DNA from: a virus
Virus record (IMG/VR): IMGVR_UViG_3300030060_001123
Location: 1 to 55,331 of that record
Strand: one strand, 5' to 3'
DNA length: 55,331 bases
In this document: one piece after another, positions 1 to 55,331 of the stretch
Layout: each line of letters begins with the position of its first letter
Numbering within the stretch: the stretch's first letter is position 1
Notes under the pieces: model-generated
Database searches by the model: none
Seen by the model: only the letters and a program-made list of their open reading frames with translations
Told to the model about the DNA's origin: nothing
Made by a program: the position numbers and the translations under genes

Positions 1-213
1 CTTGTGATTTAGTTGCCATATTCTATCGCTACTGTCACATCTACGTACATAACCTGATTTATAGGTTGCTAGTAGTTGACCTGTTGGCAATTTAAATTGA
101 CGTGTACCGTTTTTCCATTGTCTTTTTGTGGTAACTTCTACGATACCGTCTTCGTGAAGCATAGCACGTGCGTATGCATTTTCTAGTCGTAATTGTTCTT
201 GTCTCCAATTCAT
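1..213 (-). CDS. Hypothetical protein, 3' part beyond the left edge
   Basis: Leftward gene cut by the window edge: 71 codons from an ATG at 213 run open to base 1. It begins MNWRQEQLRLENAY and has a helical first 20 residues, then a short segment rich in Lys, Thr and aromatic residues. Its ATG shares one base with the TAA of the upstream 76-residue gene (TAATG), so the two are probably translationally coupled and transcribed together from the element at 453-494. I do not recognise a family. Coding character is supported by the coupling and the absence of stops, but the true length is unknown. Confidence 0.72.
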   Translation of the reverse strand, partial: MNWRQEQLRLENAYARAMLHEDGIVEVTTKRQWKNGTRQFKLPTGQLLATYKSGYVRRCDSSDRIWQLNHK

Positions 214-443
214 TATTCTGATTTTAAAAATTCATTTCCATACATAATATCTGCACCGTTAACATCATAACTATGTTTATCAGTGAACATTAGTATATCT
301 CTAATAGTATTTAATTGTAAGTCATACCAACCATCTGAAGCCATAAGTGTATACTTAAGTTTTTTAGCTGACGTGTACTTATGTGCAGCCAGTCTAATTT
401 TTAGTTGATAATTAGGTTTTAGTTGTTTCCAAACGTTTTTCAT
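213..443 (-). CDS. Small hypothetical early protein, 76 residues
   Basis: Leftward 76-residue protein, basic in its first half (many Lys/Arg between residues 1 and 35) and more acidic and aromatic at the end. It is the first gene behind the conserved upstream element at 453-494, with its ATG 10 bases from that element. Its stop overlaps the ATG of the next gene (TAATG). No domain recognised, no signal peptide or membrane segment. By position in the small-gene block it is probably an early phage protein; that role is inference only. Confidence 0.75.
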   Translation of the reverse strand: MKNVWKQLKPNYQLKIRLAAHKYTSAKKLKYTLMASDGWYDLQLNTIRDILMFTDKHSYDVNGADIMYGNEFLKSE

Positions 444-452
444 AGTTTTAAT

Positions 453-494
453 TTTATTATATTATCATTTAGTGTTAATATTATGTTTGTAAAC
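453..494 (-). promoter_or_regulatory. Conserved early promoter-like element, copy 1
   Basis: One of seven copies. Read on the leftward strand it has TACAAA, exactly 19 bp, then GATAAT followed by ATAATAAA, ending about 10 bases before the ATG at 443. The block order and spacing are identical in all copies. It does not give the TAnnTTTG box of Bacteroidetes sigma-A promoters on the transcribed strand, so a phage-specific or modified polymerase is possible. Confidence 0.6.
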
Positions 495-509
495 ATGACA
501 TTTTGTCAT
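495..509. repeat. Inverted repeat ATGACA-TTT-TGTCAT
   Basis: Perfect 6-bp inverted repeat with a 3-base centre, between the 3' end of the tRNA (514) and promoter-like element copy 1. The half-site TGTCA also occurs as five direct copies at 3394-3439. It could be an operator for the element beside it or a small hairpin after the tRNA; it lacks a T-run. Confidence 0.4.
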
Positions 510-513
510 ATAG

Positions 514-587
514 TTGCGGGAGGTAGATTCGAACTACCGACCTCAAGGTTATGAGCCTTGCGAGCTGACCAACTGCTCCATCCCGCT
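514..587 (-). tRNA. tRNA-Met (CAU), initiator-like
   Basis: Cloverleaf on the leftward strand: acceptor GCGGGA/TCCCGC, D stem GAGC/GCTC, anticodon stem CAAGG/CCTTG with loop CTCATAA (anticodon CAT), variable loop AGGTC, T stem GGTAG/CTACC with loop TTCGAAT. With U8 fixed at its usual place, positions 1 and 72 are an A-A mismatch (bases 587 and 515), and position 11-24 is A-U. Both are marks of bacterial initiator tRNA. Only two of the usual three G-C pairs are present at 29-31/39-41. CCA is not encoded. Most likely a phage-carried tRNA-fMet; an elongator tRNA-Met or lysidine-type tRNA-Ile remains possible. Confidence 0.85.
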
Positions 588-590
588 AAT

Positions 591-785
591 ATCTTACCGC
601 CATACACAATACACTTCCGTACGCTCGCTTATACTCGTCAGTAGTCGGCACCACATGTGTATGTAGCGGTAGATGTAATCTATTGATACATAAGCAGTTA
701 GCAATTCAGTTATGTGATAGAGCTTTGTTAAACCGCTTACCTATCCTAATTAACCTACTCGTCTAACTGGCGTCACCATAGATTA
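591..785 (-). ncRNA. Candidate structured RNA upstream of the tRNA
   Basis: About 190 bases with no convincing reading frame, richer in G+C than the flanks, directly 5' of the tRNA on the leftward strand. Visible helices: bases 656-674 with 591-608 (3 + 6 + 8 bp separated by one-base and two-base bulges, about 17 bp in all, 47-base loop); 778-785 with 676-683 (8 bp, perfect); 710-715 with 688-693 (6 bp). The 8-bp helix overlaps the stop codon of the upstream gene. It is not a second tRNA: there is no TTCRA T-loop. It does not look like tmRNA, 6S or RNase P to me. Function unknown. Confidence 0.4.
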
Positions 786-968
786 CAAGTGCCATTCTTT
801 TAATAATTTAATGGCTGGTGCTTTAATTTTATTAAACATAGCGTCGTCAAGTGGTTCTGTCCACTCTACTATTCTAAGCAATGTTCTTTCTAGTTCAGTA
901 CAAAGATATGCTGATTCTCTATCAACTATATCTTCTTTAATCATTTCGTATGCTTTTTTACTATCCAT
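783..968 (-). CDS. Small hypothetical early protein, 61 residues
   Basis: Leftward 61-residue, mostly helical protein with a charged N-terminus (MDSKKAYEMIKEDI) and a Leu/Trp-rich second half. It is the last gene of an operon of four running 1540 to 783, and its ATG sits two bases after the stop of the 59-residue gene. No family recognised. Its stop codon lies inside the possible RNA helix at 778-785. Confidence 0.72.
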   Translation of the reverse strand: MDSKKAYEMIKEDIVDRESAYLCTELERTLLRIVEWTEPLDDAMFNKIKAPAIKLLKEWHL

Positions 969-970
969 AT

Positions 971-1150
971 TTATTTTATTACTCGTTTAAATCTTGTTGT
1001 CATCCACTCACAGTTACTCATTGAGTGTCCCATGTCTGTTAGATAATCTTCTATTTTTTCTGCATCATCTATCCACACATCATATCTATATACTCTACCA
1101 TCTTGGTAATCGAGTACATATACATATTTTTTACCTTTAATCTTTTCCAT
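971..1150 (-). CDS. Small hypothetical protein, 59 residues
   Basis: Leftward ORF of 59 codons starting with ATG at 1150 and ending with TAA at 973-971. It begins MEKIKGKKYVYVLDYQDGRV, a beta-rich start followed by an acidic helix (DDAEKIEDYL). It overlaps the end of the 74-residue gene (1137) by 14 bases and is followed after two bases by the next ATG, so it fills an otherwise empty slot in a tight operon. I read this as a real gene. The YVLDY.DG.VYRYDVW pattern suggests a small beta-hairpin domain. No family name can be given. Confidence 0.7.
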   Translation of the reverse strand: MEKIKGKKYVYVLDYQDGRVYRYDVWIDDAEKIEDYLTDMGHSMSNCEWMTTRFKRVIK

Positions 1151-1361
1151 ATATTATTCTTTCTAAGTCGTCTCGTTTATAATTTCTTTTAGTTGGGTAG
1201 TTTAAATACCTTGTTTCTATGTCTCTAGCTTTTAATATATCTTCGTTCCATGTTCGCTGATCTATTTTGTAGAACGTGTAGAACACGCCACAAAAAAAAC
1301 ATATGCCACATATTATTACAAGATATAATAATCTTTCAAATATATTTACTTTCTTCTCCAT
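1137..1361 (-). CDS. Small single-pass membrane protein, 74 residues
   Basis: Leftward 74-residue protein with one strong hydrophobic segment at about residues 10-30 (LLYLVIICGICFFCGVFYTF), preceded by a short basic N-terminus and followed by a charged C-terminal tail. This predicts a one-pass inner-membrane protein with a cytoplasmic or periplasmic tail. It overlaps the upstream zinc-ribbon gene by 16 bases and the downstream gene by 14. Such membrane microproteins in phage early regions can act in superinfection exclusion or host membrane interference, but nothing in the sequence fixes the role. Confidence 0.72.
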   Translation of the reverse strand: MEKKVNIFERLLYLVIICGICFFCGVFYTFYKIDQRTWNEDILKARDIETRYLNYPTKRNYKRDDLERIIYGKD

Positions 1362-1540
1362 GCTTTGTGTACTGCAGCAGATAACTCTTGTGATACAACT
1401 TGTACTTCAAGTACTTGCTTGTTAGCTATAATTGGTATATAGCTTACTTTTTTAGTTGTGCTACAATCAACACACGTATTATAGCCTAATGCTACTCGAG
1501 CTGGTGGTATAATAGTATTTGGTTTACATTTACAGTACAT
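1346..1540 (-). CDS. Small zinc-ribbon-like protein, 64 residues
   Basis: Leftward 64-residue protein with two Cys pairs, CKC at residues 3-5 and CVDC at residues 23-26, spaced like a small four-Cys zinc ribbon of the DksA/TraR type. After them comes a beta strand region and a basic C-terminal helix (HKAWRRK). It is the first gene behind promoter-like element copy 2, its ATG directly against that element. A nucleic-acid or RNA-polymerase binding role is plausible from the fold, but the assignment rests only on the Cys pattern. Confidence 0.7.
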   Translation of the reverse strand: MYCKCKPNTIIPPARVALGYNTCVDCSTTKKVSYIPIIANKQVLEVQVVSQELSAAVHKAWRRK

Positions 1541-1541
1541 T

Positions 1542-1581
1542 TTTATTATATTATCAATTACTTATATTATTTTGTTTGTAA
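1542..1581 (-). promoter_or_regulatory. Conserved early promoter-like element, copy 2
   Basis: Leftward-strand TACAAA - 19 bp - GATAAT with the trailing ATAATAAA, immediately before the ATG at 1540. It overlaps the 3' end of the 32-codon ORF of the preceding operon, so transcription units are packed end to end. Confidence 0.6.
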
Positions 1582-1665
1582 ATACCTTAAATACTCTGTG
1601 TATTCTTGTGCGGTTACATACTCGTCTATCTCGTCTAGATACACCATATCATCTATTTCTTTCAT
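1567..1665 (-). CDS. Acidic microprotein, 32 residues
   Basis: Leftward ORF of 32 codons starting at 1665 (MKEIDDMVYLDEIDEYV). The start overlaps the stop of the 79-residue gene as ATGA, a classical coupling arrangement. That is the main reason to accept such a short gene. The product is strongly acidic with regularly spaced Tyr/Leu residues, consistent with a single amphipathic helix. No homologue recognised. Confidence 0.55.
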   Translation of the reverse strand: MKEIDDMVYLDEIDEYVTAQEYTEYLRYLQTK

Positions 1666-1901
1666 AATTTAAAAGTTTTTAAGTCATATTTCTCGTTATT
1701 TCCACGCCATATTTTACTATACGCAGCTTTATATTGTTTAGGAAACGATTTTTTTTGACTATGCTTTACATATCTATATTCTCTATCTGTCAAACCAGAG
1801 CAACTTCCGTTGATTCTTAGAAGCTCTCTGTGTTGATGGTTACGAGATTTACGCTTTTGTTTAACGTACTCGCATAATTCTTTCATATTAGTTACTACCA
1901 T
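1662..1901 (-). CDS. Small basic hypothetical protein, 79 residues
   Basis: Leftward 79-residue Lys/Arg/His-rich protein: residues 14-27 are almost all basic or polar (KQKRKSRNHQHREL), with a second basic patch near the middle. The charge suggests RNA or DNA contact, but no helix-turn-helix or zinc pattern is visible. It overlaps the upstream gene by 7 bases and the downstream 32-codon ORF by 4 bases, forming a three-gene operon behind element copy 3. The ATG at 1901 is used; an internal Met at residue 6 is an alternative start. Confidence 0.7.
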   Translation of the reverse strand: MVVTNMKELCEYVKQKRKSRNHQHRELLRINGSCSGLTDREYRYVKHSQKKSFPKQYKAAYSKIWRGNNEKYDLKTFKL

Positions 1902-2107
1902 TTGAATGGAGCTTCTATAAATGTTAAACCTTTGTAGTTAAACCAGTGTGATTTACCAAATTTATATTGGTCGTTACCATCTTCATCTTGACCTAGATGT
2001 TTTTCTTTAAAGCCAAATGAGTTAGGTAGATCACCAACTAGATAACCTTTATAATCAACTCCGTTTAGACGGCAAGTTGTTTTAGAAGTAAATTTAATTG
2101 TGTTCAT
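1895..2107 (-). CDS. Small hypothetical protein, 70 residues
   Basis: Leftward 70-residue protein rich in Gly, Phe and Lys, reading as a compact beta-rich domain (NGVDYKGYLVGDLPNSFGF, then a DEDGND turn). It is the first gene after promoter-like element copy 3 and overlaps the next gene by 7 bases. No recognised family. Confidence 0.7.
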   Translation of the reverse strand: MNTIKFTSKTTCRLNGVDYKGYLVGDLPNSFGFKEKHLGQDEDGNDQYKFGKSHWFNYKGLTFIEAPFKW

Positions 2108-2112
2108 AAGTT

Positions 2113-2152
2113 TTTATTATATTATCGATTAGTTGTTGTATTTTATTTGTAA
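2113..2152 (-). promoter_or_regulatory. Conserved early promoter-like element, copy 3
   Basis: Leftward-strand TACAAA - 19 bp - GATAAT plus ATAATAAA, six bases before the ATG at 2107. It overlaps the last codons of the 44-residue gene 2143-2277. Confidence 0.6.
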
Positions 2153-2277
2153 TAATTAGAATTAAATCTATTGTAATAGTTGTATTCAATCATTTCTAAT
2201 TGTTCTTTGTTTAATTTAAAGAGTTCAACTCTCTTATCTCTTCTTGCTTTCGCAAATCTATATAAATCTTTTTTCAT
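2143..2277 (-). CDS. Basic microprotein, 44 residues
   Basis: Leftward 44-codon ORF starting at 2277 (MKKDLYRFAKARRDKRVEL). The first 20 residues form a very basic helix and the C-terminal part is Asn/Tyr-rich. It lies 11 bases downstream of the 74-residue gene and ends inside the next promoter-like element, filling the operon. The product looks like a small nucleic-acid-binding or adaptor peptide; no family is recognised. Confidence 0.6.
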   Translation of the reverse strand: MKKDLYRFAKARRDKRVELFKLNKEQLEMIEYNYYNRFNSNYYK

Positions 2278-2288
2278 AGTATTAAGTA

Positions 2289-2513
2289 TTAGTCGCCAGT
2301 GTAATTATCCCATCTTGTCTTGCTCGCATAATATTCAGCAATAGCACCATCAGTTAACTTTGCTAATTCCTTATAGTAACCTTCGTTAGCAACTTTGTCA
2401 TCTCGCCACGCTTCTACATTTTTACGATGAGGTGATGAGTAGTGTTCATTATTTATTTCACAGTGAAACCAGTCACATTGAAATTTAGTGTTGTATGTTT
2501 TAAATATTCTCAT
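2289..2513 (-). CDS. Small hypothetical protein, 74 residues
   Basis: Leftward 74-residue protein with aromatic and His/Cys residues near the start (KFQCDWFHCEINNEHYSSPH) and a helical second half (YYKELAKLTDGAIAEYYASK). C14, H18 and C19 could bind a metal but do not match a known finger. First gene behind element copy 4, with its ATG three bases from the element. Confidence 0.7.
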   Translation of the reverse strand: MRIFKTYNTKFQCDWFHCEINNEHYSSPHRKNVEAWRDDKVANEGYYKELAKLTDGAIAEYYASKTRWDNYTGD

Positions 2514-2516
2514 AGT

Positions 2517-2556
2517 TTTATTATATTATCAGTTAGTGATTGTATTAAGTTTGTAC
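2517..2556 (-). promoter_or_regulatory. Conserved early promoter-like element, copy 4
   Basis: Leftward-strand GTACAAAC block, 19-bp spacer from TACAAA, GATAAT then ATAATAAA, ending three bases before the ATG at 2513. The 44-residue membrane gene upstream ends at its first bases. Confidence 0.6.
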
Positions 2557-2690
2557 TACCATCCACCAAACGTTATAGTTGGATTGTTAAACATTAAGTG
2601 ATATGAAACCATTAGTATTCCAGATATTGCAAGAGTTGCTAATGAATATAATAGTGTGTTAATCGCGTAGTGTTGAAATTTTCTTTTCAT
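2556..2690 (-). CDS. Small membrane protein, 44 residues
   Basis: Leftward 44-codon ORF from ATG at 2690 (MKRKFQHYAIN). A basic N-terminus is followed by one hydrophobic helix at about residues 12-34 (LLYSLATLAISGILMVSYHL) and a short polar tail ending FGGW. This predicts a single-pass membrane microprotein. It has no copy of the promoter-like element directly upstream, so it is probably read through from copy 5 with the 76-residue gene. No family recognised. Confidence 0.6.
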   Translation of the reverse strand: MKRKFQHYAINTLLYSLATLAISGILMVSYHLMFNNPTITFGGW

Positions 2691-2712
2691 TTTATAGTAT
2701 TTAATTGTTAGT

Positions 2713-2755
2713 TCTAGTGTGGGTAGTCGAAACCCACCACTGCTCCAAGACTAGA
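2713..2755 (-). other. tRNA-like hairpin, possible tRNA fossil
   Basis: On the leftward strand a T-arm-like hairpin TGGGT-TTCGACT-ACCCA (bases 2736-2720) is enclosed by a 6-bp stem TCTAGT/ACTAGA (2755-2750 with 2718-2713). Between them is TTGGAGCAGTGG, close to the D-arm of the tRNA at 514-587 (TGGAGCAGTTGG). The anticodon arm is missing. It looks like a decayed or minimised tRNA, or a tRNA-mimic hairpin between two genes. Confidence 0.4.
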
Positions 2756-2770
2756 TTTTAAGAGTGTTGA

Positions 2771-3001
2771 TTACTTTACTTCAACAACACCTCTTGCAGC
2801 TACAGGTACATTATTAGTAGCAGTGTATGATTTGTACTTTAACCAGCAAGGAAGTTTAGTTAGTGTATCTTTCATTACTTCAAACACTTTATCGTGATTA
2901 TATGTAGCAGTTTTGCCATTTTTAAAAGTAACATTGATAGTTTGATTTTTACCTACTAGTGATTGTCTAAGAACAAATCTTTTTGAATTTAATTGAGTCA
3001 T
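2771..3001 (-). CDS. Small hypothetical protein, 76 residues
   Basis: Leftward 76-residue, Lys/Thr/Val-rich protein that reads as beta-strands (RFVLRQSLVGKNQTINVTFK, then NGKTATYNHDKVFEV) with a central helix. The pattern resembles small phage proteins with an SH3-like or KOW-like barrel, but I cannot name a family. It is preceded by element copy 5 with a 37-base leader, longer than the other leaders in this block. Confidence 0.72.
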   Translation of the reverse strand: MTQLNSKRFVLRQSLVGKNQTINVTFKNGKTATYNHDKVFEVMKDTLTKLPCWLKYKSYTATNNVPVAARGVVEVK

Positions 3002-3038
3002 AATTTGAATTTTAATTGTTATTATTTAGTTATTTAAG

Positions 3039-3078
3039 TTTATTATATTATCATTGAGTGACAATATTTTGTTTGTAT
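3039..3078 (-). promoter_or_regulatory. Conserved early promoter-like element, copy 5
   Basis: Leftward-strand TACAAA - 19 bp - GATAAT plus ATAATAAA, 37 bases from the ATG at 3001. The stop codon of the 78-residue gene lies directly beside it. Confidence 0.6.
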
Positions 3079-3315
3079 TTATATTATAATATATTGTAAG
3101 TCAAGTTCATCAGTATAAATAGAATATGGAATATTATTTTTATTTAATTGTTGAATAGTGAAATCAATATAATCAATAGTGTATTCGAATAAAATAAATG
3201 TATTATTTTTGAATTTTTTAGATTTTATTTTATTATCAATAAAGAATTGAGTTGAGTCAGAAATGTAATGAATTTCGTCATTTGGTAGAATATTTTGTAG
3301 TTGATTATAAGTCAT
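3079..3315 (-). CDS. Small hypothetical protein, 78 residues
   Basis: Leftward 78-residue acidic protein, very Ile/Asn/Asp/Tyr-rich, alternating short helices and strands (MTYNQLQNILPNDEIHYIS at the start). It is the first gene of the whole leftward early block, 12 bases behind element copy 6, and its base composition is even more AT-rich than its neighbours. No domain recognised. Confidence 0.65.
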   Translation of the reverse strand: MTYNQLQNILPNDEIHYISDSTQFFIDNKIKSKKFKNNTFILFEYTIDYIDFTIQQLNKNNIPYSIYTDELDLQYIII

Positions 3316-3327
3316 ATTATTTATTAT

Positions 3328-3367
3328 TTTATTATATTATCGAGTAGTAATAGTATTAAGTTTGTAA
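3328..3367 (-). promoter_or_regulatory. Conserved early promoter-like element, copy 6
   Basis: Leftward-strand TACAAA - 19 bp - GATAAT plus ATAATAAA, 12 bases before the ATG at 3315. A cluster of five TGTCA repeats lies directly upstream (3394-3439), so this copy may be the regulated head of the early block. Confidence 0.6.
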
Positions 3368-3387
3368 GTGTATATTTGTTTAGTTGT

Positions 3388-3456
3388 TTATAATGTCAAG
3401 ATGTCATTGCACAAAGTGTCATAGTATGTCATAATGTCATTATTAAATATAGTCAT
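3388..3456 (-). other. Cluster of five TGTCA direct repeats, with a 22-codon ORF
   Basis: TGTCA begins at 3394, 3402, 3417, 3427 and 3435 on the rightward strand. On the leftward strand the same bases form a 22-codon ORF (3456 to 3388) starting MTIFNNDIMTYYDTL, in which the repeats read as Met-Thr, Asp-Thr and Asp-Ile pairs. The tract sits between promoter-like copies 7 and 6, so it could be an operator or iteron cluster, or a short leader gene of copy 7. Confidence 0.4.
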
Positions 3457-3488
3457 TTAACTTTGTTTATTATTATTCTTTTTACATT

Positions 3489-3525
3489 TAAATTATCATT
3501 GTATGAGAATATTAAGTTTGTAAAG
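3489..3525 (-). promoter_or_regulatory. Conserved early promoter-like element, copy 7 (diverged)
   Basis: TACAAA - 19 bp - GATAAT is kept on the leftward strand, but the following ATAATAAA is reduced to TTAAATG. No gene longer than 22 codons starts behind it before copy 6. On the opposite strand it reads TAAGTTTG, a Bacteroidetes-type TAnnTTTG box facing the structural genes, so it may also work rightward. Confidence 0.45.
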
Positions 3526-3724
3526 TTAGTTTTAAAAAAATGTAAATATAAAATATAGTAGGCAAAAAGGTGAAAACGCAAAACATTTTGGTATTGTGAT
3601 ATAAAACATGGGGGGCCTGGGTAAAACGAAATCATTTTGTAACGTATTGATAATCAATGAGATAGGGGTATAGAGCAAATACTCTCTATTAGTAACAAGG
3701 TTTTAAATATCTCTCACCCTTAAT

Positions 3725-3747
3725 GATATTATACTACGTATAATATC
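3725..3747. repeat. Perfect 10-bp palindrome
   Basis: GATATTATAC, centre TAC, then GTATAATATC: a perfect 10-bp inverted repeat with a 3-base centre, about 150 bases before the first structural gene. There is no U-run, so it is more likely a dimeric protein-binding site or origin element than a terminator. Confidence 0.6.
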
Positions 3748-3891
3748 TAGATAGGAGTAATATATTATATATTATATTATATAATAGAAGTATATATTAC
3801 ACAGCAATTTTTGAATTTACCCAAATAAATGTAAATTTTTTAATTTATATGTAAGTATACTTAATGTACACTTCACACAAAAAACAATATT

Positions 3892-4323
3892 ATGAACGGA
3901 GCATTTACCCCAAAACTTATTAAAAACTTAAAGAACGCTATGAAAGCTAAACACGCTGGATCAGTGCTTAGAAAATTAGAAAAAGATACTTCTGTAGTTG
4001 GAAATAACCGTGCGGACAACGTATTAATGAAAAATGGTGACAAAAAAAAGCAAGAAGGAGTTATTATGGAAGCTAGTAGAGATACCAATAAAATAATATA
4101 TCCAACAATATCCTCAGCAGACAGCACTAAAATTAGAGGAGCTTACGAATATTTAAAATCTCCTAACAAACAGCAAATTTTAGATAATAGTCGTTCATCA
4201 GCTACTGTTGAAGAAGCAGATAGTTACAATTTTAATAAATTAAGAAATTTAGCTGGGACATATGGTCTTACCGCTGTAAAAGGTGTTAGAGATTTTTTCG
4301 GCTATGGACCAAAAAATAATTAA
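3892..4323 (+). CDS. Hypothetical protein at the head of the structural block, 143 residues
   Basis: First rightward gene. The N-terminal 55 residues are strongly basic (FTPKLIKNLKNAMKAKHAG, then KLEKD). The rest is Ser/Asn-rich and ends with an aromatic Gly-rich tail (DFFGYGPKNN). No signal peptide or membrane segment. It sits three bases before a tail-fibre-like gene, so a virion role is likely from context, but I do not recognise the family. Confidence 0.75.
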   Translation: MNGAFTPKLIKNLKNAMKAKHAGSVLRKLEKDTSVVGNNRADNVLMKNGDKKKQEGVIMEASRDTNKIIYPTISSADSTKIRGAYEYLKSPNKQQILDNSRSSATVEEADSYNFNKLRNLAGTYGLTAVKGVRDFFGYGPKNN

Positions 4324-4326
4324 AAC

Positions 4327-6237
4327 ATGGCAATAATATATTCATATCCTCAAGCTACGGTAAAACCTAGTGACCGTATACTTGCATCTGATACTACACA
4401 GACGGGTAATCCTACAATAAACATTACTGTTGGAGGTATTGCCAATTATATTCTTACACTACTTGGTTTTGGATCAGGAACTCCTGGAACTATGCCAGTA
4501 TGGGTAACAGATCAACAACTAGGTAATTCATACATAAGACAAATAACTTCAGGAGCAGGAGTTGGTACAACAATACATACAGTAAAAGCCCAATTTGATA
4601 ACAACGTAGGTATATTAGGAGATTTAGGAGTAGATGGAAACTTAACGGTTGGTGGAGCAGTAGCAACAGTAGCTGAGTTTACAAGCAATGTTACAACTAA
4701 TGTTCGTGGTGATGCTAACTTTTACGCAAGAGTTAATGTGGGAACAGTAGGTACAACAAATATTAGTCCTCTTCAAATATACAATACAACTCAGTTTTAC
4801 GGAGATATAAGAGATACAGGCGGTAGCATTGGTACGAACACGCAGGTATTATCCTCCCTTGGTGCAGGAGCAGGAGTTTCATGGGTAGATCAACTACCAT
4901 CAGGCTTAAACTTCAAAGGAACATGGGACGCGTTTAATAATATTCCAGTTTTAGCCTCTGGTGTAGGTGTACAAGGTGACTACTACATCGTTAGTGCAGA
5001 TGGTACAACTAACTTAGATGGTTTTAATTCGTGGGAAATAGGTGATTGGTGTGTATTCAATGGAACCGTATGGCAAGAAATAGATAATCAAAATATATTC
5101 TCTGGTACAGGTACAACAAATACTATGACTAAATGGACGGGCACAAGTTCATTAGGAGATTCTCAAACAACTGATAATGGTACTGATATAGTAATGAGCG
5201 CAGCTGGTTTATTATCTCTTGGAGGTGCGGCCGCTGTTGGAATAGATATTGGTAATAGTCAAGTAAGTACTATAGAATTTACAAACACAGGAAATATAAA
5301 TATAAATGGTACAGTAGGTACTGTTAGATTTAATAACACAGATGTAAGTTTTTCACCTGGTGTAGCTGTTATAGATGCAACTGCAAACCCTGGAGCTGCA
5401 GGACAAGTTTTATCTTCAACTGGAACTCAAGTAGAGTGGATAGACGTATCGGCTGGAGCCGGCGCGATTAGTGGTAGCGGAACAAACAACACTATAGCTA
5501 GATGGACACCAATAGGTACACAGTTAGGTGATAGTTCAATAACAGATGATTTACTTGCGGTTGCAATTAGCCCAACTACAAAAACAACTATAAACTCTCC
5601 AACTATTGAAGTTCTTGGTACAAACAACACAATAGGTGTAGCAGGTGGTACTAATTTATATGACGCTGCTACAAACGATTTTCAAGGTGATGCTAAATTT
5701 AATGCTAAAATAATAGATACTAGTGGATCTGCTGGAACAAGCGGCCAAGTATTATCAAGTACAATTGCAGCAACATCATGGGTAAGTCCTTTATCAAATA
5801 CAGATGGGGCAAGACAAATAATGGTTAATGTTGATGCAGCTGCGCTAGCAACCTTATCAACAACACCTAAACAACTTATTCCAGCTCCTGGAGTAGGTAA
5901 AGTAATTGAAACATTAAGTGTAGCATTTAAATATGACTTCAACACAGTTGTGTATGATTTTACAAGTTACTTAGCAGTTTGTGCTGATGGTTTTGTAGGT
6001 AGTACAGATGCTGTACAAGCAGGACTTAAAGAAACATTAATAAATGGAGCAGGTGACATATTACAAGGTAATCAAAATGGTGTTAATTTAGCATTTGGTG
6101 GTCACCTATTAGTAGAAAATACAGCACTAGTACTTGGAACACCAGGTATTGATCCAACTCAAGGAGATGGAAGCTTAAGAGTAAATGTAAGATATAGAAT
6201 TTTAAACGTTAGCGATTGGACCGTAGACGTAACATAA
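4327..6237 (+). CDS. Tail fibre-like protein, 636 residues
   Basis: Long, Gly/Thr/Asn-rich, low-Lys, beta-structured protein typical of phage tail fibres. The N-terminal part (residues 1-60) probably attaches to the virion. A repeated module reads roughly G-[ST]-G-T-x-N-T-[IM]-x-[KR]-W-T then L-G-D-S, seen near residues 260-280 and 380-410. Another motif, GQVLSS, recurs around residues 360 and 470. This combination is common in adhesin-like phage fibres of Bacteroidetes viruses. No C-terminal S74 auto-protease signature is visible. It probably binds a host surface glycan or protein. Followed after 15 bases by a second structural gene. Confidence 0.75.
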   Translation: MAIIYSYPQATVKPSDRILASDTTQTGNPTINITVGGIANYILTLLGFGSGTPGTMPVWVTDQQLGNSYIRQITSGAGVGTTIHTVKAQFDNNVGILGDLGVDGNLTVGGAVATVAEFTSNVTTNVRGDANFYARVNVGTVGTTNISPLQIYNTTQFYGDIRDTGGSIGTNTQVLSSLGAGAGVSWVDQLPSGLNFKGTWDAFNNIPVLASGVGVQGDYYIVSADGTTNLDGFNSWEIGDWCVFNGTVWQEIDNQNIFSGTGTTNTMTKWTGTSSLGDSQTTDNGTDIVMSAAGLLSLGGAAAVGIDIGNSQVSTIEFTNTGNININGTVGTVRFNNTDVSFSPGVAVIDATANPGAAGQVLSSTGTQVEWIDVSAGAGAISGSGTNNTIARWTPIGTQLGDSSITDDLLAVAISPTTKTTINSPTIEVLGTNNTIGVAGGTNLYDAATNDFQGDAKFNAKIIDTSGSAGTSGQVLSSTIAATSWVSPLSNTDGARQIMVNVDAAALATLSTTPKQLIPAPGVGKVIETLSVAFKYDFNTVVYDFTSYLAVCADGFVGSTDAVQAGLKETLINGAGDILQGNQNGVNLAFGGHLLVENTALVLGTPGIDPTQGDGSLRVNVRYRILNVSDWTVDVT

Positions 6238-6252
6238 AAAAATAAAAACAAA

Positions 6253-7428
6253 ATGGCAATTATACCAGCATCAAGAGGGGTTATATTTTACGACCCAACA
6301 AACAGACTTTATAAAACATCGTATCAGGCAAACGCTAATTTAACTGATTTTTCATATACGATGCAAGATATTATTGATACAGTTAACGCAGCGGAAACAT
6401 TAGGCGCGGAAACACAAGTAGCACTAAGTGCTTTATCAAGTGGAACTGCAACTCCACAAATGATTTCTGAAACTGTAAAACCAGGCGAAGTTATATTAAT
6501 AATGCGTGTTGCTAATATTGGTAGTGGTTACCCAGGAAATTTAGTTCCAACAACAGCAACAGATTCTGGATTAGTAATTCAATTTCCACCACTTATTATA
6601 AATAAAAGTGATTACACAAATGCTCAGTTATTTGGAAGCGTCAATGACGCGTATGAAAACTTTCCCGGTCAAAATCAAGTTTTTAATTTAGGTGCTACTG
6701 GTAGTAATTGGATGTTAAAAGGATTATGGGAAGTATCAACATATATACAGTATGCTGCTTTTGCAGACAACTTACACGATGGAACAAATCCAGTTCCAAT
6801 GCATATAATGACAACTGTTGGTGGTGGTAATGATGATATAGACTTTTTAGAAGTAGGAACAGATAAGTACAGCGGTTTTGGCGAGGTGTATCAAGAAGAA
6901 TTTATTATAGATTCTCATAAATTTACCTCTGATTATCAAAGTAGAACTGTTACTAAAAGTGATGGGTCTACTATAAGTGTTGATAGTGATTTTTATACTC
7001 ATGAAGTAAAAAGTAAGTTTATAATAAATAACTGGACACATCATTATTTTGGAATATTTGTATACCCAGAAGGTGGTACTGGAGCAGGTCCAATGGGAAG
7101 TCCAGCAGTTTTTGGAGGTGTTAAAGCAATAACAGAATGGGGACAAGCAAACGGAAAAAATTTCAACTTTTCTTCAACTACTGGAAGTGTAATAGATACA
7201 GATGTAGTTCGTATTAATGGTGTTAAATTATCAAATAGAGCAACCTCTGATACAATTGGAGATTCTTTATTAGGTTCGTTTTCTACAAACATTGGAGGAC
7301 AGTTTGATTTTATGAGAGGTTCAGGAGCTGATGCTGGATACGTAGTGGTTAAATGGTTAGGCGCAACTCAACCAGAGTCATATTATTATTATGGCGGCGA
7401 TGGTATTGGAACAAGTAATTTAGATTAA
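6253..7428 (+). CDS. Virion appendage protein, 391 residues
   Basis: Beta-rich protein whose first 45 residues (MAIIPASRGVIFYDP, then FSYTMQDIIDTV) match the start of the two smaller proteins at 8345 and 9018, suggesting a shared virion-attachment cassette. The body is Gly/Asn/Thr-rich and the C-terminus is a Tyr/Gly run (SYYYYGGDGIG). Probably a tail fibre or head decoration protein. The exact function and receptor are unknown. Confidence 0.68.
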   Translation: MAIIPASRGVIFYDPTNRLYKTSYQANANLTDFSYTMQDIIDTVNAAETLGAETQVALSALSSGTATPQMISETVKPGEVILIMRVANIGSGYPGNLVPTTATDSGLVIQFPPLIINKSDYTNAQLFGSVNDAYENFPGQNQVFNLGATGSNWMLKGLWEVSTYIQYAAFADNLHDGTNPVPMHIMTTVGGGNDDIDFLEVGTDKYSGFGEVYQEEFIIDSHKFTSDYQSRTVTKSDGSTISVDSDFYTHEVKSKFIINNWTHHYFGIFVYPEGGTGAGPMGSPAVFGGVKAITEWGQANGKNFNFSSTTGSVIDTDVVRINGVKLSNRATSDTIGDSLLGSFSTNIGGQFDFMRGSGADAGYVVVKWLGATQPESYYYYGGDGIGTSNLD

Positions 7429-7433
7429 ACAAA

Positions 7434-7556
7434 ATGAAATTATTATTATTTATATTAAATTTAATTAAAAAAATGTTTAAAAAAAAAGATAAAAAACCAA
7501 CTTATTATTATGATCAAGATTTTATAATTGGTTATAGTAACATGAGTGATGATTAA
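7434..7556 (+). CDS. Microprotein, 40 residues
   Basis: ORF of 40 codons six bases after the 391-residue gene. It starts MKLLLFILNLIKKMFKKKDK: a short hydrophobic stretch followed by a Lys-rich stretch, then a Tyr/Asp-rich tail. Its stop overlaps the ATG of the glycosyltransferase gene (7549). Either a membrane-touching microprotein or a leader for the next gene. Confidence 0.5.
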   Translation: MKLLLFILNLIKKMFKKKDKKPTYYYDQDFIIGYSNMSDD

Positions 7557-8370
7557 CAAAGTTGTATACAGTCACTGGTCTAAACCAGCAAAAGACGACT
7601 CTGTAGGATTTAACAGTAAAGAAGCATTTTCAAATAGCTTTAGACTTTCACTTTTAACAAGTAAACAGTGGGCGGATGAAGTAGAATTAGTAACTGATAA
7701 AAAAGGTTATGATCTTTTAATAAAAGATTTAAAACTACCATTTGATAATGTTAAAATAGAACTAGACACATTAAACAAAATAGATACCAGGTTCTGGGCT
7801 ATAGGTAAACTACACGCTTGTATGTTACAAGATAAACCTTTTATGCACTTAGACATGGATGCTTTTTGGTTTAAAAAACCTCCTCGTCATATATTAAATG
7901 CTGAAGCATGTTTTCAAAACTGGGAAACAGATGAATATAGTCATCAATATTATAGAAGATTAATATACGACTGCCATGAAACTCCTGAGCTAAAAATGCA
8001 TAAATATGTAGATTTTTCTAAGGTTGTATTAAACGCTGTGTGTTGTGGTTTTATGGGTTATAATAATTTAAAGCATATACCTGAATGGTATGATTTAGCT
8101 TTAGACTATATTAATACTGCTGGTAAAATTGCAGATCCTATGAATGTTCCTTCAATAATGTTTGAACAATATTTTATTAGTAATTTATTAAAACACTATA
8201 AAGTACCAATAACAACACTTGGTCACAAATGGGTTTCAGAACCAGAAGCTAAAAAGTATGGATATACTCATTTAATATCACAATCAAAAAGAAAAAAAGA
8301 AATAGAAATAAAAGTAAAAAACAGATTAAAAAAAGAATTAAAAAATGGCTTTAATACCTACCACATATAA
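7549..8370 (+). CDS. Putative GT-A-type glycosyltransferase, 273 residues
   Basis: The start is set at the ATG at 7549; a GTG one codon earlier is possible. The sequence reads as a nucleotide-sugar transferase of GT-A fold: an N-terminal alpha/beta region, then at about residues 101-108 the metal-binding pattern H-L-D-M-D-A-F-W, preceded by a helix (FWAIGKLHACM). The C-terminal 30 residues are a Lys-rich helix. Its place between appendage genes suggests it modifies a host surface glycan or the phage's own fibres. The specific sugar cannot be told. The C-terminus overlaps the next gene by 26 bases. Confidence 0.6.
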   Translation: MINKVVYSHWSKPAKDDSVGFNSKEAFSNSFRLSLLTSKQWADEVELVTDKKGYDLLIKDLKLPFDNVKIELDTLNKIDTRFWAIGKLHACMLQDKPFMHLDMDAFWFKKPPRHILNAEACFQNWETDEYSHQYYRRLIYDCHETPELKMHKYVDFSKVVLNAVCCGFMGYNNLKHIPEWYDLALDYINTAGKIADPMNVPSIMFEQYFISNLLKHYKVPITTLGHKWVSEPEAKKYGYTHLISQSKRKKEIEIKVKNRLKKELKNGFNTYHI

Positions 8371-9013
8371 ACTTTCATGGTATGACCCATCTAAACCAGG
8401 TGGAGTTGTAACCGCGCAAAATGACAATGTTAACTTAGCCACATCTGCAGCTACTCAGTACACAATGCAAGACGTTATTGATACTGTAATTGCAGGTGGA
8501 TCAACTCCAGGAATTAACGATAGACTAGCAGTGTATCAAGAAACATCACCTGGTCAATTTACACTAGCACCTTCTGCAGCCTCAGTTACTTATCCATCTG
8601 TAGCAGGAGCAAACTATATGATATTAAGAGATGCTTATAGTATGGTTTTATCAAGAGAACCACAATCAGCTAGTGGTGATCCAGAATACATAATTGTAGA
8701 CGAAAACTTTGGATACAGGGTTTCTTTTGGGTATGATGATGATGGTGGTAATTTTGGTTATTTATATAACTGGAATGCTGGAGACTGGAGAATAGGAAGC
8801 ACAACTCAAAACCCAACACTTACAATTAAATCATCTGTAGTGAACGGGGGTATTGAAATTGATGGAGGTATTTTATTTACACAAAATTTAGCCGCTTATG
8901 CGGATGACGCGGCCGCTGGTACCGCTGGTGTTGCAACTGGAACATTATACCAAACAGACGGATCAGGAGCAGCTCCGTTGAATGCTGCCGGAATAGTAAT
9001 GATTAAACAATAA
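8345..9013 (+). CDS. Virion appendage protein, 222 residues
   Basis: Shares its N-terminal 45 residues (MALIPTTYKLSWYDPSKPGG, then YTMQDVIDT) with the proteins at 6253 and 9018. Its last 40 residues (AYADDAAAGTAG, then TGTLYQTDG) match the end of the protein at 9018. The middle is a unique beta-rich domain. The C-terminal A-x-x-G-x-x-x-G-x-x-Y-x-T-D-G motif is widespread at the ends of phage fibre and collar proteins. It lies four bases before its paralogue. Confidence 0.68.
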   Translation: MALIPTTYKLSWYDPSKPGGVVTAQNDNVNLATSAATQYTMQDVIDTVIAGGSTPGINDRLAVYQETSPGQFTLAPSAASVTYPSVAGANYMILRDAYSMVLSREPQSASGDPEYIIVDENFGYRVSFGYDDDGGNFGYLYNWNAGDWRIGSTTQNPTLTIKSSVVNGGIEIDGGILFTQNLAAYADDAAAGTAGVATGTLYQTDGSGAAPLNAAGIVMIKQ

Positions 9014-9017
9014 AAAA

Positions 9018-9296
9018 ATGGCAAACATTCCTTTAACCTACAAGCTATCATTTTATAATCCATCAAAACCAGGTGGAACGGTAGCTGTACAGAACAATAA
9101 TACAAACGAATCAACATCAACTGCTACACAGTTTAGTATGGCAGATTTACTAAACACAATAGGAGCTGGCGCTCCTGTATACGCTGACAATACAGCTGCA
9201 GTAGCAGGTGGATTAGCAGTTGGAGATGTTTATCAAACAGATGGAACTGCAGCAGCACCTCAAAATATTGCTGGTGGTCTTTATGCTGTAGTATAG
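9018..9296 (+). CDS. Minimal virion appendage protein, 92 residues
   Basis: Consists almost only of the two cassettes found in the neighbouring 222-residue protein: the N-terminal MANIPLTYKLSFYNPSKPGG block, and the C-terminal block with YADNTAA and then VGDVYQTDG. The variable middle domain is absent. It looks like a short paralogue arising by duplication and loss of the central domain. It probably sits at the same virion site. Confidence 0.68.
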   Translation: MANIPLTYKLSFYNPSKPGGTVAVQNNNTNESTSTATQFSMADLLNTIGAGAPVYADNTAAVAGGLAVGDVYQTDGTAAAPQNIAGGLYAVV

Positions 9297-9310
9297 TAAA
9301 TTAACACTTT

Positions 9311-9330
9311 AACAAGTGATTATATAAATA
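9311..9330 (+). promoter_or_regulatory. Possible late promoter-like motif, copy 1
   Basis: In the 82-base gap before gene 9379 the motif AACAAGTGATTATA is followed by TAAATA, giving a T4-late-like TATAAATA. The same 14 bases occur at 32229-32242 upstream of a tail gene. Only two copies were noticed, so the call is tentative. Confidence 0.25.
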
Positions 9331-9378
9331 TACCTGCTCGGTGAGAGCAATACCAATTATTAATTAAAACCAAAACCA

Positions 9379-9696
9379 ATGACGTTTTATTATTCGACTA
9401 GAACGTGGAATAGTCAACCACAAATATCCGAAGACCAAATTAAACTTTGGAAACATCTTTCAGAAAAGAAAAACTGGAGGATAACACAATTACCTAACGG
9501 TTTCTTCCAAACGGAATACAAAGACATTGAGTGTCCTTGTAATCCCGATGAAGATCACTGCTGCGAAAAATGGCATGATGTTACAAGAAGAGAGACTATT
9601 GAAGGAGCAGAAGCAGCTATTGATGGATCAGTAGAGCACTATGCTAAAAAAGTAGATTTCTTAAAAGGACCAAAGGTAGTTAAAACCTTTAAATAG
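9379..9696 (+). CDS. Hypothetical protein, 105 residues
   Basis: A 105-residue acidic protein with a helical N-terminal part (SEDQIKLWKHLSEKKNWRI), a Cys/His/Trp cluster at about residues 53-66 (CPCNPDEDHCCEKWHD) that could bind a metal, and a C-terminal helix (RETIEGAEAAIDGSVEHYAKK). The gene lies 33 bases before groEL. It may be co-expressed with the chaperonin genes. The family is unknown to me. Confidence 0.7.
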   Translation: MTFYYSTRTWNSQPQISEDQIKLWKHLSEKKNWRITQLPNGFFQTEYKDIECPCNPDEDHCCEKWHDVTRRETIEGAEAAIDGSVEHYAKKVDFLKGPKVVKTFK

Positions 9697-9729
9697 TATC
9701 TAAACCACAATAAAATTTAATTAAATAAT

Positions 9730-11286
9730 ATGACAGATAAACTTGTTAAAAATCTTAACTTTGGTCAAGAGGCTCAAGGTAAGATATTAAATGGAATAGA
9801 TAAACTCACAAAAGCTGTTAGCTCCACTCTTGGGGCTAATGGTAAGTGTGTTATCTTAGAAGACAATTTAGGTAAACCCACCATAACAAAAGATGGTATT
9901 ACAGTAGCAGAAAGTATTACATTGATTGATCCTGTTGAAAACATGGGCGCAGCTTTAATTAAAGAAGCAGCTCGTAAAACAGTAAAAGAAGCAGGTGATG
10001 GTACTACAACCGCAACAATACTAGCTCATTCAATTTTACAGTTAGCTAAACAACAAGATAATAACAATGTAAGATGGCTAAAAGAAGGTATTGACTCAGC
10101 TGTAAACAAAACAATAAAATACTTAGACAAAATAAGTATACCTGTTGTAGATGATATGGTAGAACAAGTAGCAACAATATCAGCTAATAATGATAATGAA
10201 TTAGGTAAAAAAATTGCTGAAGCATTTTTAGCAGTAGGAAAAACCGGTGTTGTAGCTATGGAAGAATCTGATACAGATCAAACGTATATAGAAATAGTAG
10301 ATGGTATACAGTATGAAAAAGGTTTAAAGAATATGAGTTTTGTTACTGATAAAGCTGGTAAAAAAGCAGAACTTATAAAACCTTTAATATTAATTGTAGA
10401 ATCAGAAATAGAAAACATACGTAAAATTCAAGCTGTATTAGAGCATGTTATAAAAACTAATAGACCTTTATTAATTATAGCTGATGCAGACACTAAAGTT
10501 CTTGCTGCTTTAGCTATGAATAAAATAAAAGGTAATATAAAAATAAATATAGTTGATGCTCCAAATTTTGGTGTTACTAAAAAACAAGTGCTAAACGATA
10601 TTGCTTTAATGACTGGAGCTACAGTTATTAACGAACATTTAGGTGATGATTTAGATTTAATACAACCAGAGCATTTAGGTGAATGTATAAAATCAGTAAC
10701 AACAGAATATGAAACCATTATACAGGTAGCAGGTGTTTCACCGGAAGTAGAAGATGTTATTGAGCAGGTGAAAAAAGATATAGCTAATGAAACAAAACCT
10801 GGCCCTATAACAAGACTTGAAAAAAGATTAGCATTACTATCTGCTAAAATAGCCAATGTAAAAGTTGGTGCTAATTCTGACGTAGAATTAAAAGAAAAGA
10901 AAGATAGAGTAGAAGATGCTGTTTGTGCTACAAAAGCCGCGATAAAAGAAGGTATAGTTCCAGGTGGAGGTATAGCTCTACTGAACGCGTCAACAAAAAT
11001 TGAAGCTGCTAACAAAGCAGAACAAGTTTTACTTGATGCTATTAAATCTCCTTTTAATATTATACTTAGCAATGCTGGTATAAAAAATGATATACCTATA
11101 GTTAGAGAAAAAATGGGTATTAATGTGGTTACAGGAAATATGGTAAACATGATTGATAGTGGTATTATTGATCCACTATTAGTTACAAAGAGCGCCCTAA
11201 AAAATGCGGCTTCTGTAGCTACAACTATTTTATCAACTGATTGTGTAATAAATAATATTAGAATACATGAAGGCGATAGGAGATAA
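9730..11286 (+). CDS. groEL: Phage chaperonin GroEL, 518 residues
   Basis: Full three-domain chaperonin. Equatorial and ATP-site residues are present: TKDG with D55, the AGDGTTTA motif with D90, PGGG near residue 410, and the catalytic Asp in VEDA at D396 (E. coli D52, D87, D398). Apical domain length looks normal. It is about 30 residues shorter than E. coli GroEL, mostly because it ends at IHEGDRR without the Gly-Gly-Met tail, and the first nucleotide loop reads TLGANG instead of TLGPKG. An ATP-driven folding chamber for phage proteins is the expected role. The 3' end overlaps groES by 20 bases, so both are made together. Confidence 0.97.
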   Translation: MTDKLVKNLNFGQEAQGKILNGIDKLTKAVSSTLGANGKCVILEDNLGKPTITKDGITVAESITLIDPVENMGAALIKEAARKTVKEAGDGTTTATILAHSILQLAKQQDNNNVRWLKEGIDSAVNKTIKYLDKISIPVVDDMVEQVATISANNDNELGKKIAEAFLAVGKTGVVAMEESDTDQTYIEIVDGIQYEKGLKNMSFVTDKAGKKAELIKPLILIVESEIENIRKIQAVLEHVIKTNRPLLIIADADTKVLAALAMNKIKGNIKINIVDAPNFGVTKKQVLNDIALMTGATVINEHLGDDLDLIQPEHLGECIKSVTTEYETIIQVAGVSPEVEDVIEQVKKDIANETKPGPITRLEKRLALLSAKIANVKVGANSDVELKEKKDRVEDAVCATKAAIKEGIVPGGGIALLNASTKIEAANKAEQVLLDAIKSPFNIILSNAGIKNDIPIVREKMGINVVTGNMVNMIDSGIIDPLLVTKSALKNAASVATTILSTDCVINNIRIHEGDRR

Positions 11287-11527
11287 TTTAATTATAACAC
11301 CTACGCAACAAGGTGTAGAAAAAACAAAAGGTGGTTTGCTTTTAACTCATAGCCAAAGAGAAGACATTAGATTTGAAAAAGCTAAAGTATTAACTCAAGG
11401 TGAAGATGTTAAAGGTATAAATGAAGGTGATGAAATTTATTTTGATAGTAGAGCAAGCCACAAAATAGAAATAAATAAAGATACATATCACGTTATTAAG
11501 TTAAGAGACGTGGTCGTTGTTTTATGA
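11267..11527 (+). CDS. groES: Co-chaperonin GroES, 86 residues
   Basis: Short GroES: beta-barrel start (IGDNLIITPT), mobile loop with the hydrophobic GGLLLT tripeptide region at residues 22-27 that docks on GroEL, then AKVLTQG, INEGDEIYF and a C-terminal strand VIKLRDVVVVL. About ten residues shorter than E. coli GroES, mainly in the roof loop. It starts inside the end of groEL (20-base overlap) and its stop overlaps the next ATG. Expected to cap the phage GroEL, and possibly host GroEL too. Confidence 0.93.
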   Translation: MKAIGDNLIITPTQQGVEKTKGGLLLTHSQREDIRFEKAKVLTQGEDVKGINEGDEIYFDSRASHKIEINKDTYHVIKLRDVVVVL

Positions 11528-11982
11528 AAAAGCTAAATGCAAGTGATATTAAAGATCTACACTTGTTGAAACATTACCGTATAATACGCAAATGGGCTTG
11601 TAAAAACAACGGCTTAACTGATGCTGAGCTAGAGTTAATAATATATTTAGACTGTATAGGTTTGTTTACAAAAAATGATTTTGAAATAGGTACATATTCA
11701 TATAGTTGGAACAATAGACGTTGGAACAAATTAATTCAAAATGATTGGATAATTGTTTGGCGTAATAGAAACAGAACAACACAAAAATATAATATATACA
11801 AAATATCATTTAAAGGTAAACAATTAATAAGTAGAATATATAGAATAATGACTGGTGAAGAAGATATACCAACAAGCGTTAAAAGAAACGTTATAATGAA
11901 AGGTGATACGTATATTAATAAGGTTTTACAAACCTCAATAGATAATGTTAACAAAGACAAATCAAGATGGCAGACGAAATAA
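11524..11982 (+). CDS. Winged-helix DNA-binding-like protein, 152 residues
   Basis: Reads like a MarR-type winged helix: LTDAELELIIYLDCIGLFT (about residues 30-48), a recognition-helix region ending NRRWNKLIQNDWI, a wing with basic residues (WRNRNRTTQKYNIYKI), then SFKGKQLISRIYRIMTGEEDIP. It could be a late regulator or a DNA-packaging or recombination factor. Its ATG overlaps the groES stop (ATGA), and its own 3' end overlaps the next gene by 16 bases. The fold is inferred from the pattern only. Confidence 0.62.
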   Translation: MKKLNASDIKDLHLLKHYRIIRKWACKNNGLTDAELELIIYLDCIGLFTKNDFEIGTYSYSWNNRRWNKLIQNDWIIVWRNRNRTTQKYNIYKISFKGKQLISRIYRIMTGEEDIPTSVKRNVIMKGDTYINKVLQTSIDNVNKDKSRWQTK

Positions 11983-12776
11983 TAGACAAATCTAATGTTA
12001 CTGCTCCAGTAAGTTACAAGGCAAATACCATTCAATTTAGCTCAGATGATGCTATAGCTAATGCTGAGGAAAGAGAGCGTAAATCTACTGGTTTAAGTAA
12101 ATTAGAACAAAAACTAGGTGGATTAAAACCTGGAAGTCCAGAGTACGTTAAGCTAGACGCTAAAATAAAAAAGAAAAATTATAGACGTGAAGCTAGATCT
12201 ATTAAAAAGAATATTAGAAAGTTTGGTAAAGATGCCGATTTTAGTAACATGTCTACAGAATTTAAAAACCAGTTAACAGCTGGTGGATCTGTAGGAGATG
12301 TAGCTCGTAGAGTAAATAAAAGATTAGAAAACTTTTTAGATAGAGATACTCTAGGTGATCAAATAAGAGGTAAAGACGTAGATAGAAAAAGAATACTTAC
12401 TGATGGGTTAATAGAAAGAGATATGAAGATTGATCAAGCAAATGCAAAAAAAGCAGAAGAAGATCAGTTAATTAAAGACAAAACTAGTAATAGAAATTAT
12501 TCATTTGATTTTTTTAATTTTGGTAGAGGTGCAGGTTTAAATAATAGAACTTTTGGTCTTAATAGCAACTATGGTATAGACTATAATAATCGTGGTTTAC
12601 TTTCTGGTTTTGAGATGAATGAGTATTTAAATAAAACTTATGGAGTTACTAATACATTTACTTCACCACCAGAAGATCCTGATGGACCAAAATCAAAAGG
12701 TAGACCTTTTATAGCTGCTGCTAATTCAATAACAGGTGGTCAACCTATTGGTAAAATGTTAAAAAAATTTAGATAA
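11967..12776 (+). CDS. Hypothetical virion-associated protein, 269 residues
   Basis: 269 residues. The N-terminal two thirds are charged and helical with long Lys/Arg/Asp/Glu stretches (KIKKKNYRREARSIKKN), followed by an Asn/Phe/Gly-rich segment (about residues 180-215) and a basic Gly-rich end (GKMLKKFR). No catalytic motif. Its position among small structural genes suggests an internal or assembly protein. The family is unknown. The stop codon overlaps the next ATG (TAATG). Confidence 0.68.
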   Translation: MADEIIDKSNVTAPVSYKANTIQFSSDDAIANAEERERKSTGLSKLEQKLGGLKPGSPEYVKLDAKIKKKNYRREARSIKKNIRKFGKDADFSNMSTEFKNQLTAGGSVGDVARRVNKRLENFLDRDTLGDQIRGKDVDRKRILTDGLIERDMKIDQANAKKAEEDQLIKDKTSNRNYSFDFFNFGRGAGLNNRTFGLNSNYGIDYNNRGLLSGFEMNEYLNKTYGVTNTFTSPPEDPDGPKSKGRPFIAAANSITGGQPIGKMLKKFR

Positions 12777-13207
12777 TGGCTTTTCAAGATTGGTATACAC
12801 GAGCAACAAATTCGGCGGTAACTATGAACATGCCCCCAGCTTTAGTTCCACCTACTCAAAGTTTTGTAGCTCCTCCTAGACAACCATTAGTACCTATGAA
12901 CGTTACGCCTAATAACGCTCCTGATACACCTAGTGAAAGATCAACATATGCTGGTAGTAATTTAAGATCAGCTGGAAGATTTGAAAGAGAAACAGCGATG
13001 ATAAATCCTTTTGCAGCTCAATCAATGATATTAGGTGACACAGACACTGGTATGATTACTGAACAAAAAGAAAGAAAAAAACTAGAATACGGCGGTAATT
13101 TTGAATTAGGCACAAGATCACAAGAAGAAATGGCTGCTGATCAATATAATTCAGATATAGGTATGAACAATATGAATAGTTTATACGAACAAACATATTT
13201 ATTATAA
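12776..13207 (+). CDS. Proline-rich hypothetical protein, 143 residues
   Basis: Residues 15-55 are Pro/Met/Thr/Ala-rich (MNMPPALVPPTQSFVAPP), probably extended, followed by a Met/Gln/Glu-rich helical part. No known domain. Gene order in a run of small structural-type genes and tight coupling upstream (TAATG) suggest a minor virion or assembly protein. Confidence 0.66.
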   Translation: MAFQDWYTRATNSAVTMNMPPALVPPTQSFVAPPRQPLVPMNVTPNNAPDTPSERSTYAGSNLRSAGRFERETAMINPFAAQSMILGDTDTGMITEQKERKKLEYGGNFELGTRSQEEMAADQYNSDIGMNNMNSLYEQTYLL

Positions 13208-13222
13208 ATTTAAAAATAACTT

Positions 13223-13384
13223 ATGGCAACAAATAAAACACAAGTAGGACAACAGTGGATATGGGAAGGACCCCTAGATCCAACCGGTATGCCAATGGCT
13301 AAAGGTAATAGTAGAAATGGTATGCATTTAAAATGTGCGCCATGTAAATACAGTCCAGGTCCAATAACAGAAAAAGCAAAATAA
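13223..13384 (+). CDS. Small hypothetical protein with a CxxC pair, 53 residues
   Basis: ORF of 53 codons with a clean ATG at 13223 and TAA at 13382-13384, one base before the next gene. It begins MATNKTQVGQQWIWEGPLDP and has a CAPC pair near residues 41-44, with Lys flanks and a Pro-rich end. Too short for a domain call. Acceptance rests on tight packing between genes and on codon use like the neighbours. Confidence 0.6.
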   Translation: MATNKTQVGQQWIWEGPLDPTGMPMAKGNSRNGMHLKCAPCKYSPGPITEKAK

Positions 13385-13385
13385 A

Positions 13386-13868
13386 ATGGCAATATCAAAC
13401 TTTCCACAAAATCAAGCTATGTACGCTATTGATGTAGTACCTAGCGACACTATAAATATTCCACAGCCCTATGATATAGCTAGTGGAAACAATACAGCTG
13501 TTGCAGCAAGTGAATTAGTAGACGGAGGCGCTGATTTTATAGCAGCAAACGTATCAGAAGGTGATGCAGTTTATAATTTAACTGATGGAACCATTGCTAC
13601 AGTAACAAGCAAAATAGATGGTACAAGATTAGGATTAAGCGCTAATATATTTGCTGCTACTCCAAAAGCTTATGCTATATATCAGGGTAATTCTAAACCT
13701 AATTCTTTTTTATTATACGTAGGAACTGGTGGTGATGTAAATATTCAAACATCTGCTACTGCTCCAGTATTATTAAAAAATGTAGGAGACGCTTCATTTA
13801 TTCCTATTAATGTAGGAAGAGTAAACGCTTCTAGCACAACAGCATCTGATATAATAGCTTTATTGTAA
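13386..13868 (+). CDS. Structural protein, probably head decoration or spike base, 160 residues
   Basis: Beta-rich 160-residue protein with a middle jelly-roll-like region and an ending common in small phage capsid-associated proteins (FIPINVGRVNASSTTASDIIALL: a strand, then V-x-R-V-x-x-x-x-T-T-A-x-x-I-x-A-L). In known phages such proteins decorate heads or form tail collars. The gene overlaps the next ATG by its last base (TAATG). Confidence 0.62.
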   Translation: MAISNFPQNQAMYAIDVVPSDTINIPQPYDIASGNNTAVAASELVDGGADFIAANVSEGDAVYNLTDGTIATVTSKIDGTRLGLSANIFAATPKAYAIYQGNSKPNSFLLYVGTGGDVNIQTSATAPVLLKNVGDASFIPINVGRVNASSTTASDIIALL

Positions 13869-14026
13869 TGGCACCAACAATATTAGGAACAGCTAACGCT
13901 AACTTAGCCATACCAAATAAAAATAGAATATCACCACCTGTTATTACTAATTTTATAATAATGGAAAATGGTGTTGATAGAATGCTAACAGAAAATGGAT
14001 TAGATTTAATGATCCGAGAAAACTAA
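13868..14026 (+). CDS. Small hypothetical protein, 52 residues
   Basis: ORF of 52 codons starting with an ATG that overlaps the previous TAA and ending six bases before the tail-fibre gene. It begins MAPTILGTANANLAIPNKNR and ends with an amphipathic helix (NGLDLMIREN). The phrase ENG occurs twice. Very likely real by packing. Function unknown; possibly a minor virion component. Confidence 0.6.
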   Translation: MAPTILGTANANLAIPNKNRISPPVITNFIIMENGVDRMLTENGLDLMIREN

Positions 14027-14032
14027 ACAAAA

Positions 14033-14968
14033 ATGGCAGATATAAAATTTTCACAATTCACCGCGGAAGCAAATCTTTCTAACTTTACCAGCATCGTTGG
14101 TTACGACGGAGTTGGACCCGCTAATCTTCGTATTACACCTACAGAATTAGTAGCAAGTTTAGAAGGTTTACTATTTAGCACAAGTCCTCTACCAGTAAAT
14201 AAAGGTGGAACTGGTGCGGCTACATTTGTGGCGGGGTTTTTAAAAGCAGATGCTCTAAACCCTTTTACAACTGTTGCGGGTATAGATTTAACAACTGATA
14301 TTACAGGTGTATTACCAATAGCAAATGGTGGTACTGGACAAAGCACGCAGCAACTAGCGATTAATGCTTTAACTAACGCTGGCGCATCTTCTGGAGGAGA
14401 TCTTATTCAAAGCGATGGTACAAATGCTGTTTTTGTTCCAGGAATAAATGTAACTGGTTATAGAATGACTCAAGTATTTATTTGGCCAAATGGTACTCCA
14501 GTTGCATATACAAATTGGCTTAGTGCTACTGCTAGTGTTTTACCGTTTAATCCAACGGCTTTAATAGCGGCTCAAAAAAATGCTCCAGGCCCAACAGCTT
14601 TTACACAATATGGTTGGACATGTGCTAACACAGCCGGTGGTACAGCAGGTCAAGAAGCTACTTTTACATTAGGAGTAGATGGAGGAGGAACCTGGAAAGT
14701 AAGAACTTGCCAGCATTGGTTTGATCAAACAAGCCAAGTAGAAATGAGAGTTTCGTTTGTTTTAGCAGGTCCTACTCCTGTAGATGTTATTGATCAAAAG
14801 TCTACAGAGTTAACAGGAGATAAAATATTTTATGGAGAACTAATTCAAACATTTAGTGCTGGTGATACAATAAAAGTAGAAGTAGAATTTACTGTAGGAG
14901 GTGTAAATCCGTTTCCATCAGATACAGGTAATAGACCGATAGAAATATCATTTGAAAGATTAGATTAA
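14033..14968 (+). CDS. Tail fibre protein, 311 residues
   Basis: N-terminal half carries repeats typical of phage tail fibres: PVNKGGTGAATF near residue 58 and LPIANGGTGQST near residue 95, short beta-helix or triple-spiral units. The C-terminal half (residues 145-311) is a separate beta-rich domain with aromatic and Thr/Gly residues, probably the receptor-binding head. No chaperone domain is fused. Distinct from the long fibre at 4327, so the virion probably has at least two fibre types. Confidence 0.72.
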   Translation: MADIKFSQFTAEANLSNFTSIVGYDGVGPANLRITPTELVASLEGLLFSTSPLPVNKGGTGAATFVAGFLKADALNPFTTVAGIDLTTDITGVLPIANGGTGQSTQQLAINALTNAGASSGGDLIQSDGTNAVFVPGINVTGYRMTQVFIWPNGTPVAYTNWLSATASVLPFNPTALIAAQKNAPGPTAFTQYGWTCANTAGGTAGQEATFTLGVDGGGTWKVRTCQHWFDQTSQVEMRVSFVLAGPTPVDVIDQKSTELTGDKIFYGELIQTFSAGDTIKVEVEFTVGGVNPFPSDTGNRPIEISFERLD

Positions 14969-14993
14969 AAATTAACAATTAAAAACTAAAACA

Positions 14994-15404
14994 ATGGGAC
15001 ACGGATACACGGGTAATCACCCAAGATATACAATGATTCACGACAGAGAATTAATTTACGATGCAAAACAACAATTGCGTAGAGCAGATAAATCAATGCA
15101 CGCTTATGATGATAAAAAGCATGCTGGTAAAAAAATTGGTGATGCAGATGAAACATTAATGGCTCATGATAGAGCGGCTACTAAAATGCTTCCAGGTAAA
15201 ATACATCCGCTTAGTGATGTTTATGGAAGAGTTAGAAACCTAGAAACATATATGCCAGTTGATGATAGAGCTGCAACTAAAAAATTAAATAAAGGTGGCG
15301 AAAAAATCGATGCAATGGGAGATGGTGACGGTGATGTAGATGCTAATGATTTTTCTATTATGAGAGATGGCGCTAAGAAAAAAGGTTGTAGTTATAAAAG
15401 ATAA
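14994..15404 (+). CDS. Small protein with dockerin/EF-hand-like loop, 136 residues
   Basis: Charged, His/Asp/Lys-rich 136-residue protein. Near the C-terminus the stretch D110-G-D112-G-D114-V-D116-A-N-D119-F matches a calcium-binding EF-hand or dockerin loop. The rest is helical with repeated DDRAATK-like segments (HDRAATKML at about residue 58, DDRAATKKL at about 90), an internal repeat. It may be a calcium-stabilised virion or assembly protein. The stop overlaps the next ATG (TAATG). Confidence 0.65.
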   Translation: MGHGYTGNHPRYTMIHDRELIYDAKQQLRRADKSMHAYDDKKHAGKKIGDADETLMAHDRAATKMLPGKIHPLSDVYGRVRNLETYMPVDDRAATKKLNKGGEKIDAMGDGDGDVDANDFSIMRDGAKKKGCSYKR

Positions 15405-15721
15405 TGGCTTTTAAAATTAAAGCTCCATACACAATAGATAATACTCCTGTGTATAGAGTAGAGTTTAAAGACCCAGCAGTCCATGGTGTTACATTAAACA
15501 CTGGGTGTATTGTTATAAATAAAAACTTACCTAAGGATGTTGAGGAACAAACTATAAGTCATGAAAAAGTACACACTGATCAAATAATGAGAGGTGATTT
15601 ATACTATGATGACAAGTATGTTTATTGGAAAGGTAAAAAATATTTAAGATCTAAAATGAACGAGGGTGATAAAAATTTACCTTGGGAAAAAGAAGCTTAT
15701 GCCAAACAAAAAAAAATTTAG
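15404..15721 (+). CDS. Small zincin-like metalloprotease candidate, 105 residues
   Basis: Contains H53-E-K-V-H57 (HExxH) in the helix ISHEKVHTDQIMRGDL and a possible third ligand Glu in PWEKEAY (residues 93-99). That is the layout of minimal zinc metallopeptidases. The N-terminal 50 residues are beta-strands. There is no signal peptide, so it would act in the cytoplasm or within the virion. It might mature a head protein or cleave a host factor; the substrate is unknown. Coupled upstream by TAATG and overlapping the holin gene downstream. Confidence 0.6.
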   Translation: MAFKIKAPYTIDNTPVYRVEFKDPAVHGVTLNTGCIVINKNLPKDVEEQTISHEKVHTDQIMRGDLYYDDKYVYWKGKKYLRSKMNEGDKNLPWEKEAYAKQKKI

Positions 15722-16163
15722 CGAAACAAAAGTCGGAGCGTTTTTAAGTAAAGCAGCTCCAGGTATATTAGGTACTGTAGGTGATGTATTACCTGATCAG
15801 GGTGTTTTAGGTATGGTTAAAAATTTAATACAAAAAGAACCTGATAATGTATTACCACCTGAAGATAAAGAAAAAGCTATGAAGCTTTTAGAAATGGATA
15901 TTGTAGAAATGAAAGAAGTATCAAAACGTTGGACTGCAGATATGAAGTCTGACTCATGGTTAAGTAAAAATACTAGACCAATGTCTTTAATATTTCTTAC
16001 AGTTTCTATGGTTATATTAATATTATTAGATAGTTTTGAAATAGACTTTAACGTTGCTGATGGCTGGGTACAGTTATTACAAACGCTTTTAGTTACGGTT
16101 TATGTAGCTTATTTTGGTTCGCGTGGAGCGGAAAAATTCAAATCTATAGGTAATAATAAATAA
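15699..16163 (+). CDS. Holin-like membrane protein, 154 residues
   Basis: Start chosen at the ATG at 15699 (MPNKKKFSETKVG); an earlier ATG at 15666 would add 11 residues inside the previous gene. N-terminal amphipathic Gly/Leu region (LSKAAPGILGTVGDVLPDQG), acidic linker, then D-S-W-L-S-K-N-T-R-P before two hydrophobic segments (MSLIFLTVSMVILILL and VQLLQTLLVTVYVAYFG). This is the pattern of phage holins with a short N-terminal domain and paired membrane helices. Likely role: timing of host membrane permeabilisation for the M15 endolysin at 48303. Confidence 0.75.
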   Translation: MPNKKKFSETKVGAFLSKAAPGILGTVGDVLPDQGVLGMVKNLIQKEPDNVLPPEDKEKAMKLLEMDIVEMKEVSKRWTADMKSDSWLSKNTRPMSLIFLTVSMVILILLDSFEIDFNVADGWVQLLQTLLVTVYVAYFGSRGAEKFKSIGNNK

Positions 16164-16198
16164 GTAAAGTATATTAAAAATTAAATTAAATTAAAATT

Positions 16199-16459
16199 AT
16201 GAGTAAAGAAGTAAAAAAAATAACTGAAGAACAATTAAAACAAATTCAAGAAGCACAAGCGCAAATGGCCACGGTAATAAATCAAGTGGGAGCGATTGAA
16301 GCTCAAAAGCAAGATATGCTAGCACAAGTTCCAGTTCTTAAATCCAAAATGGACGATCTTAAAAAAGAACTAGAAGAAGAATACGGTGCTATTAATATTA
16401 ACGTTCAAGACGGATCTTACGAAGAAATTCCTCAAGAAAACTTAAAAAAAGTTGACTAA
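16199..16459 (+). CDS. Coiled-coil protein, 86 residues
   Basis: Almost entirely alpha-helical with heptad-like spacing (EEQLKQIQEAQAQMATVI, then VLKSKMDDLKKELEEEYG), two helices joined by a short turn like a prefoldin-type hairpin. Acidic C-terminal tail. No catalytic motif. Placement between the holin and the tandem GroES-like gene is compatible with an assembly or chaperone accessory, but that is only inference. The stop overlaps the next ATG. Confidence 0.68.
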   Translation: MSKEVKKITEEQLKQIQEAQAQMATVINQVGAIEAQKQDMLAQVPVLKSKMDDLKKELEEEYGAININVQDGSYEEIPQENLKKVD

Positions 16460-16686
16460 TGGAATCTAATATAAGAAAGATCAGTATTGGTGCTGACTAT
16501 AAAAACGACGCTATGCATTATTCTATTGGCCAACAGGTTTATGGTGGTCATGAAATATCTTGTATATTGTTAGATTCAGCTGATAGTTCTTATAATATTT
16601 ATATAAAGAAAAACAATGAGGTATTGCCATGGAAAAAATTTAATTCTAACATGGCTATATCTGTTGAGTATGATTTAGAATATTAA
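16459..16686 (+). CDS. Small hypothetical protein, 75 residues
   Basis: Beta-rich 75-residue protein (RKISIGADYKNDAMHYSIGQ, then a hairpin SYNIYIKKNN), ending WKKFNSNMAISVEYDLEY. The pattern looks like a small single-domain phage protein rather than a fragment. It is locked between its neighbours by TAATG overlaps on both sides. No family named. Confidence 0.68.
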   Translation: MESNIRKISIGADYKNDAMHYSIGQQVYGGHEISCILLDSADSSYNIYIKKNNEVLPWKKFNSNMAISVEYDLEY

Positions 16687-17285
16687 TGAGAAGTATTCAA
16701 AACTTTATTATTACACCTCTTAATAAAAGATATGAAAATGAATTAAGGGTTGGTAATAAAAAATTAATTATAAACACTTCAATAGAAGAGTTTGAGTTTA
16801 TAAGTAGGTTTGCTAAAGTTATTGCAACACCTACAGCATATCAAACAGAAATAAATGTTGGTGACATTATAGTTGTACACCATAATATATTTAGAAGATG
16901 GTATGATCAAAATGGAGAAGAAAGAAACTCTGCGTCTTACTTTAATGAAGACATGTATTTTGCTTCTCTTGACCAAATATATTTATTTAACCAAAACAAT
17001 AAATGGAAAACATTTGGTGATTATTGTTTTATAAAACCAATAAAAGACAAAGACTTAATTGGTGTTATAAAATATAATAACAATCAGTTAAAACAAAAAG
17101 GTTTAAACACAGGTGATGTAGTAGGTTATCCACCAGGTAGAGAGTGGAGGTTTTTAATTGATGAAGAACTTTTATATTGTATGAAATCTAAAAATATCTT
17201 TGCTAAGTATGAACACAAAGGAAACGAAGTTGAATATAATCCACGCTGGGCAAAAGGCAGTGGACGAATTAATAAAGGTTGCTAA
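16686..17285 (+). CDS. Tandem GroES-fold protein, 199 residues
   Basis: I align two GroES-like barrels by eye. Domain 1 (about 1-100): NFIITPL, then a loop KKLIINT in the mobile-loop position, AKVIA, INVGDIIVV and MYFASLDQIYLF. These parallel NLIITPT, GGLLLT, AKVL, INEGDEIYF and YHVIKLRDVVVV of the GroES at 11267. Domain 2 (about 105-175): YCFIKPI, GVIKYNN, LNTGDVVGY, FLIDEELLYCMKSKNIFAK, with no mobile loop. It may cap or modulate the phage GroEL, or be a virion or terminase-associated protein that borrowed the fold. The gene overlaps the next by 77 bases. Confidence 0.62.
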   Translation: MRSIQNFIITPLNKRYENELRVGNKKLIINTSIEEFEFISRFAKVIATPTAYQTEINVGDIIVVHHNIFRRWYDQNGEERNSASYFNEDMYFASLDQIYLFNQNNKWKTFGDYCFIKPIKDKDLIGVIKYNNNQLKQKGLNTGDVVGYPPGREWRFLIDEELLYCMKSKNIFAKYEHKGNEVEYNPRWAKGSGRINKGC

Positions 17286-17481
17286 AGAACCTATTGTAGA
17301 CTCAGATGATGACATATCAGCTGATCGTTTAAAAAATGCTGCTGCTACTAAAAAGCTAGCAATATTTGATGCGTTTGAAATACTTAATCGTATACAAGAA
17401 GAAAAAGATATGTTAGAAGCTAAACCAAAAGAGGTTAAACAAAAAACTTTTAAAGGTTTTGCAGAAGGGAGATCTAAGTAA
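17209..17481 (+). CDS. Hypothetical protein before terminase; small-terminase candidate by position, 90 residues
   Basis: First ATG at 17209 lies 77 bases inside the preceding gene, in another frame. Helical 90-residue protein (AGQKAVDELIKVA, then AATKKLAIFDAFEILNRIQ) with a Lys-rich end (KTFKGFAEGRSK). Its stop overlaps the large-terminase ATG (TAATG). By position and size it could be the small terminase subunit, but no helix-turn-helix is evident. The long overlap may also mean a later non-ATG start or a programmed +1 shift from the upstream gene. Confidence 0.55.
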   Translation: MNTKETKLNIIHAGQKAVDELIKVAKEPIVDSDDDISADRLKNAAATKKLAIFDAFEILNRIQEEKDMLEAKPKEVKQKTFKGFAEGRSK

Positions 17482-19706
17482 TGTATCAGCAAAGTTTATA
17501 TAAAATATTAGAGGAACATATAAATCCTAAAGTAGTAAAAAGATTAAACAAATCTAAAAAATGGGAGTATGGTTACAACAAGGAATATGATGTAGTTGTA
17601 ATAAGTAAAGATGGAACTATTGGAGACATATATGAAATACAAAATCTTAAAATAGCTTTACCTAAAGAAAAAGATGTTTATAGATTTAAAAACAATAAAT
17701 GGAATAAGTTTGAATATCCAAAAGAGTTAAGCAAGATAAAAACTGTTTTTGATTTTAAACAATATCCAGATGATTTTAAAGAGCAATGGTATGATTACAT
17801 CGATAATGAATTTACTCGTAGGGAAGAAGGTTTTTGGTTTTATAACCAAAACGTTTCTACTTACATTAGTGGTACTCATTACATGTACTTGCAGTGGTCT
17901 AAGATTGACGTCGGGGCTCCAGACTTCAGGGAGTCAAATAGATTATTCTTTATTTTCTGGGAAGCTTGTAAGGCAGATTCACGATCCTTTGGGATGTGTT
18001 ACCTTAAGAATAGGCGGTCCGGGTTTTCTTTTATGGCCTCAGGAGAGGTGGTTAACTTGGCAACCATATCAAGTGACTCCAGGTATGGTATATTATCCAA
18101 GTCTGGACCTGATGCGAAGTCCATGTTCACAGATAAGGTGGTACCCATATCGGTTAATTACCCCTTCTTTTTCAAACCGACCCAGGACGGAATGGACCGT
18201 CCAAAGACCGAGCTTGCCTACCGTGTCCCAGCCAGTAAATTTACCAGACGTAAACTTACCGCCGCCACTACCGATGAAACCCTACAGAATACACTCAAGG
18301 GGCTGGACACCACAATCGACTGGAAGAATACAGGTGATAACTCCTACGACGGGGAGAAACTCAAACTCCTCGTTCACGATGAGTCGGGGAAATGGGAACG
18401 TCCCAACAACATCCTCAACAACTGGAGGGTCACGAAAACCACATTAAGACTAGGTAGTAGAATAGTTGGAAAATGCATGATGGGTTCAACTAGTAATTCA
18501 TTAGATAAAGGTGGAGATAACTTTAAAAAATTATACTATGATTCCGATGTTACTAAACGAAACGCCAACGGACAGACTCGTTCGGGACTCTATTCTTTGT
18601 TCATACCTATGGAGTGGAACTACGAAGGATACATCGATACTTATGGCATACCTGTATTCGAAACACCTAGAAAAAAAACAATTGGTCCCGATGGGCATGA
18701 AATTACATTAGGTGTTATTGATTATTGGCAAAACGAAGTTGATGGTTTAAAACAGGATCAAGATGCTTTAAACGAGTTTTATAGACAGTTTCCTCGCACA
18801 GAAAAACATGCATTTAGAGATGAAACAAAAGCTTCATTATTTAATTTAACAAAGCTTTATGAGCAAATAGATTATAATGAGGAAGTTTTAGCAATGAGCC
18901 CATTAGTTACACAAGGTAATTTTCAATGGGAAGATGGATTAAAAGATACTAAAGTAATATTTATACCAAGCAAAAATGGTAGATTTAATATTAGTTGGGT
19001 TCCAAATACAAATTTGCAAAACAATATTATTTTAAAAAATAATACAAAATATCCTGGTAATGAGCACATGGGTGCTTTTGGTTGTGACAGTTATGATATA
19101 TCAGGTACAGTAGATAAAAAAGGTTCTAAAGGTGCTTTACATGGTTTAAGTAAATTTAGCATGGAAGACACACCTCCTAATCATTTCTTTTTAGAATATA
19201 TAGCTAGACCACAAACAGCTGATATATTTTTTGAAGATGTTTTAATGGCTTTGGTATTTTATGGCATGCCGTTATTAGCAGAAAATAATAAACCAAGATT
19301 ACTTTATTATTTAAAAAGAAGAGGATATAGAGGTTACTCTATGAATAGACCTGATAAAGTTTGGAATAAATTATCTACTACTGAAAAAGAAGTAGGTGGT
19401 ATACCAAACTCAAGCGAAGATATAAAGCAAGCTCATGCCGCTGCTATTGAGATGTATATAGAAAATTATGTAGGATACGGTAACGATGGTTATGGTGATA
19501 TGTATTTTCAACGTACTCTTGAAGACTGGGCTAAATTTAATATAAACAATAGAACTAAGTTTGATGCAGCAATTAGTTCGGGGTTAGCTATAATGGCTTG
19601 TAATAAAAATAAATACAAACCAGTTGCTGATTTTAAAAGACAGGTAGTACCTTTGGGTTTTAAAAAATACAGTAACTCTGGTTATACTTCAAAAATTATA
19701 GAATAA
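17481..19706 (+). CDS. terL: Terminase large subunit, 741 residues
   Basis: DNA-packaging motor. N-terminal adaptor region of about 150 residues, then an ATPase domain with a Walker-A-like K176-N-R-R-S-G-F-S and Walker-B-like LKLLVHDE (D300-E301). A C-terminal RNase-H-type nuclease domain follows, with F-G-C-D536-S-Y-D as the probable first metal site. It is long for a terminase because of an N-terminal extension and inserts. The codons for about residues 140-325 and 355-395 are markedly more GC-rich than the rest, a mosaic pattern described in the findings. Followed directly by the portal gene. Confidence 0.9.
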   Translation: MYQQSLYKILEEHINPKVVKRLNKSKKWEYGYNKEYDVVVISKDGTIGDIYEIQNLKIALPKEKDVYRFKNNKWNKFEYPKELSKIKTVFDFKQYPDDFKEQWYDYIDNEFTRREEGFWFYNQNVSTYISGTHYMYLQWSKIDVGAPDFRESNRLFFIFWEACKADSRSFGMCYLKNRRSGFSFMASGEVVNLATISSDSRYGILSKSGPDAKSMFTDKVVPISVNYPFFFKPTQDGMDRPKTELAYRVPASKFTRRKLTAATTDETLQNTLKGLDTTIDWKNTGDNSYDGEKLKLLVHDESGKWERPNNILNNWRVTKTTLRLGSRIVGKCMMGSTSNSLDKGGDNFKKLYYDSDVTKRNANGQTRSGLYSLFIPMEWNYEGYIDTYGIPVFETPRKKTIGPDGHEITLGVIDYWQNEVDGLKQDQDALNEFYRQFPRTEKHAFRDETKASLFNLTKLYEQIDYNEEVLAMSPLVTQGNFQWEDGLKDTKVIFIPSKNGRFNISWVPNTNLQNNIILKNNTKYPGNEHMGAFGCDSYDISGTVDKKGSKGALHGLSKFSMEDTPPNHFFLEYIARPQTADIFFEDVLMALVFYGMPLLAENNKPRLLYYLKRRGYRGYSMNRPDKVWNKLSTTEKEVGGIPNSSEDIKQAHAAAIEMYIENYVGYGNDGYGDMYFQRTLEDWAKFNINNRTKFDAAISSGLAIMACNKNKYKPVADFKRQVVPLGFKKYSNSGYTSKIIE

Positions 19707-22121
19707 ATGAATGGTGTTGACACTAATTATCTAAGTGGCTTTCCTAGTCAGGTGGTACCTTTTGAGGAAAAGAACACATATGAATACGGCTTGAAAGTAG
19801 CTAGAGCTATTGAAAACGAATGGTTTAGTAATAATAGATATGGTAGCGGTAGCGTTAGATATGGATTATATAAAACTAACTATTCTGAATATCACAATAG
19901 AAGACTTTACGCTAGAGGCGAGCAATCAATACAGAAGTATAAAGATGAGCTAGCTATAAACGGTGATTTATCTTATTTAAATTTAGACTGGAAACCTGTT
20001 CCTATTATATCTAAGTTTGTTGATATAGTAGTAAATGGATTAGCTGATAGAGATTATGATATAAAAGCTTATTCACAAGATCCTGATTCACAAAAGAAAA
20101 GAACTGATTATGCAACTGCTCTAATGCGTGATATATCTGCTAGAGATTATTTAAGAGAAGCCAAAGATGTTTTAGGTATAGACCTGTATTCTACTCAACA
20201 TAAAGAAAATCTACCTGAAAACAAAGAAGAGTTATCTTTACACATGCAGCTTAACTATAAACAAAGTATAGAGATAGCTGAAGAAGAAGTAATATCTAAC
20301 GTACTGGCTAAAAATAAATTTGACCAAACTAAAAAAAGAATATTACAAGATTTAGTAATACTTGGTATTGGTGCTGTTAAAACTAATTTTAATACTTCAA
20401 ATGGTGTAACAGTAGAATATGTAGATCCAGCAGAATTAGTTTATTCTTATACAAAAGATCCAAACTTTGAAGACTTATACTACGTTGGTGAAGTTAAAAT
20501 GATAAGTATAGCTGAGCTTAAAAAACAATTTCCTTATTTAACAGATGTTCAGTTAAAAGAAATAGAAAAATTTCCAGGCGAACAAAATTATTTAAGAAAC
20601 TGGAATGAAGCACCTGATGTAGTTGCTGTTATGTTTTTCGAATATAAAACATATATGGACCAGGTGTTTAAAATTAAAAAAACAGATCAAGGTTTAGAAA
20701 AAGCTCTTGAAAAACCAGATACATTTAATCCTGAAGAAAACAATAACTTTGATAGAGTTTCAAGATCTATAGAGGTTTTATTTACTGGCGCAAAAGTATT
20801 AGGTATAAATGATATGATTCAGTGGAAGTTATCTGAAAATATGTCTAGACCTTTTGCTGATAGTACAAAAGTACATATGAATTATTCTATTTGTGCGCCA
20901 CGTATGTATCACGGTAGAATAGAGTCTATTGTAAGTAGAATAACTGGGTTTGCTGATATGATACAGTTAACACATTTAAAACTACAACAAGTAATATCTC
21001 GTATGGTACCAGATGGTGTATACGTAGATGTAGATGGCTTAGCTGAAGTTGATTTAGGTAATGGTACAAACTATAATCCACAAGAAGCATTAAACATGTA
21101 TTTTCAAACTGGTAGTATAGTTGGTAGAAGTTTAACTCAAGAAGGCGATCCTAACAGAGGTAAAGTTCCAATACAAGAACTAAGAACATCAAATGCTGGT
21201 GCTAAACTACAAAGTCTTATACAGACTTATCAATACTATTTACAAATGATAAGAGACGTGACCGGATTAAATGAAGCTAGAGACGCTAGTACTCCAGATC
21301 CAGATGCGTTAGTAGGACTACAGAAGCTAGCTGCTTATAATTCTAATGTAGCAACTAGACATATATTACAAGCTGGTTTATATTTAGCTGTTAGAACTGC
21401 AGAAAATATATCGCTTAGAATAGCTGATTGTTTAGACCATGAGTTGTTAGCTCAGTCTTTAAAATCATCTATTAGTACTTTTAACGTAGGTACGTTAGAT
21501 GAAATACAACATTTAAATCTTCATGACTTTGGTATTTACTTAGAGTTGGAACCAGATGAAGAAGAGAAAGCTATGTTAGAAAGAAGTATACAAATAGCTT
21601 TACAGAGTGGTGGTATTAATTTAGAAGACGCAATTGATATTAGAGAAATAAAAAATATCAAACTAGCTAATCAATTATTAAAACTAAGACGTAAACAAAA
21701 ACAAGCTCAAGAGCAACAACAACAACAAGCTAATATACAGATGCAAGCTCAAGCCAATGCTAAAGCAGCTGAGTCTGCGGCTATGTCTGAAGTTCAAAAA
21801 CAAGAGGCTATGGCTCAAACCCAGTTACAAATTGAACAAGGTAAGTCTCAATTTGAAATACAAAAACTAGAAAAAGAAGCTCAAATTAAAAAAGAGTTAA
21901 TGCAGATGAAGTATCAATTTGATATGAAGTTGGCTGAAATGGATATGATAGCTAGACAAGACAAAGAAAAAGAAATAGAAGATCGTAAAGATCAAAGAAC
22001 AAAAATCCAAGCTACACAACAAAGTGAAATGATTTCACAAAGAAATAATGATTCACAACCTATTGACTTTGAAACTAATGAACAGTTACCAGGTGGTTAT
22101 GATTTAGATCAATTTGTGTAG
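19707..22121 (+). CDS. Portal protein, 804 residues
   Basis: Position directly after the large terminase, length and composition indicate the dodecameric portal. The N-terminal and central parts are mixed alpha/beta (KPVPIISKFVDIVVNGLADR near residue 92). The long C-terminal part from about residue 650 is Gln/Ala/Lys-rich helix (RKQKQAQEQQQQQANIQ), the barrel or crown region. It probably connects head and short tail and meets the terminase during packaging. The start ATG follows the terminase stop at once. It resembles the long portals of Bacteroidetes podoviruses, but no search was possible. Confidence 0.85.
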   Translation: MNGVDTNYLSGFPSQVVPFEEKNTYEYGLKVARAIENEWFSNNRYGSGSVRYGLYKTNYSEYHNRRLYARGEQSIQKYKDELAINGDLSYLNLDWKPVPIISKFVDIVVNGLADRDYDIKAYSQDPDSQKKRTDYATALMRDISARDYLREAKDVLGIDLYSTQHKENLPENKEELSLHMQLNYKQSIEIAEEEVISNVLAKNKFDQTKKRILQDLVILGIGAVKTNFNTSNGVTVEYVDPAELVYSYTKDPNFEDLYYVGEVKMISIAELKKQFPYLTDVQLKEIEKFPGEQNYLRNWNEAPDVVAVMFFEYKTYMDQVFKIKKTDQGLEKALEKPDTFNPEENNNFDRVSRSIEVLFTGAKVLGINDMIQWKLSENMSRPFADSTKVHMNYSICAPRMYHGRIESIVSRITGFADMIQLTHLKLQQVISRMVPDGVYVDVDGLAEVDLGNGTNYNPQEALNMYFQTGSIVGRSLTQEGDPNRGKVPIQELRTSNAGAKLQSLIQTYQYYLQMIRDVTGLNEARDASTPDPDALVGLQKLAAYNSNVATRHILQAGLYLAVRTAENISLRIADCLDHELLAQSLKSSISTFNVGTLDEIQHLNLHDFGIYLELEPDEEEKAMLERSIQIALQSGGINLEDAIDIREIKNIKLANQLLKLRRKQKQAQEQQQQQANIQMQAQANAKAAESAAMSEVQKQEAMAQTQLQIEQGKSQFEIQKLEKEAQIKKELMQMKYQFDMKLAEMDMIARQDKEKEIEDRKDQRTKIQATQQSEMISQRNNDSQPIDFETNEQLPGGYDLDQFV

Positions 22122-22151
22122 ATTTTTTTATTAATTTTATATTATTTTATT

Positions 22152-23324
22152 ATGGCAAACACTAAAGATTCTGGATCTCTAAAGATCAAGAAAAAATCTA
22201 TTAAAAAACAGGTTGAAAAACAAGAACCTGCAAAAGTAGATTTAAGTAAAAAAGTAGAAGAAACAGTTGAACCAACTGTTGAAGCAAAAGTAGATTTAAC
22301 ACAAGAAAAACAAGAGCAAGATGCCGTTCAAACACAAGAGACAAATGATAGCGATGTTGTTGTCGAAAAACCCAAAGACAGTGAAGACAGCAAAGGAGTG
22401 GTTGAAGAAGTACGGGACACCGAGCAAAAAGTAGAAGAAGTTACCCCCTTACAAGAGGTTACTGAAGAGCCTATAGTTGAAACAAAACCAACTATTGAAA
22501 AAGAGCAACCAATATTACCAGAGAATATTGAAAAGCTTGTAAAGTTTATGGAAGAAACAAATGGAACAATTGAAGATTTTGTTAGACTAAACGCTGATTA
22601 TTCTACTGTAGACACAAGTGTGTTATTAAAAGAGTATTACAAACAAAGCAAACCACATCTTAATGATGAGGAAATAAAATTTATCATGGAAGAAAACTTC
22701 GACTATGATGAAGATGTTGATGAAGAGCGAGACATCAAAAGAAAAAAACTCGCTTATAAAGAAGAGGTTGCTAAAGCCAAAAACTTTTTAGATGATCTTA
22801 AAAGCAAGTATTATGATCAGGTTAGATTAAGACCCGGTGTTACTGAAGATCAACAAAAAGCTATTGACTTTTTCAGTCGCTATAAAAAAAATCAGGAAGT
22901 TGCTTTACAACAACATGAAGATTTTAAACAAAAAACGTCTGGTTTATTCACTGAAGAATTCAAAGGTTTTGATTTCGAAGTTGGTGAAAAGAAATATAGA
23001 TACGGTGTTAAAAATCCAAATGAAGTTGCAAAGGCTCAGAGTAATTTACAAGACTTTGTTCAGAGGTTTCTGGACGATAAGGGCAACGTACAAGATACTC
23101 AAGGTTATCATAAAGCAATCTTTGCTGCTAGAAACGCGGACAAAATAGCGCATCATTTTTATGAGCAAGGCAAAGCCGACGCTGTTAAAGATGTTGTTAA
23201 TAAATCAAAAAATGTATCTACAGAGGCGCGTACGTCTCCAAGTGGTGATGTATTTGTTGGTGGTCTGAAGGTTCGTGCAATTAGTGGTTCTGATACGAGT
23301 AAATTGAAAATTAAAAAACGATAA
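22152..23324 (+). CDS. Probable scaffolding protein, 390 residues
   Basis: Located between portal and capsid genes, highly charged and low in aromatic residues. Residues 15-120 are Glu/Val/Lys/Thr-rich and probably disordered, the middle is helical (LVKFMEETNGTIEDFVRL), and the C-terminus is basic. Both ends carry a similar basic patch: LKIKKKS near residue 9 and LKIKKR at the end. Scaffolds commonly use a basic C-terminal end to bind the coat. It may also be cleaved; no protease motif is seen inside. Confidence 0.72.
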   Translation: MANTKDSGSLKIKKKSIKKQVEKQEPAKVDLSKKVEETVEPTVEAKVDLTQEKQEQDAVQTQETNDSDVVVEKPKDSEDSKGVVEEVRDTEQKVEEVTPLQEVTEEPIVETKPTIEKEQPILPENIEKLVKFMEETNGTIEDFVRLNADYSTVDTSVLLKEYYKQSKPHLNDEEIKFIMEENFDYDEDVDEERDIKRKKLAYKEEVAKAKNFLDDLKSKYYDQVRLRPGVTEDQQKAIDFFSRYKKNQEVALQQHEDFKQKTSGLFTEEFKGFDFEVGEKKYRYGVKNPNEVAKAQSNLQDFVQRFLDDKGNVQDTQGYHKAIFAARNADKIAHHFYEQGKADAVKDVVNKSKNVSTEARTSPSGDVFVGGLKVRAISGSDTSKLKIKKR

Positions 23325-23341
23325 TTTAAAAACAATTAATT

Positions 23342-24823
23342 ATGCCCTTAAATCCCTTATTTGGTACGTTAAACCCGTCGCAGATCCAACAGATCACGTC
23401 GGATAACTACCTTAGTTTTACGGACGGTACTAATGACTTTGCTCAGCAGTACTTACCCGAAATCTATGAAGCTGAAGTAGAGAGATATGGAAATAGAACT
23501 CTAGGTGGCTTTATTAGAATGGTCGGCGCTGAAATGCCGATGACTTCTGACCAAGTAGTTTGGTCTGAACAAAATAGATTACATATATCTTACGATACTG
23601 TGCAACCATTAGGTGCGCCAGGAAACGTATTAGATTTATTTGTCGTCCCAACAGCTGGACTTGCAAACGTTGTTACTCCAGGTATGACTGTAGTAATTAT
23701 GCCTAAGTCTGGTGGTGATTCAATCAAAGCTTATGTTGCTGACTCTGGTATTGTTGCTGGATCTGCACTTAACGCGAATGAAATCCAAGTTTTCCCATAT
23801 CAGGAAACTGCTGCTGGTGGTGGTCAAATTCCTGCTGATGCTGTAGGATATAAAGTATTCGTATATGGTTCTGAATATCCAAAAGGAAGTTCAGGAGTAT
23901 TAGAAAACGTTGAACCTTCTTTCACTCAGTTCTCTAACAAACCAGTTATTATTAGAGATAGATACGTTGTATCTGGATCTGATACTGCACAAATTGGTTG
24001 GGTTGAAGTAACTACAGAAGATGGTGCAACTGGATACTTATGGTATCTAAAAGCTGAATCAGAAACTAGATTAAGATTCGAAGATTACCTAGAAATGGTT
24101 ATGGTTGAAGGTGAAAATGCTGCTGTAAACGCTGCATCTGCAAACTTATTCCATACTCAAGCACAAGCTGGTATTACAGACTTTAATGCTGACAATGCTG
24201 CTTTACTAGGTACTGAAGGTTTATTTGCTGCTATCCAAGCTAGAGGTAATGTATTCTCTGCTTTTGCTGGTGCATTAGCTGACTTCGATACAATTCTTGA
24301 GAACTTAGATAGCCAGGGAGCTATTGAAGAAAATATGTTATTCTTAGACAGAGCTACTGAGCTTGATATTGATAACATGCTTGCTTCACAAAACTCTTAT
24401 GGTATCGGTGGTACATCTTACGGTGTATTTGAAAATTCTGAAGAAATGGCTCTTAATTTACAGTTCTCAGGATTTAGAAGAGGATCTTACGATTTTTATA
24501 AGACAAGCTGGAAATACTTAAACGATGCTTCTACAAGAGGTGGTTCTAGTAACTTTACTACTGGAGATGACATCGAAGGAGTATTAATTCCTGCTGGTAC
24601 TTCAACTGTTTATGACCAAATTCTTGGTACAAACATTAGAAGACCTTTCTTACACGTAAGATATAGAGCTTCTCAAACTGATGACAGAAGAATGAAATCA
24701 TGGATCACTGGTTCTGTCGGTGGTGCTTTCACTTCTGATCTTGATGCGATGGAAGTTCACTTCTTATCTGAAAGATGTTTATGTGTACAAGGTGCTAACA
24801 ACTTTGTATTAATGACAGCTTAA
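23342..24823 (+). CDS. Major capsid protein, 493 residues
   Basis: Follows portal and scaffold genes. Reads as a coat protein of the HK97/P22-like fold: N-terminal arm (about 1-60), then GGFIRMVGAEMPMTSDQVVW, an inserted beta domain rich in Gly and Val (about 95-190), a long helix region (LEMVMVEGENAAVNAASANL), and a C-terminal strand-rich part ending ERCLCVQGANNFVLMTA. Balanced composition and a strong hairpin right after the stop (24833-24864) are typical of a highly expressed coat gene. Its codons are more C-ending than the neighbours, consistent with high expression. Confidence 0.85.
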   Translation: MPLNPLFGTLNPSQIQQITSDNYLSFTDGTNDFAQQYLPEIYEAEVERYGNRTLGGFIRMVGAEMPMTSDQVVWSEQNRLHISYDTVQPLGAPGNVLDLFVVPTAGLANVVTPGMTVVIMPKSGGDSIKAYVADSGIVAGSALNANEIQVFPYQETAAGGGQIPADAVGYKVFVYGSEYPKGSSGVLENVEPSFTQFSNKPVIIRDRYVVSGSDTAQIGWVEVTTEDGATGYLWYLKAESETRLRFEDYLEMVMVEGENAAVNAASANLFHTQAQAGITDFNADNAALLGTEGLFAAIQARGNVFSAFAGALADFDTILENLDSQGAIEENMLFLDRATELDIDNMLASQNSYGIGGTSYGVFENSEEMALNLQFSGFRRGSYDFYKTSWKYLNDASTRGGSSNFTTGDDIEGVLIPAGTSTVYDQILGTNIRRPFLHVRYRASQTDDRRMKSWITGSVGGAFTSDLDAMEVHFLSERCLCVQGANNFVLMTA

Positions 24824-24832
24824 TACTTTTAT

Positions 24833-24864
24833 AAGGTAAGGGCGCTTCGGCGCCCATATACCTT
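24833..24864 (+). terminator. Hairpin terminator after the major capsid gene
   Basis: GGGCGC-TTCG-GCGCCC (24840-24855) with an extra outer stem AAGGTA/TACCTT (24833-24838 with 24859-24864) and a stable UUCG loop. Only a short T stretch follows, so it may be a partial terminator or an mRNA 3'-end stabiliser that gives the coat gene more transcript than those downstream. Confidence 0.75.
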
Positions 24865-24888
24865 TAACTTATTTAATTATATTATATC

Positions 24889-25665
24889 ATGACAAAAAAG
24901 AAAAAAGAAAAAGAAGTCGTTATTAACGACTCTTGGGAAATAAAAGATAGACAGTATTATTTATTAGGTGGTAAAGAACCACTTACATATACTCTATCTT
25001 CAAGACATACACAAAGATACCCATTACTGTGGTTTGACCAGGAAAAAAATGAGCAAAGAGCTTTAAGATATGCTACAAATCAAAACTCACCATTTGTTGA
25101 TGAGCAAAAAGGAGAAGTAACATTGAAACATATTCAATTTAAAGATGGTGTTTTACATGTTCCAAAGCAATATCAGGCTTTACAAAAAATGTTATCATTA
25201 TATCACCCAGGTTTAAACAAGAAATACGCAGAAAGAAAACCAGTTCAAGTAGCTATTAATGAAGTAGAAGAAATAGAATTTGAAATAGATGCTATGAATG
25301 TAGCTAGAACATTAGATATTGATTTAGCTGAAGCTATATTAAGAGTAGAAAAAGGAACTAAAGTATCTCAATTAAGTACTAAAGAACTAAAAAGAGATAT
25401 ACTAGTATTTGCTAGAAAAAATCCTAAACTATTTATTAAGCTAGCTAGCGATGAAAATGTTCAGTTAAGAAACATAGCTATCAAATCAGTTGAACAAGGT
25501 ATAATAACTTTGTCTAATAAAAATAAAGATTTTTTATGGGCAGAAACAAAAGAGGTTATTATGAAAGTTCCTTATGGTGAAAATCCATATAGTGCTTTTG
25601 CAGGTTTCTTACAAACAGATGAGGGGATCATGGTGTTAAAATCTATAGAAAAGAAACTATACTAA
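24889..25665 (+). CDS. Hypothetical structural-module protein, 258 residues
   Basis: 258 residues. The basic start (MTKKKKEKEVVIN) is followed by a beta-rich domain (YYLLGGKEPLTYTLSSRHT, then LLWFDQEKNEQRALRYATN) to about residue 110, then an all-helical C-terminal half (ELKRDILVFARKNPKLFIKL). It lies alone between two GC-rich hairpins, just after the coat gene, so it is probably made in its own amount. A head-completion or head-stabilising role is plausible by position. No recognised family. Confidence 0.7.
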   Translation: MTKKKKEKEVVINDSWEIKDRQYYLLGGKEPLTYTLSSRHTQRYPLLWFDQEKNEQRALRYATNQNSPFVDEQKGEVTLKHIQFKDGVLHVPKQYQALQKMLSLYHPGLNKKYAERKPVQVAINEVEEIEFEIDAMNVARTLDIDLAEAILRVEKGTKVSQLSTKELKRDILVFARKNPKLFIKLASDENVQLRNIAIKSVEQGIITLSNKNKDFLWAETKEVIMKVPYGENPYSAFAGFLQTDEGIMVLKSIEKKLY

Positions 25666-25673
25666 TAATAAAC

Positions 25674-25693
25674 AGGCGGGTTAACGCCCGCCT
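25674..25693 (+). terminator. Hairpin terminator
   Basis: AGGCGGG / CCCGCCT stem (25674-25680 with 25687-25693), loop TTAACG, followed by TTATTAT. It separates the 258-residue gene from the neck and tail genes. Confidence 0.7.
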
Positions 25694-25714
25694 TTATTAT
25701 AATAAAAATATACT

Positions 25715-26461
25715 ATGGCTATAAACGTAAATGCTGTATATAGAACTGTATTATCAATTTTAAACAAAGAGCAACGTGGTTACATGACGCCTGATGAATT
25801 TAATAAAACAGCTACTCAAGTACAGTTAGATATATTCGAAAAATATTTTGATGATTTAAATCAACAAATGCGTGTTCCGCAAACTGATACTGATTATGCT
25901 GACAGGCAGATGAATATAGACGAGAAAATAGCTATATTTAAAACCTTTGGTGAATGTACTTATCAAGCACCAGGAGGTTATTTTATCCTTCCTACCGTAG
26001 ACTTTTACGGTAACACAGTTGAGCTTTATAGGCTTGGCAGTGTCGTATACAATGATGAAGTAGAATTACAAAGACTAGACAGAAATGATTTTTACTATGT
26101 AGAAAAATCTGGATTAACTAGAGCTTCATTACAATTTCCAAATTACTTATATGAAAGCGAATTTTTATTTGTTAGACCCACAGCTATAACTAGTAGGGTT
26201 ACAGCGAACTATGTTCGTAAACCTCTTGATGTAAGATGGGGTTATACTATTGGTCCACAGGGACAATATTTATACGACAGTACAGATTATGAACCTACAT
26301 TAAACCCAACTGGTTCTACTCAATTTGAACTTCATCCATCTGAACAAAGTGAAGTAGTTATAAAAATATTAATGTACGCGGGTATTATTATTAGAGACCC
26401 ACAAATAGTACAAGCAGCTGCTCAAGAGGCTGCAATGAATGAGCAAAACGAAAAATTATAA
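25715..26461 (+). CDS. Neck/head-tail connector protein, 248 residues
   Basis: The sequence has a helical N-terminus (VNAVYRTVLSILNKEQRGYM), a central beta domain (about 85-180, RVTANYVRKPLDVRWGY) and a C-terminal helix after FELHPSEQSEVVIKIL. The ANYVRKP-then-HPSE order resembles neck or ring proteins of Bacteroidetes podoviruses, from memory. By location after the coat gene and before long tail proteins it probably forms part of the connector below the portal. Confidence 0.65.
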   Translation: MAINVNAVYRTVLSILNKEQRGYMTPDEFNKTATQVQLDIFEKYFDDLNQQMRVPQTDTDYADRQMNIDEKIAIFKTFGECTYQAPGGYFILPTVDFYGNTVELYRLGSVVYNDEVELQRLDRNDFYYVEKSGLTRASLQFPNYLYESEFLFVRPTAITSRVTANYVRKPLDVRWGYTIGPQGQYLYDSTDYEPTLNPTGSTQFELHPSEQSEVVIKILMYAGIIIRDPQIVQAAAQEAAMNEQNEKL

Positions 26462-26464
26462 TAA

Positions 26465-27640
26465 ATGACGCTAATCTCTGAAAACAACAGACAGTATTAC
26501 ATCGGAGCTCAAAGCTTTATAGCATCCGGAGGTTTACCTGAATCGTTTACTACTACATTTAACACTGATTTAGTTTTTGCAACAGCTGATCCTACTAATG
26601 TTAATTGGCCTGCAAATAATTTTTATTTAGAAGTTAGTGTTGATGGTGGCTTTACTTACGCACCACTATATAATACATATACAGTTGTAGATAATACTAT
26701 TACGGTAACTGCTGGTTTAGCCGCTGGTAATTATTTAAGAGTACAACTTACTGAAAATACTGTATGGCAAAATTACGGTGGATACTCGTATACAAGGTTA
26801 TCAGATGTTATTACAAATTATATGATAGCTTATGTTGGTGCTGGTAAACTAGTGTCTAATGTAAAAAGAACTGATGTAATATTTCATGCTAAGCGAGGTT
26901 TACAAGAGTTTAGTTATGATACATTAAAAAGTGTTAAGTCGCAAGAACTACAAATACCACCAAGTTTATCACTTATCATACCGCAAGATTATGTAAATGT
27001 TGTTAGAGTATCATGGAAAGATGAATTAGGTGTGTTGCATACTATATATCCTAACAACGGTTTAACAACTAACCCATACGAAAGCATTGCGCAAGATCAA
27101 GATGGTACACCAATACAGGACGCGTTAAACGAAAATTTAGAAACAACATCGTTAACTAAACAAGCATGGAGACAAGCTAACACTAGGTTAATATCTGGTT
27201 GGAATGGAAACTATTGGAGTTATTATACAGATTATTTTAATACTCCATATCCTTTATATTGGAACGTAATTGTTGGTCAAAGATATGGTTTAAACCCTCA
27301 AACTAGTCAAATAAATGGTTGGTATGGGGTAGACGAAAGACAAGGTAAGTTTACTTTTTCTAGTAATTTAGCTGGAAGATGCATTGTGTTAGAGTACATC
27401 TCTGATGGACTTTCTTGTGATTTAGATACAAGAATACCTAAGATGGCAGAAGAAGCTCTCTACGCTTATATAAACTACCAAATATTAGCTACTAGAGCTC
27501 GTATGCCTGAGTATGTAGTTAAAAGGTATCAAAAAGAAAAATATGCTAAACTTAGAAATGCAAAAATTAGATTATCTAATATTAAGTTAGATCAAATTGT
27601 TCAAGTTATGCGTGGTAAATCTAAATGGATTAAACATTAA
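26465..27640 (+). CDS. Neck/tail tube-like structural protein, 391 residues
   Basis: 391 residues. N-terminal beta-sandwich-like part (about 1-105), then DVIFHAKRGLQEFSYDTLKS and a repeated hydrophobic strand region (SLSLIIPQDYVNVVRVSWKD), a Trp/Tyr-rich loop (WNGNYWSYYTDYFN) and a C-terminal basic helical tail (RYQKEKYAKLRNAKIRL). The helix-plus-strand middle resembles tail tubular or gp4-type connector proteins. It starts four bases after the previous gene, so the two probably assemble in sequence. Confidence 0.65.
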   Translation: MTLISENNRQYYIGAQSFIASGGLPESFTTTFNTDLVFATADPTNVNWPANNFYLEVSVDGGFTYAPLYNTYTVVDNTITVTAGLAAGNYLRVQLTENTVWQNYGGYSYTRLSDVITNYMIAYVGAGKLVSNVKRTDVIFHAKRGLQEFSYDTLKSVKSQELQIPPSLSLIIPQDYVNVVRVSWKDELGVLHTIYPNNGLTTNPYESIAQDQDGTPIQDALNENLETTSLTKQAWRQANTRLISGWNGNYWSYYTDYFNTPYPLYWNVIVGQRYGLNPQTSQINGWYGVDERQGKFTFSSNLAGRCIVLEYISDGLSCDLDTRIPKMAEEALYAYINYQILATRARMPEYVVKRYQKEKYAKLRNAKIRLSNIKLDQIVQVMRGKSKWIKH

Positions 27641-27646
27641 AATTAA

Positions 27647-30600
27647 ATGGCAGAAATAAAAAATACTTTTCTAAAGTCTAAAATGAACAAAGACTTAGAT
27701 GAAAGATTACTACCCAATGGTGAATATCGCGACGCTCAGAATATAGCAATATCAAAGTCAGAAGATAGTAACGTTGGAGCTGCTGAAAACATACAAGGTA
27801 CAGAATTAATATTTAACGGTAACATAGGTAAAATAGTAGGTGTAGATGTATTAGGTGGTAATGCTTTAGTTATTATAGGTCAGTTTGCAGATGAAGTAAA
27901 TAGTAGAATATATTTATTTTTAACTGACAATACAGATCCTAGATTAGGTTATAATAATACAAGTCAAAATGCTATTGTAAGATATGATATAGAAAATGGA
28001 GATATATATTTGTATTCTGCAGGACCGTTTTTAAATTTTTCTACAGGTTATCAAATACGTAGTGTTAGTTTAATAGAAGATTTATTATTTTGGACTGATA
28101 ATAGAAACCAACCAAGAGTAATAAATATAAATAATCCTGATGCTGTTTTGTGGAATAATTTTGTTTCTATTGCAGGATTACCTTATACTAGTGAAGATCA
28201 TTTAACTGTTTGTAAATATAATCCTTACAAAGCTATTGAAGTTTGGAAAGATAACGCAGGGGTTATTGAAACAACAATGAGTGATGCTGTTTCACCGGTT
28301 ACACCAATGATAGGTCAAATGGAATTAGATGCAACATTAGCACCATCTACACCACAGGTAATAACGGTTGTTACACCACCTACTGACGCTACACCAGGGC
28401 TTACTACAGCTGTAGCGGCGGCTAATGGCATGAATGTTTGGACTAGTGATGGTCAAATATTACCAGAAGATGATGTTATAGTTATATCTGCTCCAGCAGC
28501 CAACCAATTAGAAGTTCAAAAAAGAAACGGTGATAATATAGTTTTTAGATTTAATGCTATTAACGATGGTCAAATATATTTTGGTTATGCAAACCCTAAT
28601 TTTGTAAATACTGGCGCTCCTAATTATATACCTAGTTATCCTGGTAATCAAGATTTTTTAAACGATAAATTTGTTAGATTTAGTTATAGATTTAAATTTG
28701 TTGATGGTGAGTTTTCTTTAATGGCTCCATTTACACAATCAATGTTTATACCAAAACAATTTGGTTATTTTCTAGAAAATCAAGAAGCTAGTGATGAAGA
28801 AAGAACTTATGAAAGTACAGTTGTTTCTTTTATGGAAAACCAAGTAAATAGAGTATTACTTCAAATTCCTATGCCAGATGAAATGAGTGGTACTCAAATA
28901 AATGCTAATGAATTACTAGATAAATTAAAGGTTGAAGAAATAGAAATACTATATAAAGAATCTGATGGTTTAGCTGTTTCTGTTGTAGATAGAATTACAA
29001 CTGAAGATTTAAATACAGCTGGCGCTGTAAGCGTTTACGAGTATGACTATCAAGCAACTGAACCATTTAAAGTGTTACCAGAAGATCAAACAACAAGAGT
29101 GTATGATAAAGTACCTGTTAAAGCTTTAGGTCAAGAAATAATAAGCAACAGAGTTGTATACAGTAATTTTCAAAACAAACACACTCCACCAGTTGCTCTA
29201 GATTATAACGTAGGTGTTTCTGCTAAAATTCCTTATGATGAGCCAAATAGTAATTACTCTTACTCAGCATATCCTAATCACAATGTAAAGCAAAACAGAT
29301 ACTATCAAGTTGGTGTAGTATTATCTGATAGATACGGTAGAACATCTACAGTGCTGCTTTCTAATAATCAAGGTTTTATAGCAGCAGCTTCTCCTAATCC
29401 AGAGTTTGGTGCTGATACTATATATGTTCCATATCAAGATGAATACGATACTCAAAACTTTAACAACATAGTTGATTGGCCTGGTAATAGCTTAAAAGTA
29501 TATTTTAATACAATTATAAACTCAGCTAAAGATGACGCAACTGGAACACCTGGTTTATATAACGGAGATCCTACAGATCCTCGCTATAATCCACTTGGCT
29601 GGTATACTTATAAAATAGTAGTAAAACAAAAACAACAAGAGTATTATAATGTTTATTTACCTGGCATATTAACTGGTCAGCCTTTTTCAGTAGGCGCTAC
29701 AGATACAGAGTATTACACCTCAACTATAACTCTTTTTAATGACAATATAAATAAAGTTCCAAGAGACTTAAAAGAAGTTGGACCAGATCAAACAAATTTT
29801 AGAAGTAGTGTAGAGCTTTATGGTAAAGTAAGTCCTGAGCTTCCTATAGCTCCACTTACAACAGCTATATCTGCACCACAATATAACACCCAGTATTTAT
29901 CTAACATTGTTTCAGATACAGTTACTCAAATAGCTAAACAAACAGAGTTATATCCAGAGTTTTATTTTGATATAAGCGCTGCTTGGACACCTCTTACAGA
30001 TGTATATGATACTAAAAACAATCCTTATTTAGCAAGAGTAGCCACGCAAAAACTTATTGGTACTATAGGTGCTGCAGGTGCTTATCCGTTTTTTCTAAGT
30101 GTTTATGAAACTAAACCAGTAGAGTCTAGGTTAGAAATATTCTGGGAAACATCTACTTCAGGTAAAATTAAAGAATTGAACGATAGTATACAAACAACCT
30201 TAGCATCTATACCAGATGATTTAGAAAACTTTACAGTTGATTTTGTTGAAAATAGAAATTATACTTTTCCAGTTCAAGTATATTCAAATGGTCAAGGACC
30301 AATTATAACAGATGATTTTTATGTTGAAGATGCTTTAGGTGGATCAATAGCTAGTTCTTCTATAACAATGGCGGTTGTTAATGATAATGGTGTTGATGTA
30401 AGTAATTTATTTACATTAGTTGAAACAGCAGCTGGCGCACTAACACCTAATGGAAACACGCATGCTTATGATAGTTATACTTTACAAATAGGTAGTTACT
30501 TTGTATTTTTAGCTGATTCAACTATAAGAAACTTTACATTTGATTTTTTAGCTACAAATGACACAACTGGCGATACTGGACCTATTATACAGAAAACAAT

Positions 30601-32212
30601 AGCACTAGGTAATACTGCTCCTCAATTTGATCCATATACCGCTTACAGACAGTTTGCTTATAATAGCTTTGGATTAGGAAACCCAGTATATTTTGGTGTA
30701 AATGGAACTGCAGACCCTGGTCCTAACGCTGATTTAGAGTTACAGTTTTCTATATTATCGCAAACACAGTATGGTCAACCTGTAAATATATTTGAAATAA
30801 ATCTACAAACAGGAGAAATTACTCAACTACCACAAACTATAATGTCTGGGCCATATAACTTACAAATAGCTATTACAGATGCATTAGGTGTAGTTGGAAG
30901 TCTAACAACAATAATAGACTTACAGTTTGACTTTGGTCAAGCTTCTGTAACATGTACATTCATTGATTCTGGTGAAGCAATTAATTTACTTAAAGGATCT
31001 GATTTAGGTATGGTAATATGGTCAAATAAATCTACAGGTCTTACAGTTCCTGGTTATAATTTAAACAGACCAGTTGCTCCTCAAAATTTTGCAATTAGTA
31101 AATGGAATCAAATACCAGATCCTCAAAACCCTGTTAACGTTAATAATATTTCAGTTGGATATGGACCTGTTGGTGCTGGTTTTAATTACAATGTTAAAGC
31201 ATTAGATTTATCAGATGGTCCTAGTTGGTGTAATTTAGATGCAATTAAAAGAGGTTTATATAAAGGATGTATGTATATTACAGTTACTTTAACTCAAACA
31301 ATACAACCAAACGCTGCGTCTAATAATTTTATACCACCAATATTAGATGTATTAGCTAATGTATGGATACAAAGAAGAGATGGTTCAGCTATTCCTGGGC
31401 CTTGGGCTGATGCTGTTGATAAAGATGGATATGTTGTAGGTCCAGACACAACAATTGGTGGTAATTGGAAAGTAAGTTATCCTACCGCTAATCAACCTAT
31501 ATACGCTTTAAACTTAGGTAGTTTAAGGGATATATCTGGAGGTGGTGGTTATCCTCAACCTTATGTTGAACACACTATGTCTAATTCATTAGACAAACCT
31601 CAACAACCTAATAGTCAGCAGTTAACAGCTGTTTGTACTAGAACTTTTGCATTTGATGCTAGTAATCCCGCGGCAATAGGTGATTATAGAGTTATGGTAG
31701 ATCAAATACGAGGTGATCAAACAGAAGCTCCTAATCCAAATGTAACAGATTCTAACAATGGTATTTATAACAATGATAATATTAGTTGCAGTATTACTTA
31801 TGGTGATTTTTATTATCCATACGGTATAACTAATATAGGTTGGCAATATGCAGTAATGCAAACAGCAGAACCAAGTATCATAGGTGCGGAAAATTATCAA
31901 GGCACAGGTTGGACAAATGTATTTGCTAGAGAACCTTTCTTTAGATATGTGACTCAATTTTATACAGACTCTACACTAACAACACCGTGGACGCCTAATC
32001 AAACAGGTACTAACCAATGGCACGCGTATAAATCAAGGCCAACCGCTGGTGTAGCTGGTGGTCAAGGCAATCCTGTTGGTAATGATGGAGCAGCTGTAAC
32101 TTTAAATAATTTTAATAATTCAAATTCTAATCCTCAAAACGATAGAATATGGTTAGCTGAATTTAACAATACAGGTAATAGAATAGGAACCACATATCCT
32201 AAATCAATATAA
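27647..32212 (+). CDS. Large tail protein, 1521 residues (stabilisation-type)
   Basis: Very long beta-rich protein. The N-terminal MNKDLDERLLPNGEYRDAQN with NIAISKSED resembles tail stabilisation proteins (P22 gp10-like) of short-tailed phages. Residues 989 to about 1100 (NTAPQF, then INLQTGEITQL and YNLQIAITDALG) have a cadherin-like pattern, and the remainder is Gly/Asn/Pro/Tyr-rich. Probably a multi-domain tail shaft or needle component with adhesive domains, contacting the host. No catalytic motif seen. Confidence 0.72.
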   Translation: MAEIKNTFLKSKMNKDLDERLLPNGEYRDAQNIAISKSEDSNVGAAENIQGTELIFNGNIGKIVGVDVLGGNALVIIGQFADEVNSRIYLFLTDNTDPRLGYNNTSQNAIVRYDIENGDIYLYSAGPFLNFSTGYQIRSVSLIEDLLFWTDNRNQPRVININNPDAVLWNNFVSIAGLPYTSEDHLTVCKYNPYKAIEVWKDNAGVIETTMSDAVSPVTPMIGQMELDATLAPSTPQVITVVTPPTDATPGLTTAVAAANGMNVWTSDGQILPEDDVIVISAPAANQLEVQKRNGDNIVFRFNAINDGQIYFGYANPNFVNTGAPNYIPSYPGNQDFLNDKFVRFSYRFKFVDGEFSLMAPFTQSMFIPKQFGYFLENQEASDEERTYESTVVSFMENQVNRVLLQIPMPDEMSGTQINANELLDKLKVEEIEILYKESDGLAVSVVDRITTEDLNTAGAVSVYEYDYQATEPFKVLPEDQTTRVYDKVPVKALGQEIISNRVVYSNFQNKHTPPVALDYNVGVSAKIPYDEPNSNYSYSAYPNHNVKQNRYYQVGVVLSDRYGRTSTVLLSNNQGFIAAASPNPEFGADTIYVPYQDEYDTQNFNNIVDWPGNSLKVYFNTIINSAKDDATGTPGLYNGDPTDPRYNPLGWYTYKIVVKQKQQEYYNVYLPGILTGQPFSVGATDTEYYTSTITLFNDNINKVPRDLKEVGPDQTNFRSSVELYGKVSPELPIAPLTTAISAPQYNTQYLSNIVSDTVTQIAKQTELYPEFYFDISAAWTPLTDVYDTKNNPYLARVATQKLIGTIGAAGAYPFFLSVYETKPVESRLEIFWETSTSGKIKELNDSIQTTLASIPDDLENFTVDFVENRNYTFPVQVYSNGQGPIITDDFYVEDALGGSIASSSITMAVVNDNGVDVSNLFTLVETAAGALTPNGNTHAYDSYTLQIGSYFVFLADSTIRNFTFDFLATNDTTGDTGPIIQKTIALGNTAPQFDPYTAYRQFAYNSFGLGNPVYFGVNGTADPGPNADLELQFSILSQTQYGQPVNIFEINLQTGEITQLPQTIMSGPYNLQIAITDALGVVGSLTTIIDLQFDFGQASVTCTFIDSGEAINLLKGSDLGMVIWSNKSTGLTVPGYNLNRPVAPQNFAISKWNQIPDPQNPVNVNNISVGYGPVGAGFNYNVKALDLSDGPSWCNLDAIKRGLYKGCMYITVTLTQTIQPNAASNNFIPPILDVLANVWIQRRDGSAIPGPWADAVDKDGYVVGPDTTIGGNWKVSYPTANQPIYALNLGSLRDISGGGGYPQPYVEHTMSNSLDKPQQPNSQQLTAVCTRTFAFDASNPAAIGDYRVMVDQIRGDQTEAPNPNVTDSNNGIYNNDNISCSITYGDFYYPYGITNIGWQYAVMQTAEPSIIGAENYQGTGWTNVFAREPFFRYVTQFYTDSTLTTPWTPNQTGTNQWHAYKSRPTAGVAGGQGNPVGNDGAAVTLNNFNNSNSNPQNDRIWLAEFNNTGNRIGTTYPKSI

Positions 32213-32228
32213 TGTTAATTTATTAAAA

Positions 32229-32242
32229 AACAAGTGATTATA
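32229..32242 (+). promoter_or_regulatory. Possible late promoter-like motif, copy 2
   Basis: AACAAGTGATTATA, identical over 14 bases to 9311-9324, lies 5-18 bases before the ATG at 32247 and is followed by AATT. Either a promoter-like site or a translation-initiation leader; evidence is two copies only. Confidence 0.25.
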
Positions 32243-32246
32243 AATT

Positions 32247-33797
32247 ATGCCAGCAGTAATAGAAGTAAATTATTTTAACTCTTTTTGGTTAAAGAAGATT
32301 GTAGATGGTAGAGCGCAGACTACAGCTGCTACTGGGTTCAACCCAAATCCAGAAATAAATCCAGCGTCTTTGCCTAGTAAACTTGTGTACCCAGGTGTTA
32401 TATCACCTAATACATCTGTTACCGGTGAAGAGTTTCCATATTTTGCGCAAGCAGGTGTAGCAACTGTACCAAGTATTACCAATGATCAAGGTGTTGTTTC
32501 TTTATTAGACTGGCATGTAGAAGAAGCTAGAATAAGAGGTGGTTATAACAATGTAAATGTTGATTATGGTGTTAAAGCTTATATAGAGGAAGAATATCCA
32601 CAAGCAGCTATTAGATTTAACTCTATGATTTATAGTGGTATATATAATGCTAGAACAGGTGTTAATAACACTAATCAGTTTCCAGTTGGCCAAGATATTA
32701 TAAAAAGTGTAGATCCAAGAAATGGTAGTATACAAAAAATATATGCTGAAGATACTAACTTAATAATTTTCCAAGAAAATAAAGTTAATAGAGCACTAAT
32801 AGATAAAGACGCTATATATTCTGCAGAAGGTGGTGGAACAGTTACATCTGCTAATGTTGTAATTGGACAAATAGTTCCTTATGCTGGTGAATATGGTATT
32901 AGTGATAACCCTGAAAGTTTTGCTGTATATGGTTTTAGAAAATATTTTACAGATAAAAACAAAGGCGCAGTACTTAGATTGTCGCATGATGGTATAACAG
33001 AAATATCAAGATACGGTATGACTGACTTCTTTAGAGATCAGTTTCAAAATGTAGACACTATTGATAGCTTTGGGCAATTAATAGGTGGTTGGGATAATTA
33101 CACTAAGCAATACGCTTTAAATATTAAACCACATAACCAAACAGGTACTAGTGGTTTTAAAACATTAGCTTTTGATGAATCTGTTTTAGGGTGGCCAACT
33201 TTTTACAGCTATAATCCTAACTTTATGTTTAGTGTAAATGGTACTATGTATTCTATACCGGATTACAATGCTAATTCTAATTTACCTGATCCAGGCGGAA
33301 ACATATATAGACATTATGTCGAAGGCACAGGTGTTAATAGAAATAATTTTTATGGAGTTTCATATCCATCAAGTATAGAATTTTTATTAAACCCTAATCC
33401 TTCTGTACAAAAAGTATTTAAAACAATTGCTTATGAAGGAAATAATGGTTGGCAAGTAGACTCTATAACATCAGACGTTACAGGTTTAGATTTAGTAAAT
33501 GCCAACTGGCAAACAAGTAATGATACAAGCGCGCAAGTAGCTAGCTATTATGAAGGCGCTTATACAGAAGACAATGTACAGTATTATGCTGGTTTTAATA
33601 GAAAAGAAAATAAATACGTAGCAAACTTAATTAACAATTCAGCAGTAGCACCTGGTGAAGTTGTATTTGGTGTAGATATAACTGGTATAAAAGGTTATGT
33701 TGCTACAGTTAAAATGTCTACAGATCAAACAACAAATCCTGGCGGAACAAAAGAATTATTTGCCGCATCATCAGAGTTTGTTGTATCATCAATTTAA
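32247..33797 (+). CDS. Tail structural protein, 516 residues
   Basis: Beta-rich, Gly/Asn/Tyr-rich protein that reads like a propeller or beta-solenoid segment of a tail. There are repeated aromatic strand patterns (IKSVDPRNGSIQKIYAEDTN, then IIFQENKVNRALIDKD and GAVLRLSHDGITEISRYGM). The style matches the C-terminal half of stabilisation proteins in related phages, so this gene and the 1521-residue one may be a split pair. No enzymatic motif. Confidence 0.66.
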   Translation: MPAVIEVNYFNSFWLKKIVDGRAQTTAATGFNPNPEINPASLPSKLVYPGVISPNTSVTGEEFPYFAQAGVATVPSITNDQGVVSLLDWHVEEARIRGGYNNVNVDYGVKAYIEEEYPQAAIRFNSMIYSGIYNARTGVNNTNQFPVGQDIIKSVDPRNGSIQKIYAEDTNLIIFQENKVNRALIDKDAIYSAEGGGTVTSANVVIGQIVPYAGEYGISDNPESFAVYGFRKYFTDKNKGAVLRLSHDGITEISRYGMTDFFRDQFQNVDTIDSFGQLIGGWDNYTKQYALNIKPHNQTGTSGFKTLAFDESVLGWPTFYSYNPNFMFSVNGTMYSIPDYNANSNLPDPGGNIYRHYVEGTGVNRNNFYGVSYPSSIEFLLNPNPSVQKVFKTIAYEGNNGWQVDSITSDVTGLDLVNANWQTSNDTSAQVASYYEGAYTEDNVQYYAGFNRKENKYVANLINNSAVAPGEVVFGVDITGIKGYVATVKMSTDQTTNPGGTKELFAASSEFVVSSI

Positions 33798-33807
33798 ATT
33801 ATATCAT

Positions 33808-34215
33808 ATGGATTTTAATGTAAGAGCTCTTACTACTAAAGACTGGGATACCCTAGTTGAGTGGTGGGACTGGTGGCCAGGTTGGACTGCGCCACCTAAA
33901 GATTTTTTACCTAATCATGGAACAGGAGGTTTTATGGTAGAAAAAAATAGTAAGCCAATAGTGGCTGGTTTTGTTTATTTTACAAACTCTAAAATAGCAT
34001 GGGTAGAATATATTATATCTAACCCTGATTATAAAGAAGACGATAGACAGGACGCAATTAAAAAATTATTAACAGAATTAGAAGAATTTATTACTACAAT
34101 GGGATATACATACATGTTCAGTGTAGTACAAAATAAACATTTAATAGAAATACATAAAAATTTAGACTGGAATATAGACGAGAAACCGTCATACGAGTTA
34201 TCAAAAAATTTATAA
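33808..34215 (+). CDS. GNAT-family acetyltransferase-like protein, 135 residues
   Basis: Start placed at ATG 33808 (MDFNVRALTTKDWDTLVEW); the reading frame is open further upstream inside the previous gene. It has the N-acetyltransferase order: N-terminal helix with WWDWW, a strand then KPIVAGFVYFTN, central strands IAWVEYIISNPDYKEDDRQD, a helix AIKKLLTELEEFI and a final strand YTYMFSVVQN. The acetyl-CoA pyrophosphate loop (Q/R-x-x-G-x-G/A) is degenerate (YKEDDRQD). It may modify a host protein or a tail component. It sits among structural genes. Confidence 0.6.
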   Translation: MDFNVRALTTKDWDTLVEWWDWWPGWTAPPKDFLPNHGTGGFMVEKNSKPIVAGFVYFTNSKIAWVEYIISNPDYKEDDRQDAIKKLLTELEEFITTMGYTYMFSVVQNKHLIEIHKNLDWNIDEKPSYELSKNL

Positions 34216-34216
34216 T

Positions 34217-34945
34217 ATGGGAGCAGGAACAACAGCATTAGTCGGCATGGGAGTGTCAGCTTTATCTTCATCTATTGGAGCAGGGGTAAGCGCTAGGCGA
34301 GCTGCGCGTAGAGCAAAAGAGATGCGTTTAGCACTTGAAAACTTTGAAAACAATAGACAAGATGTAATTAATCCGTACTCTGGAGTAGAAGACTTGAGTG
34401 ATATGGCTACTAATCTATCTGATAGAATTACAAATCCTTTTGCGGATCTCGCTGTTGCAACCCAAGCTGCAGAGATGCAAGCTGAAGAAGCTGATATAGC
34501 TTTAGCAAATACTTTAGATACATTAAGAGCCACAGGCGCTAGTGCTGGTGGCGCGACAGCTTTAGCTCAAGCGGCATTAAGAAGTAAAAAAGGAATAGCC
34601 GCTAATATAGAGCAACAAGAATCTCAAAATCAAAAACTAAGAGCTGAAGGTGAAAGAATGAGACAACAAGCAGTAATTGATGAAGAAAGAAGAATACAAG
34701 GTGTTGAAATATCTGAAGGACAAAGAGTGCAAGCGGCAGAGGCTCAAGGTTTAGCCTTTCAGTTTCAAGCACAAGAAGCAAGAGATAATGCTCAAATTAA
34801 TCGTATGTATGGGGAGATGAGATCAGCTCAATTACAACAAGAACAAAGTCAGGCAGATCTTTTTGGAAATATATCTGGAGCTTTTGGTAATATAGCACAG
34901 TTTGCTGGCACAGAAGTTGGCGGTGAATTTTTTGACGGACTATAA
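34217..34945 (+). CDS. Internal virion protein-like, 242 residues
   Basis: The first 25 residues form a Gly/Ala/Ser-rich hydrophobic helix (MGAGTTALVGMGVSALSSSI), followed by a long Ala/Gln/Glu/Arg-rich alpha-helix (QNQKLRAEGERMRQQAVIDE). This is the usual look of the small internal core protein of T7-type podoviruses, one of the ejected proteins that form a conduit across the envelope. The context, before two larger internal-protein candidates, agrees. Confidence 0.65.
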   Translation: MGAGTTALVGMGVSALSSSIGAGVSARRAARRAKEMRLALENFENNRQDVINPYSGVEDLSDMATNLSDRITNPFADLAVATQAAEMQAEEADIALANTLDTLRATGASAGGATALAQAALRSKKGIAANIEQQESQNQKLRAEGERMRQQAVIDEERRIQGVEISEGQRVQAAEAQGLAFQFQAQEARDNAQINRMYGEMRSAQLQQEQSQADLFGNISGAFGNIAQFAGTEVGGEFFDGL

Positions 34946-34955
34946 AAATAATAAC

Positions 34956-36692
34956 ATGGCAAAAAATCAATTTATTACAGGACCTGTTTCATATGGAGGT
35001 AAAGCACAACAACTAGCTATTGGAGCCGGAGTAGCTAAAGCATTTAGTAGTGGTGGTTATGATTCATTAAGAAGAGATTACTTACAAGATCAATTAATAA
35101 ACAAAGAATTAGATCAGTTTACATCTGTATATGATAAAATAAATAGTATACCTAAAACTGGTGTAGAAACTTTTGACACAAATATTAATGCGTTTTTTAA
35201 TCAAGGAGCGGATAAAATATTTAACGTAAAAGACCTAATGGCTAATGGACATATGAGTCAACAGGAAGGTGCAAAAATTTTATCTGAAACAATGGGCTTT
35301 ATAAGCGCGTATAATAAAATAGCTCCAAAATTTGTTGAGCAAATAAAATATTATAGAGATTCTAAAGCTACAAACAAAATATCTAGAGTAAACGATAATG
35401 GATTATCCGCAATGCTAGACGCTATAGCCAATAATTCTGGTGGTGTAGAGCTTTTAGAAAAAGATGGTAAAATGTATTTAACAGGCAACGGAGAAGTTGG
35501 CGGTCAAAGTTGGCAATACAATATGAACTTAGATGAGCTTGGAAACTTACTTAGTCAAGAGGGTTTTGCTATGATTAAAACAATTCCAACTTATGAAGAG
35601 CTAGGTCTTGATAGTTTGTTTGATGCTCAAAAAGGATTATTAAAAGGCGCAACAGATACATATGAATATGAAGATAGCCAAGGAAACATTAAAACAAAAC
35701 AAGTATATAATCCAGAAAAACTAGGTGAATTAATGGTTAAAAGAGGTTTATTTGCAGAACTTGTTAATGATCCTGAAATGGAAGTTGTTTGGTCAGATAT
35801 GGTTAATGCTGATAAAGAGTTAGACTCTTTTCAACAATGGGATCCTTCTAACAAAGAAATGAGACAAACAATGGAAGCTTTTTTAATAGACAAAGCTATT
35901 ACAAGAAATATTCCTTCTGCTGAAATTATAGACGTAAGACAAGCTACATCACCTGGTTCAAAAAAAGGTTTTAACACTGGTGGTGGATTTAGCTTTGCTC
36001 AAACTTTGTTTACAGATGTAGCACCAATAATAAAAGAATTTACAGAACTAGAAGCTTTTGATCCAGTTGAAGGAGAAAATATTGATGGAGAAGGTGGGGG
36101 TATGACTTCGCTTAAAAGTCCTAGAACAAAATTAACACCAACAAGTATAACATTAGATCCACAAAGAGCTATTGACTTATTACAAAAATATACAGATGGA
36201 CAATCTTTTTATACTACACTAGACGCTAATAGTAAAGGTGATTTATTAGCAGATGCTTTCAACATGATTGATGCCTTAACAGAAGGTGAAATTGAAACTG
36301 ATTATTCAGAGTTTTATGTAGAGGATGGTGATTTAGATAAAATGAAAAAAGATATTAAAAAAGCACAAAGTGATGCAATAGAAAGAACAATACAATCATT
36401 AACGCCTAACGATCCTAAGTCTAGACAAGTAGTTGTTATAAGAAAAGGAGAATTAAAACCTACAAAAGTAGAAGGTAATATATATTCTGTATTAAAAGAA
36501 GTTATAGAAAACACAAATTATATTTCTGGAAAAGATGTTGGCTATGCTTTAAATGCATTAAATATATTTACAAATCCTAATCAAGGTGGTTTCGATGTTA
36601 ATAGATGGGGTGACTATATTATTGACGAAGAAATAATTACAGATCCTAATAGGCTTCAATTAAATACAGACTTTAATACAAACGCTAGATAA
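34956..36692 (+). CDS. Probable internal virion protein, 578 residues
   Basis: Start set at ATG 34956 (MAKNQFITGPVSYGGKAQQ); upstream in-frame codons lie inside the previous gene. Acidic, Ser/Asn/Asp-rich protein, helical in the first 180 residues (QFTSVYDKINSIPKTGVETF) and mixed afterwards. No recognisable catalytic motif or membrane segment. It lies between the small core protein and the giant polyvalent protein, so it probably belongs to the same ejected internal complex. Confidence 0.62.
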   Translation: MAKNQFITGPVSYGGKAQQLAIGAGVAKAFSSGGYDSLRRDYLQDQLINKELDQFTSVYDKINSIPKTGVETFDTNINAFFNQGADKIFNVKDLMANGHMSQQEGAKILSETMGFISAYNKIAPKFVEQIKYYRDSKATNKISRVNDNGLSAMLDAIANNSGGVELLEKDGKMYLTGNGEVGGQSWQYNMNLDELGNLLSQEGFAMIKTIPTYEELGLDSLFDAQKGLLKGATDTYEYEDSQGNIKTKQVYNPEKLGELMVKRGLFAELVNDPEMEVVWSDMVNADKELDSFQQWDPSNKEMRQTMEAFLIDKAITRNIPSAEIIDVRQATSPGSKKGFNTGGGFSFAQTLFTDVAPIIKEFTELEAFDPVEGENIDGEGGGMTSLKSPRTKLTPTSITLDPQRAIDLLQKYTDGQSFYTTLDANSKGDLLADAFNMIDALTEGEIETDYSEFYVEDGDLDKMKKDIKKAQSDAIERTIQSLTPNDPKSRQVVVIRKGELKPTKVEGNIYSVLKEVIENTNYISGKDVGYALNALNIFTNPNQGGFDVNRWGDYIIDEEIITDPNRLQLNTDFNTNAR

Positions 36693-36697
36693 ATAAT

Positions 36698-39600
36698 ATG
36701 TTTGAAGAATATCAAGATGGTAATACTATTTTTGAAGTATCACCAGATAGACTACAAGACTTTTTGAAGCAATATCCTAACGCTCAGAAAAGAACAAAAG
36801 AAACTGAAACACCAAGTATTGTGCTTGAATCAGAGTATATAGGAGAGCCTTTACCTACAACTGCTCCACCAAGACAATACATTACGTTTAATACTACTCA
36901 ACCTAAAGTAACAAATAATAAAGGTCAAGTATTACGTGGTGGGCTTAAAGAAAACTTTGTTGTATACAAAGACGAGTATAACCCTGACGACTACGGTATG
37001 AGCTTTGAAGAATATGCTAAACGTATGGGTGTTGATATTAAAGAAGAAAAAGATTCTGATTTTGAAGTTGATGAAAGCATTGAACCAGTTGTGTTAGGTG
37101 AAAAGAAAACTACATTAGTACCTGGTGATAAGTCAACGGCGTTTCCATCTTTGGGTGCAGAAGTTGTAGAAGATGAAATAGAAAGTATCAAACCGTCGAA
37201 AAAAAGTAAAGCTTTAAATAATTACAGATCAGAGTTTTTAGAAAGAATGAAGTTTATAAAACCTGATAATTATAAAAACGAAACAGTTAGCTATGTGTTT
37301 GATAGTTATACAGATAAAGTTTATAATGAAAATGCTGAAAAATTTCGAGCAAACTTACGAATTGACGAAGGAGAAACATTTAAAGACGAGATGTCAAAGG
37401 CTATTGGTTTTGGAAATGTAGGTAGAAGAATATTAAAAAGAGGTAAAGGACTAGACCCTACACAAATTGTTGAAGGGGCAGATTTTCAAGTAGAACCAGG
37501 CGAATACGAACAAATGTATAATTTATTACAAGAGCAAATGCCTGCAGAACTATTCTCAATGTTTGAGCAGGTTGGTTTTGATTCATCTAAAATAGATTAT
37601 TCTAAAGTTATGAAAATGGCTCAAGAAAATCCTAATATAAGAAATCAAATTAATAATTTTATACAAGAAACAAAAGCTAAAGAAACAACTTACATACAAA
37701 ATAAATATTCTAATGTATTAAGTACTGATCAAATGTATTTAGCTATACCTCAACCTAATCCTGATTGGAATACAAGACAAGATAGAGTTGCTTCACAAAA
37801 TGAAGAGGTTAAAAAAAGATATAGAGCTAAATTAGCTGAAGCTGGTTTTACACCTGATTTAATAGCTTATTATACTAACAACATGGAGTTTGGTTCTAAT
37901 AAAATACCTGATCAATTCCAAGCTGCTTCAATGCCTGGTTATGATGATGATTTTATATTACAAGATCCTAAAAAAGCTATATCACTAGAAGAACGTAAAG
38001 CTTATTTTAAAGGTTTAGAAGAATTTGAAAAAAATCAAAGAGAAATTTTTAAACAAGAAATAAATAATTATAATATAAAAAACGCTCCTGTTGTACAAGA
38101 GATAGCAGATATGAGATCTCAAATAGAATCTATAAACGTAGATGATATTAAAACAGATGGTGATGCTGATTATTACAACTCTTTAATAGAACAATACAAT
38201 AATAAAATTACAGAGTATGCAACTAGTGATTTAGCTCAAGAAGGTTTAACCTTATATAGCCAATCAGAATACTTAGCAGATATAGGAAATCAAATAATGA
38301 ACCAAGCTAACATACAGCAAAATGTAGATTTAGCAGCGTATGGCGCAGAGTTTAATTATAATAATTTAGATAAATTTTTAGCAACTATTGAAACACAGTT
38401 GTTAGCGCCTGGCGCAATGTTGGGTGCAAGTATAATAAATAGAATTGCTGAAACAGTTCAAGAGGGAATATTTGCAACATCAGTGCCAGCACAGCTCTAT
38501 AATACTGCTGACGCATTTTTAAGTGGTGAAGAAGTTGGAGATATAATGTTAGGTAGTAACAAGCCTGATTATACTGGTTTAAAAAATGGCGCGCTTAATT
38601 ATTATAAAGCTGTAACAGAAGACTATGAAAAACAATTTGCTCCTCCTATAAAAATTAGTGATGTAATGGACGATAGATCTGCTGCTAATTTTGGCGACTG
38701 GCTTAGTGGAGCTACAGCTGAAAACGGTTTAACTATAGCGCAGGTATTAGGACCAAGTTTAGTTGCCCGTGTAAGTGTTCAACTTCAAAAACAGGCTTTT
38801 AAAAAAGCTCTTACAAAAGGTAAAAACTTTAATCCTGATTTATATAAATTAAAACCAGGTGGTAACATCGCTAACAAAGAGGACTGGATACCAAAGGTAA
38901 GTGCTGGTAAAGGATATTATAAAAAGAAACCTGGTAAAGAATTATTTTTTGACGAAAATAATTTAGATAGTAGATTGTTTGATTTAACTATAAAGAAAAA
39001 AGCTTTACAAAGAGCTAATAACGTTACAATGGCTAGTTTTTTTACTGCTACAGGTGGTGGAGAAATGGGTAGACTAGAAGCTAGTTTTCAAAAAGCAGAA
39101 TCTGAATTAGTAAAATTAAGAGCAGCTTTAGCTGAAGAAAAAGATCCAAACAAACAAAATGAAATACTAAGCCAAATAGATTATTATGAAAACGTAGCTG
39201 ATAGCGCTGCTTGGCAAAGAACTTTTCAAGGCTTATTGTTTGGTACAACAGAAATGTATGCAGAAAAATTTGGTACATTAAGATATGTTAATGATATTAG
39301 GTTTACTAGAAATATGTATGGTAGAAAAGGTCTTGAAGATACGTTTACTAAAGGTTGGAGAAATACTAGTTACTGGAAAAATAGAGCTAAAGATTTAGGA
39401 GCTGGAACTTATAACTTAGGATATGGAGTTACTATAGAGAATTTTGAAGAAATACTTACAGCAGGAGGACATGGTTTAATTAAAAGAATTGTGGTTGGAA
39501 GCAATGATCCTGTTTTGAAAGAAGTAAACATGGATTTAATAGCAAACACTACATTTGCTAGTTTAATGATGCAGTCACCTAATACCGCTAGTAATCTTTA

Positions 39601-42600
39601 TAACTTTATTAGATACGAGTCTAGCACTTATAGTGATTATCAAAGAGCTGTACAATACGGTACTGAAAGAGCTAAAATACAAGAGCAATTAAATGATTTA
39701 AATATTACTCCTGAAAAAAGAAAAGAGTTAAATAAAAAAATGGAAAAATTAAATCAACTTGTTAGATTAGATAGTCATAACAAGCTGATGAGATACAACA
39801 GGTTAAGTGATAAAAACAAAGAGCTTTATTTAGAACTTAGAGCTAAACAAAATTTCCAAGAAAAACAACTTTATCAAATAGCTGGTAGTGGAAACTTTGG
39901 ACAAGATGGATTTGCTGAAAATTTTGAAGCAGCAAAGAAAAGGGTTTTAAAAACAAATGATCAACTTCAAGAAGTATTAACTGATACAAGATCAAGACAG
40001 AAATATAAAGACAAGCTTAAAGAACTTAAAAAATTTAATGAAGATGGAGGTTTAAATCTTTCGTTTGTAAATCCAGAAGTTGCTAATGCTAATCAATTAT
40101 TATATGAAACAGCAAAAGAAATGGCAGAGCTGTTGTCTGAAAAACAAGTAATATCTTTTAGTAGCGCGCAAGAAATTGAAAGCTTTATTAAGACAAATAA
40201 TATATCTGATTCAGTCGCAGAAGAGTTAAGAAAAATGGGTTATGCCTACAACGATCCTAATGGTAATATATATTTAAATGAAAATAATATATATTCTTCT
40301 TTAGTAGGTGTTAACTCTCTAGAGCTAGGTCTTACTTTTATGGACGCAAAAGATGTAATAAAAGCTTTAAAGACTGGAGAAGTAGAAACTAATATATTAA
40401 CTCAAGCAAGTACATACGAGCAGTTTAGAGCAGCAATAGCCCCATTACATGAGGTAATACATGATGAAATAGATAGAAGAAAAATATTTAGCGGTGTGTA
40501 TGAAAACGCTAAAGAAGCTGCTATGGGTATTTCAAATGTTTTAAAAAATAAAGTAGACAGCGATCAATTAGATAGAGGTATATACGAGAAAATAACAAAA
40601 ATTATTGATAAGTATAAAAATGAAGATGGAGAAGTTGTAGACGCTAGTGAATTTATAACAGTGTTAGGTGAGGCAATGCTCGGTGGTTATTTAAGCGTTA
40701 ATGATTTAGCAAACATGCATGGTGTTAAATCTTTTCTTAATAACGTATTTAGAAAATTAGGACCGTTGGGTAGTGCTATGGTAGATATTACTGATCCTTT
40801 TGGAACACCTCAAGATATGTATAATTTTATAGCTGAGTATGTTAGAAAGCAAATTGTAAAAGGAGATGTAACAGCTGTAAGAATACCTGAAGAAGAAAAA
40901 GAAAGATTAAAGCTTGAAACAGAGGGTAGACAATCTGTTGCAAATGTTGACGCGCCTAGACTTGATAAGAAAAAATTTAACCTTCAAAACCTTACTAACG
41001 AGCAATTAATTAGAAAACTTAAAAATGCTAAAGGTTACGAAAAACAAGTTATAGAAGATATATTAATAGACGCAGCGGCTAGAGTAGGTTTAAGAACAAT
41101 GGGCTTTGATAGTAGAGCTGGTCTTGGAAATATAACGTATGAAGAAGGTTATCAAGTTGCTAGAGAAAGAGTTATTGATAGAGGTTTATTAAATAAATTT
41201 GATCCTCGTATAAATGATAATTGGAGTACGTACGCTGGTAGTCAATTAAAGTTTGATTTAACAGATGTTATAGAAAGAAATAAAAAGAAACTTGATACTG
41301 AAAGTACAGATAGTGAAATTGCCAAACAAGTTGAAGACACTACAGATACTACAACTGAAGTAGTTGAAGAAACTGCTGTTGAAGAAGTAGAGCCTACTAT
41401 AGATATATTTGATATATTACCTTCAGAAATTAGACAAGAAGCCCAAGAAGAAATAGATACAAAAATAAAAGATAATAACATTGATCTAAGCGATGCTAAC
41501 TTAACGTTTAAGGAACTACAACAGATAGCGCCATACGAAACATTAGCAAAATATTTTGGAATCCCTGTATCACGTATTACACAACCTCAAGATAACTTAA
41601 GAAAAGGTGATGACATATCTAAAATACAAATGTTTATATTAAAAAATGTTGATAAACTTGTAAACACTAGACCAAAAGGTAACGCAGATGTTGTTCAAAC
41701 CAAAGCTGTTGGTGAACTTAAAGCTAAATTAGAAGGTGGTCAATCAGCCGGTATAAGATCAAGAAACTTTTTAAATACAGAATACGATAAAGTTTTAGAC
41801 GCAAAAGGTAAACAAAAAAAGATAAATAATAATTTACAGTATAGAATAAAACCAGGTAATAGAAATAGATTTTTAAAAGCATCGGGTATTACCAATAATA
41901 AAGTAGATAAAAACTATATACCAAGAGGACCTGAGTCTCAATATATAAAAGGTGTGTTAGAGTTGTTAGCTAGAAACATGGCGTTAACAGGTTTTGGTCA
42001 AGCTGTTGATCAGCAACAAGATCAAGCTGTGCAAGAAGAAACTACAACACCAGAAAAAGCAGCAACAAGAAAAGCTACTGCAAGACAAAAGACAGCGCCT
42101 GCTAAAGCCCCACTACTTAGGTTTTCTCAAATGGCAAATGAAGTAGAGAAGATTATAAATATAAGAGGTGATTTTAATCTTGACGAAAAAGGTATAGATA
42201 GATTATTAGAAAATTTAAAGTTAGATAAAACTTTTGATTTAAAAAAATCTGAGGGAAGAACTAAGTTTGTAGAAGTAATTAAAAAGAACTTACTACCTTT
42301 AATGCCTAAAGACTTTTGGTTTGGTACAAGAAAAGATGGTAAAGTTACTAGTTCTGCTTTTACAGCTAGCAACAAAACATATGGTTTAAGCATGGGTAAC
42401 AAAGAAGAAGCTGATGCTTACAATGCTTTTAAAGATGAAATATTTGCTATAGGTAATAACCCTGAAACTAAATTTGGAAAACCTATACAGTATAAAGATG
42501 AAAATGGAAAAACTATAACTGTTGATTTAAAGAGTGTTACAAAAAATTATAAAACAATTTTTGGCGACAAGACTAATTATAAAGATAAAATAGTAAAAGG

Positions 42601-45600
42601 TTTTAAAGATGGATCTATAGATAATTGGAATAAAAATGTAGCTTCAATACATAAAGAAATGTGGAAGCGTTTTAACAAAGCTCTTAACTCTGAAAACAGA
42701 ACTGCTGAAGCACAAGCTATTGGTACTTATTTAAAACTAGTTGCTAATGACACTTCTAGTTGGCACAAACTTGGTGCTCAATTAGTTGGCTACTCAAAAG
42801 AATTACAGCAAAGAAAAGAAGGGTCTATTAATATAGAGTTTGAGCACGCTATGCCTGCTACAGCTGCTTACTTGTATTTAATGGATGCAGCACTGCAAGA
42901 TCAAGTAGACTTTAATACAGCATATGATTTAGTTATAGATAACTATAAGCTTATTGTTTTAGATAAAGCAATGGACGATAAACTTCGTAACGCTAGAACA
43001 GCATCAGGTTATAGTTTACAAAGACGTATGCCAGATAACTGGAGTGTTGTAGATGGTAAATGGTGGCAAAGATATTTTAATGAAATAGTTGCTGCTCAAA
43101 ATGGAGGTATTGATCCTAGCTCTATTATAGGTTTAGATGGTAAATCATTTGCTGAAACATTTAAAGTTGATGCTAAAGGCCAACCAACTACAAAAGAAAT
43201 AGAAGACGCTAAACAAAAAGCAGCTAAACCAAACGCTAAAAGATTACCAAAACAAGTTGCTCCAAAGAGACAATCAATAACTAATAATGAGATATTAGAT
43301 AGATTAGGTAACTTACAAAAAGCTTTTTTAATAGCGCAAAACCCAAACAACGAAAGTAAAGGTATAAGTGTTTATGATTTTGATGACACATTAGCTTTTA
43401 GTAAAAGTAAAATTATAGTTACATTTCCTGATGGTAGAGTAACTAAAATTACACCAGCTGAATTTGCAACAGATTCTGTTGATCTTGAAGGCCAAGGCGC
43501 TGTGTTTAATTTTGAAGAGTTTAATAAAGTTGTTGGTGGTAAACCTGGTCCATTAGCAGATAGGCTTAAAAAAGCTATTGATAAGTTTGGTAATAAAAAC
43601 ATATATGTTTTAACTGCCAGACCAGCATCGGCAGCTCCAGCTATATACGAGTTTTTAAAAGGTATTGGATTAGAAATACCACTAAATAATATAGTTGGTT
43701 TAGAAGACGGTAGTCCTCAAGCAAAAGCTGATTGGATTATAAGTAAAGCAGCTCAAGGTTTTAATGATTTTTATTTTGTTGATGATGCTGTTAAAAATGT
43801 AAAAGCTGTTCAAGACGCTTTAAATATATTAGATGTTAAATCAAAAGTACAAGTAGCTAGACGTAGAAATAGTGTCCAGATGGACAATGAGTTCAACGAA
43901 ATGATTGAAAGAAAAACCGGTATTAAATCCTATAAAGAATATTCAAAAGCAAAAGCTGCATTAGTTGGTAAGACCAGAAAGGATAAAAAGTTTTTTATTC
44001 CACCTAGCGCAGATGATTTTGTAGGATTATTATATAGTGTTGTTGGTCAAGGTAAACAAGGAGATGCAGATTTAAAATGGATAAATGATAATTTATTAAT
44101 GCCGTTTGCGTATGCTATGCAAGCAGTATCACAAGCCAATATATCAATGCAAAATGATTATAAGGCATTAAAGAAAGAATTAAAAATTGTACCTAAAGAT
44201 TTAAGAAAAAAAATACCTGGTTCTGTATTTAACAAAGAACAAGCGGTAAGAATTTATATATGGAATAAACAAGGTATGTCTGTTCCAGGTTTAAGCAAGT
44301 CTGATTTAAAAGAAATAGACGATTATATAAATGAAAATGAGTATTTAAAGGTTTTTGCAGATCAACTTATTAATATATTAAAGGGAGAAAAATATGCTAA
44401 GCCAAGAGAGGGTTGGTTAGCTGGAACTATTACAACAGATTTATTTGACACATTACAAACAGGTACGCGTGCCATGTATCTACAAGACTGGCAGAGAAAT
44501 GTTGACGTTATATTTTCTGAAAAGAATTTAAATAAACTAGAAGCAGCATTTGGCAAACCATATAGAGTAGCTTTAGAAAATATATTAAAACGTATGAAAA
44601 CCGGTATTAATAGAACTGGTTTTAGTGATAAGCTAACTTCAAATGTTACTGATTGGTTTACTAATAGTATTGGTGTAATAATGTTCTTTAATACTAGATC
44701 AGCATTGCTTCAAACTATATCTTCAGTTAACTTTATTAATTTAGAAGACAACAATATAATTGCTGCTGGTAAAGCTTTTGCAGATCAAAAACAATATTGG
44801 AAAGACTTTATGATGATAATGAACTCACCGTTTTTAAAAGAAAGACGAGGAGGTTTAAGGTTCAATGTAAATGAAAGTGATATTGCTGATATGGCTAGAA
44901 AAGATGGTATGCGAGGTGTAGTAGCTAAATTATTACAACTAGGTTTCTTACCAACTCAAATAGCAGATAGTGTAGCTATTGCAACAGGTGGTGCTACTTT
45001 TTATAGAAATAGAGTTAATACTTATATTAAAGAAGGGTTTAGCCAAAGTGAAGCTCAAGAAAAAGCATTTATAGATTTTAGAGAAATAGCTGAAGAGTCT
45101 CAACAATCAAGTAGACCTGATAGAATATCAAAGCAACAAGCTGGTCCACTAGGTAGATTAATTCTAGCTTTTGCTAATACACCTATGCAGTACGCAAGAC
45201 TTATTGGAAAAGCTATAGATGATTTAAAAAATAGAAGAGGTAATTGGAAATCTAGTGTTTCTAAAGTTATACATTATAGTATAATGCAAAACTTAATATT
45301 TACAGCCACTCAACAAGCTCTGTTTGCAATTGGTATGGGAGACTTTGATGAAGAAGATAAAGAAGAAAAATATGTAGGAACAGCAAACAACATGATGGAT
45401 AGTTTGCTTAGAGGTTTAGGCTTTGCAGGTGCTGTAGCTTCTGTTATTAAAAATGCTATACTAAGAGGTGTTAAAGAAAGTAAAAAATCAAAACCAGAGT
45501 ATGAAAAAATAGCATATGAATTATCTAGAATATCTCCACCTATATCTTCTAAGTACTCTAGAGTTACTCAAGTTGGTAGGGCTCTCAGCTGGGATATGGA

Positions 45601-45895
45601 CGACATGCAGAGCATGGGATGGGATATACAAAACCCAGCATATTTAGCCGCTGCACAAGTTATAGCTGTTGCATTTAATATACCATTAGATAGGGCTGTA
45701 ATAAAAGCTAGAAACATAGATGACGCTTTACATTCTGATCTTCAAACTTGGGAACGATTAGCTTTAATAGGTGGTTGGAGAGCCTGGGAATTAGGATTAG
45801 AGGATAGAATAAGACCTAAGAAAAAGAAAACAAAGAAAAGAAAACCAAACGTATTACGAAGCGGTGTTAAAATTAAAGGTGTAAAAATAAATTAA
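36698..45895 (+). CDS. Giant polyvalent virion protein, 3065 residues
   Basis: One of the largest proteins a phage of this size would encode. Visible parts: N-terminus FEVSPDRLQDFLKQYPNAQK; a long charged helical region; a zincin-like helix H1251-E-V-I-H1255-D; a mixed region with FEHAMPATAAYLYLM near 2050; a HAD-type phosphatase segment D2227-F-D-D-T2231 followed by FVLTARPAS-like and DDA motifs near 2300-2370; hydrophobic helices near residue 2865; and a Lys-rich end. This fits a polyvalent protein packaged in the virion and injected with the DNA. No RNA polymerase motif is evident. Confidence 0.72.
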   Translation: MFEEYQDGNTIFEVSPDRLQDFLKQYPNAQKRTKETETPSIVLESEYIGEPLPTTAPPRQYITFNTTQPKVTNNKGQVLRGGLKENFVVYKDEYNPDDYGMSFEEYAKRMGVDIKEEKDSDFEVDESIEPVVLGEKKTTLVPGDKSTAFPSLGAEVVEDEIESIKPSKKSKALNNYRSEFLERMKFIKPDNYKNETVSYVFDSYTDKVYNENAEKFRANLRIDEGETFKDEMSKAIGFGNVGRRILKRGKGLDPTQIVEGADFQVEPGEYEQMYNLLQEQMPAELFSMFEQVGFDSSKIDYSKVMKMAQENPNIRNQINNFIQETKAKETTYIQNKYSNVLSTDQMYLAIPQPNPDWNTRQDRVASQNEEVKKRYRAKLAEAGFTPDLIAYYTNNMEFGSNKIPDQFQAASMPGYDDDFILQDPKKAISLEERKAYFKGLEEFEKNQREIFKQEINNYNIKNAPVVQEIADMRSQIESINVDDIKTDGDADYYNSLIEQYNNKITEYATSDLAQEGLTLYSQSEYLADIGNQIMNQANIQQNVDLAAYGAEFNYNNLDKFLATIETQLLAPGAMLGASIINRIAETVQEGIFATSVPAQLYNTADAFLSGEEVGDIMLGSNKPDYTGLKNGALNYYKAVTEDYEKQFAPPIKISDVMDDRSAANFGDWLSGATAENGLTIAQVLGPSLVARVSVQLQKQAFKKALTKGKNFNPDLYKLKPGGNIANKEDWIPKVSAGKGYYKKKPGKELFFDENNLDSRLFDLTIKKKALQRANNVTMASFFTATGGGEMGRLEASFQKAESELVKLRAALAEEKDPNKQNEILSQIDYYENVADSAAWQRTFQGLLFGTTEMYAEKFGTLRYVNDIRFTRNMYGRKGLEDTFTKGWRNTSYWKNRAKDLGAGTYNLGYGVTIENFEEILTAGGHGLIKRIVVGSNDPVLKEVNMDLIANTTFASLMMQSPNTASNLYNFIRYESSTYSDYQRAVQYGTERAKIQEQLNDLNITPEKRKELNKKMEKLNQLVRLDSHNKLMRYNRLSDKNKELYLELRAKQNFQEKQLYQIAGSGNFGQDGFAENFEAAKKRVLKTNDQLQEVLTDTRSRQKYKDKLKELKKFNEDGGLNLSFVNPEVANANQLLYETAKEMAELLSEKQVISFSSAQEIESFIKTNNISDSVAEELRKMGYAYNDPNGNIYLNENNIYSSLVGVNSLELGLTFMDAKDVIKALKTGEVETNILTQASTYEQFRAAIAPLHEVIHDEIDRRKIFSGVYENAKEAAMGISNVLKNKVDSDQLDRGIYEKITKIIDKYKNEDGEVVDASEFITVLGEAMLGGYLSVNDLANMHGVKSFLNNVFRKLGPLGSAMVDITDPFGTPQDMYNFIAEYVRKQIVKGDVTAVRIPEEEKERLKLETEGRQSVANVDAPRLDKKKFNLQNLTNEQLIRKLKNAKGYEKQVIEDILIDAAARVGLRTMGFDSRAGLGNITYEEGYQVARERVIDRGLLNKFDPRINDNWSTYAGSQLKFDLTDVIERNKKKLDTESTDSEIAKQVEDTTDTTTEVVEETAVEEVEPTIDIFDILPSEIRQEAQEEIDTKIKDNNIDLSDANLTFKELQQIAPYETLAKYFGIPVSRITQPQDNLRKGDDISKIQMFILKNVDKLVNTRPKGNADVVQTKAVGELKAKLEGGQSAGIRSRNFLNTEYDKVLDAKGKQKKINNNLQYRIKPGNRNRFLKASGITNNKVDKNYIPRGPESQYIKGVLELLARNMALTGFGQAVDQQQDQAVQEETTTPEKAATRKATARQKTAPAKAPLLRFSQMANEVEKIINIRGDFNLDEKGIDRLLENLKLDKTFDLKKSEGRTKFVEVIKKNLLPLMPKDFWFGTRKDGKVTSSAFTASNKTYGLSMGNKEEADAYNAFKDEIFAIGNNPETKFGKPIQYKDENGKTITVDLKSVTKNYKTIFGDKTNYKDKIVKGFKDGSIDNWNKNVASIHKEMWKRFNKALNSENRTAEAQAIGTYLKLVANDTSSWHKLGAQLVGYSKELQQRKEGSINIEFEHAMPATAAYLYLMDAALQDQVDFNTAYDLVIDNYKLIVLDKAMDDKLRNARTASGYSLQRRMPDNWSVVDGKWWQRYFNEIVAAQNGGIDPSSIIGLDGKSFAETFKVDAKGQPTTKEIEDAKQKAAKPNAKRLPKQVAPKRQSITNNEILDRLGNLQKAFLIAQNPNNESKGISVYDFDDTLAFSKSKIIVTFPDGRVTKITPAEFATDSVDLEGQGAVFNFEEFNKVVGGKPGPLADRLKKAIDKFGNKNIYVLTARPASAAPAIYEFLKGIGLEIPLNNIVGLEDGSPQAKADWIISKAAQGFNDFYFVDDAVKNVKAVQDALNILDVKSKVQVARRRNSVQMDNEFNEMIERKTGIKSYKEYSKAKAALVGKTRKDKKFFIPPSADDFVGLLYSVVGQGKQGDADLKWINDNLLMPFAYAMQAVSQANISMQNDYKALKKELKIVPKDLRKKIPGSVFNKEQAVRIYIWNKQGMSVPGLSKSDLKEIDDYINENEYLKVFADQLINILKGEKYAKPREGWLAGTITTDLFDTLQTGTRAMYLQDWQRNVDVIFSEKNLNKLEAAFGKPYRVALENILKRMKTGINRTGFSDKLTSNVTDWFTNSIGVIMFFNTRSALLQTISSVNFINLEDNNIIAAGKAFADQKQYWKDFMMIMNSPFLKERRGGLRFNVNESDIADMARKDGMRGVVAKLLQLGFLPTQIADSVAIATGGATFYRNRVNTYIKEGFSQSEAQEKAFIDFREIAEESQQSSRPDRISKQQAGPLGRLILAFANTPMQYARLIGKAIDDLKNRRGNWKSSVSKVIHYSIMQNLIFTATQQALFAIGMGDFDEEDKEEKYVGTANNMMDSLLRGLGFAGAVASVIKNAILRGVKESKKSKPEYEKIAYELSRISPPISSKYSRVTQVGRALSWDMDDMQSMGWDIQNPAYLAAAQVIAVAFNIPLDRAVIKARNIDDALHSDLQTWERLALIGGWRAWELGLEDRIRPKKKKTKKRKPNVLRSGVKIKGVKIN

Positions 45896-45896
45896 T

Positions 45897-45950
45897 ATGA
45901 ATGAAAAAAATACTTGCCCTATCTGCAGTGGTTACTGTGGTTTGTGCTAA
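45897..45950 (+). CDS. Cys-rich microprotein, 17 residues (frame 1 of a dual-coded spot)
   Basis: ATG at 45897, one base after the giant gene, encodes MNEKNTCPICSGYCGLC: CPIC and CGLC pairs typical of a tiny zinc knuckle. It overlaps almost completely with a second short ORF in another frame at 45901. Which of the two is translated cannot be told from sequence. Confidence 0.35.
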   Translation: MNEKNTCPICSGYCGLC

Positions 45951-45957
45951 TTTATAA
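45901..45957 (+). CDS. Lipoprotein-like leader peptide, 18 residues (frame 2)
   Basis: ATG at 45901 encodes MKKILALSAVVTVVCANL, which has the build of a lipoprotein signal peptide (basic start, hydrophobic core, TVVC lipobox-like end) followed by three residues. If real it would give a minimal lipopeptide like small lysis lipoproteins. It is adjacent to an amphipathic microprotein and an outer-membrane protein gene. Confidence 0.4.
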   Translation: MKKILALSAVVTVVCANL

Positions 45958-45966
45958 TTTAAAAAA

Positions 45967-46056
45967 ATGAAAGAAAAAATAAAAAAAGGAATAGACAAGA
46001 TCCAAAAAGCATGGAATAAATTGTTATATAAACTAATGTTTAAAAACTATAAATAA
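45967..46056 (+). CDS. Cationic amphipathic microprotein, 29 residues
   Basis: ATG at 45967, TAA overlapping the next ATG at 46056 (coupled). The 29 residues contain ten Lys with regularly spaced Ile/Leu/Trp/Phe (KIKKGIDKIQKAWNKLLYKL), an amphipathic helix of the membrane-active or antimicrobial-peptide type. Possible lysis or membrane-perturbing factor; only composition supports this. Confidence 0.45.
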   Translation: MKEKIKKGIDKIQKAWNKLLYKLMFKNYK

Positions 46057-47228
46057 TGAAGAAAATATTTACATTACTATTATTATTAATAACTTTTACT
46101 ACAAGTTCTCAAAATATTTTTAAAGAATTATATAAAGATTTTTTAAAATATGGAACTATATATGTGGCTGGTGATTTAGAAAATCCAAAAGAAAACCCAC
46201 CAGATTATTTTGTAAGAACAAATCCTGACGGAAATCTATATACACCACCTGTAGTTGTGGATGGTACTGACTACTATGATTTTGATTATCGTTATGGTGT
46301 TGGTATACGTAAATTAGCTAGGTTCGATTACGAAATAAAAAGTAAAAGTTATTATGATGGAACAGAAAATAATGTAGGTTTAATTGCTACTAACTCTCCT
46401 ATTAAGGGTTTAGAATATGTATTTCATTATGAAAAAGAAAGATCACGAGATGAGATATATAAAAATCATAGATACTTTGTTAAGCATAGTGGAAAATACC
46501 ACATGGTTAAATTAGAAAGTAGAGCACAAGGTAGAATTAATTTTAACTATAAATCAGCTGAAGTTAGAGCTAAACTACCTATTGGTGATAAGTTTAGTAT
46601 ATCTGCAGGTGCTATATATCGTACACATGAAAGAGCTTATGGATATAATCCAATTGAGATATGGTTAAATGAAACAGATAGTAATGGTTGGCCAATTAAT
46701 TATTGGTATCAATTAGGTTACAACTATGGATTCACTGATCAATGGGTAACAATTAATATTGATGGTGAAGAAGTTTTTGATTATTACTGGTACGACCCAC
46801 AAGGTAACCCTGTGGCTTATACTGATTTACAGTTTCGTGACACAGTGTTTGAATCATTAATTAATCGTTACAACAACGAGCAATGGGATTTACTAGATCC
46901 ATTTGGTGTAGTTTCACCTGTTGTCGGTTTTGATTTTTATCATTATAAAAATAACTTCTGGCTTCATGCGTTTGGTAGTTATTTATTACCATATCACAAG
47001 TATGTAGAAGGCGATGTTGATTTTAGTTATTTAAATAGAAACAATTGGGGTCTCGGAGGATTGCGACAAGACGCTGATCTAGAGCAATGGGAGGACTATC
47101 AGGCTGGTATAGTTTTTGGATGGAAACTTAGTAGATCAATAGGTGTGTTCTTCGAGGGAGAATATACTAAATTTTGGGATAGTAAAATATATAACGGTTC
47201 AGTTGGTCTGAACATAACACTTAGATAA
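46056..47228 (+). CDS. Predicted outer-membrane beta-barrel protein, 390 residues
   Basis: Signal peptide MKKIFTLLLLLITFTTSSQ at 1-19, typical of exported Bacteroidetes proteins. The mature part has alternating aromatic and polar residues in strand-length stretches (YRYGVGIRKLARFDYEIKSK; SAEVRAKLPIGDKFSISAGA; NFWLHAFGSYLLPYHKYV) and ends with strands SIGVFFEGEYTKFW and NGSVGLNITLR. No catalytic motif. A phage-encoded outer-membrane barrel is unusual; possible roles are superinfection exclusion, receptor masking or lysis. The start overlaps the preceding microprotein stop. Confidence 0.62.
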   Translation: MKKIFTLLLLLITFTTSSQNIFKELYKDFLKYGTIYVAGDLENPKENPPDYFVRTNPDGNLYTPPVVVDGTDYYDFDYRYGVGIRKLARFDYEIKSKSYYDGTENNVGLIATNSPIKGLEYVFHYEKERSRDEIYKNHRYFVKHSGKYHMVKLESRAQGRINFNYKSAEVRAKLPIGDKFSISAGAIYRTHERAYGYNPIEIWLNETDSNGWPINYWYQLGYNYGFTDQWVTINIDGEEVFDYYWYDPQGNPVAYTDLQFRDTVFESLINRYNNEQWDLLDPFGVVSPVVGFDFYHYKNNFWLHAFGSYLLPYHKYVEGDVDFSYLNRNNWGLGGLRQDADLEQWEDYQAGIVFGWKLSRSIGVFFEGEYTKFWDSKIYNGSVGLNITLR

Positions 47229-47229
47229 A

Positions 47230-47520
47230 ATGGCAGGAGCACCACAAATAGGAGAAGAAACTAAAGTAACATTAGATCTTAAAACAATAGGTATGATAGT
47301 GGGTTTTGTAGTAACACTAGCTGGTATGTGGTTTGGCTTACAGTCTGACATAGCAGAAGCTAAAGAACTACCTTTACCAGCAATTGATAGAATTGAGTAT
47401 GATTTAAAAGACGAATTAATACGTCAGACAATTATGGATACTCAAGAAGATGTAGAAGAAATAAAAGAAACTATTGATAAAATAGACGAAAGATTGTACG
47501 AGATACAAAAACAAAAATAG
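47230..47520 (+). CDS. Single-TM coiled-coil protein (i-spanin/holin-like), 96 residues
   Basis: N-terminal polar part, one transmembrane helix (TIGMIVGFVVTLAGMWFGLQ, about residues 19-38), then a long periplasmic coiled-coil (QEDVEEIKETIDKIDERLYE). This is the layout of an inner-membrane spanin or a class II-like holin accessory. It lies one base after the barrel gene and one base before the exported thioredoxin-like gene, in the lysis and envelope set. Confidence 0.58.
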   Translation: MAGAPQIGEETKVTLDLKTIGMIVGFVVTLAGMWFGLQSDIAEAKELPLPAIDRIEYDLKDELIRQTIMDTQEDVEEIKETIDKIDERLYEIQKQK

Positions 47521-47521
47521 T

Positions 47522-47920
47522 ATGAAATACTTAAATATAATTTTAATTTTAATCACCTTTAATTCATTTGGTCAAGAGTGGATAATAGATGATAACTTTG
47601 ATAGTAAGATAAATAAAAAGCAAGCTTTTGGTGATGATCAAAACAAACCTGTTATTGTAGAGTTTTACGCTAAGTTTAATGACGCAAATAAGTTTGAACA
47701 ATGGTCTGAATTAAAAGATGTTATATATTATAGAGCAGACATAGCTACGTGCCCAGCTGCTAAAAAAAAATACAGGGTGCGTATGGCGCCAACATTAATT
47801 ATATTTAAAGACGGTATAAAAGAAATCGTTTTTAAAGCAGGACTAGACTTAATGTTACCGGCAGATTTAAATGAAATACAAGAAGCGGTTAATGAGGTTA
47901 ATGCCGCTAGTCAATTTTAA
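47522..47920 (+). CDS. Exported thioredoxin-fold-like protein, 132 residues
   Basis: Signal peptide MKYLNIILILITFNSFGQ, then a thioredoxin-like order: strand KPVIVEFYAKFND, helix NKFEQWSEL, strand VIYYRADIATC, then RVRMAPTLIIFKDGIKEIV with the conserved cis-Pro region (MAPT). The active-site CxxC of thioredoxins is replaced (FNDANK); the only Cys follow RADIAT. It would act in the periplasm as a binding protein rather than an oxidoreductase. The role in the phage cycle is unknown. Confidence 0.6.
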   Translation: MKYLNIILILITFNSFGQEWIIDDNFDSKINKKQAFGDDQNKPVIVEFYAKFNDANKFEQWSELKDVIYYRADIATCPAAKKKYRVRMAPTLIIFKDGIKEIVFKAGLDLMLPADLNEIQEAVNEVNAASQF

Positions 47921-47921
47921 A

Positions 47922-48071
47922 ATGAAAAAAAGAAAATTAAATAGTACAAATCCTAAATATTATCCTGTAAAGGAAGAAAAAGTAAAAGAAAAAAAAGAAT
48001 TAATAGCTACGATACATAAAGGCAAAAACCGTAACATTAGAGTTTATGCAGTGTTTAGCGAAATAGAATAA
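47922..48071 (+). CDS. Small basic protein, 49 residues
   Basis: Start at ATG 47922, directly after the thioredoxin-like gene's stop. It begins MKKRKLNSTNPKYYPVKEEK with a Lys/Glu stretch and a final beta-like segment (NIRVYAVFSEIE). Short and basic; probably a nucleic-acid or virion-associated peptide. Unknown family. Confidence 0.55.
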   Translation: MKKRKLNSTNPKYYPVKEEKVKEKKELIATIHKGKNRNIRVYAVFSEIE

Positions 48072-48073
48072 TT

Positions 48074-48301
48074 ATGGCTTATATACAACCAAGAAACATG
48101 TTCTTATATAAAAAAGAAGATAGTGATATATCTATTGATCCTAAGAACAAAGGAAAATTTACTGCATGGGTAAAAAAGAATATGCCCGGCAAAGACAATT
48201 GTGAAGCAGCTAATGCTGTCATGAGAAACAAAGATGAATACTCAGGTAACGTAGTTAAAATGGCTAACTATGCTAAGAACTTTGGGTGTAGCAAAAAATA
48301 A
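48074..48301 (+). CDS. Small hypothetical protein, 75 residues
   Basis: Starts MAYIQPRNMFLYKKEDSDIS. The C-terminal half (KFTAWVKKNMPGKDNCEAAN, then NVVKMANYAKNFGCSKK) is a helical, Cys-containing segment seen in small proteins of marine phages, as I recall. The Cys residues at positions 43 and 72 could pair. The gene ends one base before the M15 peptidase gene. Function unknown. Confidence 0.6.
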   Translation: MAYIQPRNMFLYKKEDSDISIDPKNKGKFTAWVKKNMPGKDNCEAANAVMRNKDEYSGNVVKMANYAKNFGCSKK

Positions 48302-48302
48302 T

Positions 48303-48767
48303 ATGGATCGAATCAGTAGACATATAACCTACGCAGAATCAATACATTCAAATACAGCTAAGCGTAGAGGTATAGACAACACGCCTAATCCGACACAAGT
48401 TGAAAATATGAAATTAACAGGTGAAAAAATATTTGAACCATTAAGAGAGTGGGTTGGTGGACCTATAAAAATTAATTCTTTTTTTAGATCACCTGAACTT
48501 AACACTGCTATTGGAGGATCAAAGACCTCACAACATTGTAAGGGACAGGCTCTAGATATAGATGACGTGTATGGTTATAAAACTAACGCAGAAATGTATA
48601 CATGGATAAAAGAAAATTTAAATTTTGATCAAATGATATGGGAGTTTGGGACAGACATGAATCCTAACTGGGTACATATATCATACGTGTCAGAAGAAGA
48701 TAACAGAAACAGATGTTTAAAAGCCTATAAAGATGATATGGGTAGAACTAAATATAAAGTAATATAG
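48303..48767 (+). CDS. M15-family peptidase endolysin, 154 residues
   Basis: Zinc D-Ala-D-Ala carboxypeptidase or L-alanyl-D-glutamate peptidase of the M15 family. Motifs: KINSFFRSPELNTAIGGSKT, then S-Q-H78-C-K-G-Q-A-L-D85-I-D (metal ligands H78 and D85) and W-V-H125-I-S (third ligand). Start set at ATG 48303; an upstream ATG in frame at 48270 lies inside the previous gene. It would cleave host peptidoglycan peptides for lysis. There is no signal peptide, so it needs the holin at 15699 or the membrane proteins near 47230 for release. Confidence 0.85.
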   Translation: MDRISRHITYAESIHSNTAKRRGIDNTPNPTQVENMKLTGEKIFEPLREWVGGPIKINSFFRSPELNTAIGGSKTSQHCKGQALDIDDVYGYKTNAEMYTWIKENLNFDQMIWEFGTDMNPNWVHISYVSEEDNRNRCLKAYKDDMGRTKYKVI

Positions 48768-48769
48768 TT

Positions 48770-48940
48770 ATGGGATATAAAATGGAAACAACAACACCAT
48801 TATTCGGTAAAATTAGTGGTCCTTGTAAAGCCGCTGCTAAAAAGAAATTTAAAGTCTGGCCAAGTGCATATGCTTCAGGATGGGGTGTAAGATGTACTAA
48901 AGCTGGTGGTCCAAGTAAGTTTGGTAAAAAGAAAAAGTAA
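48770..48940 (+). CDS. Small basic Cys-containing protein, 56 residues
   Basis: 56 codons from ATG 48770 to TAA 48938-48940, overlapping the next ATG. It begins MGYKMETTTPLFGKISGPCK and contains a core C-K-A-A-A-K-K-K-F-K-V-W-P-S-A-Y-A-S-G and a second Cys in WGVRCTKA. This matches, from memory, a small domain found in marine viruses that accompanies the protein at 48940. Possibly zinc-binding and DNA-associated; confidence in function is low. Confidence 0.6.
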   Translation: MGYKMETTTPLFGKISGPCKAAAKKKFKVWPSAYASGWGVRCTKAGGPSKFGKKKK

Positions 48941-49224
48941 TGACATATTCTGGCAACTCTCCATTCATGAAGAAAAAGAAAAAGAAAGTAAAGGGTGGAG
49001 GAACTAAAAAGGTTTGTTTACCTGCTGCTAAAGTAAGATCAATGAGTAAAGCTGAAAGAGCTAAAGTTGTCCGTGCCAAAGAGTCTGCTGGTAAAAAAGG
49101 AAAGTATAAAAGATCAAGCAAGTCTAATGTTAAAGGTGCTCGTAAAAAAGGAGCAACACTAAGAGACTGGTTTGAAAAAGAAAATTGGATTAACGTTAAA
49201 ACAGGAAAGCCTTGCGGCGATTAA
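48940..49224 (+). CDS. Small basic protein, 94 residues
   Basis: Lys-rich (KKKKKKVKGGGTKKVCLPAA), with Cys at 26 and 92 and a final aromatic/acidic stretch (RDWFEKENWINVKTGKPCGD). The gene starts within the stop of the upstream one. The extreme basic charge suggests DNA packing or RNA binding inside the virion. Related in style to the 56-residue neighbour, and both may belong to one system. No catalytic residues are visible. Confidence 0.58.
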   Translation: MTYSGNSPFMKKKKKKVKGGGTKKVCLPAAKVRSMSKAERAKVVRAKESAGKKGKYKRSSKSNVKGARKKGATLRDWFEKENWINVKTGKPCGD

Positions 49225-49228
49225 TATT

Positions 49229-49513
49229 ATGGCATATAAATTACCACCAATTTTAAAAGTAGATAAGTCTACATTAAAATGTAATAAACCTAGAAAAACA
49301 CCTGGTCACAAAACTAAATCACATATAGTTAAAGCTTGTGAAGGCGGTAGAGAAAAAATAATTAGATTTGGTCAGCAAGGAGTAAGTACTGCTGGTAAGA
49401 AGACTGATGCAAAATCAAAAGCAAGACGTAAAAGTTTTAAAGCTCGTCATGCTAAAAATATTAAAAAAGGTAAAATGTCTGCTGCATACTGGGCAAACAA
49501 AGTAAAATGGTAA
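49229..49513 (+). CDS. Small basic protein, 94 residues
   Basis: Start chosen at ATG 49229 (MAYKLPPILKVDKSTLKCNK), four bases after the upstream stop. Basic, with a middle IRFGQQGVSTAGKKTD and a C-terminal helix KSFKARHAKNIKKGKMSAAY ending WANKVKW, a signature I recall from small proteins of marine phages. It is the last gene of the rightward block. A terminator follows after about 50 bases. Function unknown; DNA-binding is possible. Confidence 0.6.
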   Translation: MAYKLPPILKVDKSTLKCNKPRKTPGHKTKSHIVKACEGGREKIIRFGQQGVSTAGKKTDAKSKARRKSFKARHAKNIKKGKMSAAYWANKVKW

Positions 49514-49560
49514 GGAACAAATAAATAATGGGCGTACCATACCCAAATGTTCCTGTAACC

Positions 49561-49591
49561 AAGGGAGGCTTAATCGGCCTCCCTTTTTTTT
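49561..49591 (+). terminator. Rho-independent terminator ending the structural block
   Basis: Stem AAGGGAGGC/GCCTCCCTT (49561-49569 with 49577-49585), loop TTAATCG, then a run of eight T (49584-49591). It lies between the last rightward gene and the convergent leftward reductase gene whose stop is at 49590. Confidence 0.85.
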
Positions 49592-51284
49592 ATCCATCAC
49601 ACGCCACGCACTCTTCCATAGCTTTAGCAGCTATGTCTCCACGTAATACTGATTCAGTTCTCATGTAATATAATGTTTTAATTCCTTTTTTCCACGCGTC
49701 TAAATGTACTTGATTAATCCATTTAGGATCTGCTTGAGATGGAAAAGCTAAGTTTAAACTTACACTCTGATCTATGTATTGTTGGCGTATACCAGCTTGT
49801 CTTACTAGTTCTAGCTGATTTATTTCTTTAAATGTTTTAAATACTTCTTTGGTATCTTCGTCTAATTCTTTTATATCCTGGACCGAACCACCATCTGCTA
49901 ATATTTTGTCCCATACTTCTTTTGTATTTAATTTTAATTTGTCTAATACTTTTTCTAGCGTAGGATTTTTTCTTATAAATGTTCCTTTAGCTGACTGCTC
50001 TGTAAATACGTTTGCTGCCCACGGTTCAATCCCGGGAGAGATATTCCCAGACAACTTGCTATTAGATACAGTGGGAGCAATAGCGCGTAAATGGGTATTG
50101 CGAAAGCCAGTACCGACACACCAAAGAGGTTCTCCATAAACATCAGCAAGAGCCATTGAAGCTCGTTCAGACTCAATTTTAATTTGACTAAAAATTCTTC
50201 TTGTTTCATATTGTGATAATAAACCCTCAAATGGTAAACCTTTTTCTTGTAAATATGTATGCCAGCCCAATACACCTAAACCTAATGCTCTACCTTTTTC
50301 AGCAGCTCTTACAGAATTTTCAAAACCTTTTCTGTATTTAGATCTTTGTATAAACTCTTCAAGCACTCCATCAAGAAACCATATTGAGTCATAAATAATA
50401 TTTGTATTTTTCCATTCGTCATACTTAGCTAGGTTTAAACTAGATAGACAACAAACGAATGAATGATTTTCATCTGTATGTAATGTAATTTCACTACATA
50501 TATTTGTCATGTGTACTTTTAAAGCGTTGTCTTTGTATGCCGCTGGATTTTGTTTGTTAGTGTTACCTTTAAAAAGTATATAAGGTTCTCCAGTCGCTTT
50601 ACGTTTTTGTAATAACTTTCCCCACTTCTGTCTAGCTCTGTTATCCCCGCTAATAAGCTTTCGCATGAATTTATCGCCGACGACAGCGCATTGATGTAGG
50701 TTAAGCGATTGTCTGTTAACGTCTCCTTTAGGTTCTCTAATCTCGAGCCACTCTTCAAAATCGGGGTGATCAATGTTAATGTTAACTGATGCAGCTCCTC
50801 GTCTGACAGATCCTTGATTAGTGGCAAGTATTGTGCTATCGTATATTTTACAAAAAGGCACAACTCCGTCGCTTGTTCCATTACCTGTTATTTTAGCACC
50901 GGCGGGTCTGATTTGATTTATACCGATACCAACTCCACCGCCGTGTTTAGCGAGTAGCATCATCTCCAAATTTTTCTGACCAATGTCAATAATACTGTCA
51001 GCAACGTCAATACCAAAGCAAGAAATAGGAAGCCCACGATCAGTTCCAGTATTTGAAAGAACCGGAGAAGCAAGGCATAACCAGCCTTTCCATATGTAAT
51101 CAAAAAATGTTTTAGCATACTCTGGTTTTTTTAAACGTCTAGCTACAGTAGTGGCAACCCTCATATAAGCCTCTTTAGGTGTTTCATTATTATATAAATA
51201 ACCTCCACCTATAGTTTTCTTATATACGTCTGTATCACCCCAAGATGGGTAGTCAATATCTTTAACCCAATTATTATTCCACAT
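49590..51284 (-). CDS. nrdA: Ribonucleotide reductase alpha subunit (class I), 564 residues
   Basis: Catalytic subunit that reduces ribonucleotides. Key residues: LASPVLSNTGTDRGLPISC with C89, the N261-I-C263-S-E265 active-site triplet, C278/C279 in SFVCCLSSLNL, the radical-transfer tyrosines Y539-Y540 in TLYYMRTES, and the C-terminal C559-V-A-C562 redox pair. It is short (564 residues) because the N-terminal ATP-cone regulatory domain is missing, so allosteric activity control is probably lost. It overlaps the upstream 71-residue gene by 11 bases and is the last gene of the leftward operon, next to the terminator. Confidence 0.95.
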   Translation of the reverse strand: MWNNNWVKDIDYPSWGDTDVYKKTIGGGYLYNNETPKEAYMRVATTVARRLKKPEYAKTFFDYIWKGWLCLASPVLSNTGTDRGLPISCFGIDVADSIIDIGQKNLEMMLLAKHGGGVGIGINQIRPAGAKITGNGTSDGVVPFCKIYDSTILATNQGSVRRGAASVNINIDHPDFEEWLEIREPKGDVNRQSLNLHQCAVVGDKFMRKLISGDNRARQKWGKLLQKRKATGEPYILFKGNTNKQNPAAYKDNALKVHMTNICSEITLHTDENHSFVCCLSSLNLAKYDEWKNTNIIYDSIWFLDGVLEEFIQRSKYRKGFENSVRAAEKGRALGLGVLGWHTYLQEKGLPFEGLLSQYETRRIFSQIKIESERASMALADVYGEPLWCVGTGFRNTHLRAIAPTVSNSKLSGNISPGIEPWAANVFTEQSAKGTFIRKNPTLEKVLDKLKLNTKEVWDKILADGGSVQDIKELDEDTKEVFKTFKEINQLELVRQAGIRQQYIDQSVSLNLAFPSQADPKWINQVHLDAWKKGIKTLYYMRTESVLRGDIAAKAMEECVACDG

Positions 51285-51489
51285 CTTCTTCTGTAATTAT
51301 TCTTTTTTCTTTTTGTTTTAATTCTTCTACAAGTTTACTCCACTCGTCTTTACCTATGTGTAATTGAAAAGCTGTTAATGTACCTTTACACAATGTTTCA
51401 TTTGCAGCAACTTGTTTTAATAAATGGCTAACAATATTTGTTAATGCATCTATTTTCTTTTTCATTTCTATTAATTTACTTTCTTTCAT
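51274..51489 (-). CDS. Small coiled-coil protein between nrdB and nrdA, 71 residues
   Basis: Start set at ATG 51489, two bases after the nrdB stop; a TTG three codons upstream also fits. Helical, Lys/Glu/Leu-rich (MKESKLIEMKKKIDALTNIV) with a single Cys in NETLCKG and an acidic end. It could be a reductase accessory or just a small phage protein. It overlaps the nrdA start by 11 bases, so translation is probably coupled. Confidence 0.6.
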   Translation of the reverse strand: MKESKLIEMKKKIDALTNIVSHLLKQVAANETLCKGTLTAFQLHIGKDEWSKLVEELKQKEKRIITEEDVE

Positions 51490-51491
51490 GT

Positions 51492-52460
51492 TTACCAAAT
51501 ATCTTCAAAGTCTTCGTTTTCATTTGCTTTACTATAGTCAGTTGGTCTAATTGCGAAAAAATCAGTATGAGTATGACCACCTGTAAGATGATAAAACCAA
51601 TCAAGATTCTCAGCAGCTCCTTCATCATAACTAAAGAAACGTCTTTTATCTGTATAACCAAGTTCAGCAAGTTTTTCATTTGTTCTTTTTCTAATAAATT
51701 GTTTTAAATCGTATGATGATAGATTTTCTATATCACCCATCTCAAACATTTTGTCTATATATTTTTCTTCTAGCTCTAACATTATTTTAGCAGCTGAATA
51801 TATATCTTCTTTACATTCGTTTTTAAGATCAGGTACTTCATCACACATGTGTCTAAATAATTGGCATCCCATACGACTATGTAGTGATTCATCTCGTACT
51901 GACCATTTCATTTGTTGTCCTATTCCTTTGAGTAAATTACGAAGTTGAAAACTATATAGAACAGCAAAAGCGCTATACAAGCTAACTCCCTCTGCAAAGG
52001 CGGAAAAGATAGCCAAGCTACGGCCGATACCACGTAGATCAGTACCGTCATAAGCAACCAGATTATCAAATCTATCAGCAGTCGCTTCTTCATGTAAAAA
52101 TGCTTCAAAGTTTTCCAGTCCCAGTGTTTCATTTAAATAACTATAAGCTACAGCATGTATTGTTTCTTGTGAGCCGAACATCATAGCCATCTGCTGTATC
52201 TCATGTTTTGGAAACCATGATACGACTTTTTGTGTCCAGTAATCAGACACTGCACATTCTGTTTGTGCAAATCCTAATAATATATTACCTACTAAATTTT
52301 TTTCTGCGTCAGTAAGCTTTTCATTCCAGTCTTTAACATCACCAGACATAGGTATTTCTGTGTGTAACCAGAACGCTTGTGCTTGCTTTAACCAACCTTC
52401 ATTATAATATATAGGGTATTCAAAAGGTTTATAAGGTATTCTTTCTTTAAATAAACTCAT
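51492..52460 (-). CDS. nrdB: Ribonucleotide reductase beta subunit (class I), 322 residues
   Basis: Radical-generating subunit. Start placed at ATG 52460 (MSLFKERIPYKPFEYP); an earlier Met lies within the upstream gene. Ligand pattern: E68 (in QTEC), E99-T-I-H102, radical Tyr Y106, E157 (FAEG), E191 and H194 (DESLH). The first ligand is Glu, where class Ia and Ib enzymes normally have Asp, while the radical Tyr is kept. C-terminal acidic tail (NENEDFEDIW) docks on NrdA. Its order next to nrdA and nucleotide genes fits dNTP supply during replication. Confidence 0.93.
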   Translation of the reverse strand: MSLFKERIPYKPFEYPIYYNEGWLKQAQAFWLHTEIPMSGDVKDWNEKLTDAEKNLVGNILLGFAQTECAVSDYWTQKVVSWFPKHEIQQMAMMFGSQETIHAVAYSYLNETLGLENFEAFLHEEATADRFDNLVAYDGTDLRGIGRSLAIFSAFAEGVSLYSAFAVLYSFQLRNLLKGIGQQMKWSVRDESLHSRMGCQLFRHMCDEVPDLKNECKEDIYSAAKIMLELEEKYIDKMFEMGDIENLSSYDLKQFIRKRTNEKLAELGYTDKRRFFSYDEGAAENLDWFYHLTGGHTHTDFFAIRPTDYSKANENEDFEDIW

Positions 52461-52461
52461 T

Positions 52462-52611
52462 TTAATTATAAGGCATTTCAAATGCTACATCTACAAAAGG
52501 TAGATACAACACGTAGGTTAATTGTTTTTCTTCTTCATAAGCTCTTATACCGAATAATATACCCGGGTAAAAACCTATTGATAAACTCCAGTTCCATTTT
52601 TCTTTATCCAT
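52462..52611 (-). CDS. Small hypothetical protein, 49 residues
   Basis: Start at ATG 52611 (MDKEKWNWSLSIGFYPGILF). The pattern W-S-x-S-I-G-F-Y-P-G-I-L-F-G-[IV]-R followed by TYVLYLPFVDVAFEM is one I recall from short phage proteins of this type of virus. It could contain two short membrane or beta segments. The start overlaps the stop of the 57-residue gene, and its own stop lies next to the nrdB ATG. Function unknown. Confidence 0.58.
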   Translation of the reverse strand: MDKEKWNWSLSIGFYPGILFGIRAYEEEKQLTYVLYLPFVDVAFEMPYN

Positions 52612-52777
52612 AAACTTTAATATTATATTGGTCTTGATAACCAACTAGTTCTTTATATTTTACTCTTCCTCTTTGTTCCCAAGACCATTTAACCCATTTG
52701 TCAATTTGGCGCTCAGCATATTTTTTCCTAGCTACTAGTTTCGCGAGCTTAGGATTAACTCTACGGTTTTGTCGCAT
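52604..52777 (-). CDS. Small hypothetical protein, 57 residues
   Basis: Leftward ORF from ATG at 52777 (MRQNRRVNPKLAKLVARKKY), 57 codons, ending by overlap with the ATG of the 49-residue gene (52611). It overlaps the 3' end of the endonuclease gene by 43 bases in another frame. Basic with Trp/Lys/Arg-rich helix (DKWVKWSWEQRGRVKYKEL). It fills what would otherwise be a gap and has coupled ends on both sides, so it is likely real. Function unknown. Confidence 0.58.
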   Translation of the reverse strand: MRQNRRVNPKLAKLVARKKYAERQIDKWVKWSWEQRGRVKYKELVGYQDQYNIKVYG

Positions 52778-53184
52778 TCTTTTTGATTTTGTGGTTTATA
52801 TATTCTTGGATATAATTTATTATCTACTAAATGTTTTTTAAACAGTTTCCAACGTAGTGGAAATGATTCATTAGCTCTACCTTTACATTCAATTATAAAG
52901 TCATTGCCAATAAAATCAGGAGTATATTTAATTGGTAGTATTTTTTTACCACCACGTTGTTTAAAATCTCCTTTACCATTAGCCGTGCGCTCATAACAAG
53001 GATGTATAAAATCAAAGCCAGATACTATTTCAAATGTCTTGCCTTCGTATTTAGCTTTGATCTTAGCTTTTTTTAAAGCTTTATACATATATACCTCTAG
53101 ACCACTTGCAAACTTGATACCGTCAACAGTGGTTTTTTTAGACTGTACAGGTCCACGTTTTCTTTTATAGATCTTCTTCCTCAT
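52735..53184 (-). CDS. T7 endonuclease I-like resolvase, 149 residues
   Basis: PD-(D/E)xK nuclease of the phage T7 gene 3 type, a branched-DNA (Holliday junction) resolvase that also helps degrade host DNA. Visible order: basic N-terminus, F-A-S-G-L-E30 (catalytic Glu), then YTPD90-F-I-G-N-D and I-I-E99-C-K101, the PD..ExK core, and a helical end KLFKKHLVDNKL. It overlaps the upstream gene by 20 bases in the leftward operon. Catalytic residues look intact. Confidence 0.78.
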   Translation of the reverse strand: MRKKIYKRKRGPVQSKKTTVDGIKFASGLEVYMYKALKKAKIKAKYEGKTFEIVSGFDFIHPCYERTANGKGDFKQRGGKKILPIKYTPDFIGNDFIIECKGRANESFPLRWKLFKKHLVDNKLYPRIYKPQNQKECDKTVELILSSRN

Positions 53185-53467
53185 CTAACAATTGGTCCAA
53201 ATTATCTCTGAACTCTTTTTGTTTATTAATCATGCATTCTTCAATCTCATCACGCAAGCAAGCTCTTGCTGCTTGTATGTATAATAATGCATCCATTATT
53301 TCTTCTTGCACATCGATTAAAAAGTCGTTTAAGTCTTTGTCTTTGCCTTCAACTTCTTCCATCATCATTGCACCGTACTTAGCTTGACCAATCAGACTAC
53401 GTTGATCTATCTTTTCGATTACTTGTTGTACGATTTTATCGTTTGTTTTTACTGTATAATTATTCAT
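53165..53467 (-). CDS. MazG-like/NTP-pyrophosphatase-type helical protein, 100 residues
   Basis: All-helical 100-residue protein. The segment IDQRSLIGQAKYG followed by DVQEEIMDALLYIQA is close to the helical core of small nucleotide pyrophosphohydrolases (E-E-x-x-D-A), here in minimal form. The C-terminus is very acidic (DQLLDEEEDL). It may reduce unwanted or signalling nucleotides, or be a regulatory relative. It overlaps the GIY-YIG/MazG gene by 8 bases, tying it to nucleotide metabolism. Confidence 0.6.
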   Translation of the reverse strand: MNNYTVKTNDKIVQQVIEKIDQRSLIGQAKYGAMMMEEVEGKDKDLNDFLIDVQEEIMDALLYIQAARACLRDEIEECMINKQKEFRDNLDQLLDEEEDL

Positions 53468-54272
53468 CTTTTACAAATGTTCCGTTAATCATTTTACCTG
53501 TTCGTTTACTAATAACTTTATAAGCTTCAGCAATACAAGTTTCTATATTTACTCCTTGTAGATGAGCTAGGTTTGTCAATACTACAACCATATCACCTAT
53601 TGCATCGATGACTTCAGCTTTATCATTTTCTAATAATGCTTTAGCTAATTCACCAGCTTCTTCTTGAAGCTTTACGTATTGAGTATGTGAATTACCTTCA
53701 TCGTATAAACCTCTAGTTTGAGCCCACTCTCTAATGTTTTCAAACATTTTTAAAGGTTTTTTATTACACTTAGGTCTTTCAGATCTTATATCTGTATTGA
53801 TTGGTGTATCATCACCCCATAATTCAGGAGCTTTAAACCACTCAGCAAAAGCTTTATTGTAAATAAAACTTCTTTTATCATTGTAAAATGAAGTCTTTAC
53901 ATTTCGCTCTATCCATCTTATTGAATCTATATTTAAAACAAATAAGCCGTGCTCGGTTTCCCATTGCATACCTATACTATCCATTAAATTACCTTTCAAT
54001 TTTTTAACTGGAAAAGGAAACGTAGTAGTTTGTTCTGTTACGTTTATTTTCATTTTATTTAATTTAACTAATTCATTATATTTCTTACGGTCAACTTTAT
54101 AGCCGTAAGACTTTTGAAGTTCTATCTCTTTCTCTGATATATAATCTATATCATCGGACTGATCAAGAACTTCATATTCGTCTGGGTTGTAACCCTGTGT
54201 TATCGTAACTCTATTATTAAGATTACATGTAACACCGATCTTTTTACCCGGTATGTGATATAAATAATACAT
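53460..54272 (-). CDS. GIY-YIG-like domain fused to MazG-like domain, 270 residues
   Basis: Two parts. N-terminal about 80 residues resemble a GIY-YIG nuclease fold: Y-Y-L-Y-H-I, then K-I-G-V-T-C-N-L-N-N-R and E-K-E-I-E-L-Q near residue 50; the canonical motifs are altered. After a linker, the C-terminal part (about 175-270) is MazG-like: E204-E205-A-G-E208 and E220-V-I-D223 with D227, the ExxE/ExxD metal site. MazG proteins hydrolyse NTPs or dNTPs; the added nuclease-like domain is unusual. It overlaps ThyA-family and downstream genes at its ends. Confidence 0.65.
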   Translation of the reverse strand: MYYLYHIPGKKIGVTCNLNNRVTITQGYNPDEYEVLDQSDDIDYISEKEIELQKSYGYKVDRKKYNELVKLNKMKINVTEQTTTFPFPVKKLKGNLMDSIGMQWETEHGLFVLNIDSIRWIERNVKTSFYNDKRSFIYNKAFAEWFKAPELWGDDTPINTDIRSERPKCNKKPLKMFENIREWAQTRGLYDEGNSHTQYVKLQEEAGELAKALLENDKAEVIDAIGDMVVVLTNLAHLQGVNIETCIAEAYKVISKRTGKMINGTFVKDE

Positions 54273-54916
54273 TATATTTTATCGTTATATAAATGTAAGT
54301 TGTGAGCATAATGATAATACTCGCCAACTTCAATGTTTAATCTGTCTGCAACTAATTTTTGTATCATACTAAAACAGTACTGGTCATTGCAGAAACCGTA
54401 CCAGAGATCATTAGAACGCATTAAAACAGCCATATTTAATCTATTGTCTACAATTGTAAATTGTATTGCGTATGTACACGGAGTATCTTTACTATACAAC
54501 CTATGTTCTTTACAGTCATATATACTTATCGCCGCATGTCTAGTATCTTTTTCATGTTTAAGTTTAGCTACTACATAATCTAACTGATCGCTGCGATACA
54601 TCTGCCAACCATAATTAGAGTTAACACATCTTTCACTATCAGCCATACGCTCCCATATTGGTGGTACTTTACCATATATTTCACCAAGCTTATCAATACT
54701 AGGATCACCAGATAAATACCATTGCCATTCAGCTTCAGCATAATCAGGTTTCCAATTACGTTCTTTATTTAATATATAATTTTCTAATGGGTTTGCTAAA
54801 GTAAACCCTACGTTAAACAAAGCTTTAGTACCACCGAAGTCTACACCTTCAGTTATTATTTCATTAAGAAAATAATTATAAGCTTTGTCTGCGTTTCTAA
54901 ACAGTGTTCTTGCCAT
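54272..54916 (-). CDS. Thymidylate synthase/dCMP hydroxymethylase family enzyme, 214 residues
   Basis: Pyrimidine C5-transferase fold. Catalytic C147 (DTPCTY), phosphate-binding R126 and R167 region (MRSND), D170, and H208/Y210 near the end (HNLHLYND). With a constant +1 offset to E. coli ThyA, the position of substrate-selecting N177 is here D178 (GFCND), as in dCMP-using enzymes. At 214 residues it lacks parts of the N-terminal and small insert regions. It uses methylene-folate to make dTMP or hydroxymethyl-dCMP. Its stop overlaps the start of the 270-residue gene. Confidence 0.88.
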   Translation of the reverse strand: MARTLFRNADKAYNYFLNEIITEGVDFGGTKALFNVGFTLANPLENYILNKERNWKPDYAEAEWQWYLSGDPSIDKLGEIYGKVPPIWERMADSERCVNSNYGWQMYRSDQLDYVVAKLKHEKDTRHAAISIYDCKEHRLYSKDTPCTYAIQFTIVDNRLNMAVLMRSNDLWYGFCNDQYCFSMIQKLVADRLNIEVGEYYHYAHNLHLYNDKI

Positions 54917-55151
54917 ATTTTTTATAATAATATTTATAGTACTCGTACATCTGAACCCATATTGCTACTGGGCCATAGACTAACGGTGATCTATTATTTT
55001 TATTGTTTATATTAATATCAATGTACCAAGCTCCTTCTCCATTCGCAAATGGGGATATATATATTCCGTTGTTTATACACCATCTGTACGCTTCCATTTC
55101 CTGCGTAGTAGGCATATATTGTCCCATTACATCTTTCTTTTTTCGTGGCAT
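54897..55151 (-). CDS. Hypothetical protein, 84 residues
   Basis: Basic start (MPRKKKDVMGQYMPTTQEME), a Trp/Cys-containing helix (AYRWCINNGIYISPFANGEG), then WYIDININN and a Tyr/Lys-rich end (YEYYKYYYKKYGKN). It is read between the helicase-like gene (adjacent stop and start, zero gap) and the ThyA-family gene, which it overlaps by 20 bases. Family unknown. Confidence 0.65.
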   Translation of the reverse strand: MPRKKKDVMGQYMPTTQEMEAYRWCINNGIYISPFANGEGAWYIDININNKNNRSPLVYGPVAIWVQMYEYYKYYYKKYGKNTV

Positions 55152-55331
55152 TTATTCCCAAGGCATTGGTTCTTTTTTTATTTGATCTACAACGTGCGGT
55201 ATGAATGAACCTGAATTTGGTTCCCACTTAAAGTGACATTCAGCTCCGTTTTCTCCGAGATTTTGAAACTTAACTTTAAGTACTTTTGCTTTAACTGTTT
55301 TCGCATCATAATCCCTGTGTACGAGAATGCC
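55152..55331 (-). CDS. C-terminal end of a possible replicative helicase (partial)
   Basis: Sixty codons (59 residues and a stop) enter from the right edge in the leftward direction. The fragment reads GILVHRDYDAKTVKAKVLKV, then KFQNLGENGAECHFKWEPNS and ends PMPWE. This resembles the ends of Twinkle/T7 gp4-like or DnaB-type phage helicases, where a 'hydrophobic-V-H-R-D' strand precedes a conserved K-V-R-F segment. The evidence is a short tail only, so the call is tentative. Its neighbours in nucleotide metabolism fit a replication gene. Confidence 0.4.
   Translation of the reverse strand, partial: GILVHRDYDAKTVKAKVLKVKFQNLGENGAECHFKWEPNSGSFIPHVVDQIKKEPMPWE

Follow-up and report, generated by a model that had tools for sequence, protein, structure and literature searches.

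A phage-encoded sigma factor accompanied by phage-specific middle and late promoters is described for the phiEco32-like phages (phi32_gp36, and SaPh711_gp47 of phage 7-11), and the 7-11 sigma is reported to use late promoters of the form GTAAtg-(16)-aCTA (PMC8948821). The early promoters of these phages are of the host sigma70 type. In Crassvirales, according to PMC8375218, early genes form a separate block, and phi14:2 (virion RNA polymerase gp66) and probably crAss001 use a virion polymerase for them. The virus studied here is an uncultured virus of Bacteroidetes-type bacteria and belongs to a clade with genomes of 60-70 kb, whose hosts are probably Flavobacteriia. Beyond phi14:2, little is known about which promoters and specificity factors Bacteroidetes phages use. 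The window's portal is related to those of Elemovirus and of Pervagoviridae/Pachyviridae phages, and its phage shares with Crassvirales a muzzle domain (PF25731 crAss_MUZ, 50.5 bits against a cut-off of 27, residues 13-165 only). Its early-position block also stands apart. Unlike the host-type early promoters of the phiEco32-like phages, the element found before genes of this block, here called E, is highly specific and departs from the host consensus.

The window is the whole stretch analysed, 55,331 nucleotides covering positions 1 to 55,331 of a viral record of 56,157 bases. This record is probably a fragment, because it has no end repeat and lacks a section that in relatives, including the near relative L257, separates the primase gene from the early block. 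An exact scan of the whole window for TACAAA-N19-GATAAT returned eight matches: all seven predicted minus-strand copies, between 461 and 3522 (Table 1), and one on the plus strand (35369-35399), which we treat as chance because it lies inside a long ORF and scores under the matrix threshold of 14. Allowing up to one mismatch, the window holds 11 matches, compared with a mean of 1.62 and a maximum of 5 in 100 dinucleotide shuffles. As predicted, six of the seven copies continue as ATAATAAA and are followed by an ATG, at 1-37 nt past ATAATAAA by our measurement (2-37 bases had been claimed); the seventh runs on as TTAAATGTAA. Positions 7-13 of the element, at the start of the spacer, read [CT]-WW-AATA in the window, and the remaining spacer positions vary.

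Table 1. Positions of the candidate promoter elements and of the genes discussed in the text (window coordinates)
Feature	Position	Strand	Exact match	Predicted +1	Score	Remarks
Small leftward ORF block, putatively served by E	213-3315	-				includes tRNA-Met 513-587
E element 1	454-491	-	461-491	A 454	35.5	TACAAAC block 491-485; precedes ORF 213-443
E element 2	1543-1580	-	1550-1580	A 1543	36.3	precedes ORF 1346-1540
E element 3	2114-2151	-	2121-2151	A 2114	41.1	precedes ORF 1895-2107
E element 4	2518-2555	-	2525-2555	A 2518	42.5	precedes ORF 2289-2513
E element 5	3040-3077	-	3047-3077	A 3040	32.8	precedes ORF 2771-3001
E element 6	3329-3366	-	3336-3366	A 3329	41.1	precedes ORF 3079-3315
E element 7, first of block	3485-3522	-	3492-3522	G 3485	18.6	downstream form two GATAATTTAAATGTAA; no ORF start close
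L element GTAAA-N15-GTAAGTATA	3831-3859	+			23.0	heads rightward block (ORF 3892-4323)
L element GTAAA-N15-GTGATTATA	9296-9324	+			29.0	before ORF 9379-9696 and GroEL-like gene (Cpn60_TCP1)
Giant 3065-aa protein	36698-45895	+				adjoins structural genes; tested as hidden polymerase
Primase/helicase gene, partial	55152-55331	-				extends to 55805 in the record

Several ORFs of the small leftward block have homologues in the relatives L256, L257 and L258, and the element itself recurs in the clade with the consensus TACAAACWAAATACGA-N9-GATAATATA. A scan with the E matrix, whose training loci included the genomes scanned, gave 71 matches across 11 phage genomes, 3-10 in each and always on a single strand within a genome, compared with 0/55 in Markov controls. 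Among loci fetched through the sigma gene described below, 65/80 contained E, with 351 sites on the strand of the sigma gene, one on the opposite strand and none for the reversed matrix. The description of these elements as promoter-like, placed before small leftward genes and conserved in relatives is thus supported. The statement that only the spacing is conserved, on the other hand, did not hold: a 16-bp upstream block is also conserved in relatives, where positions 7-16 of the element are mostly C-W-AAATACGA and nine bases of the spacer are free (in loci that had been fetched using the motif pattern). This upstream block changes between subclades, being TACAAAC in L257 and L258, NCGAA-type in L256, L259, L260 and L268, and CACGRAC or TCCGGAC at the four E sites found in L261-L263.

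Where start codons are distant, a purine lies 12 nt past the G of GATAAT in 99% of 369 E sites, and ATG start codons peak at the same offset (103/807). These two signals place GATAAT at -12 to -7 and TACAAAC at -37 to -31; relative to this predicted start, AAATACGA spans -29 to -22 and GATAATA -12 to -6. In 35/807 sites the first long ORF begins upstream of the predicted +1, some at offset 4-6, and there either the start-site assignment fails or another promoter reads the gene. The sequence signature is that of a sigma-dependent bipartite promoter, with a -10-like box at a fixed distance from a purine start, and the geometry of E thus appears to be of sigma type. The seven elements are very probably start signals for the small-gene block, as far as sequence can tell, and the block's genes, judging by their position, are probably early. 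The repeated 16-bp block could also suggest an operator or other protein-binding site, and in the relative MW202828 a number of genes in the corresponding block are preceded by a 16-bp palindrome; we hold this to be very improbable, as E has a defined orientation, keeps a fixed place ahead of starts, and carries an AT-rich -10-like box with a purine at the expected distance.

We then considered which polymerase would read E. The promoter of the Bacteroidetes primary sigma factor (-33 TTTG / -7 TAnnTTTG) is, like E, two-part and upstream of the start. However, E has neither of its boxes: both are missing from the E consensus profiles, as originally predicted, and the -7 TAnnTTTG of sigma-ABfr promoters does not occur in E. 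With one strict pattern, host-type promoters gave 132 matches in the 11 E genomes and 139 when reversed; five of the strict matches were intergenic, and for none of these did an ORF begin on the matching strand in the next 250 nt. In elemoF, by contrast, two host-type promoters head the early-position block. Were the E block the first to be transcribed, its reader would have to be in place beforehand, which could favor host RNA polymerase with a host sigma factor, and four strict E matches do occur in metagenome-assembled genomes labelled Flavobacteriaceae/Flavobacteriales, each before an ATG and on contigs without homologues of the phage protein set. Nevertheless, E-like sites with up to two mismatches number 9 in those four genomes and 6 when reversed, so that no host E regulon is visible, and the strict pattern matches only eight stretches across the whole bacterial collection. 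The information content of E (about 38.7 bits, inflated because sites were matrix-selected on most of these positions) and the host consensus TTTG/TAnnTTTG (PMC6847099) also argue against this reading, which we regard as unlikely.

A phage polymerase was a further candidate. The AATACGA-N9-G layout of E and the conserved stretch after the G resemble the T7 consensus, and with the G of GATAAT as +1 the alignment is attractive. This T7-like reading was dropped because the purine signature lies 12 nt later and no T7-type polymerase was matched: PF00940 was found in 0/31 records (28 carrying a window-type portal) and in 0/2 sigma-clade records, with T7 and N4 positive, and is absent from the window's own record, which lacks the sigma-bearing section.

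More generally, E could be read by a polymerase or specificity factor delivered in the virion and not recognizable by sequence, as in N4 or crAss-like phages; phi14:2 and probably crAss001 offer the precedent (PMC8375218), and the window phage combines the crAss muzzle domain with a giant protein beside its structural genes. Such a factor, perhaps residing in the variable part of the giant, would make E, sigma and L together a complete takeover of transcription, a scenario that we consider improbable. In three phages with NCGAA-type E, the giants group apart from the giants of nearby phages whose E is TACAAA-type, and part of their centre is common to the three and absent or weak in the others; this association between giant type and E type is suggestive only, since the TACAAA-type giants also differ among themselves. 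The 3065-aa giant showed no match as an N4- or crAss-type polymerase in tests that are themselves insensitive: its single DxDxD motif is not conserved (another lies in a 596-aa ORF), no homologue with DxDxD was found, and hhalign gave no match to N4 gp50, T7 or phi14:2 gp66, in a setting where the control of N4 gp50 against T7 also failed. No RNA polymerase family was found in three further giants. Together with the PF00940 result and the offset-12 purine, which speaks against the G as +1, this leaves a virion-borne reader of E a tentative and rather unlikely proposal.

The sigma-like gene that had been suggested as a target outside the window is present in relatives, in the section absent from the window's record, where it would fall past the record's end. 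It lies downstream of E sites on the same strand and encodes a compact sigma-70-family protein. Indeed, Sigma70_r2 and Sigma70_r4 were found in order in 7/7 proteins at E up to 1 (curated cut-off passed in 3/7 and 2/7, respectively), TIGR02937 was the best model for 3/3 (above cut-off in two), and comparison with PDB sigma chains gave E 7e-10. The structure model (pLDDT 80.9, pTM 0.47) retrieved, among the best 50 Foldseek matches listed, sigma chains or sigma complexes throughout (best E 1.5e-5), with TM of only 0.27-0.36 and rmsd of 18-24 across the whole chain. The protein falls outside the sigma-28 (FliA) group, as region 3 is mostly missing in the alignment and FliA models score far under cut-off. 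Its region 2.4 reads RIKGAI (RIRGAM in FliA), and the residue at the T440 position is always R. The FliA-like G in this region could also suit the G at -12 of E, a point against the scheme favored below.

The sigma was found in 22/27 motif-scan records and in 0/6 outgroup phages. It was unmatched in 6 of the 28 records tested (G008, G015, G023, G026, G027 and G028; the last entered through the portal search), and in G008 and G027 the whole sigma-bearing section is missing. Fifteen sister-clade records gave 0/15 for sigma, E and exact L alike; one of the searches behind these counts used profile A2, which had no positive control, and profile A1, which was positive in the 28-record test. The records of phi14:2, elemoF and phi38:1 are without the sigma, and E was found neither in elemoF nor in the initial 50 kb of phi14:2 or phi38:1. 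The clade sigma had no tblastn match among 50,697 GenBank phage records, and neither it nor E was reported among the literature matches listed. A helix-turn-helix protein (A3) lies next to the sigma in 119/126 sigma loci with more than 1.2 kb upstream, and Foldseek returned nothing for its structure model at E <= 0.001. As a reader of the upstream block it was rejected, since L256, L257 and L258 list no such ORF before the sigma and yet retain E.

A second class of element, L (GTAAA-N15-GTRANTATA), resembles the 7-11 late consensus GTAAtg-(16)-aCTA, with an identical -35 core (PMC8948821). L lies at -4 to +21 from the sigma stop in 57/139 loci, at +9 in 38 of these, and in none of the upstream control windows; exact L is absent near the sigma stop in the other 82/139. 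The exact pattern occurs 87 times in 140 sigma loci, compared with 3 when reversed, and L also heads late operons. In the window, the L matrix (15 sites) gave 5 matches at scan threshold, compared with 1, 4, 4 and 5 in Markov controls, and the case for L rests on two high scores (Table 1) and on the exact-pattern counts.

Could the phage sigma, with host core polymerase, read E, alone or together with L, either in a loop that amplifies itself or as a factor brought in by the virion? Sigma and E co-occur not only in the record counts above, but also in 61/61 sigma loci with more than 3.5 kb upstream, all with a same-strand E upstream (some contigs overlap earlier ones). Region 2.4 and its invariant R could suit the G at -12, the -10 regions of E and L have G--A-TATA in common, and in four loci (L362, L379, L409 and L411) E lies 37-38 nt before the matched sigma start. 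However, if the sigma is needed to produce its own initial transcript, it has to be supplied from another source, and covariation of sigma or helix-turn-helix columns with E positions gave nothing clear. Moreover, across L256-L263 and L268 the sigma-4 helix differs by I/V, L/M and K/R only, and exact L follows the sigma in 8/9 (the exception being L258), while the upstream block of E changes between these subclades; this speaks for the sigma reading L. We therefore consider the reading of E by the phage sigma possible but doubtful. Of the two options in the original prediction, an unfamiliar polymerase specificity or a phage sigma-like factor driving the early genes, the sigma gene does exist in relatives, but its nearly constant sigma-4 helix points to L.

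On balance we lean, without great confidence, towards a joint scheme in which E provides the promoters, with sigma-type geometry, from which host core RNA polymerase transcribes the first class of genes, and the phage sigma directs the core to L. Each E element would serve one gene or a small gene group. The sigma-type geometry suggests that the polymerase on E is most likely the host core with a non-standard specificity. The phage sigma, whose gene is often observed directly before L, would most likely steer the same core to L, giving a cascade from E genes to sigma to L genes.

The whole phage clade thus shows two sharp, putative phage-specific promoter classes and a sigma factor of its own, probably in hosts whose standard promoters are unlike those of other bacteria. 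E, L and the sigma offer tests of how phages take over transcription, and they may provide orthogonal pairs of promoter and sigma factor for Flavobacterium genetics.

The window carries the seven exact minus-strand copies of the element (TACAAA, 19 bp, GATAAT; hereafter E) where the original prediction had placed them, and one further exact match on the plus strand, within a long ORF. With up to one mismatch, the matches were 11, against a mean of 1.62 and a maximum of 5 in shuffled sequences. An E matrix built from 350 sites, at a score threshold of 14, retrieved just the seven sites in the window and none in five Markov controls. An exact E pattern was present in at least 119 stretches of viral contigs. 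The predicted spacing held, TACAAA lying at exactly −25 in 143 of 175 distinct GATAATATAATAAA sites (partly by construction, since these loci were fetched by pattern), while E proved longer than first described: its profile, drawn from 154 sites with GATAATATAATAAA and TAC as anchors, was a conserved TACAAAC-W-AAATACGA, nine loosely constrained bases, and GATAATATAATAAA. E is kept in relatives, with 71 matrix sites in 11 genomes (3–10 per genome, on a single strand in each), clustered provided that records may wrap at their ends.

The window (G000:1-55331) belongs to a virus record of 56,157 bases. The phage possesses terminase, portal, and virion structural genes, a crAss muzzle domain located in a 1521-aa protein, and genes for RNR, thymidylate synthase, and a GroEL-like protein. 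A homologue of its portal was found in all 28 records tested (27 obtained via the motif scan and one via portal search). The closest GenBank phage by portal is MW202828 (50% identical), with further matches to Elemovirus, Maribacter Panino, Cellulophaga, and Tenacibaculum phages. In elemoF, a per-gene E-like promoter was not found. The 11-genome comparison revealed gene families, located between the primase and the block of small leftward genes, that are absent from G000 and its near twins G008 and G027.

A sigma-like gene was found in relatives: a core protein family of 250–254 aa, present in 22 of the 28 records and in 0/6 outgroup phages. Its members matched Sigma70_r2 and r4 (over the cut-off in 3/7 and 2/7, respectively), solved sigma factors, and sigma folds, the latter with low whole-chain TM; most of region 3 is missing. 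A tblastn search against GenBank phage records gave zero matches. Among the 80 loci fetched by sigma, 65 carry E; where more than 3.5 kb is available upstream of sigma, E is found there on the same strand in 61/61 loci (some contigs overlap earlier ones), thus all 15 loci lacking E have less upstream room. The near relative L257 is 79–96% identical to the window across 11 matched ORFs and carries both E and sigma. Sigma occurs twice in G004; its match in G017 and G019 is interrupted by stops or in pieces, as is the G019 portal. The HTH protein adjoining sigma (A3) gave a confident model (pLDDT 90.1), with no PDB match at E ≤ 0.001.

Positions of features in the window and in related loci
Feature	Record	Position	Remarks
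tRNA-Met (CAT)	window	513-587	minus strand; single gene, within early-position block
L high-score site	window	3831	ahead of structural block
L high-score site	window	9296	ahead of group with GroEL-like gene
Giant protein (3065-aa ORF)	window	36698-45895	last ~700 residues conserved, first part highly variable among relatives; HAD-like stretch DFDDT inside
Homologue of window E site 491	L257	121	
Sigma gene	L257	4024-4767	
HTH protein, family A3	L261	5584-6195	about 204-213 aa; gene usually overlaps sigma gene start
Perfect 16-bp palindrome GTGTCGTTAACGACAC	L010 (MW202828)	43733-49891	eleven copies; several shortly ahead of small-gene-block genes, the place of E in the window clade
Host-type TTG-N-TATATTTG promoters	L009 (elemoF)	18128, 18356	heading early-position block

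Dyad counts on the opposite strand yielded a second promoter-like class, L (GTAAA-N15-GTRANTATA). At the scan threshold its five matches in the window are no more than those of Markov controls (1, 4, 4, 5). Of the 139 sigma loci with sufficient room, 57 have exact L at −4 to +21 from the sigma stop codon (at +9 in 38 of them), with none in control windows; the 140 sigma loci contain 87 exact L and 3 matches to the reversed pattern. In G012, the L copy by the sigma stop stands before an ERF gene. The 15 sister-clade records (37–65 kb) showed no sigma, no E, and no exact L (one-mismatch L, 5 versus 11 reversed); four member records showed E in 4/4 and exact L in 3/4.

In 369 E sites whose first long ORF begins 25 nt or more away, the base at offset 12 (counted after the G of GATAAT) is a purine in 99% (G 57%, A 41%), with T or C before it in 69%. 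Of 807 E sites with an ORF, 103 have the start codon at offset 12, versus 4 at offset 11 and 9 at offset 13. Base profile and start-codon peak both fit a +1 at offset 12 and, for some of the genes, leaderless initiation; GATAAT would then occupy −12 to −7 and TACAAAC −37 to −31. Counting against this, the ORF starts upstream of offset 12 in 35/807 sites. Short leaders would also be unusual for a Flavobacterium johnsoniae-like host, as leaders >10 nt are reported for 87% of predicted F. johnsoniae transcripts (PMC6847099).

Strict E matches, one each, also occur on four Flavobacteria MAG contigs without homologues in the phage protein set of this analysis (L418, where the match follows a tRNA-like sequence, L420, L421, and L422; a single site is common to L421 and L422). 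They may represent remnants, or genes that the phage factor activates. Contigs L416, L417, L419, and L423, from genomes labelled Aliivibrio, Ilumatobacteraceae, Prochlorococcus, and Flavobacteriaceae, carry phage-clade genes (L419 by one weak match only) and are probably misbinned or co-sorted.

Both the logic of a cascade and the placement of L behind the sigma gene favour sigma as the reader of L; for comparison, the published sigma of phage 7-11 uses GTAAtg-(16)-aCTA (PMC8948821). As regards E, its upstream block is replaced by an NCGAA-type block in L256, L259, L260, and L268, and by CACGRAC or TCCGGAC in four sites of L261–L263; GATAAT is constant among these variants by construction, since they were found through that half. 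Across these subclades the sigma-4 helix shows conservative changes only, and exact L follows sigma in 8/9 loci compared. Since the helix stays nearly constant while the block differs, sigma-4 is probably not the block's reader. E may still be read by the same phage sigma through region 2, together with another factor. A host factor may instead be responsible, but E-like sites were not above control in four Flavobacteria genomes. Something in the virion may also read E, coherently with a weak association between E type and the giant protein.

On this comparative evidence, E is very probably a real, clade-wide, phage-specific promoter class with sigma-type geometry. Judging from sequence, it is one part of a putative two-class system with a phage sigma, in which E would play the part that early promoters have in phages with a sigma cascade.
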